From Ignavibacteria bacterium RIFOXYC2_FULL_35_21 (GTDB lineage: Bacteria; Bacteroidota; Ignavibacteria; Kapaibacteriales; UBA2268): a stretch of 36,041 bases of DNA. Below, piece by piece: positions 1 through 36,041 of the stretch (positions within the stretch are counted from its first letter, which is position 1; every line of letters starts with the position of its first letter). The notes below the pieces were generated by a model that saw nothing but the letters and a program-made list of their open reading frames with translations, was not told where the DNA came from and ran no database searches. The stretch lies in contig MHAY01000081.1 of assembly GCA_001804705.1 (NCBI GenBank), positions 1 to 36,041 of the forward strand, written 5' to 3'. A program made the position numbers and the translations under genes.

Positions 1-2
1 GT

Positions 3-77
3 AATGGAATTTATTTCCTAAGAGCCTTAGCAGATGGTGAAATTAAATTTGTCAGAAATATAATACTAAATAAATAA
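3..77 (+). CDS. C-terminal end of a T9SS-sorted secreted protein (partial)
   Basis: The window opens inside a gene. Frame 3 reads 24 residues containing GIYFLRAL, then an acidic-glycine turn and KFVRNIILNK before TAA at 75-77. This matches the last beta strands of the type A Por secretion system C-terminal sorting domain, where a G-[IV]-Y-[FI]-[LV]-[RK] strand is followed by a turn and a final strand ending in basic and aliphatic residues. Such domains direct proteins through the type IX secretion system to the cell surface, where the tail is removed. The rest of the protein lies outside the window, so its passenger function is unknown. The same ending recurs in the proteins at 14003 and 18204, which supports the reading. 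Confidence 0.7.
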   Translation, partial: NGIYFLRALADGEIKFVRNIILNK

Positions 78-89
78 CACAATAATTGA

Positions 90-132
90 ACAGAGCAGGA
101 TCCTATGTGGTTCTGCTCTGTACTAATTTTTT
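90..132 (+). terminator. Rho-independent terminator after the partial T9SS gene
   Basis: Arms at 90-100 and 111-121 (core ACAGAGCAG / CTGCTCTGT) form an 11-bp stem including one G-T pair, with a 10-nt loop. A run of six T follows at 127-132. It starts 12 bp after the stop codon at 75-77, as expected for an intrinsic terminator. Confidence 0.75.
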
Positions 133-159
133 ACATCTGGAACATATTAATAATCTATT

Positions 160-447
160 ATGCGTTTCATAAAAGAATTTAATGATGGCGAAGAAGAAAA
201 ATTAAAGAGTATTCTGAAAAACTGTCCATTGATTAAAGCACGAATACGAGCCAATGCAATTTTGCTAAGTTCAAAGAGTTTTCCAATTGCCGCAATAGCA
301 GATGTATTGGACGTTCACAGGGATACAGTGAGCAATTGGCTAAAGAATTGGGATAATAAAGGTATGATGGGCTTGTTCGATGAACCAAAGCCCGGCAGGC
401 CTTGTCATAATAATATGACCGTTGAAGTGGATACAATAGAACCTTAG
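160..447 (+). pseudogene. IS630-family transposase, N-terminal DNA-binding fragment
   Basis: The 95-residue reading frame has the helix-turn-helix start typical of IS630/Tc1-mariner transposases. It has an RIRANAILLS helix at about 28-37, then IAAIADVLDVHRDTVSNWL at about 43-61, then the G-L-x-D-x-P-x-x-G-R-P linker at about 71-81. A complete transposase has roughly 330-350 residues with a DDE catalytic domain. Here the frame leaves the family pattern after GRP and stops at TAG 445-447, so no catalytic domain remains. No terminal inverted repeats are visible around it. It is most likely a decayed insertion sequence remnant. A short DNA-binding protein derived from it is possible but unsupported. 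Confidence 0.7.
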
Positions 448-494
448 ACTTAATTATAAATTTCAGAATTTATTTATAATTAATTATCTAAAAT

Positions 495-1226
495 TTAAAA
501 TTTCTCATCTAAATATTTCGGGAGCATGGCTTTCCATGTTTCCCAGTTGTGGTCCCATTCCGGTCCCCAGATGTCGAGTTCATGAGGTATTCCTTTACTT
601 TTCAGAATACCTGAAATATGTGTGGAGTTTTCGGGAAATTCATTTTCGCCTGAACCAGAGAGTATATAGCAATGCTTTTTGTTTGCCAGGAACGATAGCC
701 AGTAGCTGTCTGTCAGGTTAGGCAGATAGTGAACAGGTGAATTGAAATAGCAGTTGTCGTCGAAGTAACCGTGTGCCAGGTGGTCAATATTGTAAGTGCC
801 GCTCATTGCAATCATACCGTAAAATATATCGGGCCTTCGGAAGTATGTATTAGCGGCATGGTAAGCTCCTAACGAAGCACCGCAGGTGATGATTGGTACA
901 GGTCCACCACATTCACCGAATATAAAAGGCACCATTTCCTCGATTATGAAATTATTGTACTGGAATTGGCGATAGGACTTGTCCTGTGGGGATTTTTTGT
1001 CATTCAGCCAGCTTTCGAAATTCACACCGGGTATGGCAAAAACTTTGAACTTTCCTTTTTTGATTCCAGGCGATATTGATTCCAATAAGCCGAATTTTTC
1101 ACATTCGAGCTCTTCATCTGTGAATGCGGGAAACAGCAGAATAGCATATCCATATCTCCCATAAACAGCTATTTCAATATCCTTTTCAAGATGAGAGCTC
1201 CACTGAGAGTGGATTTCTTTTTGCAT
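495..1226 (-). CDS. Alpha/beta-hydrolase fold esterase (putative esterase family, PF00756-like)
   Basis: The 243-residue protein has the nucleophile elbow G-A-S-L-G with Ser118, preceded by the hydrophobic strand PIITC and followed by an AYHAAN helix, as in the esterase D / antigen 85 type family. A likely acid residue lies in the GSGENE turn (about 191-196), and a C-terminal WDHNWETW places the catalytic histidine at 226. There is no signal peptide, so it is probably cytoplasmic. Family members hydrolyse acyl esters, including S-formylglutathione and feruloyl esters; the substrate here cannot be told. It is read on the minus strand, about 75 bp downstream of the thiamine pyrophosphokinase gene, and the two may be co-transcribed. 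The length is normal for a single-domain member. Confidence 0.85.
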   Translation of the reverse strand: MQKEIHSQWSSHLEKDIEIAVYGRYGYAILLFPAFTDEELECEKFGLLESISPGIKKGKFKVFAIPGVNFESWLNDKKSPQDKSYRQFQYNNFIIEEMVPFIFGECGGPVPIITCGASLGAYHAANTYFRRPDIFYGMIAMSGTYNIDHLAHGYFDDNCYFNSPVHYLPNLTDSYWLSFLANKKHCYILSGSGENEFPENSTHISGILKSKGIPHELDIWGPEWDHNWETWKAMLPKYLDEKF

Positions 1227-1301
1227 ACTAATTCACATTGAGGAATAATACATTTGTTAATAGATTTATTTAAACGAACCTTATTTTAAATTAGTGTATT
1301 A

Positions 1302-1991
1302 TTATTTCATTTCAAAAACGGGCATTTTGGGCAGCCTGTTATCCATGAATAACAGATATTCACCTGAATGCAGGATTATTTCGATATAATCTACTTTAGC
1401 TCTGTTTCTAAAACCCTCTCTTATCCCGAATTCGAGTGTTTCATTTTCCAATTTCCATTGTAACCCTTTTGTTGTCAGTTTTGCAATATATTGAGGGATA
1501 ATTGAGATAATTTCATCCTTTTTTGTATCAAAGTTAATTGAGTTATGCACCGGTATTCCATAACGTTCTTCATCATAAATACAAAGATTCATTATTCTGC
1601 TGAATTTTTTTATTATGCTCCAATTGTTCAGAGTGTGTTCGAGAACTCCTCCGTGAAGACCGAAAATCAAGATGTTTTTCCAGTCTTTTTTTATGCAAAA
1701 GTTCAGGGATTTCTCGAAATCATTTGTTTCCTGCTCAGGTATATAAATGACTTCAGACAGAGTCTTTAATTTATCCGATAAGGGATTTGACAGAAATGTA
1801 TCAAGGTCGCCAATTATATAATTCGGTATTATAGATTTTTCGTACAGCTTTATTGAAGCACCATCTGCGGCAATAATCGGGATACCTTTAAATAATGAAA
1901 AAACCTCATTGCCGGGCAGAACAGCATCTAAGCAGAGGATTGCATCTATTATATCATCCTTGAATGTCAATTTATAAACGTTTTCCTTCAT
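1302..1991 (-). CDS. Thiamine pyrophosphokinase
   Basis: The 229-residue protein carries the motifs of thiamine pyrophosphokinase, which transfers pyrophosphate from ATP to thiamine to make the cofactor ThDP. They are ADGA (42-45), GDLDT (61-65), an acidic QETNDFEKSL segment (87-96) that binds Mg-ATP, and GGVLEHTLNN (114-123), equivalent to the usual GGRLDHTLAN. The C-terminal beta domain (about 150-229) forms the thiamine-binding sandwich. The Asp-to-Glu change in the GG-x-L-D-H motif is conservative. Length matches the family (200-230). No TPP riboswitch is visible upstream, where the 290-bp gap holds repeats instead. No other thiamine genes are adjacent. Confidence 0.85.
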   Translation of the reverse strand: MKENVYKLTFKDDIIDAILCLDAVLPGNEVFSLFKGIPIIAADGASIKLYEKSIIPNYIIGDLDTFLSNPLSDKLKTLSEVIYIPEQETNDFEKSLNFCIKKDWKNILIFGLHGGVLEHTLNNWSIIKKFSRIMNLCIYDEERYGIPVHNSINFDTKKDEIISIIPQYIAKLTTKGLQWKLENETLEFGIREGFRNRAKVDYIEIILHSGEYLLFMDNRLPKMPVFEMK

Positions 1992-2065
1992 TCACTTCAA
2001 ATTATATTAAATAACAAATCACCGCAAGTTAAAACTTTTGCGTTTTGAAAAAAAATTATTAAATA

Positions 2066-2105
2066 TCTTTCCCCCTTTGCAAAAGTGGGATTAAGGTGGA
2101 TTTTT
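2066..2105. repeat. Degenerate C-rich/G-rich hairpin repeat
   Basis: A short imperfect hairpin (CCCCCTTTG followed by AAAAGTGGG) with a trailing G-rich segment resembles the cleaner hairpin at 15278-15296. It appears to be a decayed copy of a dispersed intergenic repeat. Confidence 0.4.
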
Positions 2106-2115
2106 ATTAATCTCT

Positions 2116-2240
2116 ATTCGTAAATTGAAATTCGTAAATGATTATTTATTCCCTACGGGAAAAGAAGGGTGTTGTTATTTATTATGTTACCGATATATAA
2201 TCCCTACGGGATAAATTTGATAAATACTAATTCCTTTTTC
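2116..2240 (+). repeat. Two-hairpin repeat element, copy A
   Basis: Two small palindromes, TTCCCTACGGGAA (2149-2161) and ATCCCTACGGGAT (2200-2212), start exactly 51 bp apart. The region between them (GGGTGTTG, then ATGTTACCGATATATAA) and the downstream AAATTTGATAAATA flank recur in the copies at 8740, 13275 (reverse) and 13606. The upstream doublet of ATTCGTAAA-type units is shared with copy D. It fills the gap between the M28 peptidase and thiamine pyrophosphokinase genes. Confidence 0.75.
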
Positions 2241-2283
2241 CTAATCGAAATATATCCAACATTCTTAATTCGTTATTGATTTT

Positions 2284-3642
2284 TTATTCCATTTCCGAAT
2301 ATAAATACACGGCTATTGCAATTGCGGCTACGCACTTGTTCAGCATCACCGGGTCAACTTTATCAGGTGTATCTGCAGGGCTGTGGTGATACCAGAAATA
2401 TTTTCCTTCGTCATTTGTTCCGAGGCTCATAACTGGAATTCTATTAAGCCTGGCAAGAGGGCTAATGTCCACTCCCCAGCCGCCTTTGGTTACCTTTATA
2501 GAATCTACCATCTGCAAATACTTTTCAAATCCTTTTACAATTTCCATCAATGAATCCGAAGCTGAAAAGCCAATAACATCGGGAGCAAATACACCGGAAT
2601 CAAATTCGAACATCAAATGATGTTTCTCGTTTTTATGTTTGTCAGCATAAGCCTTGCCACCCTTAACACCGTTCTCTTCATTCACGAACATTACAGCACG
2701 GATTGTGCGTTTCGGTTTTATTCCAAGTTCTTTCAGAAGTCTCACTGCATGCCATGTGGCTATACAACCGCCGCCATCGTCCTGAGCTCCTGTACCTGCA
2801 TCCCAGGAGTCAGAGTGTCCTCCGAGGACAACGATTTCATCAGGCTTTTCGGTACCGCGTATTTCACCCATAACATTATACGATAAAGCATCAGGCAAAG
2901 TCTGTGCTTCCATATATAAATGCACAACAGGATTCTGTCCACGTGCCTGCAATCTTTCGAGTAGTAAAGCATCCTCGTGTGTAATCGCGGCATGAGGAAT
3001 TTTTGGAATTGAATCGGCATAAACCATCATACCTGTATGCGGGTTCTGCATACCAATCGGACTTGCAGAACGGATTAAACTTGCTACTGCTCCGACTGCT
3101 GCGGCTTTCTCAGCACCGTGAGTCCTGAACTGCACCGCATCGCCATATCCTAACCAAGGTTTATTAAAAAGTACAATTTTTCCTTTTGCTTCACCTGCTT
3201 TTTGCCGAAGTTCCTCGTAAGAGTGAACAACAAGAACAGGTGCAGTGATTCCTTCTTTCGGAGTAGCAATACTTCCTCCCAAACCCAGCATGGGCATATT
3301 TGCTTCACGCGGTTGCATGAGCTTGCACCACTCATTACCACGCACCCAGTGAGGTACATAAACTTCCTCAGCTTTGACATTTTCCAAACTGTCTTTGAGC
3401 ATTTCATCACGAATCCACATTAAAGCTTTGTTCAGGTTTTCCGAACCGCTTAGCCTGGGGCCATAAGTATCGCACATGTATTCGAGCCTGTTAAACGCAA
3501 TTGAATCGCTCATTGCTTTATCAATAATTGACTGCACGATTGACTTGTAATTTTTTTGTGTATCTCCTGAATAAGATTTATGATTCTGTAATAGCATAAA
3601 TAATAAGCAAATAAAAAAAGTTGTATATTTTAAATTTTTCAC
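2284..3642 (-). CDS. Secreted M28-family zinc peptidase (carboxypeptidase Q-like) with PA domain
   Basis: The 452-residue protein starts with a signal peptide (about 1-25, hydrophobic ICLLFMLL), so it acts outside the inner membrane. An inserted protease-associated (PA) region spans roughly 105-250. The catalytic domain from about 255 keeps all the di-zinc ligands expected in family M28: His276 and the accompanying Asp278 in GGHSDSWD, bridging Asp288 in QDDGGG, catalytic Glu322/Glu323 in VNEENG, Asp348 in FEFDSG, and His420 in WYHHSPADT. Order and spacing resemble mammalian carboxypeptidase Q and bacterial relatives, which cleave dipeptides or N-terminal residues. It appears intact and monocistronic, with repeat-filled gaps on both sides. 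Nothing in the sequence fixes the substrate. Confidence 0.9.
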   Translation of the reverse strand: MKNLKYTTFFICLLFMLLQNHKSYSGDTQKNYKSIVQSIIDKAMSDSIAFNRLEYMCDTYGPRLSGSENLNKALMWIRDEMLKDSLENVKAEEVYVPHWVRGNEWCKLMQPREANMPMLGLGGSIATPKEGITAPVLVVHSYEELRQKAGEAKGKIVLFNKPWLGYGDAVQFRTHGAEKAAAVGAVASLIRSASPIGMQNPHTGMMVYADSIPKIPHAAITHEDALLLERLQARGQNPVVHLYMEAQTLPDALSYNVMGEIRGTEKPDEIVVLGGHSDSWDAGTGAQDDGGGCIATWHAVRLLKELGIKPKRTIRAVMFVNEENGVKGGKAYADKHKNEKHHLMFEFDSGVFAPDVIGFSASDSLMEIVKGFEKYLQMVDSIKVTKGGWGVDISPLARLNRIPVMSLGTNDEGKYFWYHHSPADTPDKVDPVMLNKCVAAIAIAVYLYSEME

Positions 3643-3726
3643 TTTGCAACTCCAATTGAAAATTTCTAATGAAATTTATTATCATTTTTTTAATTGACAA
3701 TTTTGTCATTCTACTCAATTTCAGAA

Positions 3727-3863
3727 TTGAATAGCCACTATCATTAGATAGTGGGGTTTTATCACCCGGAACCTACGACTTTAGTCACTTATTTTGATTA
3801 GGGGATAAATCCCGTTTTGTGATGATGAACCAACTCCACTACTTAAAAGTAGTGGCTATTCAA
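3727..3863. repeat. 137-bp element with perfect 14-bp terminal inverted repeats, copy 1
   Basis: The ends TTGAATAGCCACTA (3727-3740) and TAGTGGCTATTCAA (3850-3863) are exact inverted repeats. Inside are four hairpins: CCACTATC/GATAGTGG (3735-3754), GACTTTAGTC (3777-3786), GGGAT/ATCCC (3802-3813) and CCACTACTT/AAGTAGTGG (3836-3855). No reading frame spans it. The organisation is that of a MITE or REP-type element mobilised in trans, possibly by an IS200/IS605-like or RAYT transposase; that last point is inference. It occupies most of the non-coding gap 3643-4043, in which I see no gene. Confidence 0.75.
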
Positions 3864-4043
3864 AAATTCTAACATAATGTGTCATTTATAGCATAGTCGA
3901 AGTTTGATTATCCAATTACAAGAATCATTCAACCTCGTTCATGTTGACATTATTTAAATTTATTATTCGATTTTTCATTCAAAGTTGATTTAATTTTAAC
4001 AATTTAAAAAAATTGCTCTTCAAAAGGAAATAACAACTAAAAT

Positions 4044-5501
4044 TTATTTTGCCAGGATATGAAATTCTGTCCTTCTGTTTATTGCCCTGTTCTCTTCTGT
4101 TGTGTTTGGTACTTTGGGCATAGTTAATCCAAAGCCGCGTGCTCTCATCCTTCCCGGCTCAACTCCAAGTTTTATAAGAGCTTCCATAACGGCATTTGCC
4201 CTGCGTTCAGACAACCCCTGGTTAAATTCCATACCGCCAACGTTATCGGTATGTCCCTGAATTTCTATTTTGATACGTTCAAGGCTGAGCATAGCGTCTG
4301 CAACTTCCTCGATTATCGGTTGTGATTCGGGCTTTATGTCCGATTTATTAAAATCAAATAGAATAGGCCGTTCAAATGCACTATCAATTTCTGCCCATTT
4401 AAACATATCGGATGTGTCGTATTCCCCAAAACCAAACAGTGTATCCACTCTTGCAGGCACATTAACAGCAACGGCGACATGATGATAGCCCCAATATTTC
4501 GGCGGTTTGTATGTAACGAGGTAGTAGTATCTGAGGCTCATGTATATGTCCCTGAAAATCGAGATTAGCTCTTCCTTTGTGTATGCCTTATAAAACTTTC
4601 CACCCGTGTACTGTGCCATATATTTCAGGTTATGGTCCTGTGAATAACCAAAAGCAACTGCGAAAATATGAATCTTATTCTTACGGGCTTTTTCAATCAA
4701 ATCACCGATTTTCTGCTTTGAATAATTATCATCTCCGTCAGTGAATATCACGAGCACTCGCGGGTCTTCGAGTGAAGTGTTTTGCAGTAGGTCAATGCAA
4801 TTCCAAACCGCATCGTTAACACCGGAAAACAAACCAACATTTCTATCGCGATTGCTTCTGTAAATATTCAAAATCTGATGTTTGTCGTTCATCACAGGCA
4901 CTTTAATATCAAGCTCACGGTTGAAACTCGTGATACCGATATTATCATACTTCATCTTCATATCAACAAAAATTTCTGTGCCTTCGTATATAGCACTCAT
5001 CACACCGGACATCGAGCCGCTGTAATCCACGCTCAGAACAATGTTATATGGTATTGAATCATTTGCTCCATATTCACGGACTGTGAAGCTGTCTATCGGG
5101 ACAGGGGGTCGTTTAAGTTTTTTTCCAAGTGTTTCCGTAACACCAGTCCAATAGTTTTTTGTCGTATCTTTCAGATAAGGCTTTGCCATATTTGTAATGA
5201 AATGCCCTGAAGAATCAAATACACGTGTGTAGAGCTTTATTTCATCAGGATACTTTTCAGTCTCGATTCGCCAGACATCCATCAATAGCTTGTTTACATC
5301 AGCAGAATCAATCGGTAATGTTGAAGTGATATAAATATCCCGCTTAATAGTATCTTCATCATCTGCCAGTTCTCTCTGCAGTTCAAATCCTTCTTTATGC
5401 TGGTAAGATTTGCATCCGTTTATTATGATTGCAGTAAATATAAAAGCAATCGAAAATAGAAATAAAGATTTGAAATCAATTGTCTGTTTCATAATTCTCA
5501 T
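4044..5501 (-). CDS. Lipoprotein with von Willebrand factor A and OmpA C-terminal domains
   Basis: The 485-residue protein begins with a lipoprotein signal peptide ending at Cys30 (AIIINGC lipobox). A VWA domain (about 150-345) contains the metal-ion-dependent adhesion site DYSGS (Asp159, Ser161, Ser163) and a later TDGDDN acidic loop. An OmpA-like peptidoglycan-binding domain (about 375-485) includes FDFNKSDIKP, IQGHTDN and a LSERRANAV helix. It is probably anchored in the outer membrane, with the OmpA domain gripping peptidoglycan and the VWA domain binding a protein partner. The first ATG (5499-5501) abuts the methyltransferase stop; MKQTIDF, nine bases in, is an equally good start. With the methyltransferase upstream it forms a two-gene unit bracketed by inverted hairpin elements. 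No partner is evident nearby. Confidence 0.88.
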   Translation of the reverse strand: MRIMKQTIDFKSLFLFSIAFIFTAIIINGCKSYQHKEGFELQRELADDEDTIKRDIYITSTLPIDSADVNKLLMDVWRIETEKYPDEIKLYTRVFDSSGHFITNMAKPYLKDTTKNYWTGVTETLGKKLKRPPVPIDSFTVREYGANDSIPYNIVLSVDYSGSMSGVMSAIYEGTEIFVDMKMKYDNIGITSFNRELDIKVPVMNDKHQILNIYRSNRDRNVGLFSGVNDAVWNCIDLLQNTSLEDPRVLVIFTDGDDNYSKQKIGDLIEKARKNKIHIFAVAFGYSQDHNLKYMAQYTGGKFYKAYTKEELISIFRDIYMSLRYYYLVTYKPPKYWGYHHVAVAVNVPARVDTLFGFGEYDTSDMFKWAEIDSAFERPILFDFNKSDIKPESQPIIEEVADAMLSLERIKIEIQGHTDNVGGMEFNQGLSERRANAVMEALIKLGVEPGRMRARGFGLTMPKVPNTTEENRAINRRTEFHILAK

Positions 5502-6161
5502 TTAAAGTTTAACAGCCATAGCCAGCCCGTCACCAATTGTAACAAGGCATGTTTTTAAATAAGGGTTTGATGCAAGGGCATCATTGAAATCCCTTACAGC
5601 AAGAACCTCAGACTCCCTCTCATCCAATTTCGATTTTGCAATTTCACCGAATGCAAGAGCATTGTCTGCGGCAAATATTCCCCCTTTTCTGAGCAAAGTA
5701 ATTGCATAATTTAGATAATCAACATACCCTTGCTTGTCAGCATCTACGAATACCAAATCAAACTTAAATTCAGGTTTATAATCTCTGAGAAATTCTATTG
5801 CATCTGCATTTATAACTTCTATTATATTTCCCAAACCTGCTTCAACTGCTTTCTTACGAATAAAGTCAGCTCTCTCCTCATCAATTTCTATTGTAATCAA
5901 CTTACCATCAAGCTGGAGTTCACGTGCCATAGCAATAGCCGAATAACCCGCAAGAGAACCGATTTCCAAAACATATTTTGCATTTATTGTTTTAAGTATA
6001 AAACCAAGGAAAGACACCTGCTGTGCTGATATACTTATGTCAGGAAATCCGAGAGACAAAGCTTCTGACTGTAATTTTTTTAAAAATAAATCCTCTTTCG
6101 CGAACTTATCATTTATATATGAATAAATTTCTTCTGTGATTTCCGTGAAACCCTGGGACAT
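5502..6161 (-). CDS. SAM-dependent O-methyltransferase (PF01596-like)
   Basis: The 219-residue protein has the class I methyltransferase fold of the caffeoyl-CoA/catechol O-methyltransferase family. Motif I is VLEIGSLAGYS (64-74), an acidic end of strand beta-2 is ITIEIDEE (89-96), FVDADK (138-143) would hold the divalent metal, and DNAL (166-169) follows as in other members. Length (about 220) is typical of bacterial members, whose substrates are small catechol-like compounds and are often unknown. It has no signal peptide and is cytoplasmic. Its stop codon directly abuts the start of the VWA-OmpA lipoprotein gene, so translational coupling is likely although no functional link is obvious. 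Confidence 0.88.
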   Translation of the reverse strand: MSQGFTEITEEIYSYINDKFAKEDLFLKKLQSEALSLGFPDISISAQQVSFLGFILKTINAKYVLEIGSLAGYSAIAMARELQLDGKLITIEIDEERADFIRKKAVEAGLGNIIEVINADAIEFLRDYKPEFKFDLVFVDADKQGYVDYLNYAITLLRKGGIFAADNALAFGEIAKSKLDERESEVLAVRDFNDALASNPYLKTCLVTIGDGLAMAVKL

Positions 6162-6186
6162 ATTTTTTAATAAAAATAATTTTAAA

Positions 6187-6317
6187 TTGAATAGCCACTA
6201 CTTTTAAGTAGTGGTGAATTCGTCACAAAACTTTCGGGATTTATCCACTTCATTTAGTTAAGTGACTAAAGTCATTTTAAAAATACAAATTTCCCCTATC
6301 CGAAGATAGGAGTTAAT
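6187..6317. repeat. Hairpin-rich element, copy 2 (inverted relative to copy 1)
   Basis: It starts with the same end, TTGAATAGCCACTA (6187-6200), and the same hairpin CCACTACTT/AAGTAGTGG (6195-6214). The inner GGGATTTATCC segment and GACTAAAGTC palindrome (6264-6273) are also present. The far end retains a diverged hairpin, CCTATC/GATAGG (6295-6310), but the terminal repeat is lost. Aligned to the reverse complement of copy 1, it matches over most of its length. It lies in the 253-bp gap between the MCE protein and the O-methyltransferase. Confidence 0.7.
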
Positions 6318-6414
6318 CAAAATTGTTTTCAATCATAATTACATTTTTTCAATGTACTGATATGATTGAAACGATTATTACAATTTGGTATTGTTTATAT
6401 AAAGTAAATGTGGC

Positions 6415-7362
6415 TCAGGGCCTGCCTCCCAGACGGATGTTCGCATTGATGCCATACTGCTGGACATGTTCAATAAATTTCGACAGGTTGCTTATCGTAG
6501 AATCAATCCGCATGCTGAATTCTTTATCATAAATCAGCTTGTTTACAAAGCCACTCCCATGATTTACACTGTCAGTCATGCTTTTCAGGTCTTTCACAAT
6601 TAACTCAGCTTCTGCTATTGTTTTGTTTGTCTGTGCAATCAGTGTGCGAGTATCATTCAATGTCAAATCAAATTTGGTAATAAGAGTGTCAAAGCGTGGT
6701 TCATTATATTTAATGCTTTCATTCAGTTCGGTCGTTATGGATTTTAGATTATTAATAGTCAATTCGATGCTATTAATATTCTCGCTGAGAAGCCTGTTGG
6801 CATTCGCTGATATTTGAGCAGTGTTATCAACTGTGTTTTTCAGATTATTAATAAATTGTTCATCCGATATAATCCTGTTAATCGAGACAGACAATGTGTC
6901 AAGTCGCTTAATGAGAAGCATTCCGTCATTTCCGATTTCCCCGAGCATATAGACAAGGTCGGCAAAATCAGCCGCAGTCTTTCCATGGATTTCATCTCCG
7001 ATTTTATATTTTTCAGGCGATTTTCCCGGGAATATTTCAATTTTTTTTCCGCCGGTAATTTCAAGAATAGATATACGTGCAGATACGTCTCTTCTAAATT
7101 CTCTGACATTATCGAGGTCGGCTGTAACTAATACAGAACCGTTGTCATTCCTTACAGACGCAACGGCACCACGCTTAACACCATTTACAAATACTGGAGC
7201 AGAAATTTGAATATTGCCTGAATTGGGAAACCTGATTTTCACTGTAACCGGATTCACCGAGACGTAGAGCCCTCTACCGAGTGTTATTCCTATGATAAAA
7301 AGTATTACAGCGAGTATTGAAACAAGGCCAACTTTGATTTCTATCGAACGGGTATCTTTCAT
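6415..7362 (-). CDS. MCE/MlaD-domain protein, putative lipid-transport substrate-binding subunit
   Basis: The 315-residue protein has one N-terminal membrane segment (about 12-29). An MCE domain follows (about 37-125), with VKIRFPNSGNIQISAPVFVNGVK-type strands and the V-x-V-x-A-D-L-D pattern. A long helical, coiled-coil-prone region then runs from about 135 to 305. This is the architecture of MlaD-type proteins, which sit in the periplasm, anchored in the inner membrane, and shuttle phospholipids with an ABC permease (MlaE) and ATPase (MlaF). Neither partner gene is adjacent, so here it is an orphan, or its partners are encoded elsewhere. Length is typical of Bacteroidota-type MCE proteins. 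It is separated from SSB by a 353-bp AT-rich gap. Confidence 0.85.
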   Translation of the reverse strand: MKDTRSIEIKVGLVSILAVILFIIGITLGRGLYVSVNPVTVKIRFPNSGNIQISAPVFVNGVKRGAVASVRNDNGSVLVTADLDNVREFRRDVSARISILEITGGKKIEIFPGKSPEKYKIGDEIHGKTAADFADLVYMLGEIGNDGMLLIKRLDTLSVSINRIISDEQFINNLKNTVDNTAQISANANRLLSENINSIELTINNLKSITTELNESIKYNEPRFDTLITKFDLTLNDTRTLIAQTNKTIAEAELIVKDLKSMTDSVNHGSGFVNKLIYDKEFSMRIDSTISNLSKFIEHVQQYGINANIRLGGRP

Positions 7363-7489
7363 TAATTTTCTTAGTTATTAAAAACATAAAGCTCAGCACG
7401 GGCTTTGAAACGATTTAGCTCAAATATTATTTAATACATATATTACCTAAATGATGATACGCATCATATTAGCTTTTGCAAAGGAATAT

Positions 7490-7674
7490 AATTTTCAATT
7501 TTTCAATTCTCAATTTTTATTGAATTTTCAATTAAAAAATTTTCAAAATATTCAATTTTTCCCCCATAATTTTCGGGCTGAAAATATTCAGCCCCTACAT
7601 TCAACACTCAAAACATTTAATTTCATTCTAATCTTAAAAATTAAAATTGATTGAAAATTGAAAAATTGAAAATT
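7490..7674. repeat. Concentric AT-rich inverted repeat with central G+C hairpin
   Basis: Arms at 7490-7514 and 7650-7674 (25 bp, one mismatch; core AATTTTCAATTTTTCAATT) enclose, almost exactly at the centre, a hairpin with 8-bp arms GGGCTGAA / TTCAGCCC (7575-7594). This structure fills most of the gene-free stretch 7363-7715. I see no credible small gene or RNA there. A similar-sized inverted repeat occurs at 29541-29719. Confidence 0.55.
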
Positions 7675-7715
7675 ATTACTTATAGAAATAATGAATTATA
7701 AGTAACACCAGATAC

Positions 7716-8180
7716 CTAAAATGATATATCACCAATTTTACTTAGTGATTCCGTATCGGTAATCGGGTCCTCGAAAGGAGAATCATACTTTTTATGGCCA
7801 TTCAGGTGCAGGTCCTCTCCAAATTCATGCTCGTCCCTTGAGAATTTTTTATATTCAAGCAAAAGGATATTATCAGCAAGAACCTCAACGACCTGTTTTC
7901 TCTGGCCCGTTTTGTCATCAAAGGTTCTCGTTTGGAGCTTGCCTTCGACAAACACTTTGGAGCCTTTTTTTACAATCTTTTGAATTACTTCAGCTAAACC
8001 TCTCCAGGCGGTTACTGTATGCCAGTCTGTGTGTTCCTGAAGATTGTTGTCCTTATCCCTCCAAACATCTGTGGTTGCCATTCTGAAGGTTACGACCGGT
8101 ATGCCGCCGGAAGTATATTTTAGCTCAGGGTCCTTACCAACATTCCCTACCAAAAGAACTTTGTTCAAGGTTCTCGTCAT
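7716..8180 (-). CDS. ssb: Single-stranded DNA-binding protein
   Basis: The 154-residue protein starts with a standard SSB OB-fold (about 3-112): NKVLLVGNVGKDPELKYT, the TDWHTVTAW strand with Trp53, GSKVFVEGKL and VLADNILLLE. It binds single-stranded DNA as a tetramer during replication, recombination and repair. The C-terminal linker (113-145) is short and acidic. The last residues KIGDISF are a variant of the DDDIPF tail that recruits partner proteins; here Pro is replaced by Ser and only one Asp is kept. It is transcribed alone on the minus strand with long gaps on both sides. Confidence 0.93.
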   Translation of the reverse strand: MTRTLNKVLLVGNVGKDPELKYTSGGIPVVTFRMATTDVWRDKDNNLQEHTDWHTVTAWRGLAEVIQKIVKKGSKVFVEGKLQTRTFDDKTGQRKQVVEVLADNILLLEYKKFSRDEHEFGEDLHLNGHKKYDSPFEDPITDTESLSKIGDISF

Positions 8181-8494
8181 CTACCGCCTCATATCAAATG
8201 CAGATCCTATTATTGCCTCTATTAATTTACAAAAAAATGTTTTAAATAAAAACAAGTGTTGAATATTTATTTTATGCAACAAATATTCAATCTATTTTGT
8301 GATTATTAATGCCTGAAATGTAATTTTTGTGTTCTTTCGATTAATGAGTTAGCTTTTATTTGAAATAAAAGGAATGAAGACAACCAGGGAGCATTATAAA
8401 AATCATATGAATCAGAATAATCACATTTCTGAATTTTTCATTGTGTGCTTGGATATATATACTGAATAGTTTTAAAAATACCGATTTTATTTTT

Positions 8495-8571
8495 TGTCAT
8501 TCTGAACGAAGTGAAGAATCTAATTATTTGTACTTTATTAAGATAGATTCTTCGCTGCGCTCAGAATGACA
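8495..8571. repeat. Imperfect inverted repeat (TGTCATTCTGA-type)
   Basis: Arms at 8495-8521 and 8545-8571 (27 bp each, few mismatches) begin TGTCATTCTGAACG and end CGCTCAGAATGACA, with a 23-bp loop. This GAATGACA-ended palindrome resembles dispersed intergenic repeats seen in many environmental bacterial genomes. A MITE/REP-like origin is likely; transcription-terminating activity is possible but there is no T-tract. Confidence 0.7.
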
Positions 8572-8657
8572 TCATTAGAATTCAGAATTATTTAAGCAAC
8601 TTAGTATAATTCGTGTGCTTTGTGGTAAAACTGTATTTATGCTGGTAATGGCCTTGG

Positions 8658-8678
8658 ATTCCGCATCGAGTGCGGAAT
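8658..8678. repeat. Short perfect hairpin
   Basis: ATTCCGCA (8658-8665) and TGCGGAAT (8671-8678) form an 8-bp stem with a 5-nt loop, followed by GACA as in the neighbouring inverted repeat. It is probably another member of the same class of dispersed repeat. Confidence 0.55.
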
Positions 8679-8730
8679 GACATCCTTTTCTGTGAAATTC
8701 TGTGCAAAACTCATTATAACTCGGTGAAAC

Positions 8731-8820
8731 TAAAATTTATTCCGTACGGGAAAATTGTGGCGGCAGGGATTCGTATGTTACCTATATGTAATCGCTATGC
8801 GATAATTTTGTTATATTCTA
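8731..8820 (+). repeat. Two-hairpin repeat element, copy B
   Basis: The palindromes TTCCGTACGGGAA (8740-8752) and ATCGCTATGCGAT (8791-8803) start 51 bp apart, as in the other copies. The core GTGGCGGCAGGGATTCGTAT and the flank AATTTTGTTATATTCTAATT are shared. In the second hairpin one C-G pair of copies A and C is a G-C pair, so the stem is kept although both bases changed. Confidence 0.75.
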
Positions 8821-8880
8821 ATTTCTGTTTCCTATTTCCAATTAATCATTCAGAATTCATAATTCCAGCTTAATCTGCGG

Positions 8881-9150
8881 TCAGACTCTTGTCCCGGTAT
8901 CCTCCTGATAAAGCTCCTGCATTAACTTTAATGCAACATCACGCAATACTTCCGGTTTATTATAAACATCCGAATTTATATTTGCCATGATTGGACTTAT
9001 ATTCTTAACTTCTTCGGATATAGACAATGTATCTGTTGGCTTCACAGGCTGTGTCTCAGCTTGCTGGCCGGCTTTTGCCGTTTGTAATTTTGTACTTGTA
9101 TCGTCAATAGGTTTAACATTAGAATCAATTTTTACGGATTCAATACTCAT
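8881..9150 (-). CDS. Small FlgM-like protein, putative anti-sigma-28 factor
   Basis: The 89-residue protein ends the flagellar late-gene run. Residues about 39-82 (TDTLSISEEVKNI, then a spaced PEVLRDVALKLMQELY) resemble the conserved C-terminal half of FlgM: a V-x-[IL]-S segment, then helices ending in a Val/Leu-rich stretch before a Tyr. FlgM binds and inhibits the flagellar sigma factor until it is exported through the finished hook. The N-terminal 38 residues are polar and probably disordered, as in FlgM. The match is by pattern only. A strong RBS (AAGGAG) lies upstream, next to the stop of the preceding gene. The final residues GTRV and the stop codon lie inside a dispersed repeat, so the native C-terminus may be altered. 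Confidence 0.6.
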   Translation of the reverse strand: MSIESVKIDSNVKPIDDTSTKLQTAKAGQQAETQPVKPTDTLSISEEVKNISPIMANINSDVYNKPEVLRDVALKLMQELYQEDTGTRV

Positions 9151-9151
9151 C

Positions 9152-9499
9152 TCAAATCTCCTTCGAATATATTAGCACTGACTTTTGTTTTCTCATTTCC
9201 TTAAGCTTGGATTTCAAATCGTTAGCTCTTTTCTCTATATTATCTAATTGTTTTTTGTCCTTATCGGTAATTGCCGTAATTCTTTTTTCGAATGTATTTT
9301 CTTTCTTTTTAAAATACTCAATTGCCTCTTCGGTTTTATACCACTCTTTCAATCCATCGAGCATTTCCTGCCTTTTGTCATACAAATTTGATAACTCTTT
9401 TATTTGCTCAATATCAAGCCTTCCCTCACAGGCAAGTATATCTGCAATTTTATCGGTATTCCCTTCTATTTTATCCAGCATCTCTTCGATATTGAACAT
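9152..9499 (-). CDS. Coiled-coil flagellar export chaperone-like protein (FliT/FlgN-like)
   Basis: The 115-residue protein is almost wholly helical and charged, with an N-terminal helix pair (about 1-55, including LSNLYDKRQEMLDGL) and a longer second half (60-110) predicted to be coiled coil. Size and composition resemble FliT or FlgN, the cytoplasmic chaperones that bind FliD or the hook-filament junction proteins before export. In many bacteria fliT directly follows fliD and fliS. Here it follows flaG and precedes a FlgM-like gene, an order that equally suits FlgN. Its stop is two bases from the next start, and its start sits on the flaG stop, so it is clearly part of the operon. Family assignment is inferred from context and shape. 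Confidence 0.65.
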   Translation of the reverse strand: MFNIEEMLDKIEGNTDKIADILACEGRLDIEQIKELSNLYDKRQEMLDGLKEWYKTEEAIEYFKKKENTFEKRITAITDKDKKQLDNIEKRANDLKSKLKEMRKQKSVLIYSKEI

Positions 9500-9500
9500 A

Positions 9501-9914
9501 TCAAGCCTGAAAGTTTGTTATATTGACATTATCAAACATGATTGCTATATAGCGTGCAATCTTTAATGAGAGTTCAGGAGGAATCTGCTGAACAACCTCC
9601 TTAGTTTCGTTATTGATGATTTTCAGAATCATCTTATCAGTGTCCTTATCCTTATCGAATTTAATATAAAGATTATCTTCGTTAAGAATTTCCTGCAGCC
9701 TCTCTCTCAGCTTGGAAAAGTCAACCTTATTTGCATCGGCATTTTTCTTAATGCTTTTTTGAGTATCCTCGCTTTGAGCAGTAAGTTCGGGCTTTACTGC
9801 TTGTTTTATAGGAACGTTTTCGGGTAATTTATCATTGCCCGGAGACTTAACCTGGGTCGCCCCCTGCAAGGTGCTTACCATATCAACCTCCATAAGATAT
9901 ATTGCTTTTTTCAT
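9501..9914 (-). CDS. flaG: FlaG-family flagellar protein
   Basis: The 137-residue protein has a disordered polar N-terminus (1-65) and a C-terminal domain (about 66-137) with the FlaG pattern: NLYIKFDKDKDTDKMILKI, then NNETKEVVQQIPPELSLKIA, matching the family's D-x-x-T-x-E-V-I-R-Q-I-P-P-E motif. FlaG is associated with filament-length control and is usually encoded next to fliD. The ATG at 9914 gives MKKAIYL; the internal MVSTLQG (residue 12) is an alternative start without the extra hydrophobic residues. It lies 23 bp downstream of fliD and its stop is next to the start of the following gene. Confidence 0.82.
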   Translation of the reverse strand: MKKAIYLMEVDMVSTLQGATQVKSPGNDKLPENVPIKQAVKPELTAQSEDTQKSIKKNADANKVDFSKLRERLQEILNEDNLYIKFDKDKDTDKMILKIINNETKEVVQQIPPELSLKIARYIAIMFDNVNITNFQA

Positions 9915-9937
9915 TAATTATTTTAATCTCAGCCTCC

Positions 9938-11362
9938 TCAAAATGTGCTGAGTAAATTATACTGTGACTCAGCCTGATAAAACAAAGAGAGTATGTTCTC
10001 ATACTCTTGTCTTAAAATATCAGCCTTCTTATCTATATTCTTCTGAACATCTTCAGTCTTTTTCGTTGTAGAATCAATCTGCTGGCTAAGCGATTTTGTC
10101 CTCGATGGTATAAGTCCATCATCGCCGGTCAGGTTTGATATAGTGCTGTTCAACTTTGCAACAAAACTGTCGCTGGAAGTAAACAGATTTGAAACCTTTT
10201 GGGGGTCATCCTCAAGCAATTCCAAAAGCCTTTCCTCGTCCCCAATCGAAAGCGTTCCGTCAGATGCAATTTTAATACCTATATCAGTAATATATTTAGG
10301 GTCCCCAGGATTAACGGAAGTTACTTCATCCGATACTAAGAGCCTGATTTTTGAATACAGATTACTTATTGAGGCATCGCTTCGCAGAATTGATGAATCC
10401 TGTTTTAAAAATTTTAAAATATCATTATAAGTATCCAATATAGGCTTAATCAGATTTTCTACGGCATTACCGTCGACACTTGTAGTCATTGTAACAGCCT
10501 GGTCTGCGGCATCCTGCGGCTTTACCAGGTTAATCGTAATTCCCGTTAATGCATCATCAATAGAATTGCTCGCCCTGTAGATATTCACACCATTAATTTC
10601 GACCTTAGAATCCAAATCATTGTAATTTGCCGAACGGAATCCTGCAGTCGTCTCAGTTGCCACAGTCCTTGTAGCAGTGTGTGGATTTAACGCCGCATTG
10701 GTAATACCAAAAGCTGTCAGTACGTCAGAATCAGTAAAGTCTATATCGTTTGCCGCTCCGGTTTCGGTCGAGGTTAGTGTAAATTTCCCATAAGTTGAGT
10801 CCACTTTGATGTACGAAGCAGTTACTCCTATATCTTCAGTATTGTTTATTGCAGAAGCAAGTTTTTGCATTACTTCTTCATTTGTATCATCGTCGGCAGT
10901 TAATGTAACATTCCCGGTTACGCCATTTATTGTGAATGAATATGTATTAGGTGTAAGTGTTGTTGCTCCGGCAAGTGTCATTCTGTCGGAAATGAGTAGG
11001 TCGCTCGTTGCCAGCCTGTCCACTTTAACAGAATTTACACCGATGTTAGCAGTAGCCGATGCAGTCGCTGTCAACACGGTCGAATCTGATGATGTAATTG
11101 ACCTAGTAATAAATTTGGATGCGGCATTACTTGCAGTAAATGTGTCAATATTACCGATTAATGTATTCAGTTTCGAGTTAAGAGTATTGAAGAAGGTTTG
11201 ACGTTTCTGAAGGGTTTGCTTCTTAGAGTTCAGAGCATCGATTCTCGGCTGTTCGGTCTTTCGGTAAGCATCAACCATCAGGTCAAGCTGGGACATACTG
11301 CTTGTATCCTGAGATGAGGATGTTGAACTTAAACTTTGCAATAATGATAATAAATCGGACAT
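9938..11362 (-). CDS. fliD: Flagellar filament cap protein FliD (HAP2)
   Basis: The 474-residue protein caps the growing filament and helps flagellin subunits fold into place. The N-terminal FliD_N region (about 22-120) has LDLMVDAYRKTEQPRIDALNS and a KRQTFFNTLNSKL coiled coil. The middle is beta-rich and Thr/Ser-rich (D2/D3 domains, about 120-290). FliD_C (about 290-470) carries DYNDILKFL-like helices, TDIGIKIASDGTLSIG and a C-terminal coiled coil ending QAESQYNLLSTF. Length matches the family (440-500). It is exported by the flagellar type III apparatus, so it has no signal peptide. The gene begins 16 bp after fliS ends. Confidence 0.93.
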   Translation of the reverse strand: MSDLLSLLQSLSSTSSSQDTSSMSQLDLMVDAYRKTEQPRIDALNSKKQTLQKRQTFFNTLNSKLNTLIGNIDTFTASNAASKFITRSITSSDSTVLTATASATANIGVNSVKVDRLATSDLLISDRMTLAGATTLTPNTYSFTINGVTGNVTLTADDDTNEEVMQKLASAINNTEDIGVTASYIKVDSTYGKFTLTSTETGAANDIDFTDSDVLTAFGITNAALNPHTATRTVATETTAGFRSANYNDLDSKVEINGVNIYRASNSIDDALTGITINLVKPQDAADQAVTMTTSVDGNAVENLIKPILDTYNDILKFLKQDSSILRSDASISNLYSKIRLLVSDEVTSVNPGDPKYITDIGIKIASDGTLSIGDEERLLELLEDDPQKVSNLFTSSDSFVAKLNSTISNLTGDDGLIPSRTKSLSQQIDSTTKKTEDVQKNIDKKADILRQEYENILSLFYQAESQYNLLSTF

Positions 11363-11378
11363 ATAATACTTTCTTTTT

Positions 11379-11744
11379 TTATTCTAAATTAAATGCTTTT
11401 GCCCAGGAACTTCTGAGTTCCTGAATAATATTAAGAGCCTCATCGAACCGCCGCTGGAAAATACATCTCTGGCAATACTCATAGAGGCGGTAAAGCCTCG
11501 TAGCAGTTTCCTCATATTCGAAATTCAGGGAGCCCATCAGTTCGACTAATACCCGGCTCATTTTCGGTACATCTCCCCTTTTACAGCTTACAATAAACAA
11601 ATCATACATCTTGAGAATTATTTTTTCCTTGCTCCAGGACATAACTTCCTGTTCAAGATAGGATGGCACTTTGCCATCGGATTTCATTCCGTAGGCTTTG
11701 CTTGCTGCCATTTGTTTTACCGTGGCGGGCATTGGTACTGCCAT
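11379..11744 (-). CDS. fliS: Flagellin export chaperone FliS
   Basis: The 121-residue helical protein has the FliS pattern: KIILKMYDLFIVSCKRGD (about 35-52), a middle helix with LVELMGSLNFEYEETATRLYRLYEYC (65-92), and a C-terminal helix RRFDEALNIIQELRSSW. FliS binds the C-terminal D0 region of flagellin in the cytoplasm, preventing premature polymerisation. The N-terminal 25 residues are extended. It is the first gene of the fliS-fliD-flaG run and is separated from flagellin by 337 bp that hold the flagellin terminator. I found no convincing promoter in that gap. Confidence 0.88.
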   Translation of the reverse strand: MAVPMPATVKQMAASKAYGMKSDGKVPSYLEQEVMSWSKEKIILKMYDLFIVSCKRGDVPKMSRVLVELMGSLNFEYEETATRLYRLYEYCQRCIFQRRFDEALNIIQELRSSWAKAFNLE

Positions 11745-12024
11745 ATATTTTCCCCGTAGTTATTAATTTTTAATGAGCTTTCGAATAAAGCAATATTAAT
11801 TTTACAAAAACTATGCCTTATATAAAAATATATTTTCCTTTTCTATACATTTACCAAGATTCTTCTTTACATTTATCATAACTAATTGTTTTAAAGCATA
11901 ATTACACTTTTGTAATATATAATAAGTTTATTAAACACACACTTCTACCGTTTAATTATATTCGGTATAAATTAAAAAAACTTTAACATTTAATAAATAA
12001 AGCCAAAATTATGTCTAAAATTAA

Positions 12025-12060
12025 ACAGAAAAGGCGGGTATTAACCCGCCCGATTTCTGT
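12025..12060 (-). terminator. Flagellin gene terminator
   Basis: Inner stem GGCGGGT / ACCCGCC (12033-12039, 12044-12050) with a 4-nt loop is extended by outer arms ACAGAAA / TTTCTGT (12025-12031, 12054-12060). It begins about 20 bp beyond the flagellin stop and reads into T-rich sequence on the minus strand. The rest of 11745-12024 is AT-rich sequence in which I see nothing definite. Confidence 0.8.
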
Positions 12061-12081
12061 TTTCAATAGAAAAATAGACTA

Positions 12082-13014
12082 CTAACGAAATAACTGCAGG
12101 TAGGACTGCGGATTTTGGTTAGCCTGTGCCAATGAAATCAACGAAGCCTGCTGCAAGAACTGTGCTTTGATTAACTCAAGCTGTTCGATTGCAACGTCAG
12201 CATCTTCGATTCTCGATACGGCAGCGTTATAATTCGTAATCTGCGATTTCAACAGCTCTTCCTGTGAATTCAACCTGCCGGTGATACCGCCAAGATATGA
12301 ACCAACCTTGCTGACATTGTTCAATGCTGTTGCAAGGCTCGAAAGAGTCGTGGAAATGTTATCTGACGAAAACACACCAAGATCAGTATCACTTACATTG
12401 TTCAAACTTGTAAGGTCTAGTCCGGACACACCTGCAAAGTTTGTCGTTGATGTAGCATTAACGTTGAAGTTGTTACTTGCAACATTAAAGTCGGTGTTGT
12501 TTGTAGTAAGGTCAATGCCCAGAGTAAGCAGGGCATTTGCGGCTGTATAACCGATTGTCCAGCTTCCTGAGAATGAACCTTTGATTAGCTCTTTGCCGCC
12601 GAATACTGTAGCATCAACTACAGTCTGCACCTGCTGTGCGAGACGATAGGCACTCTTGGCAAGAGCGACTTTCTCATCCGTGCCGAGAGCACCTGAAGAA
12701 GCTGATGCGGCAGCATCTTTAATCTGTGTTACAAGGCCATTGATATTGTCTAAAGCATCCGAAGCAATTGAAGTTACGCTCTGAGCGTCTCCTACGGTGT
12801 TCAGAGCGGCTTTCAATGCGCCATTACGGGCAGTAAGAGACCTTGCCGTGATATAGCCTGCGATGTCGTCTGCAGCCGTGTTGATACGCTTACCTGTCGA
12901 TAAACGAAGCTGTCTCAGGGCTATGTTGTTGTTGCTGGAAAGTAATGCGTTGTAAGCATTTTCTGCCGGGGTGTTGGTTCTAATCCTTGAACCGCCCGAA
13001 ATTGCAGTTGGCAT
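12082..13014 (-). CDS. fliC: Flagellin
   Basis: The 310-residue protein has the conserved terminal domains of flagellin. The N-terminal D0/D1 part (about 1-140) has LRQLRLSTGKRINTAADDIAGY and later ALDNINGLVTQIKDAA. The C-terminal D1/D0 part (about 235-310) has SQEELLKSQITNYNAAVSRIEDADVAIE and ends SLISLAQANQNPQSYLQLF. The middle (about 150-230) is short, variable and Asn/Thr-rich, so the filament surface domain is small. It is exported by the flagellar type III system and polymerises into the filament. The start has a strong RBS (GGAGG, six T before ATG). A sigma-28-like promoter lies 70 bp upstream and a terminator follows, so it is its own transcription unit. It is the only flagellin in the window. 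Confidence 0.95.
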   Translation of the reverse strand: MPTAISGGSRIRTNTPAENAYNALLSSNNNIALRQLRLSTGKRINTAADDIAGYITARSLTARNGALKAALNTVGDAQSVTSIASDALDNINGLVTQIKDAAASASSGALGTDEKVALAKSAYRLAQQVQTVVDATVFGGKELIKGSFSGSWTIGYTAANALLTLGIDLTTNNTDFNVASNNFNVNATSTTNFAGVSGLDLTSLNNVSDTDLGVFSSDNISTTLSSLATALNNVSKVGSYLGGITGRLNSQEELLKSQITNYNAAVSRIEDADVAIEQLELIKAQFLQQASLISLAQANQNPQSYLQLFR

Positions 13015-13084
13015 AAAAAACCTCCATGTAATGTTTAAATGATTTCGGGCATCCTGCCAAAAACTGTTTTTCCTTTGAACTCAA

Positions 13085-13112
13085 TTTTCGACACGTGTAA
13101 TTCAAAACTTTA
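13085..13112 (-). promoter_or_regulatory. Sigma-28 (FliA)-type promoter of flagellin
   Basis: On the minus strand TAAAGTTT (13112-13105) exactly matches the enterobacterial sigma-28 -35 consensus. After a 12-bp spacer comes GTCGAAAA (13092-13085), which matches GCCGATAA at six of eight positions. The usual spacer is 11 bp. It would give a leader of roughly 65 nt before the flagellin ATG. Confidence 0.65.
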
Positions 13113-13157
13113 ATAAACTTGAATAAAAAATAAAAAATTAAGTAGAAATACCTAATC

Positions 13158-13210
13158 AATTACGAATTACGAATTACGAATTACGAATTACGAATTACGA
13201 ATTACGAATT
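13158..13210. repeat. 7-bp tandem repeat upstream of the flagellin promoter
   Basis: The unit AATTACG occurs seven times in a row, followed by a partial AATT. The tract ends 45 bp upstream of the sigma-28 -35 element on the minus strand. Relatives of the unit (ATTCGTAA) also occur singly at 2116 and 13571, within other repeats. Confidence 0.85.
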
Positions 13211-13261
13211 TTGTTTGTATATTAATTGAAAATATAAAATGCAGAATGCAGAATTAAATTA

Positions 13262-13345
13262 ATATAACAATTCTATCCCGTAGGGATTATATATCAGTAG
13301 AAAAAAAATCACTTTCACCACACTTTTCCCATAGGGAATAAATAT
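13262..13345 (-). repeat. Two-hairpin repeat element, copy C
   Basis: Read on the minus strand this is the same element as copies A, B and D. The palindromes TTCCCTATGGGAA (13338-13326) and ATCCCTACGGGAT (13287-13275) are offset by 51 bp, with GTGTGGTG and CTACTGATATATAA between them and an ATTGTTATATT flank. Confidence 0.75.
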
Positions 13346-13353
13346 TTTTTTAA

Positions 13354-13397
13354 CACAAAGGGCGCAAATTGTCTGAACTGTGATTTGTGTGATTAAT
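13354..13397. repeat. Arm of a long-range inverted repeat (partner at 15314-15356)
   Basis: This 44-bp segment (core GCAAATTGTCTGAAC and ATTTGTGTGATTAAT) is nearly the reverse complement of 15314-15356. The two arms enclose the propeller gene and its decayed paralogue tail. It is intergenic with no gene of its own. Confidence 0.65.
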
Positions 13398-13517
13398 GTG
13401 ATTGTTGTGATTTTGATTAACTTCACATTTTTAAGGCTTATCATTACCCACAAGTCCAGGGGTAATGTTAAGCTCTTTATAGAGGGAGAAACTGACGAGG
13501 GTTTTGGGCTATGGATG

Positions 13518-13566
13518 CTTCGACAGGCTCAGCATGACATGCCCCTTCGACAGGCTCAGCATGACA
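13518..13566. repeat. Tandem pair of a 22-bp repeat
   Basis: CTTCGACAGGCTCAGCATGA plus CA occurs at 13518-13539 and again exactly at 13545-13566. A third, diverged copy lies at 15212-15233. These are probably dispersed REP-like units; no coding role is apparent. Confidence 0.7.
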
Positions 13567-13570
13567 GTCT

Positions 13571-13700
13571 TCATTCGTAATTTGAAATTCGTAATTGAAT
13601 ATATTATCTCTACGGGATAAGTGTGGTGGCGGTTATTCGTTTTCTACTGATATTTAATCCCGATTTATCGGGATAAATTTGTTATATAATTTCCCAACTC
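13571..13700 (+). repeat. Two-hairpin repeat element, copy D
   Basis: The palindromes ATCTCTACGGGAT (13606-13618, with one T-G pair) and ATCCCGAT/ATCGGGAT (13657-13674, a longer 8-bp stem) start 51 bp apart. The core GTGTGGTGGCGGTTATTCGT and flank AAATTTGTTATATAAT match the other copies, and the upstream ATTCGTAAT doublet matches copy A. Confidence 0.75.
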
Positions 13701-13718
13701 CTAATTCCCATTTCCCAA

Positions 13719-13801
13719 AATCTGTGTAATCCGGTTAATCAGATTAATCTGCGGTTCAGACTTTATTTTTCCATTTTTTTTTACTTAATTTGAAACAAAA
13801 T
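13719..13801 (+). repeat. 83-bp direct repeat, left copy
   Basis: Identical to 15373-15455 except for one C/T difference near its end, with a constant offset of 1,654 bp. It starts AATCTGTGTAATCCGG and ends TTTGAAACAAAAT. In this copy the sequence then passes straight into the coding tail of a decayed paralogue of the propeller gene; in the right copy it leads to the ECF sigma gene. Confidence 0.9.
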
Positions 13802-13940
13802 TAAAATTGATATTTATAATCTGCTTGGATCGAAGGTTTTAGAAACAGAATTCAAAGAGGAAATTGATGTGAGCTGTTTAATAAACGGTGTCTATTTTCT
13901 GAGAATTGGAAATGATAATATTAAATTTATAAAACTATGA
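13794..13940 (+). pseudogene. Truncated tail of a propeller/T9SS protein paralogue
   Basis: An open frame of about 48 codons ends at TGA 13938-13940. It encodes KIDIYNLLGSKVLETEFKEE, then IDVS, a variable turn, and GVYFLRIGNDNIKFIK. This is nearly identical to the last 47 residues of the intact protein at 14003-15199 (KIEIYNLVGLKVLETGFKEE and GVYFLRIGNDNIKFIK). There is no upstream coding sequence, because the frame starts at the end of the 83-bp direct repeat. It is therefore the C-terminal remnant of a duplicated gene, truncated by a recombination or deletion at a short AAAATT sequence present at both ends. Confidence 0.8.
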
Positions 13941-13963
13941 TTAAAAATCATCACTTAATTACT

Positions 13964-13979
13964 CTCCTTAATTAAGGAG
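13964..13979. repeat. Perfect 16-bp palindrome in the leader of the propeller gene
   Basis: CTCCTTAATTAAGGAG is self-complementary and lies between the pseudogene stop and the RBS of the following gene. It could be an operator or simply another short hairpin repeat. Confidence 0.5.
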
Positions 13980-14002
13980 GGGAGATAAGAAAGGAGTTAG
14001 TT

Positions 14003-15199
14003 ATGAAAAAGATTTTCTTGTTTGTTATTATTATAATTTTCTTACCATTTTCTTCTATTTTTTCATTGTGGGAACCTGTTAATAATGGTATTGGAGATGA
14101 TATAATGCTTTGTCTTGGCACGCAAGATAGTTTGATTTTTGCAGGAAGTATGTTTTCAGGAGCTTTTATTAGCTCAGATAATGGTGAAAATTGGATTAAG
14201 ACAAAAGAGAAATTTGGAATGGGAGGTATTTCTTGTTTTGTAGAAAATAATGGAAATATATTTGCAGGTACTTGGCATGAGGGTATTTATATATCAACTG
14301 ATAAAGGGGAGAATTGGGAATTAGTTAATATTTGGAGGTATGAGATTAATAATATTAATAGTATTGCATTTATGGGAAATTATTTCTTTGCTGGAGCGGA
14401 AGAGAAAGGAATTTACCTCAGCACTAATAACGGAGAAACCTGGAGTGAATTAAATCAGGGATTGAATAACAAAAAGATAAAGTCTTTAGCTGTTAAAGGA
14501 GATACAGTATTTGTAGGATTCCATTTTTCCTGTGGTATTCAGGAAGGCGGCTTATACAGGTCAATTGATAAGGGAAATAATTGGGAAGCAATTAATCATG
14601 AGTTGGTTTATTATGAACCGATTTGGCTTCTTGCTATTAATGACAACACCATTTTTGCCGGTAATGCACTTGGTTTAAAAAAATCAACCGATGGAGGTGA
14701 AAATTGGGAACATACCAATAAGGGTATAAAAGACTCAATAATACAAAGTATTGCTATAATTGATAAGAATGTTATTATTGGCACTGTTGATAAATTATAT
14801 TTATCAACAAATGACGGAGCAAAATGGAAAGATATTACATCCTGGCTTAAAATAGATGCCGATTTTATTTCTTTTACATATCAATCACCCTATGTATATG
14901 TAGCAATTGGTACTCAAGGTATTTATCGGGCAAAATTGATAGATTTAATAACTTCTGTTGATGATGAAAACGGAGAGTTATCAAGTTCGAATCTAGTATA
15001 TCCAAATCCAATCAATGATAAATTATTTATTAAATCACAAAACTCAATAATTACAAGCAAAATTGAAATATACAATTTGGTTGGTTTAAAAGTATTAGAG
15101 ACTGGATTCAAAGAAGAAATTGATGTGAGCAATTTTATGCCCGGAGTTTACTTTCTGAGAATAGGTAATGATAATATTAAATTTATAAAATCACAATAG
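14003..15199 (+). CDS. Secreted BNR/propeller-repeat protein with T9SS sorting tail
   Basis: The 398-residue protein starts with a signal peptide (about 1-21). Six repeats follow with the S-x-D-x-G-x-x-W signature: SSDNGENW (57-64), STDKGENW (98-105), STNNGETW, SIDKGNNW, STDGGENW and STNDGAKW (268-275). These are BNR/Asp-box blades of a beta-propeller, usually a binding or glycan-recognition scaffold. The last 65 residues (VYPNPINDKLFI, then GVYFLRIGNDNIKFIK) are a type A T9SS C-terminal sorting domain, so it should be displayed on the surface. RBS AGGAG precedes the ATG by 6 bp. It sits between an 83-bp direct repeat pair beside the remnant of a paralogue. No enzymatic residues are evident; its ligand is unknown. 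Confidence 0.88.
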   Translation: MKKIFLFVIIIIFLPFSSIFSLWEPVNNGIGDDIMLCLGTQDSLIFAGSMFSGAFISSDNGENWIKTKEKFGMGGISCFVENNGNIFAGTWHEGIYISTDKGENWELVNIWRYEINNINSIAFMGNYFFAGAEEKGIYLSTNNGETWSELNQGLNNKKIKSLAVKGDTVFVGFHFSCGIQEGGLYRSIDKGNNWEAINHELVYYEPIWLLAINDNTIFAGNALGLKKSTDGGENWEHTNKGIKDSIIQSIAIIDKNVIIGTVDKLYLSTNDGAKWKDITSWLKIDADFISFTYQSPYVYVAIGTQGIYRAKLIDLITSVDDENGELSSSNLVYPNPINDKLFIKSQNSIITSKIEIYNLVGLKVLETGFKEEIDVSNFMPGVYFLRIGNDNIKFIKSQ

Positions 15200-15277
15200 T
15201 GTTTCGAGATGCTTCGACAGGTTTAGCATGTCATTCTCTGCGACTTTGGGGCTTTGTGTGAGAAAGGAAACCCCCGA

Positions 15278-15296
15278 ACCCCCTTTGAAAAAGGGG
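15278..15296. terminator. Hairpin CCCCCTTT/AAAGGGGG, repeat or terminator
   Basis: An 8-bp perfect stem with a GAA loop lies 79 bp after the propeller gene stop. There is no T-tract, so it may be a dispersed repeat rather than a true intrinsic terminator. Confidence 0.4.
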
Positions 15297-15313
15297 GCAA
15301 TCATAATAATCAG

Positions 15314-15356
15314 ATTAATCACACAAATAAAAGTTCAGACAATTTGCGTCATTGTG
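15314..15356. repeat. Right arm of the long-range inverted repeat
   Basis: Reverse complement (about 85-90 percent by eye) of 13354-13397. It carries ATTAATCACACAAAT and GTTCAGACAATTTGCG. Confidence 0.65.
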
Positions 15357-15372
15357 CGGAATAAGAATTAAT

Positions 15373-15455
15373 AATCTGTGTAATCCGGTTAATCAGATTA
15401 ATCTGCGGTTCAGACTTTATTTTTCCATTTTTTTTTATTTAATTTGAAACAAAAT
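15373..15455 (+). repeat. 83-bp direct repeat, right copy
   Basis: Same sequence as 13719-13801 with one mismatch. It ends 70 bp before the preferred start of the ECF sigma factor gene, so it may include or displace that gene's native upstream region. Confidence 0.9.
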
Positions 15456-15525
15456 CGGAAAAATTGTATTTATTATCTTTAGATGCAGGAGCAATTTGTT
15501 ATTTTGATTGAAAAGAATAGATTTT

Positions 15526-16104
15526 ATGGTTAACAGCTTTCAAAATACACCTGACTCTGAATTGTACCAATACCTCGGCGGAAGCAATCAGGATAAGGAG
15601 TTGGCGTTCAGGGAAATTTATAAGCGGCACTCGGCAAAAGTGTACGCTTATTGCAGAAGGGTGGTCGGGAATAAAGAAATAGCTGAGGATTTGTTCCAGG
15701 ATACTTTTCTGCGGCTCCTGCAAAGTTCTTCTAGAGATAAAGAAATGGTTAATCTTTCAGGCTATATTATAAAGATTGCAAGAAACCTTTGCCTCAAGCA
15801 CAAATCGCACCAGGAAGAGTTCGTGTCGCTCGAGGATTTTGAAATAAAGGTCGAAGAAAATACGCTTGAAAGAACAGAAGTAACGAATATTATATCAATG
15901 GCTCTCGAGCTTCTCGGAGATGATTACAGGGAAGCCCTTGTTTTGCAAACTTACGATGAGCTTTCGTACAATGAGATTGCCGAGATACAGGGCGTACCAT
16001 TGACGACTGTAAGAAACAGAATTGTCAGGGCAAAGCAGAAGCTGAGAGAGATAGTCCAGCCTTACCTGGCGGATAACAATAATTATGAAAGCAATGGAGG
16101 ATGA
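15526..16104 (+). CDS. ECF-family RNA polymerase sigma factor
   Basis: With the ATG at 15526 the protein has 192 residues; an in-frame TTG at 15508 would add six. Region 2 (about 25-90) has FREIYKRHSAKVYAYCRRVV, then IAEDLFQDTFLRLL, the core-binding and -10 recognition helices. Region 4 (about 125-180) has LGDDYREALVLQTYDELSY, then EIAEIQGVPLTTVRNRIVRA, a typical helix-turn-helix for -35 recognition. The length and the absence of regions 1.1 and 3 are characteristic of ECF sigma factors, which respond to envelope or surface signals when released by an anti-sigma partner. The next gene encodes a membrane protein of that type, and its RBS (GGAGG) lies inside the end of this gene, so the two are translationally linked. 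Confidence 0.92.
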   Translation: MVNSFQNTPDSELYQYLGGSNQDKELAFREIYKRHSAKVYAYCRRVVGNKEIAEDLFQDTFLRLLQSSSRDKEMVNLSGYIIKIARNLCLKHKSHQEEFVSLEDFEIKVEENTLERTEVTNIISMALELLGDDYREALVLQTYDELSYNEIAEIQGVPLTTVRNRIVRAKQKLREIVQPYLADNNNYESNGG

Positions 16105-16108
16105 ATAA

Positions 16109-17380
16109 ATGGAAATTATACAAAATAACTCGCTCTCAGACCTGATATACCTTTTCCTCGACGGAGAAGCCGACAGCACACAGCAGGATTTGTTATTCAA
16201 AAACCTTGCTGATAATCCTGAGTTGCAGTCTGAGTTCCAGGATGCGGTTACACTCAACAAATCATTATCTGCCGATTCGAAGAATTTAGTTCCTTCGAAT
16301 GAACTGACACACAACCTGTTCGTTAAAGCCGGCTTTGAATCAGGTGCGGCAGGTTCAGGCGTAACCGGAATAGTTTCCGAAACAACAAGGAACACCTTCC
16401 TTTCCGGAATAATCGGGAAAATCAAATCATCCATTATCCCTGCTTCCATTGGTTCAGTGATAACAGCGGCATTGCTGACAACGGGCATGTATTTATTGGA
16501 CATTGATTTTCATTCAGACGGGCGTGCGGCAGTAAATCAGGGAGGTACACAAAGACAGGCAGTTACACAGAATGAAAATACAATTCCTGTTGTGAAATCA
16601 GAATCCGTTCATGGAGTAGATAAATCAAATCAACTTTCAAATGTTATCAGGAGAAGGGCTGTCCCTGTGTTTTCGGAGAATATACAGACAACACCTGAAA
16701 ATAATGTTGAAACAGTTACAGAAAATACATTAGAGACAACAGAGAATATCCCTGTAATTTTCATACCTGATATTCAGCCGTCAGACTTAGTTCAAATGAA
16801 TGATAAACCTGAATTGAGTTACAGGAATAATGATTTCATACATTTGAATACACCGCCGAGTGTAGGATTTGGTGACCTGTCAATACCAACTAAACTGAAT
16901 GTATTGGTTGAAGTGAAAGGAATAAATAATCTTGCTTATATGCATCAAAGTAATATGAGTGAGTCAAAGGTTTTTCTGAATAATGCCGCACTGAATGTTT
17001 TCCGTAAGCTAAATGATAATAACTATATAGGATTTAGTGGCGGTAATGAAATATTGCGTATGTATGAAGTGGTAGAAGATTCTAACGGTATTAATTTTCT
17101 TAATCAACCAAATATGGCTTGGGGTGGTATTATTTACAGAGGACTTTCTGATAAAATTGAAATTCTCGGCAACCTTCAGCTAATTTTTGATTGTGCAGTG
17201 GGCTTTTCAAAATTGGGATATTTGGTTAAACCAGTTGCAGGATTATATTATAATCCTGAAAACAGTTTTACACTTGGTTTGGGTATTGAAGGAACAGGCC
17301 TATTATTTTATAATACAAGAAGTGATACAAAAGGAACAGGGAAAATTGCTCTTGTATATAGTTTCGGATATAATTTCTGA
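16109..17380 (+). CDS. Membrane anti-sigma factor-like protein with large extracytoplasmic domain
   Basis: The 423-residue protein starts four bases after the sigma factor stop. The N-terminal cytoplasmic part (about 1-105) begins LSDLIYLFLDGEADSTQQ and continues FKNLADNPELQSEFQDAV. This is the short acidic helical start seen in anti-sigma factors of the Bacteroidota group, but the HxxxCxxC zinc motif is absent. One membrane segment follows (about 108-130, IIPASIGSVITAALLTTGMY). The remainder (131-423) is periplasmic: a low-complexity Thr/Glu/Asn linker to about 230, then a beta-rich region that ends LVYSFGYNF, resembling the closing strand of an outer-membrane barrel. Most anti-sigma factors lack such a domain; it could be the sensor. 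The role is inferred from position and topology. Confidence 0.7.
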   Translation: MEIIQNNSLSDLIYLFLDGEADSTQQDLLFKNLADNPELQSEFQDAVTLNKSLSADSKNLVPSNELTHNLFVKAGFESGAAGSGVTGIVSETTRNTFLSGIIGKIKSSIIPASIGSVITAALLTTGMYLLDIDFHSDGRAAVNQGGTQRQAVTQNENTIPVVKSESVHGVDKSNQLSNVIRRRAVPVFSENIQTTPENNVETVTENTLETTENIPVIFIPDIQPSDLVQMNDKPELSYRNNDFIHLNTPPSVGFGDLSIPTKLNVLVEVKGINNLAYMHQSNMSESKVFLNNAALNVFRKLNDNNYIGFSGGNEILRMYEVVEDSNGINFLNQPNMAWGGIIYRGLSDKIEILGNLQLIFDCAVGFSKLGYLVKPVAGLYYNPENSFTLGLGIEGTGLLFYNTRSDTKGTGKIALVYSFGYNF

Positions 17381-17400
17381 TAAAAAAGAAGTGAAAAACC

Positions 17401-18105
17401 ATGAAAAAGTTAATAATAAGAATATTGGAAATACTTGTGCTGGTGATAGTCTCTTTGTTGATACAATCCTGCACGGAAGGAAGCATTTATCCAACACTCC
17501 CTACGGATTACAGTAAAAACTTACTTGATTCGGGTTATTATCCTAATAATGTTGGGTCGTATTGGAGTTATGAGATTTCGATATCAGATTCAATACCTTA
17601 TGTAATTGATACTGTGGATGTAAGGCTTGTTACTAATGAAATTAAGGCTGATAGCAGTCAATTTCTTACCTATAATTACCATTATTATCAGTTTGGTGAT
17701 AATGATTCTGTGTATGAAGTATTGAAAAAAGATACTATCGAGCGGTTAAACAATCCTAATATTTCGTTTAAGTCAATATTAATAATACCTTTTAGTGTAG
17801 GGGAAATTTTTATCCAAATGATAATTGATTCAATTTATAACTCTGAACAAATAACTATTGAAATGATGGTTGAAAGTTATGACAGTGTTTTTGTGAAAGC
17901 CGGAAGATTTATGGCTTATAAAATTGTAACTACAGTAACCTACCAAAGGTTTGGTGATAGTCCGACTTATACGAGGGAAGTGCTTTACTTTGTTCCTTTT
18001 ATAGGATTTATTTCTGTTGTAAATGAATTTTGGGATGAAAATAATCGTAGATATTTTTCCAAGGAAAGATGGGAATTGATGGACTTTAAAATCGAAAAGA
18101 AGTGA
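17401..18105 (+). CDS. Predicted lipoprotein of unknown function
   Basis: The 234-residue protein has a lipoprotein signal peptide: basic MKKLIIR, a hydrophobic core, then LLIQSC with the lipidated Cys24. The mature part is rich in beta-strand-forming residues and aromatic Tyr (YYPNNVGSYWSYEIS, then YNYHYYQFGD), with no recognised domain. It lies 20 bp downstream of the anti-sigma-like gene and 98 bp upstream of the large T9SS substrate, all on the plus strand, so it probably belongs to the sigma operon. It may be an outer-membrane-attached component of that signalling unit. I do not recognise the family. Confidence 0.75.
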   Translation: MKKLIIRILEILVLVIVSLLIQSCTEGSIYPTLPTDYSKNLLDSGYYPNNVGSYWSYEISISDSIPYVIDTVDVRLVTNEIKADSSQFLTYNYHYYQFGDNDSVYEVLKKDTIERLNNPNISFKSILIIPFSVGEIFIQMIIDSIYNSEQITIEMMVESYDSVFVKAGRFMAYKIVTTVTYQRFGDSPTYTREVLYFVPFIGFISVVNEFWDENNRRYFSKERWELMDFKIEKK

Positions 18106-18203
18106 AATTTTAATAAATAACATTGAATCCGGATTTGTGAATATATTCATACAATTTATTGATATTATGTGTAATTTAATAATGATTTTATAAGGAGGAA
18201 GAA

Positions 18204-20732
18204 ATGAAACAAATTACGATTAAAACAAGAGCAGTAATCGGAATAATTCTGTTCATGTTTATTCTACCACTATTAGCATCAGCTCAGAACAGCGGGCATA
18301 TTTACTTTAAGAACCCGTATGCTGAACTCGTCGGAGTAGTTGGGGATACTCTGTATTATAAGGCTGAAGCAGTTACAGACCTCGACGATGAAATCAGATA
18401 CTCGCTTGAGTATGGCGAAGAGGGAATGACAATTGACGAAATGACCGGCGAATTTCGCCTGATTACAGACCATAAAGGATTTTACAGAGTAGCCATAAAA
18501 GCTACACTGCTTAATCACCCCGAAGAGGAAGCACACCTTGGCTTGGTTGTTATTATTTTGTTTAAGGATGAATTGCCTTGTGCCTATATTAAAGGCACGA
18601 TTACCCTGAAAGACGGGGAACCTTATGTAGGCGCTTATGTCTCGGTAATGGCTGCAAGGGATTCAAGTAATTACGGATATTATCCCAGCACTGTAACAGA
18701 TGAAAACGGATATTATGAATTAAATCTGCCCAAGGGGGATTACTATCTCGGTGTCGGGACGATGAATGGCTCATATATATGGTATCCCGGAACCCAGGAC
18801 TTAAACCAGGCAACATTACTTACTCTTGATTGTGAGCAGACAATAACTGCCGACTTCACAATTGATGAATCACTCTTTGATTATGTATATTTCATGTCCT
18901 ATCCCGAATATATGGGATTTTTAAATGAGAAATATACATATAAGGCAGAAGCGATTTCAATGTTAGGGAAAGAGCTCCGTTACAGGCTGGATGAAGGTCC
19001 TGAAGGGATGACAATTGATGCAACTTCAGGCCTGCTCGAATGGTCTCCAACTGAAAAGGGCGAATTCACTGTTTCGATTACTGCTTATGCTGTAGATAAC
19101 GAAGCAGTGAATGCAAACCAGATGTGGATGATATACGTTGTTGACAGCTTAGAAAAACCTTGTGCATATATTAACGGCACTGTAAAGGATAAAGACGGCA
19201 ATCCGGTTGATAATGCTTTTGTATTTGCTTATGCGGTATATGATTCAACATGGGAACGCAACAGTAAGTTTAATTCCTTCTTCGAAGCCTTTACAGATAA
19301 AGACGGCAACTATTCAATCAACATAATTAGCGGCGAATTTTATGTCGTCGCACAAGGCTATGACTTCAACCCTGTTTATTACGAAAACACACAGGATTAC
19401 AACGAAGCAAAAATCCTGACGGTTGAATGTAACAATACATATACAATCAACTTTGAGGTCGAAAGATATAAGCCGCCAACGAATTATACTGTAGAAGGTA
19501 CAGTAACAGCAGAGAATGACGGCTCACCTGTCGAAGCAGTCGTTCAGTTCATACCCGAAGATGCATCATACAGGGATTCTCTCTGGTGTCCGAATGGATA
19601 TTTGTTTGAAACCTATACTGATTCTGAAGGGAAATATAAGATTGAACTGCCTGACAATATGAAATACTATGCAATGGCTGTGGCTCTTAGCGAGGAGTAT
19701 CTTCCTGAATTTTACAATAACGTGAGAAGTATTACAGATGCAACAAAGCTCGAGTTGACAGACAATCTGACAGGAATTGACTTTACATTGCCATTGAGGC
19801 CCGTATTCAATAATGGGTTTTATGGATTTGTAAGAGATTCGGCAGGTGACCCTGTAACGGCAATGGTTACTGCATATCCGTTTGACAATCTCGACCAGTC
19901 GAATTTTATGCCGAGGTCTGTCGTTACCGATTCAAGCAATACCGGGAAGTTCGTGATTACTAATCTTGTACCCGGACGCTATGTATTATATGCCATACCA
20001 TTTGATAGAGAGGTTACTCCCGGATTTTATGTTGACGGAGACTTCGCAACATGGGAATGGGAAAAGGCAACTAAGATAAATGTTCCTGCCGACGGTATGA
20101 TTGATTATGAGCATGTAATCATGCTGCCGAACATGGATTCCAAATTCTTTGGTATTGCCCAACTCGACGGATACGTCTATGAAGAAGTAACGGGAGCAAA
20201 AAAGAACGGTCAAATCCAAAGTTCAAAGCCACTTTCGGGCGTTAACGTAACGGTTGTTGACAACAGTGGCAAAAGCCTCGATAATTCTATTACCGACCAG
20301 AACGGATATTATAAGTTAGACAATATCGGTGTCGGTGCTTATAAGATAGTTTACAGCAAGGTTGGCTATGGTTCTTATGAGACAGTGCTAAACTTCGATG
20401 CTATGGAAAATTCACGTCAGAACCAGAACATCACACTTCAGCCAAAGGGAACAACAGGAGTTGATGATGTAACGGTTTATACTGATGACATTGGAGTATT
20501 TCCACAACCTGCAAGCGACAAAGTGGAGCTTAGGTTCAACTCTATGCAAGGTGATGCAACAGTCAGCATAACGAATGTTCTCGGAGGACAGGTTATGAGC
20601 AATTCAATCAGTATTGCAGACGGAAATTCAAGAATCAGTCTTGATATTTCCAACCTGCCCTCAGGTGCTTACATCATAACAGTAAGCGGAAACGGAACAC
20701 CGAAACACGCTTTAATGAATATAGCAAGATAA
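18204..20732 (+). CDS. Large secreted multidomain protein (Ig-like and carboxypeptidase-regulatory-like repeats) with T9SS tail
   Basis: The 842-residue protein has a signal peptide (about 1-27, ending LLASAQ). Two Ig/cadherin-like domains follow, at about 31-118 and 225-320, sharing GMTIDEMTGEF / GMTIDATSGLL. They alternate with carboxypeptidase-regulatory-like beta-sandwich repeats (about 126-210, 325-420, 430-525, 535-640, 650-750), each with a TDENGYYELNLPKGDYYL-type core. The last 85 residues (IGVFPQPASDKVEL, then LPSGAYIITVSGNG) are a type A T9SS sorting domain, so it is exported and probably attached to the surface. The modules suggest an adhesive or matrix-binding role; no catalytic residues are seen. 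RBS AAGGAGG precedes the ATG. A terminator follows at 20754, closing the sigma-linked unit. Confidence 0.9.
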   Translation: MKQITIKTRAVIGIILFMFILPLLASAQNSGHIYFKNPYAELVGVVGDTLYYKAEAVTDLDDEIRYSLEYGEEGMTIDEMTGEFRLITDHKGFYRVAIKATLLNHPEEEAHLGLVVIILFKDELPCAYIKGTITLKDGEPYVGAYVSVMAARDSSNYGYYPSTVTDENGYYELNLPKGDYYLGVGTMNGSYIWYPGTQDLNQATLLTLDCEQTITADFTIDESLFDYVYFMSYPEYMGFLNEKYTYKAEAISMLGKELRYRLDEGPEGMTIDATSGLLEWSPTEKGEFTVSITAYAVDNEAVNANQMWMIYVVDSLEKPCAYINGTVKDKDGNPVDNAFVFAYAVYDSTWERNSKFNSFFEAFTDKDGNYSINIISGEFYVVAQGYDFNPVYYENTQDYNEAKILTVECNNTYTINFEVERYKPPTNYTVEGTVTAENDGSPVEAVVQFIPEDASYRDSLWCPNGYLFETYTDSEGKYKIELPDNMKYYAMAVALSEEYLPEFYNNVRSITDATKLELTDNLTGIDFTLPLRPVFNNGFYGFVRDSAGDPVTAMVTAYPFDNLDQSNFMPRSVVTDSSNTGKFVITNLVPGRYVLYAIPFDREVTPGFYVDGDFATWEWEKATKINVPADGMIDYEHVIMLPNMDSKFFGIAQLDGYVYEEVTGAKKNGQIQSSKPLSGVNVTVVDNSGKSLDNSITDQNGYYKLDNIGVGAYKIVYSKVGYGSYETVLNFDAMENSRQNQNITLQPKGTTGVDDVTVYTDDIGVFPQPASDKVELRFNSMQGDATVSITNVLGGQVMSNSISIADGNSRISLDISNLPSGAYIITVSGNGTPKHALMNIAR

Positions 20733-20753
20733 AAAATGACATTATAGAATTAG

Positions 20754-20790
20754 AAGAGCCCGGAGAGCGAATGCCCTTTGGGCTTTTTTG
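20754..20790 (+). terminator. Terminator of the T9SS substrate gene with two alternative hairpins
   Basis: GCCC-TTT-GGGC (20773-20783) makes a tight hairpin ending in six T (20784-20789). The same GGGC can instead pair with AAGAGCCC at 20754-20761 in an 8-bp stem. Both put the T-tract directly 3', so termination is expected either way. It starts 21 bp after the stop. Confidence 0.75.
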
Positions 20791-20814
20791 TACTTGATAA
20801 TTTTTTTTCAAAGT

Positions 20815-21024
20815 TTATGCAACTTCCAATTCTAAAAACTTGGTTTTTCTTTTTGGAATATGTTTGCCTTCTTCTTTTATCATTTCAATATGAAATTCAA
20901 TAGCTTCTTTTATGAGAGTTGTAACATCTTCTTCTGTTTCCGCTACTGCAACACAACCCGGTAAGTCGGGAACATAGGCTCCATAAGAAGTTTTTCCTTT
21001 TTCAATAATAACTGTGTATCTCAT
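20815..21024 (-). CDS. HicB-like small antitoxin-fold protein
   Basis: From the ATG at 21024 the protein has 69 residues. MRYTVIIEKG, then YGAYVPDLPGCVAVAETEED and IKEAIEFHIEMIKEEG form the compact HicB/UPF0150 fold (beta-beta-alpha, with the P-D-L-P-G-C motif). An in-frame TTG at 21036 is less likely because the ATG directly follows the stop of the preceding gene. In hicAB systems HicB neutralises the mRNA-cleaving HicA. No HicA reading frame (about 60-80 residues with a G-S-H-x-x-[FY] motif) is present next to it, so it is an orphan here. It follows an interrupted ribbon-helix-helix gene with a 2-bp gap, suggesting the two were once an operon. Confidence 0.8.
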   Translation of the reverse strand: MRYTVIIEKGKTSYGAYVPDLPGCVAVAETEEDVTTLIKEAIEFHIEMIKEEGKHIPKRKTKFLELEVA

Positions 21025-21026
21025 AT

Positions 21027-21263
21027 TTAACCACAAACAATAGTATATTTACCTTCCTTAGCTTGTTTCAATCCTTTTCGTAAAGACGGAAAGAGGTTCT
21101 TCAGGCTTGCCATTTCCACATCCAAAACAAAAATATCATCCCACACATAATTGAGTGCGGCAAATTCAATGTAATTCGATATTGTACGATGTTCTCCTTC
21201 AGAAGCTTTTTTCAGAAGCTAATATACATCATCCTCGAGTCTTAGAGTAATCGTTTTTGACAT
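21027..21263 (-). pseudogene. Ribbon-helix-helix (CopG-like) antitoxin gene interrupted by an amber stop at codon 15
   Basis: The frame beginning ATG 21263 encodes MSKTITLRLEDDVY, then TAG (21221-21219), then an open frame: LLKKASEGEHRTISNYIEFA, NYVWDDIFVLDVEMASLKNL, FPSLRKGLKQAKEGKYTIV and a TAA stop at 21029-21027. The whole is 78 codons and fits a CopG/RHH antitoxin (T-I-T-L-R-L strand, V-Y-x-L-L-K-K-A helix, S-N-Y-I-E-x-A helix, K-G-L-x-x-A-K-x-G-K-Y-x-I-V end). Such proteins normally precede a RelE-type toxin; here a HicB-like gene follows two bases later. The rest is intact and coherent, so the mutation looks recent. It could be a real point mutation, an assembly error or a suppressed codon. 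Confidence 0.75.
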
Positions 21264-21271
21264 AATTCATT

Positions 21272-21313
21272 TTGAATAATATTGACATAATAATTATTCA
21301 AAATTATTCATAA
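21272..21313. promoter_or_regulatory. Operator-like inverted and direct repeats upstream of the RHH gene
   Basis: TTGAATAAT (21272-21280) and ATTATTCAA (21293-21301) are a perfect 9-bp inverted repeat. TTATTCA recurs in direct orientation right after it. It sits between the divergent RHH gene (start 21263) and the restriction gene (start 21401). RHH antitoxins bind such short repeated half-sites to repress their own promoter; this function is inferred from position. Confidence 0.4.
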
Positions 21314-21400
21314 TAATTCAAAAGCAAAAAGATTTATAAAAATTTGAAAAATTAATTTTTTGTAAGTTTGTGTAATATTTGTCATTAATTTTATTTTAAT

Positions 21401-22342
21401 ATGCATCCGTTCGAGATTGAATTAAGTGTTACAACTCAGGATATTGAGTTAGAATTAAGAGGAACAACAAGTGTTCTATGGTCTGAGTTTCTTCTGAATC
21501 CCAGAAGGCTTCGTGGAAGCGATTTTCTCATGCGGTGGTCTCAGGGTGTATGGTCTGAAAAAAGGTTAATCGATGCTATAAATCGAACTGATGATTTTTT
21601 CGCTATTCCTTATGGTCCAAGTGGTACAGCACCAACAGATGATGTTCGCTTATTTGAATTATATTTTGAAAGATTAGAGAAAGCTGGTTTAGGTAAAATT
21701 AAGCGACCGGACCTTCTGTTATTTTCAATTAAAGAGAAACCATTTGTAGATGGCTTTGTGAAACATCTAGGTGGTATTGAAGAATTACCTTTTATAAATG
21801 AAAAAAAATTAAAACCAATCATCCAAAAAGCTATTATAGCTATTGAATGTGAGAATTCTTTATGGGTAGCTGATAAGATGCCCGCCTACGGTCAATCCTT
21901 AAAACCGCAAAAACGACTTAACGGGAAATTGGGATTAACAAAGAATGCAGTATTGCCAACTGTTATAATCAAAGAAGAAGATAGAATACCTTTAAAAAGT
22001 TGGCAAAAAAGTAATAAAATAAATATTCATATATGGCATGTTTTCTTTGACCGGGCTTACGGAATTTCACTCAATGAAATTGAAAGGTTATTAAAAGAAG
22101 ATTTTATTAAGCCCCCCGAACAAACTTTCCAAGCTCCTGGTGGAGCAACGACCAAAAAAATTATATATAAGATATATTATCACTATGCTTATCCATTGGG
22201 TATATCCACTGAAACACCTAAATTAGTTCCTGATTATATACAAGACAAAAATGGCCATATTTTACCATATGTGAAATTTGAAGGCGGAGCTTTACAACTC
22301 GCAGAGGAAGCATATATTCTTTTAAAATCTTTAGATATATGA
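21401..22342 (+). CDS. Type II restriction endonuclease (possibly AccI-like)
   Basis: The 313-residue protein is translationally coupled to an adenine-type DNA methyltransferase (ATGA overlap of stop and start), the usual layout of a type II R-M pair. Candidate nuclease residues of the PD-(D/E)xK superfamily are KRPDLLLF (Asp104) and, about 45 residues later, IIAIECENS with Glu149 and Glu151. The D...ExE arrangement, with Glu in place of the usual Lys, occurs in BamHI-type enzymes. The surrounding pattern (ECENSLW, then MPAYG) reminds me of AccI-type endonucleases, which cut GTMKAC, but this is from memory and cannot be verified here. The gene is more AT-rich than enolase and other core genes in the window, consistent with acquisition by transfer. 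Confidence 0.72.
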   Translation: MHPFEIELSVTTQDIELELRGTTSVLWSEFLLNPRRLRGSDFLMRWSQGVWSEKRLIDAINRTDDFFAIPYGPSGTAPTDDVRLFELYFERLEKAGLGKIKRPDLLLFSIKEKPFVDGFVKHLGGIEELPFINEKKLKPIIQKAIIAIECENSLWVADKMPAYGQSLKPQKRLNGKLGLTKNAVLPTVIIKEEDRIPLKSWQKSNKINIHIWHVFFDRAYGISLNEIERLLKEDFIKPPEQTFQAPGGATTKKIIYKIYYHYAYPLGISTETPKLVPDYIQDKNGHILPYVKFEGGALQLAEEAYILLKSLDI

Positions 22343-23832
22343 GAGTAAATCATCAAATATTACCAACACAATGGCATGAGCGGGAGACGCTTCGTAATAC
22401 AGGACAATTTTGGACACCAGATTGGATAACATTACCTATGGTTCAGTATGTTTCCAAGAATTCTAATTTGATATTTGACCCCGCTACTGGAACCGGTGCC
22501 TTTTTGCAGGCAATATTGACCTTAGATAAAGACATTAATTTTTATGGAATTGATATCGACGATAATGTATTACAGAATAGTATTTATAAAAACAATAAGG
22601 AGACAATCGAAAAAAGAGATTTTATAAAAAATCCTCCAAATAGAAAATTTAAGTCCATTGTTGCAAATCCTCCATACATACGCCATCATAGGATTGATGA
22701 GAACACTAAAAATTTCCTAAAAAATTTAACACGTAAAATTACAGGTTTTACAATTGATGGTAGAGCTGGATTTCATATATATTTTTTATTACAAGCGCTA
22801 AATTTACTAGAAGAAAATGGCAGGTTGGCTTTTATAATGCCAGCAGATACTACTGAAGGTATATTTTCTCATAAATTATGGAATTGGATTACAAAGAATT
22901 TCTGTTTAGAAAGTGTTATAACATTCTCCGAAAATGCTGCTCCTTTCCCTGAATTGGATACTAATGCTTTAATTTTTTTCATTAAGAATCAAAAACCACA
23001 AAGTAAGCTCCTTTGGGTTAATGTTAAAGAGGTTGGTAATAGTATGTTGCAACTTATACAATCTGATTTCGAAAATTGTAAATACCAAAATGTCGAGATA
23101 ATAGAAAGAGATTTAGATGAAGCATTAAAAACAGGATTATCACGTCCGCCTCACCAAGAATTGATATCGAAATATAAACTTTCTGATTTTGCTACGATTA
23201 TGCGTGGCATTGCAACCGGAGCAAATGAATTTTTCTTTTTAACACAAAAACAAGTTAACGATTTAAAATTACCACAAAGCTTTTTCAAACGAGCAATTGG
23301 AAGAACCAGAGATGTACCGGATAATATTATAACTCAAAAGGAATTAGCCGAATTGGAAAAAAAAGGGCGTCCTACTTTGTTATTGTATATTGATGAACCT
23401 AAAAAGGAATTGCCGGAATCGTTGTTAGACTATATTCAAAAAGGTGAAAAATTAAAACTTAATAATCGTTCTTTACTTAAATTAAGAAAACCCTGGTACA
23501 AAACCGAAAAGAGAAAAGTCCCGGAATTGTTATTTGCATACCTTGGCAGACGTTATTCCCGTTTTATTAAAAATGAAGCTGGTGTTTTAAATTTACATTG
23601 TTTACACTGTGTCTATACACATTCAAAAGAACCTGAACGTATCAATAACCTTTGGAAGGTTCTAAACCATCCTGACACATTAAAAAATTTAAAATATGTA
23701 AGCAAAAGTTATGGTTCAGGTGCTTTAAAAGCCGAGCCACAGAATTTAAAAAATCTAATTATACCTGAAGGATTAGTTAAAATGTACAGTTTAGAACCAA
23801 AGAGAAAAATGATTGATAATAGATTATTTTAA
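22339..23832 (+). CDS. N6-adenine DNA methyltransferase of a type II R-M system
   Basis: The 497-residue protein has the gamma-class adenine methyltransferase order: motif X-like TGQFWTPDWI (21-30), motif I DPATGTGAFL (47-56) for S-adenosylmethionine, and motif IV NPPY (110-113) for catalysis. The C-terminal half (about 270-497) is the target-recognition domain, with TIMRGIATGANEFFF near its start. It would protect the host from the nuclease encoded just upstream, with which it shares an ATGA overlap. The family is that of M.TaqI/M.AccI-like enzymes. The recognition sequence cannot be read from the protein. Its TAA stop overlaps that of the convergent permease gene in the palindrome TTAA. Confidence 0.88.
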   Translation: MRVNHQILPTQWHERETLRNTGQFWTPDWITLPMVQYVSKNSNLIFDPATGTGAFLQAILTLDKDINFYGIDIDDNVLQNSIYKNNKETIEKRDFIKNPPNRKFKSIVANPPYIRHHRIDENTKNFLKNLTRKITGFTIDGRAGFHIYFLLQALNLLEENGRLAFIMPADTTEGIFSHKLWNWITKNFCLESVITFSENAAPFPELDTNALIFFIKNQKPQSKLLWVNVKEVGNSMLQLIQSDFENCKYQNVEIIERDLDEALKTGLSRPPHQELISKYKLSDFATIMRGIATGANEFFFLTQKQVNDLKLPQSFFKRAIGRTRDVPDNIITQKELAELEKKGRPTLLLYIDEPKKELPESLLDYIQKGEKLKLNNRSLLKLRKPWYKTEKRKVPELLFAYLGRRYSRFIKNEAGVLNLHCLHCVYTHSKEPERINNLWKVLNHPDTLKNLKYVSKSYGSGALKAEPQNLKNLIIPEGLVKMYSLEPKRKMIDNRLF

Positions 23833-25109
23833 GCAATTCTATACCCAACTTCTTCGACTGCTGTTTTCAATTCGTTCATTTTAAATTCACCTTTGACGAA
23901 TGCGGCATTGTCGCTGAGGCTGACATCCACTTCAGTAACGCCATTTACACTGGTTATTGCTTTTTTGACATTCATTACGCAATGGTTGCAGGTCATTCCT
24001 TCGATTTGTACTTTTGTTGATTCAGGTATAGACATAGTTTTTCTTCCGAATTTATTCATCAAATATTTTCTGTAAAGTGCAATTAATAACAATATAAGTA
24101 AAATTATTCCCGTAGTTAATTTAAGCCAGTAGCCACCAGTATCGCCGTGTTCATGATTCATGTGAAGTGAATTAATGTAGGCAGCCGAATCAATTTTTAA
24201 AACAGCAAAAAAGAAATTCAGCAGGTACCCGAATGCTATAGATGATATTCCGATAACTGCGAGATAAGTAACAGCTACTTTTTTCCCTAGTGTATTTATG
24301 ATGATTGCAAGCGAAGCTGCATTCGTTGCTGGTCCTGTAACAAGAAATACAAATGCCACACCCGGCGATAGACCCTTCATCATCAGTGTAACTGCAATCG
24401 GGATTGAGGCTGTGGCACATACATACATTGGTATTCCAATTGTCATCATAAGTAACATACCGAGGATGCCATCCGAAATTCCTGCAGATGAGAAGAAATT
24501 ATCAGGTATAAGGTATGCAATCAAACCTGCGATGATAACTCCAACAATGAATTGAGTGGCAATATCATCCATAAACTCGATAAAGGCATATCGCAGTGTG
24601 CTTTTGATTTTTTGTGTTAATTTATTTCCAGCCGAATTTTCTTCTTTTTTTAATTTAAGCTCATCTACAGGTATTGGCTTGAGATTGTCAATTTTATCTT
24701 TTGAATTTACCAGCTTTATGACAGAGCCGCCGAGGATACCCATTATTAGTGCTATAATAGGCCGGTAAATTGCAAACACCCAGCCCATCATTCCGTAAGT
24801 TGCGATTATGCTGTCAATTCCTGTTTGCGGAGTTGAAATTAAAAACGATATAGTCGCTCCTTTCGAGGCACCATTCTTTGCCATATAAACAGTCGAAGGA
24901 ATTACCCCGCATGAACAGAGGGGCAGAGGCACTCCTAATAAAGATGCTTTGATGATTGACCAGTAATTATCTTTACCTACGTGCCGTGCAATTAATTCCT
25001 TTGTAAAAAAGAAATTCAGAAGGGCAACAAACACCAATCCGAGCATTAAGTAAGGAGCCATCTCCAGAAACAGGGAGACCGATTCTTTTAATATATCTAT
25101 GATAAACAT
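23829..25109 (-). CDS. SO_0444-type permease with C-terminal heavy-metal-associated domain
   Basis: The 426-residue protein has about eight or nine membrane segments in two halves (1-135 and 180-350). It has the permease motifs PLCSCG (63-68), TPQTG (93-97) and GPATN (259-263) of the ArsP/DUF318 permease family, some members of which (SO_0444 type) are assigned to copper or zinc efflux. A C-terminal HMA domain (about 364-426) carries GMTCNHC with Cys374 and Cys377, the classic soft-metal ligand pair, and ends VEEVGYRIA. A His-rich loop (about 316-322, HMNHEHG) may also bind metal. The fusion of carrier and metallochaperone-like domain points to metal export at the inner membrane. No ArsR or MerR regulator is adjacent. 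Confidence 0.85.
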   Translation of the reverse strand: MFIIDILKESVSLFLEMAPYLMLGLVFVALLNFFFTKELIARHVGKDNYWSIIKASLLGVPLPLCSCGVIPSTVYMAKNGASKGATISFLISTPQTGIDSIIATYGMMGWVFAIYRPIIALIMGILGGSVIKLVNSKDKIDNLKPIPVDELKLKKEENSAGNKLTQKIKSTLRYAFIEFMDDIATQFIVGVIIAGLIAYLIPDNFFSSAGISDGILGMLLMMTIGIPMYVCATASIPIAVTLMMKGLSPGVAFVFLVTGPATNAASLAIIINTLGKKVAVTYLAVIGISSIAFGYLLNFFFAVLKIDSAAYINSLHMNHEHGDTGGYWLKLTTGIILLILLLIALYRKYLMNKFGRKTMSIPESTKVQIEGMTCNHCVMNVKKAITSVNGVTEVDVSLSDNAAFVKGEFKMNELKTAVEEVGYRIA

Positions 25110-25206
25110 GTGATTTCATAATTTTAATAATAATTTTAACTTTGGTATTGAAGAAGGGAAAGGGGAAATATTGTGTAATTATCAATAAGAACTAATAAAA
25201 TGATTA

Positions 25207-26100
25207 TCATAATTGTAAATAATATTTTAATCCAAAATTAACAAAATTAATATTTTGAGAAACATTAGAAACTGATATATTCTGATGTTTGATATTAAGA
25301 TAAGCTGAAAATATTAGAAAATGATTATAGATAATACCAGAAACTATTTTTGATGTATTATAAAAATTAAATTCAATATAAGTTCCAAAATCAAATATTT
25401 TCAAATTTGGTTTATCAAAAGTAATATTGTACTCAGCAAATACATCAATTGAAAAATTATTAATTATTAGAATAATATCTGAACGTGGGTATAAATTGAA
25501 TCCAAAAAAAGTTTTGTTTGTGAATTCATTTAAATTTATTTGACTTGAATCACCTGCTAAATATGAATTCAATCCAATTTGCATTTTTAATATTGGAGAT
25601 AGTAAAACCCCTTTTTTATCAATAAAATTATAGCCCAATCCCCCTTTGAGTTGTATCCATCTAGATTTCAATTTGTTAAAATCAGTTCTATCATAATCTA
25701 ATAAAACAAAACCAATATCTGCGATGAATGGATTATTTGTTATCCCGAACATATTATAATTTAATAAACAAAATCTCCAGTCAATTTTACTTTTATCTTC
25801 AGAAAGATACTTAACCGCTAGACCAATTTTAAATAATGAAAAATCAACTTTAATGAATTCAGTATCAATGAGTTCCTTTGATAGATTTTGTATTCCATAA
25901 ACAGAAGACTCTGTGCTTATTTGTAAAATTTTCGAATTTTTATCTGTGTTACCTTTATAATTTATATCAATTACATTTGGGAAATAAATTCGATTCATTA
26001 ATAATTGAGAATTAGCTTGAAATGGAAATAATATAAATAAAATGGAAAAAATAAGTGCATAGATGCTAATGTTAAGAAATTTAATTTGATGCTGTTTCAT
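25207..26100 (-). CDS. Putative outer-membrane beta-barrel protein, family unknown
   Basis: The 297-residue protein has a signal peptide (about 1-31, hydrophobic core ALIFSILFILFPFQ, cleavage after NSQ). The mature part is a series of amphipathic strands with alternating aromatic and polar residues, for example WIQLKGGLGYNF, FFGFNLYPRSDIILII and FVNFGLKYYLQL at the C-terminus, as in Bacteroidota outer-membrane barrels. I do not recognise the family. It lies 16 bp downstream of the small HicB-like gene. Codon use is strongly AT-rich, more so than the neighbouring DUF5916 gene. Confidence 0.75.
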   Translation of the reverse strand: MKQHQIKFLNISIYALIFSILFILFPFQANSQLLMNRIYFPNVIDINYKGNTDKNSKILQISTESSVYGIQNLSKELIDTEFIKVDFSLFKIGLAVKYLSEDKSKIDWRFCLLNYNMFGITNNPFIADIGFVLLDYDRTDFNKLKSRWIQLKGGLGYNFIDKKGVLLSPILKMQIGLNSYLAGDSSQINLNEFTNKTFFGFNLYPRSDIILIINNFSIDVFAEYNITFDKPNLKIFDFGTYIEFNFYNTSKIVSGIIYNHFLIFSAYLNIKHQNISVSNVSQNINFVNFGLKYYLQL

Positions 26101-26116
26101 ATAGAAAAGATTAGTA

Positions 26117-26290
26117 TTAATTTATTTGACTTAATTTCTCCAATTCTTCCAGATAACAAAGTATTGCTTCACGTGCATTATTGATTGCATCGTCTTCTGT
26201 ATCACCTTGAGTAAAGCATCCATCGAGGGCAGGTACAGAAACATTATATCCGCCTTCTTCTGCTTTTTCTAAAACAATATTGAATTTCAT
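26117..26290 (-). CDS. Orphan HicB-like small protein
   Basis: From the ATG at 26290 the protein has 57 residues: MKFNIVLEKAEEGGYNVSVP, then ALDGCFTQGDTEDDAINNAREAI. This is the UPF0150/HicB fold with the A-L-x-G-C motif. An in-frame TTG at 26323 would add 11 residues that do not fit the family. No HicA gene is found on either side. It is shorter than the HicB-like protein at 20815 and lacks a C-terminal DNA-binding domain. The role is unknown; solo members of this fold are common in environmental genomes. Confidence 0.8.
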   Translation of the reverse strand: MKFNIVLEKAEEGGYNVSVPALDGCFTQGDTEDDAINNAREAILCYLEELEKLSQIN

Positions 26291-26366
26291 TTTATACCTT
26301 GAAATTATTATTTGCAATTTCAACTAATTAAACGAATCAGTCCAATTTTATTTTCATTTAATTGAT

Positions 26367-28574
26367 TTACAGCGAAAACCTCCATATTACCTTAGCAAGT
26401 ATTGTGGTAGTTGTTGCAACAATTTTATCATTTGCTGTGCTGTATCTCTGATTAATCACAAAGTAAACATCGCTTCCTATGACAGGAATCCAGCTAAATC
26501 TGAAATTTAATATTATGTCATCCGTTTCGTTATTCCACTGTCCGAAAAGACTGGTATAAATCTTGGGATTGAAGGAGTATTCAATTCTTCCTCCCATATT
26601 ATTTGTCACGAATTTTCCCTGAGGCAAATCAAAGTAGTTGTATTCATAATCCGCGGAAACATTAATGTGCTTATTCAGATTGAATAACAATTGTCCATAG
26701 TAACTAATGCTTGTTCCTGTCCATCGGCTCCCCCACGATAATTGATTTAACATTGAAATATTTCTTCCCTGGTAGGTTTGTAGTGATAACTCATAAATTG
26801 TAAACCAATATTTTCCCTGAGGCACTACGATGTTTTCAAAAATGGTAAATGGTTTATCTAAGCGTTCAAATACCCTAACAATATTGAATGTAAAATATTC
26901 ATAACTCTTTGTTACAAATCCTAGGGGTCGAAATTCAAAGTATGCCGTTTCAAGTTCATCTGTAGCTTCGGTCCAGTAGCAGGTAATTTCATAGGGCTTG
27001 AAGTCGAGTTGTCTTATGAAAGGCAGAAAGTCAGGCCTGGGGCGGTACATGAGCTGTGTATTGAATAACTTATATTTATAATCTCCACGCCTGAGAAAAC
27101 CCATTTCGGGATTGAAATTTTCCTGGAGGTTTTTATATTCCATATTTATAAATAATTCATCGCTGGGCAGTTCTGTGTATAATTCAACAGATAAATTATC
27201 CTTTGATTCCATGTTTTTTGTCAGTGATTGAGCAATACCACCATAAAAAAGAAAGTTCCTGTTACCGAAAAGGCTGGATGTATTATAAGCAAAGTCGGCA
27301 CCATATACATAATTGAAATGGCCGGCACTGTTCTTTGCAGTAAGAATCATTCCGATAAATGATTTCTCAAAAACATCATGTTTCATTCTGAGAACAGTGT
27401 AATTTGTTGAAGGAATGCTGTCTTTCTCCTGAGTCTGCATCGACAGGAAGCCAATATTGGTTTTATCAAGCTTACCCATTAACCTTGCACCACCAAGAAT
27501 GGGGATTTCACTTCCTTTGTATATACCTATTGTTCTTGTATGGAATAATTTAATGCTTTCACCAAAATCCATCTTGAAATTGTCATTTCCTTCGAGGAAA
27601 AATTCCCTTTTTTCAGGAAAATAAAGTGAAAAGCGTGTAAGGTTGATTTGAGCCCTGTCGGATTCAATCTGTGCAAAGTCTGTATTGAGGGTTAGATTAA
27701 GTTTCATAGTGGGAGTAATTAAGTAATTAACATCCCCGCCGATTTTAGCAACATGTTTATTGTTTGAATCAATTCTTTCAAATCCTCCTGTTGCAAAAGG
27801 TTTTATTTCAATTGTTTCTTTACCTCTTATATCTTCAAGTCCCTTAAGAATACCTGCATGAGACACTAACTCGAAGTCATAATCCCTCGACCAGCCCTGC
27901 CAAAATACCTGTTCTTTTTTGCGGCGAATGTTTCTTTCGAAATTCACTCCCCAAACGTGAGATTTTACATCGGGATACTTAAGAGTTGAAAATGGAATTT
28001 CAATTTCGGCAAACCAGCCTTTTTCATTTATGACAACAGCCGCATCCCAGACACCGTTCCAATCTATATTGAAACCGTGCCCTTCATCGGTAGTCATGAC
28101 ATCACTTCTTGCTCCATTGGGATTAATCACAAAAACGTAACCGTTCTTCTTATCGAGATATGTATCGAAAATGACTTCGAAATTATCATCATTCCAATAT
28201 TCGAAGTCGCGTTTCATATTTTTGGCTATAATCCCTTTAATATCGGATTCATAGCACCAGACGCCGATATACATTGTTTCAGGTGTGTAAACAATAGCAA
28301 CTTCTGTTCTTTCGGTAACAGGTTCTCCATTGTGCATTTCCCGTTGTGTGAAGTTGCTGATTCTTTGTGCTGAATTCCAGCAAGGTTCGTCAAGTACCCC
28401 ATCAAGAATAACACGAGAGTTTATTTTATAAGCAATAATCTCGTTAGGTTGTGAAACCTGGGAAAATAAATAATATGGGTTATGAAGTATAGCAAATAAA
28501 AAAAGCAATAAAACACCACTTAGCATTTTATTGAAAAAACAGACCTGAAACCTGCTGAATAATTCAGACTTCAT
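26367..28574 (-). CDS. DUF5916 outer-membrane protein with carbohydrate-binding family 9-like domain
   Basis: The 735-residue protein has an N-terminal signal (hydrophobic MLSGVLLLFLFAILH at about 17-31; MLSGV may be the true start). A CBM9-like domain (about 50-215) has VILDGVLDEPCWNSA, YIGVWCYES, NDDNFEVIFDTYLDK and GWFAEIEIPFSTLKY. The remainder (about 240-735) is the DUF5916 barrel with WGVNFERNIRR and repeated amphipathic strands ending KVIWRFSL, a typical outer-membrane terminal strand ending in Leu. Such proteins are frequent in Bacteroidota; their substrate or ligand is not established. It is on the minus strand; the orphan HicB-like and barrel genes lie just downstream and could be co-transcribed. 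Confidence 0.88.
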   Translation of the reverse strand: MKSELFSRFQVCFFNKMLSGVLLLFLFAILHNPYYLFSQVSQPNEIIAYKINSRVILDGVLDEPCWNSAQRISNFTQREMHNGEPVTERTEVAIVYTPETMYIGVWCYESDIKGIIAKNMKRDFEYWNDDNFEVIFDTYLDKKNGYVFVINPNGARSDVMTTDEGHGFNIDWNGVWDAAVVINEKGWFAEIEIPFSTLKYPDVKSHVWGVNFERNIRRKKEQVFWQGWSRDYDFELVSHAGILKGLEDIRGKETIEIKPFATGGFERIDSNNKHVAKIGGDVNYLITPTMKLNLTLNTDFAQIESDRAQINLTRFSLYFPEKREFFLEGNDNFKMDFGESIKLFHTRTIGIYKGSEIPILGGARLMGKLDKTNIGFLSMQTQEKDSIPSTNYTVLRMKHDVFEKSFIGMILTAKNSAGHFNYVYGADFAYNTSSLFGNRNFLFYGGIAQSLTKNMESKDNLSVELYTELPSDELFINMEYKNLQENFNPEMGFLRRGDYKYKLFNTQLMYRPRPDFLPFIRQLDFKPYEITCYWTEATDELETAYFEFRPLGFVTKSYEYFTFNIVRVFERLDKPFTIFENIVVPQGKYWFTIYELSLQTYQGRNISMLNQLSWGSRWTGTSISYYGQLLFNLNKHINVSADYEYNYFDLPQGKFVTNNMGGRIEYSFNPKIYTSLFGQWNNETDDIILNFRFSWIPVIGSDVYFVINQRYSTANDKIVATTTTILAKVIWRFSL

Positions 28575-28698
28575 ATATAAAAAAACGAAGTATTTATATC
28601 CTTGACTAACATTTTGGAAAAATCATATATTTAAAAATACTAATCTTTGGGATTAAAAAGTAAATTTATTTAATTACAAAAGCAATTTTTAAAAAAAA

Positions 28699-28729
28699 TT
28701 TTTTCAGAGTATAAAGTTTTATATTTTTG
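28699..28729 (+). promoter_or_regulatory. Putative Bacteroidota-type promoter of thioredoxin
   Basis: TATTTTTG at 28722-28729 matches the TAnnTTTG -7 element of primary-sigma promoters in Bacteroidota. TTTT at 28699-28702, 19 bp upstream, is a three-of-four match to the -33 TTTG. It lies about 37 bp before the thioredoxin ATG. Confidence 0.4.
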
Positions 28730-28765
28730 CAGATTATTAAATCAATACAAAATAATAGGAGAATT

Positions 28766-29089
28766 ATGGCACATCCTGTGCACGTAACAGATAGCACTTT
28801 TCAAAATGAGGTTTTAAATTCACCTGTACCTGTGGTGGTTGATTTTTGGGCAACCTGGTGCGGGCCCTGCAGGCTGATTGCACCTGTTATCGAGGAATTA
28901 TCTAACAACTATGATAGCAAGGCTAAAATGTGCAAGGTTGATGTAGATAACAATCAACAGATTGCGATGAAGTACGGAATTCGTTCGATTCCGACATTGC
29001 TCTTTTTTAATAAAGGTGAAGTAGTTGATACAATTATAGGCAATATGCCTAAGTCACAAATCGAGGAGCATCTGAAAGCTCTGCTATAG
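28766..29089 (+). CDS. trxA: Thioredoxin
   Basis: From the ATG at 28766 (RBS AGGAGA a few bases upstream) the protein has 107 residues, the usual thioredoxin length. The active site WCGPC is at 31-35 within VVVDFWATWCGPCRLIAP. Then come KVDVDNNQQIAMKYGIRSIP with the cis-proline at 76, and PTLLFFNKGE. It reduces protein disulphides in the cytoplasm, using thioredoxin reductase. A longer frame from TTG 28727 overlaps the promoter and is rejected. No reductase is nearby. Confidence 0.95.
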   Translation: MAHPVHVTDSTFQNEVLNSPVPVVVDFWATWCGPCRLIAPVIEELSNNYDSKAKMCKVDVDNNQQIAMKYGIRSIPTLLFFNKGEVVDTIIGNMPKSQIEEHLKALL

Positions 29090-29202
29090 ATTTTTGGGGT
29101 TAAGTTTTAAGAGCCATTATACATAATTATTTTTTTCCTTTTTCTTTTTCAAGATGGGGATTGAGCTATTTTTTTCTTTGAATTGTAATTCAGGTGAATG
29201 TG

Positions 29203-29496
29203 ATGGGTAAATATATTCAATTATCAGAAGAAGAAATCAGGGAAAACATGGAAGATATTCCTTTATGGACTCTTGATGGAAACACTATTGTGCGTGAAAT
29301 GGTTGCTTCGAATTTTCCTGCGGCAATAGGAATTGTAAACGCCGTAGCAGTTCTTGCCGAAGTAAGCGGCCATCATCCGGATATTCTTATCTATGGCTGG
29401 AATAAAGTGAGAATTTCATTATCAACTCATTCTACGGGTGGTTTGACGATGCATGATTTTGAGCTTGCTAAAAAGATTGATAACTTGAATTTCTAA
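29203..29496 (+). CDS. Pterin-4a-carbinolamine dehydratase
   Basis: From the ATG at 29203 the protein has 97 residues. The catalytic pattern of the PCD/DCoH family is present: EVSGHHPDI with His57-His58-Pro59, WNKVRISLSTHSTGGLT with Trp66 and His76, and a C-terminal DFELAKKID helix. The enzyme dehydrates 4a-hydroxytetrahydrobiopterin, the product of aromatic amino acid hydroxylases, and in bacteria also functions in pterin salvage. No hydroxylase gene is adjacent. An in-frame GTG three codons upstream is a weaker start. It lies about 110 bp after thioredoxin. Confidence 0.9.
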   Translation: MGKYIQLSEEEIRENMEDIPLWTLDGNTIVREMVASNFPAAIGIVNAVAVLAEVSGHHPDILIYGWNKVRISLSTHSTGGLTMHDFELAKKIDNLNF

Positions 29497-29540
29497 ATCA
29501 TATTAGGTATAAATTGTTTTTTCTCTTTGAAATAATTTTT

Positions 29541-29719
29541 AATTTTCAATTTTACAATTTTCAATAAATATTTAAATTTTCAATGTAAAATAGAAATGAA
29601 TATTACGACATTCTACTAATTAATTAATTTAAAGAATTATAAAATTATGATTTAATTAAATATTTTGGAATTTGTTCATTTAAAATTCAATGAAAATTTA
29701 AAATTGTAAATTGAAAATT
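29541..29719. repeat. AT-rich inverted repeat, second of its kind
   Basis: The arm at 29541-29561 (AATTTTCAATTTTACAATTT plus T) and the arm at 29700-29719 are reverse complements except for a 1-nt indel. At the centre is a TTAATTAATTAA-type palindrome. Total span 179 bp, close to the 185-bp inverted repeat at 7490-7674, with similar arm sequence. It occupies the gap before enolase; no gene is visible there. Confidence 0.5.
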
Positions 29720-29778
29720 TTATTATGTTGCTTAAAATGAGTTACTAATGAATAATTTATTATTAAATATAAGGATAG

Positions 29779-31074
<1,296 letters not shown>

Positions 31075-31164
31075 CACCCTTTAAATTTTGAATTTTAAAT
31101 TTTGAAAAAAAATAATTGAAATTGAGATGTAACAAAATATTATTCACAATAAAGCTTTCATATC

Positions 31165-32565
31165 ATGATTTCATTTGGTACTGACGGATGGCGGGGTTTG
31201 ATAGCCCGCGATTTTACATTTGCAAATCTTGAAATTGTTGCTGTTGCAACAGCAAGACTGCTAAAAAAGATTGGCAGTAAGAAGCAATCCGTGGTTATAG
31301 GATATGATACAAGGTTTTTATCAAAAGAGTTTGCTGAAGAAACTGCTCAGATTCTTGCTTACCATGACATAACCGTGCAGTTGACCGATACATTTTCTTC
31401 TACTCCCCAAGTATCTTTCCATACAAAGCAGAAAGATGCCGACCTTGGTATTATAATTACTGCAAGCCACAATCCACCTCAATATAACGGTTATAAAATC
31501 AAGGCAAACTTCGGAGGTCCAGCAACACCCGAAACCGTTGCTAAACTCGAAGCCGAAGTAAAGAAAATCAACGGGAAGGTACCGAAACTGAATATGAAAC
31601 CGATGGACCTTTATATTAAGACAAGAAAGATTCGGTATTTCGATGCTAAAGAATCTTATGTCAGGTACATCAAAAAGAAAATTGATATGCAGTCTATTTT
31701 GGATGCAAAGTATAAAATCATCTATGACCCTATGCATGGTGCCGGAATAAATACAATGAAGATGCTTATTCCTAATGTCAGGGAGCTTCATGATTATTAC
31801 AACCCTTCGTTCGGGAATATACATCATCCCGAGCCAATGCCAGAGAATCTTTACGAGTTGATGGATGCTGTCAAAACCGGCGGGTACGACATCGGATTAG
31901 CAACCGACGGCGATGCTGACCGCTTGGGTACCGTTGACCACGAAGGCAATTTTGTTGATTCGCACCACGTATTTATGATACTTCTGAAATATCTGTATGA
32001 AAAGAAGAAAAAGAGAGGTTCGGTTGCAAAAACTGTTTCGCTTACTTCAATGGTTAACAAATACTGCGAGAAGAAATCAATTAAATTGCACGAGACACCT
32101 GTCGGGTTCAAGCATATTGCAAAACTTATGACCGAAGAGAAAATCCTTATTGGCGGTGAGGAATCAGGAGGTTTGGGTACCATACTTCACATACCCGAAC
32201 GCGATGGTATTTTCAACGGTATGCTTCTTCTCGAGGTGATGGCGGCTGAGAAGAAATCACTTAAACAGCTATGCGACGAACTTGACGAAGAATTTGGCAT
32301 TCACCGCTATCTGCGGCGTGACGTCAGGGTAACACAACAGCAAAAGGATGCTATAATCGGCGGCTGTGAGAAAATGCCAAAGAAACTCGGAAGGTTCGAT
32401 GTCCTCAGAATTGAAACCAAAGACGGATACAAATTCTTTACTGATAACGGGTGGTTACTCATCAGGTCATCAGGCACAGAGCCCTTAATAAGGTTCTATG
32501 CAGAATCCGATTCTCTCTGCACAGTAAATGAATTGCTGGATGAAGGAATGAAGATAAAGAAATAG
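31165..32565 (+). CDS. Phosphoglucomutase/phosphomannomutase family protein
   Basis: The 466-residue alpha-D-phosphohexomutase has all four functional loops: the phosphoserine loop TASHNPP with Ser101, the Mg-binding loop DGDADR (248-253), the sugar-binding GEESGG (331-336) and the phosphate-binding RSSGTEP (434-440). It interconverts hexose 1- and 6-phosphates for glycolysis, polysaccharide or nucleotide-sugar synthesis. The start MISFGTDGWRG is typical of the PgmB/ManB-like bacterial group; whether glucose, mannose or glucosamine phosphate is preferred cannot be read. It is transcribed with, or shortly after, enolase. Confidence 0.93.
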   Translation: MISFGTDGWRGLIARDFTFANLEIVAVATARLLKKIGSKKQSVVIGYDTRFLSKEFAEETAQILAYHDITVQLTDTFSSTPQVSFHTKQKDADLGIIITASHNPPQYNGYKIKANFGGPATPETVAKLEAEVKKINGKVPKLNMKPMDLYIKTRKIRYFDAKESYVRYIKKKIDMQSILDAKYKIIYDPMHGAGINTMKMLIPNVRELHDYYNPSFGNIHHPEPMPENLYELMDAVKTGGYDIGLATDGDADRLGTVDHEGNFVDSHHVFMILLKYLYEKKKKRGSVAKTVSLTSMVNKYCEKKSIKLHETPVGFKHIAKLMTEEKILIGGEESGGLGTILHIPERDGIFNGMLLLEVMAAEKKSLKQLCDELDEEFGIHRYLRRDVRVTQQQKDAIIGGCEKMPKKLGRFDVLRIETKDGYKFFTDNGWLLIRSSGTEPLIRFYAESDSLCTVNELLDEGMKIKK

Positions 32566-32611
32566 AAATTTAACGTTTATTAAATATATGCTAATTTTTC
32601 AAAATTGAATT

Positions 32612-32920
32612 TTAAGTAATTTCTATACCGTACTTTATAATTTCATGTGCAAATTGATTGTTATGATTGAAATCATTTATATCAATGGGATGAGGTTCAA
32701 TTCTTGTATCGAACTTAGGTGTGAGCATAAATAATTTTACCTGGGTTTTAAATTTATCATCAAGGTTTTTAAAAATGACTGCTATATCAATATCACTGTC
32801 ATTATCAAAATCACCTTTAGCAAAAGAACCAAATAGAATAGCTTTTACAATATCATAATTGTTCTCTTTTAAATATGATATGTATTTAGATGCTAATTCT
32901 AAAGCCGACTCTTTGTCCAT
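32612..32920 (-). CDS. MNT-type nucleotidyltransferase domain protein
   Basis: The 102-residue protein is a minimal nucleotidyltransferase of the polymerase-beta fold. GSFAKGDFDNDSDIDIAV (31-48) supplies the Gly-Ser and the Asp43/Asp45 metal ligands, and Asp71 or Glu75 could be the third carboxylate. Proteins like this are usually encoded next to a HEPN-domain protein as a toxin-antitoxin pair, where they can AMPylate the HEPN partner. No HEPN gene is adjacent: downstream is the end of the mutase gene, upstream the AI-2E transporter. It is an orphan MNT with an intact active site. Confidence 0.85.
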   Translation of the reverse strand: MDKESALELASKYISYLKENNYDIVKAILFGSFAKGDFDNDSDIDIAVIFKNLDDKFKTQVKLFMLTPKFDTRIEPHPIDINDFNHNNQFAHEIIKYGIEIT

Positions 32921-32937
32921 ATTTATAATACTTTTTT

Positions 32938-34185
32938 TTATTCCTGATTGATATAATTTCCATTCTTTTCGGAATTATCAGGATTCGTATATTTCACAAG
33001 CCAGTCGCGGTAAAACATCATTAGCGTTGCTGTCAAAGGTACTGCAATAATTAATCCGAAGAAGCCGAATAACCCACCAAATACAAATAATGATGCTATC
33101 AGAATCACAGGGTGTAATCCGACCTGTTTACCTGCTATGTTAGGCTCGAGCAAATATGCATTAATGAAGTGCATCGAATTAATTACTATCAGAACCACCA
33201 AAATAAGTTGAAACACATTCGGAGGGTCAACAATTAGTATCGTTAAAATGCTGATAATCATACTTGCAAACAAGCCGATATATGGAATTGGATTTAATAC
33301 ACCGCACATCATTCCAAGCACAATCGAATATGGTACATTGAAAATAGAAAAAGCTACCGAACATACTGTTCCGACTATTATAGCCGCAGTGATTTGCCAT
33401 CCTATATATTTCCTGAGCATGATGTCGATCCGGCCTAAATCATTCAGTAATTTTTGGTTTCTTTGCTCGAGGATTTTCCTGACTAAATCACGGATTTTCT
33501 GAAAATCTTTAAGAAAATAGAATAATAGTACCGGAACAAGAACCACATTAACAAGCTTAGTTGCGACAACAGAAAGATTAGTCAGAAATTCAAGAAAGGC
33601 ATGAAGGATGCCTGATAAAATTCCCTCGAGCCTCGGAATAAATTCTGCCTGGAAAATTCCTCTGAATGTCTTTTTATCGAAACCAAACTTAGAGAAGAAC
33701 TTGTAAATGCTTCTTTCATCCAGGTCTTTGGATACGCTGGTTACAAGCGTAGAAATCTTTTTTAAAGCATCATCAAGCTGAGAGAATATAATAGGGAATA
33801 TATATACTGCTACTGCTGTGATTATCCCGATAAATAGTAAATCAATAACTAAGGCTGATAGCCAGCGAGGAATCTTCCTCTCTTTTAATTTTTTAATAAA
33901 CGGATTTAAAAGATATGCGATTAAAAATGAGATTGCAAAAGGAAGTATGGCAAATCCAAGGTCGGCAATCACCCACCCGATAAATATTAAAGATATTATC
34001 AGAATCAACCTGCGTATGAACTGGGATTCTTTTCGGAACGGCAGTAATATAATAACAGAGAGTAAAATCAGTATAAGTGGATTGCTGACAATTTTCGTGT
34101 CAAACAGAAATACAGCTAATGCAATAAGACTGATGATGATAGCAATAATGCCGTTGTCCGGTTTTTTCCCCTGGATTATTTCCAA
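32938..34185 (-). CDS. AI-2E family transporter (PerM/TqsA-like)
   Basis: The 415-residue protein has about eight membrane segments: an N-terminal group (about 10-95), one near 108-130, a cytoplasmic helical region (130-205), then segments at 210-240, 265-330 and 330-390. The second half carries the family's typical stretch with ITAAIIVGTVCSVAFSIF, then GVLNPIPYIGLFASMII and AGKQVGLHPVILIASLFVFG, then FFGLIIAVPLTATLM. Family members include TqsA (export of autoinducer-2) and Na+/H+ or Na+/Li+ antiporters; substrate specificity is not readable. It lies 17 bp upstream of the nucleotidyltransferase on the same strand. Confidence 0.9.
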   Translation of the reverse strand: MEIIQGKKPDNGIIAIIISLIALAVFLFDTKIVSNPLILILLSVIILLPFRKESQFIRRLILIISLIFIGWVIADLGFAILPFAISFLIAYLLNPFIKKLKERKIPRWLSALVIDLLFIGIITAVAVYIFPIIFSQLDDALKKISTLVTSVSKDLDERSIYKFFSKFGFDKKTFRGIFQAEFIPRLEGILSGILHAFLEFLTNLSVVATKLVNVVLVPVLLFYFLKDFQKIRDLVRKILEQRNQKLLNDLGRIDIMLRKYIGWQITAAIIVGTVCSVAFSIFNVPYSIVLGMMCGVLNPIPYIGLFASMIISILTILIVDPPNVFQLILVVLIVINSMHFINAYLLEPNIAGKQVGLHPVILIASLFVFGGLFGFFGLIIAVPLTATLMMFYRDWLVKYTNPDNSEKNGNYINQE

Positions 34186-34225
34186 TTTTTATAATTCCAT
34201 TTCATAGAAATCTGTGAAAAAATTA

Positions 34226-35638
34226 CTATGGCACGTAAAAATACCCGTCCATGAATATCACTGTGTAGGTCAGCGATGCAATGACATAGAGCGATAGAAT
34301 CAGGCTTTTCCATCTTGTCCAGAATTTCAATTCAAAAACGCTATTGTAAAGCACAAGCAGAACAAGTGGAATTGCAGGAACAAAATACCTCCCCTGCAGG
34401 CCGAATATGTTTGCGGCACCAATCGGACTGCTCAGGTAAAATCCAACGATAATCAAAACAAGAGTTCCGAAACCTGCGCAGAATATAATAACTTTCTGTG
34501 TAAGGCTCAATACAATATCTTTTCTACTGTCTAAGAAAGCCACAGTTAACAGCACCAAGCCATGAATAATAAGGAAAAACGTTGGAAGCAGTGTGTAGGA
34601 ATATCCGAATCTTCCAATAACACCTCCCACCCAATCTTTTCTTTGGAAAAGGAAGCTGTTAACTATATTTTTCAGATGATGGAAAGGACTGTCGAGAAGC
34701 CTTCCGAAATCTGTAGCACTGCCATATACGAAATCTTTAATTCCACCCGGGGGAGCTTGCAGATTAAGACCGGAAATATAAGTTCCCCATGTCCATCCGG
34801 GAAGGAAATAAAGAAAAATAAAAAATACAGCTATTGATGGATAAACATAAGCCAGCTTTTTTATGCCCCCGAATTTTGCAGGCGGCACAAGGAATATCAG
34901 GAATGGTAGAAGAATATACCCATCCTTTGAGAAGCGGTGTATTAGAGCTATAACTCCGAAAACTATCAAATCTTTAATCGTTATTTCTTTTTTCTCCAAA
35001 GCATAGTAAAGAGCAAGTGCTATGAGCAGAAATGAAGTAGCTATGCTGAGTGAATCATAAGTTATTGATGCTCCCTGGTAAAGTGTCATTGGCGTCAAAC
35101 CATAAAGGAAAAAGACAGATTTGAATATAGGTGTTATTCTAATCGCAAAGAATATAATAAGCAAAAATGCCAATAATCCGCCGAGTCTTCCGAATCTCAT
35201 CAGCCAAATAGGATTAGAATTAAAAATCTTACCAACTACCATTCCTGCGACTTGTGGTACATAAGGTAATGGATTTCCAACAAGCTGTGGATTTGGATAA
35301 AATATAGTGTCCTTTTCATATAGCGGCAGTTTTAATGCTTGTTTGACTTTATCCGTGCTGATTTTCGCTCCCTGGAAGAAAGGTAAACCCTGAAAGCTTT
35401 GGGTAATGGCTACGAGGTTCTTCGGTAAAGCTGTGCCGCTCATATTGTTTTTATTTATCGGGTTCAACTGCCCAACAGAAATAGAGTAAGCCGCATAGAA
35501 GTGTCTGTCTTCGTCATTCGTCTGGTAGGGAGGATTAATAAACACAAATAGTATTCCGAATGCCAGTCCTAATATAAGAAATAGATATTCAAAATTAACC
35601 GGTAAAACACTATTTGCTTCAGTCCTCTTAACCATCAC
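34226..35638 (-). CDS. DUF2142 membrane protein, putative glycosyltransferase-like
   Basis: The 470-residue protein has about 11-12 membrane segments and the DUF2142 signature: an early periplasmic motif NDEDRHFYAAYSISVGQL (with Asp/Glu/His after a PPYQ turn) and a late LQGRYFVPAIPLVLLVLYN. The architecture is like GT-C glycosyltransferases, which use polyprenyl-phosphate sugars, with an acidic pair in the first extracytoplasmic loop. No reaction has been shown for DUF2142, so this is inference. It is on the minus strand, 40 bp upstream of the AI-2E transporter. Confidence 0.85.
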   Translation of the reverse strand: MMVKRTEANSVLPVNFEYLFLILGLAFGILFVFINPPYQTNDEDRHFYAAYSISVGQLNPINKNNMSGTALPKNLVAITQSFQGLPFFQGAKISTDKVKQALKLPLYEKDTIFYPNPQLVGNPLPYVPQVAGMVVGKIFNSNPIWLMRFGRLGGLLAFLLIIFFAIRITPIFKSVFFLYGLTPMTLYQGASITYDSLSIATSFLLIALALYYALEKKEITIKDLIVFGVIALIHRFSKDGYILLPFLIFLVPPAKFGGIKKLAYVYPSIAVFFIFLYFLPGWTWGTYISGLNLQAPPGGIKDFVYGSATDFGRLLDSPFHHLKNIVNSFLFQRKDWVGGVIGRFGYSYTLLPTFFLIIHGLVLLTVAFLDSRKDIVLSLTQKVIIFCAGFGTLVLIIVGFYLSSPIGAANIFGLQGRYFVPAIPLVLLVLYNSVFELKFWTRWKSLILSLYVIASLTYTVIFMDGYFYVP

Positions 35639-36041
35639 AATTTGTAATCAAAACTTCATAATTCATTAATTTTAGTTTTATACAAAATAAGAATAAATTT
35701 TGAATTATTTAATTTTTAGTTTAAAATTTACAATTAGAATCGAAACCCTATTATATAAAATTTCATAACTGAAATAGGACTAATTACTCTTTAATTAGAA
35801 AAAATATTTTTCATTAACACTGTGACATTTTCCATTTTTTTGTGTTATTGCAATTAGAGGCATGACATTTTTTTAAAATTATTTTGATTTTTTCTGAGAC
35901 CTTTTTTGGTTTCATGTGTCATTTGATATATAATTGATGCAATTTAATATTTAGTCGTTCCTTATAAAGTCATTTTTTATTCAACAACAATGCAAAATAA
36001 AATTTTTCTTTTTGAAGAGGAACATAAAACAAATAAAATCC
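35639..36041. other. Intergenic region at the window end
   Basis: The stretch from the DUF2142 start to about 35989 is very AT-rich with long T runs. I see no gene, RNA or strong hairpin in it, though it should hold the promoter of the minus-strand DUF2142 unit and of whatever begins at 35990. Confidence 0.5.
35990..36041 (+). CDS. Possible start of a gene running off the window
   Basis: ATG at 35990 opens MQNKIFLFEEEHKTNKI and stays open to the window end (17 codons). There is no good RBS and too little sequence to recognise a family. It is listed only as a possible partial gene. Confidence 0.3.
   Translation, partial: MQNKIFLFEEEHKTNKI

Follow-up and report, generated by a model that had tools for sequence, protein, structure and literature searches.

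The locus described here lies in the window, which is the whole 36,041-nucleotide stretch of DNA that was analysed (contig MHAY01000081.1, Ignavibacteria bacterium RIFOXYC2_FULL_35_21). Four genes follow one another on the same strand, separated by gaps of 4, 20 and 98 nt. They code for an ECF sigma factor, a 423-aa partner protein, a lipoprotein and an 842-aa T9SS protein. A first-pass annotation of the same DNA had called these genes at 15526-20732, and both the calls and the coordinates proved correct (Table 1). It had also proposed checking the gene order in relatives, and the order of all four genes is indeed kept in the four closest ones (L034-L037).

Table 1. Features of the four-gene locus, in window coordinates.
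Feature	Position	Strand	Basis
ECF-type promoter motif TGAAACAAAA-N11-GTATTTAT, probable autoregulated operon promoter	15445..15473	+	14.2 bits, family matrix
ECF sigma factor, 192 aa	15526..16104	+	PF04542, PF08281 and TIGR02937 matches
Predicted trans-envelope anti-sigma factor, 423 aa, Dma-like	16109..17380	+	AlphaFold2 model; family of 131 collected full-length members
Helical cytoplasmic domain, residues 9-73, probable sigma-binding domain, no zinc motif	16133..16327	+	model, conserved pattern
Single inner-membrane helix, residues 109-125	16433..16483	+	hydropathy 1.74 over 17 residues
Disordered linker, residues 126-261, about 136 aa	16484..16891	+	pLDDT <50 up to residue 260
Predicted 8-stranded outer-membrane beta-barrel, residues 262-423, C-terminal aromatic residue	16892..17377	+	AlphaFold2 model, fold comparison
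Lipoprotein, 234 aa, predicted half-barrel of LolA/LolB/RseB type	17401..18105	+	N-terminus, model, fold comparison
T9SS-sorted surface protein, 842 aa, five CarboxypepD_reg stretches	18204..20732	+	PF13620, PF18962
T9SS sorting tail of the 842-aa protein	20496-20696	+	PF18962

The product of the first gene contains sigma regions 2 and 4 (PF04542, 5.9e-15; PF08281, 3e-14; TIGR02937, 95.7 bits) and is short, as is characteristic of ECF sigma factors. A TTG at 15508 is a possible alternative start, with the frame open. A scan of positions 15000-21500 for sigma-70 promoters and terminators gave no signal above that of shuffles.

The 423-aa protein begins with a domain that AlphaFold2 models as four helices, the fourth at low confidence, and that carries the conserved pattern L..LFLDGE...LF..L..N.ELQ.EF. 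Among 32 family members, zf-HC2 matches four weakly (best E 0.046) and RseA_N matches one (8.8e-5). The zinc motif HxxxCxxC that marks ZAS anti-sigma factors is found in the first 110 residues of none of 131 family members. The region before the membrane helix is acidic, with a net charge of -7 across 108 residues; the helix itself appears in the model at residues 114-124, at low confidence. An acidic cytoplasmic part without the zinc motif, followed by one membrane helix, is what the first-pass annotation had described. As a whole, the protein has no Pfam match up to E 1, and a profile of its family finds three matches among PDB sequences, all to V-ATPase proteolipids and none better than E 0.36. 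NCBIfam gives only E 0.024 and 0.086 for this protein and the lipoprotein, far under the cut-off.

Since the C-terminal domain is modelled as a complete eight-stranded outer-membrane barrel, its probable location is the outer membrane. The earlier description was of a beta-rich extracytoplasmic domain, ending like an outer-membrane barrel, that acts as a sensor in the periplasm. In the model, the supposed periplasmic sensor is a barrel of the outer membrane, made up of residues 262-423. It is very unlikely that the protein is instead a conventional anti-sigma factor whose beta-domain stays outside the outer membrane. Soluble barrels such as avidins and PsbO also reach Z of about 10 against the model, but the best outer-membrane barrels score higher and span the domain (OprF-N, PagL, NspA and OmpA, Z 13.8-14.4 over 117-144 residues). 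The C-terminal aromatic residue likewise argues against such a domain, as do the OMP_b-brl matches in two of 32 family members (best 6.7e-5) and the estimated length of the linker, which is 95-194 aa (median 134) in the 131 members and in none below 95 aa. The last residue is F, L, Y, W or I in 120 of the 131. PF13568 has ten matches in the window's own genome; the seven loci inspected hold OmpA-type and other proteins, none from the anti-sigma family.

This family has its centre in the Kapaibacterium lineage. Its members were collected as 136 unique frames, of which 5 partial ones were excluded; the remaining 131 are selected from among the matches listed, mainly full-length ones from the window's order, and come from a survey in which at most five candidates were scored for most genomes. 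The window's own genome has five cassettes. One genome holds 27 matching stretches, which represent at least 15 distinct genes, because some genes yield two stretches. An ECF gene lies immediately upstream of the anti-sigma gene in 130 of the 131 members, so the pairing of sigma factor and partner put forward by the first-pass annotation is not a chance arrangement.

The gene directly downstream usually codes for a lipoprotein-like product (103 of 130 members, leaving out one with less than 700 nt downstream, versus 36 of 385 control genes). These counts come from a loosened lipobox detector, used for the controls too; a stricter version gave 72 of 130 and missed the window's own lipoprotein. 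Several of the 27 members in which no such gene was detected have one that is lipoprotein-like by eye. In the window, the 234-aa product has a hydrophobic N-terminus ending LLIQSC. It has nothing above cut-off in Pfam or NCBIfam, and its profile finds a single PDB match, at E 0.42. Its model is closest to Bacteroidales proteins of unknown function (Z 14.2 and 13.4), and resembles LolA/LolB and RseB/MucB at Z of about 8.

The last resemblance recalls a well-known arrangement. In the RpoE-RseA-RseB system of E. coli and the AlgU-MucA-MucB system of Pseudomonas, the order is sigma factor, membrane anti-sigma factor and third protein, with the gene for RseB or MucB directly following that for the anti-sigma factor. 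The cassette shares this order, and its third protein possibly has a similar fold (at fold level only, Z about 8); unlike the window's protein, RseA and MucA carry no barrel. By analogy, the lipoprotein might shield the anti-sigma linker from proteolysis until it is titrated by lipids or misassembled envelope components. The predicted fold and the usual position of the lipoprotein gene would suit such a stress switch. However, a Z of 8 may reflect merely a common arrangement, and no sequence match to RseB was found in Pfam or with the lipoprotein profile against the PDB. In addition, the downstream lipoproteins form 32 clusters by sequence, and DUF4397 is present in one of these lipoproteins, from the window's genome, so a single common fold is doubtful. 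The switch is therefore considered improbable.

The 842-aa protein contains CarboxypepD_reg in five stretches (PF13620, 5.2e-38) and ends in a Por_Secre_tail domain (PF18962, 2.7e-10, 40.8 bits, cut-off 27). A frame of 2345 aa in the same genome matches SprA; together with the sorting domain, this marks the protein as a T9SS type A substrate. The first-pass annotation had suggested that its secretion or attachment is monitored through the anti-sigma factor, which would amount to a checkpoint-like feedback. The linkage of the gene holds in the window as well as in the four closest relatives, where the protein is 59-80% identical and thus more conserved than the anti-sigma factor (40-71%). At four other loci (L097-L100), the gene directly behind a Dma-like gene (Dma is discussed below) likewise looks, on visual inspection, like one for a T9SS-tail protein. 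Furthermore, the accessible text on Porphyromonas gingivalis proposes that the T9SS-tail protein PorA relays a surface signal to SigP (PMC7712824). That system likewise couples a T9SS-tail protein with an ECF sigma factor, but its signal passes through a two-component system, PorXY, and no barrel anti-sigma factor is mentioned in that part of the source (PMC7712824). Across the family, 22 of 98 members carry a T9SS-tail gene as the second gene downstream, compared with 7.2% of the 850 genes that the loci contain; the tail model was built up from two of the window's own tails, and 33 of the 131 members, with less than 3.5 kb downstream, were left out. This is an enrichment, yet in 70 of the 98 none of the first four genes in the same direction has such a tail. 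The linkage is equally explained by co-transcription and the interaction is purely putative, so monitoring of the T9SS protein is left unsupported and appears unlikely.

A further property of the cassette is a promoter motif before the sigma gene, with the family consensus TGtAACattt-N11-gTGTTATT. In the four closest relatives its spacing is identical and its distance nearly so. The motif reaches at least 11 bits before 94 of 130 sigma genes versus 2 of 390 shuffles, although it was fitted on the same regions; in held-out clusters it reaches at least 10 bits in 68 of 99 versus 9 of 495 shuffles, the shuffles preserving base content only. This bears out in silico the proposal that the sigma factor controls its own operon. 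Among the remaining 36 sigma genes, 8 have the motif before the adjacent co-directional upstream gene. In two of the five cassettes of the window's genome the motif in front of the sigma gene is weak, at 2.7 and 8.4 bits; in the former, the neighbouring gene upstream is preceded by a site of 19.0 bits.

The motif also occurs elsewhere. At 11 bits or more it precedes 32 of 511 other genes of the loci. A pattern scan of four genomes of the genus gave eight exact matches to the window's version, its own site included: four sigma-operon promoters, three promoters of one orthologous lipoprotein and one other. This unlinked lipoprotein gene, whose product has 179 aa, has the motif in all four genomes, three times exactly and once with one mismatch. 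A broad exported or T9SS regulon outside the cassettes finds no support in these data. By a crude hydrophobic-stretch test, 12 of 17 strong-motif genes are exported versus 190 of 344 others (p 0.32), and 4 of 17 versus 45 of 344 have T9SS tails, once the nine genes directly before a sigma gene are removed; with these included, the exported fractions were 21 of 26 and 197 of 356 (p 0.013).

The likely explanation of these observations is an autoregulated cassette of four genes for signalling at the cell surface, in which a trans-envelope anti-sigma factor acts as the switch for surface proteins. The predicted architecture, the gene order, the conserved promoter motif and the motif-linked lipoprotein gene in the genus are its computed support; sigma binding, barrel insertion, signal and proteolysis are what we infer. 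In this model, the helical cytoplasmic domain would hold the sigma factor, while the chain crosses the inner membrane by one helix and the periplasm by about 136 disordered residues, and the C-terminal barrel would be assembled into the outer membrane. Next, a trigger there, such as misassembly or loss of the barrel or a ligand, probably involving the cognate lipoprotein, would cause the anti-sigma factor to be cleaved or released. The freed sigma factor would then act at TGAAAC-type promoters, namely that of the cassette itself, those of one or more unlinked lipoprotein genes and perhaps those of other T9SS proteins. Because surface-protein genes would thus be transcribed, the cell is proposed to alter its surface coat.

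Known systems offer several comparisons. In FecA-FecR-FecI, an outer-membrane barrel also controls an ECF sigma factor, but the barrel, a TonB-dependent receptor, and the anti-sigma factor are separate proteins. In the window they are joined in one polypeptide.

Anti-sigma factors of this kind have been published, which overturns the first-pass statement that no system of this composition was described (PMC13088901, PMC9308784). One example is the Phocaeicola vulgatus pair M0N98_03761/03760, which is likened, in the accessible part of the source, to EcfO of B. fragilis. Its anti-sigma factor is predicted to traverse the periplasm, with its end forming a barrel in the outer membrane, and its sigma gene is induced by the toxin BcpT, probably via envelope stress; the likeness to the cassette is drawn from the architecture, and its regulon differs, comprising longer O-antigen and NigD (PMC9308784). 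The closest example is Dma, the dual membrane-spanning anti-sigma proteins of Bacteroides. As far as the available text describes them, they consist of an N-terminal sigma-binding domain, a membrane helix, a disordered tether and a C-terminal beta-barrel, with the Dma2 operon ordered sigma, Dma, third gene (PMC13088901). In both published cases, according to the same partial sources, the ECF sigma factor is set free once its anti-sigma factor is lost (PMC13088901, PMC9308784). It is because the 423-aa protein has the Dma architecture that the claim of novelty fails: like Dma1 and Dma2, it combines a probable sigma-binding N-terminus, one helix (at low confidence), a long tether, a predicted outer-membrane barrel and an adjacent ECF gene, in the same three-gene order.

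It is possible, if somewhat unlikely, that the cassette is a true but very diverged Dma member, a single ancestor of sigma factor, tether and barrel having been inherited in Bacteroides and the Kapaibacterium lineage. Besides the shared architecture and order, a lipoprotein-like gene (DUF4943) comes immediately after the Dma2-type genes that the analysis found. The barrels align in hhalign with 34% probability against eight Dma-like rows (E 4e-4 for that single comparison) and 1.6% against two Dma2 rows, but a weak alignment may arise between any two 8-stranded barrels, and no alignment is obtained between the N-terminal domains. Against the 20 listed genomes of the window's genus, family and order, a Dma2 profile built from two sequences gives no match. 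In a tree containing the window's sigma factor and 34 drawn at random from the other 129 of the family, eleven Das-like sigmas form a clade on a long branch (100/99) without any of these 35, which places the window's sigma outside Das/ECF21; the 35 group together at 75/92, not firmly, and a tree uniting both groups is not rejected (p-AU 0.352). By sequence, the cassette appears to belong to a distinct group of Dma-like architecture, a putative part at most of the Dma family itself.

More tentatively, anti-sigma factors spanning both membranes may have arisen more than once, from a widespread cytoplasmic anti-sigma domain and an outer-membrane barrel. The Kapaibacterium lineage could then run a multi-channel surface-control network, with 15 or more parallel genes in a single genome, each barrel reading its own lipoprotein or T9SS partner and rewriting the coat via its own version of the TGtAAC-type promoter. 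That some genomes hold so many copies suggests that surface control of this kind is important in these bacteria, which have been little studied. Direct handles on outer-surface sensing by one polypeptide come from the motif, from the partner lipoprotein and T9SS protein, and from the unlinked target gene for a lipoprotein. In this way the trans-envelope principle, until now known from work on Bacteroides of the gut and their relatives, extends to a deep environmental lineage of Bacteroidota and to a sigma group outside the Das clade, with a testable regulatory code. As far as the accessible literature shows, the double-membrane anti-sigma factor of gut Bacteroides was already known; new in comparison is a distinct, many-copied group with its own promoter motif and a linked T9SS protein.

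The cassette at 15526-20732, in which gene calling of the window finds four co-directional genes (see the table), is real and conserved, and it probably forms an autoregulated trans-envelope anti-sigma system. The window is one entire contig of a 4.15 Mb genome with a completeness of 97.75%. Since matches to SprA fall within a single 2345-aa frame of this genome, a type IX secretion system (T9SS) is likely present, judging from sequence. The genome that encodes SprA also carries a flagellin gene, found upstream of the cassette.

Features of the window and of related loci (L, loci of relatives)
Feature	Locus	Position	Strand	Remark
Flagellin gene	window	12082-13014	-
T9SS-tail protein, second in window	window	14003-15199		BNR/sortilin-type repeats; directly upstream of sigma gene
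Promoter site TGAAACAAAA-N11-GTATTTAT	window	15445-15473		conserved in L034-L037
ECF sigma factor	window	first cassette gene, 15526 onward	+	domain matches
423-aa protein	window	second cassette gene	+	without family match
234-aa lipoprotein	window	third cassette gene	+
842-aa protein	window	fourth cassette gene, to 20732	+	five CarboxypepD_reg stretches and Por_Secre_tail
AccI-like restriction endonuclease gene adjoining Eco57I-type DNA methyltransferase gene	window	21401-23832		downstream of operon; probable type II restriction-modification pair
Two strong motif copies	window	35821-35923	+	21.1 and 19.0 bits; near contig end
Short open frame	window	from 35990		runs off contig end
ECF-like gene, then anti-sigma-like fusion	L074	1465-2562
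Cysteine-rich lipoprotein, window-type motif upstream	L284	1503-2042
Cysteine-rich lipoprotein, window-type motif upstream	L286	1402-1941
Cysteine-rich lipoprotein, window-type motif upstream	L267, L273, L279

Evidence for conservation is provided by the 131 unique full-length members collected for the anti-sigma family. An ECF gene lies directly upstream in 130 of them, and a lipoprotein-like gene follows within 600 nt in 103 of 130 (median gap 14 nt); the figure for control genes from these loci is 36 of 385. These lipoproteins do not belong to a single family: by mature sequence the 103 fall into 32 clusters, the largest with 35 members and the window's with 6. In 22 of 98 members the second gene downstream has a T9SS tail, and in 28 of 98 at least one of the first four does; the rate over 850 genes is 7.2%. 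Five of the 22 are the window itself and the four loci most closely related to it (L034-L037). In these five loci, from two genera, all four genes keep their order, whose conservation the first-pass annotation had named as a check of its proposed circuit. The T9SS protein of the relatives is 59-80% identical to the window's, and the anti-sigma factor less so (40-71%). By eye, L034-L036 differ from the window in the gene upstream of the sigma gene and in the neighbours at the restriction-modification pair.

The source genome contains at least five copies of the family, each preceded by an ECF gene. Family matches occur in 54 of 60 genomes, the source genome included; one of 7.9 Mb (G050, loci L196-L207) has 27 matching stretches, representing at least 15 distinct genes. 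A profile search across 296 genomes of the phylum gave matches in 74, again counting the source genome. Full-length matches come from the window's order and from a small number of genomes in its class (L069, L072), and the matches listed outside that class cover the N-terminal part only. The named loci are from metagenome-assembled genomes, mostly labelled Bacteroidetes/Bacteroidota, Ignavibacteria(e) or Candidatus Kapaibacterium; NCBI taxonomy places Kapaibacterium in Bacteroidota, class Eximiradiia, and the window probably belongs to this lineage. The N-terminal domain resembles that of short anti-sigma-like proteins across the phylum, and in L074 an anti-sigma-like domain with a membrane helix appears by eye to be joined to a trypsin-type protease domain. 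Together these suggest domain shuffling.

The 423-aa partner was modelled with AlphaFold2 from 14 sequences (mean pLDDT 56.6, pTM 0.40). It shows four helices at the N-terminus and another, poorly modelled one at 114-124. The chain is then disordered up to about residue 260 (pLDDT stays below 50 over 65-260), and strands occupy 265-422, for the most part at pLDDT 70-93. In structure alignments of residues 262-423 the top-scoring match is a Legionella porin (Z 15.6, 145 residues, 4.2 Å), followed by OprF-N (Z 14.4, 117 residues, 2.8 Å), PagL (14.2, 124, 2.5 Å), NspA (14.0, 130, 2.7 Å) and OmpA (13.8, 144, 3.8 Å); soluble avidin-type and PsbO barrels reach Z of up to about 10.5. In a search with Foldseek alone the lowest E-value belongs to FadL (2.4e-4), and Ail, OmpA, OmpX and NspA appear within the first 50 matches. 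The modelled region is read as an eight-stranded outer-membrane barrel. Of the 131 members, 85 end in F, 24 in L and 7 in Y. Their linkers, estimated from the most hydrophobic segment to a point 165 residues before the C-terminus, span 95-194 residues (median 134). An extended chain covers about 0.34 nm per residue, so even the shortest, at some 32 nm, is long enough to cross the periplasm.

The closest folds to the lipoprotein model (8 sequences, mean pLDDT 74.6) are those of Bacteroidales proteins without a known function, at Z of 14.2 and 13.4. Further matches at Z of about 8 include LolA/LolB and RseB/MucB, and this likeness of fold makes an RseB-like co-regulator an attractive but weak reading.

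Counting spaced words before the sigma genes, with no motif supplied beforehand, yielded GTAAC-N15..17-TTGTTA words. Fitting gave the matrix TGtAACattt-N11-gTGTTATT, whose spacing is almost constant (96 of 106 sites). Sites of at least 11 bits precede 94 of 130 sigma genes. That score is reached in 2 of 390 shuffled sequences and, within these loci, before 32 of 511 other genes. When clusters were held out, 68 of 99 regions scored at least 10 bits, and 9 of 495 shuffles did. Thirty-six sigma genes score less than 11 bits; eight of them have a site of that strength before the adjacent co-directional upstream gene, which means that some cassettes begin with that gene. L093, the first of the source genome's two low-scoring cassettes, is one of the eight. 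A strong motif of its own marks the co-directional gene directly before sigma in L093, L116, L140, L143, L145, L169, L175, L177 and L181, and several of these nine genes begin like lipoproteins. As the motif scan finds no other site of at least 10.5 bits from 8275 to 25652, the four cassette genes probably share the promoter at 15445-15473. The contig end may truncate a regulated gene that lies past the two motif copies there. This promoter code was not found in print within the literature searched, which leaves most subscription journals outside and yielded no papers on Kapabacteria anti-sigma or Kapaibacter sigma factors.

The first-pass annotation had suggested looking for the sigma target motif upstream of co-regulated genes. 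The motif precedes the operon itself and one candidate target beyond it. With at most two mismatches the window-type pattern has 23 sites in the source genome (4 for the reversed pattern), and with at most one it has 19 across five genomes (3 reversed), several of the 19 inside genes or with no gene called within 330 nt. Four genus genomes contain eight exact matches: four upstream of the sigma operon, three upstream of orthologues of a cysteine-rich, 179-aa lipoprotein (69-76% identical) and one elsewhere. In the fourth genome the same lipoprotein has the motif with one mismatch. The source genome has two copies of this lipoprotein, and three relatives in the genus yielded one apiece; the copy scanned has no Pfam match. 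The source genome's 1229-aa VWA/T9SS-tail protein carries the pattern with two mismatches, and a protein similar to it by eye in G015 carries it with one. A broad surface regulon is not borne out: outside cassettes, once the nine genes that immediately precede a sigma gene are excluded, exported proteins (by a crude hydrophobic-stretch test) are not significantly enriched among strong-motif genes (12 of 17 compared with 190 of 344, p 0.32). T9SS tails number 4 of 17 compared with 45 of 344.

The earlier statement that no such system had been described does not stand. PMC9308784 reports an anti-sigma factor that, by prediction, crosses the periplasm and ends in an outer-membrane barrel; the gene of its sigma factor is induced by a toxin, probably via envelope stress. 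This kind of system is therefore already known. For comparison with the dual membrane-spanning (Dma) anti-sigma proteins of Bacteroides, which share the architecture (PMC13088901), Dma2-type operons were located through DUF4943 in two genomes and further Dma-like proteins were added. The family and Dma profiles do not align, save for a barrel-only match at 34% probability. In the sigma tree the Das-like sigmas of Dma systems form their own clade (100/99), apart from those of the window's family. The test does not reject a tree in which the two groups are united (p-AU 0.352), so the sequences are compatible with either a common or a separate origin. Dma-like anti-sigma genes, from another family of the phylum, are found in L097, L098, L099 and L100, where by eye the next gene encodes a T9SS-tail-like protein, about 320 aa long, a linkage of the same kind as the window's. 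The architecture is thus one already known, in a distinct lineage.
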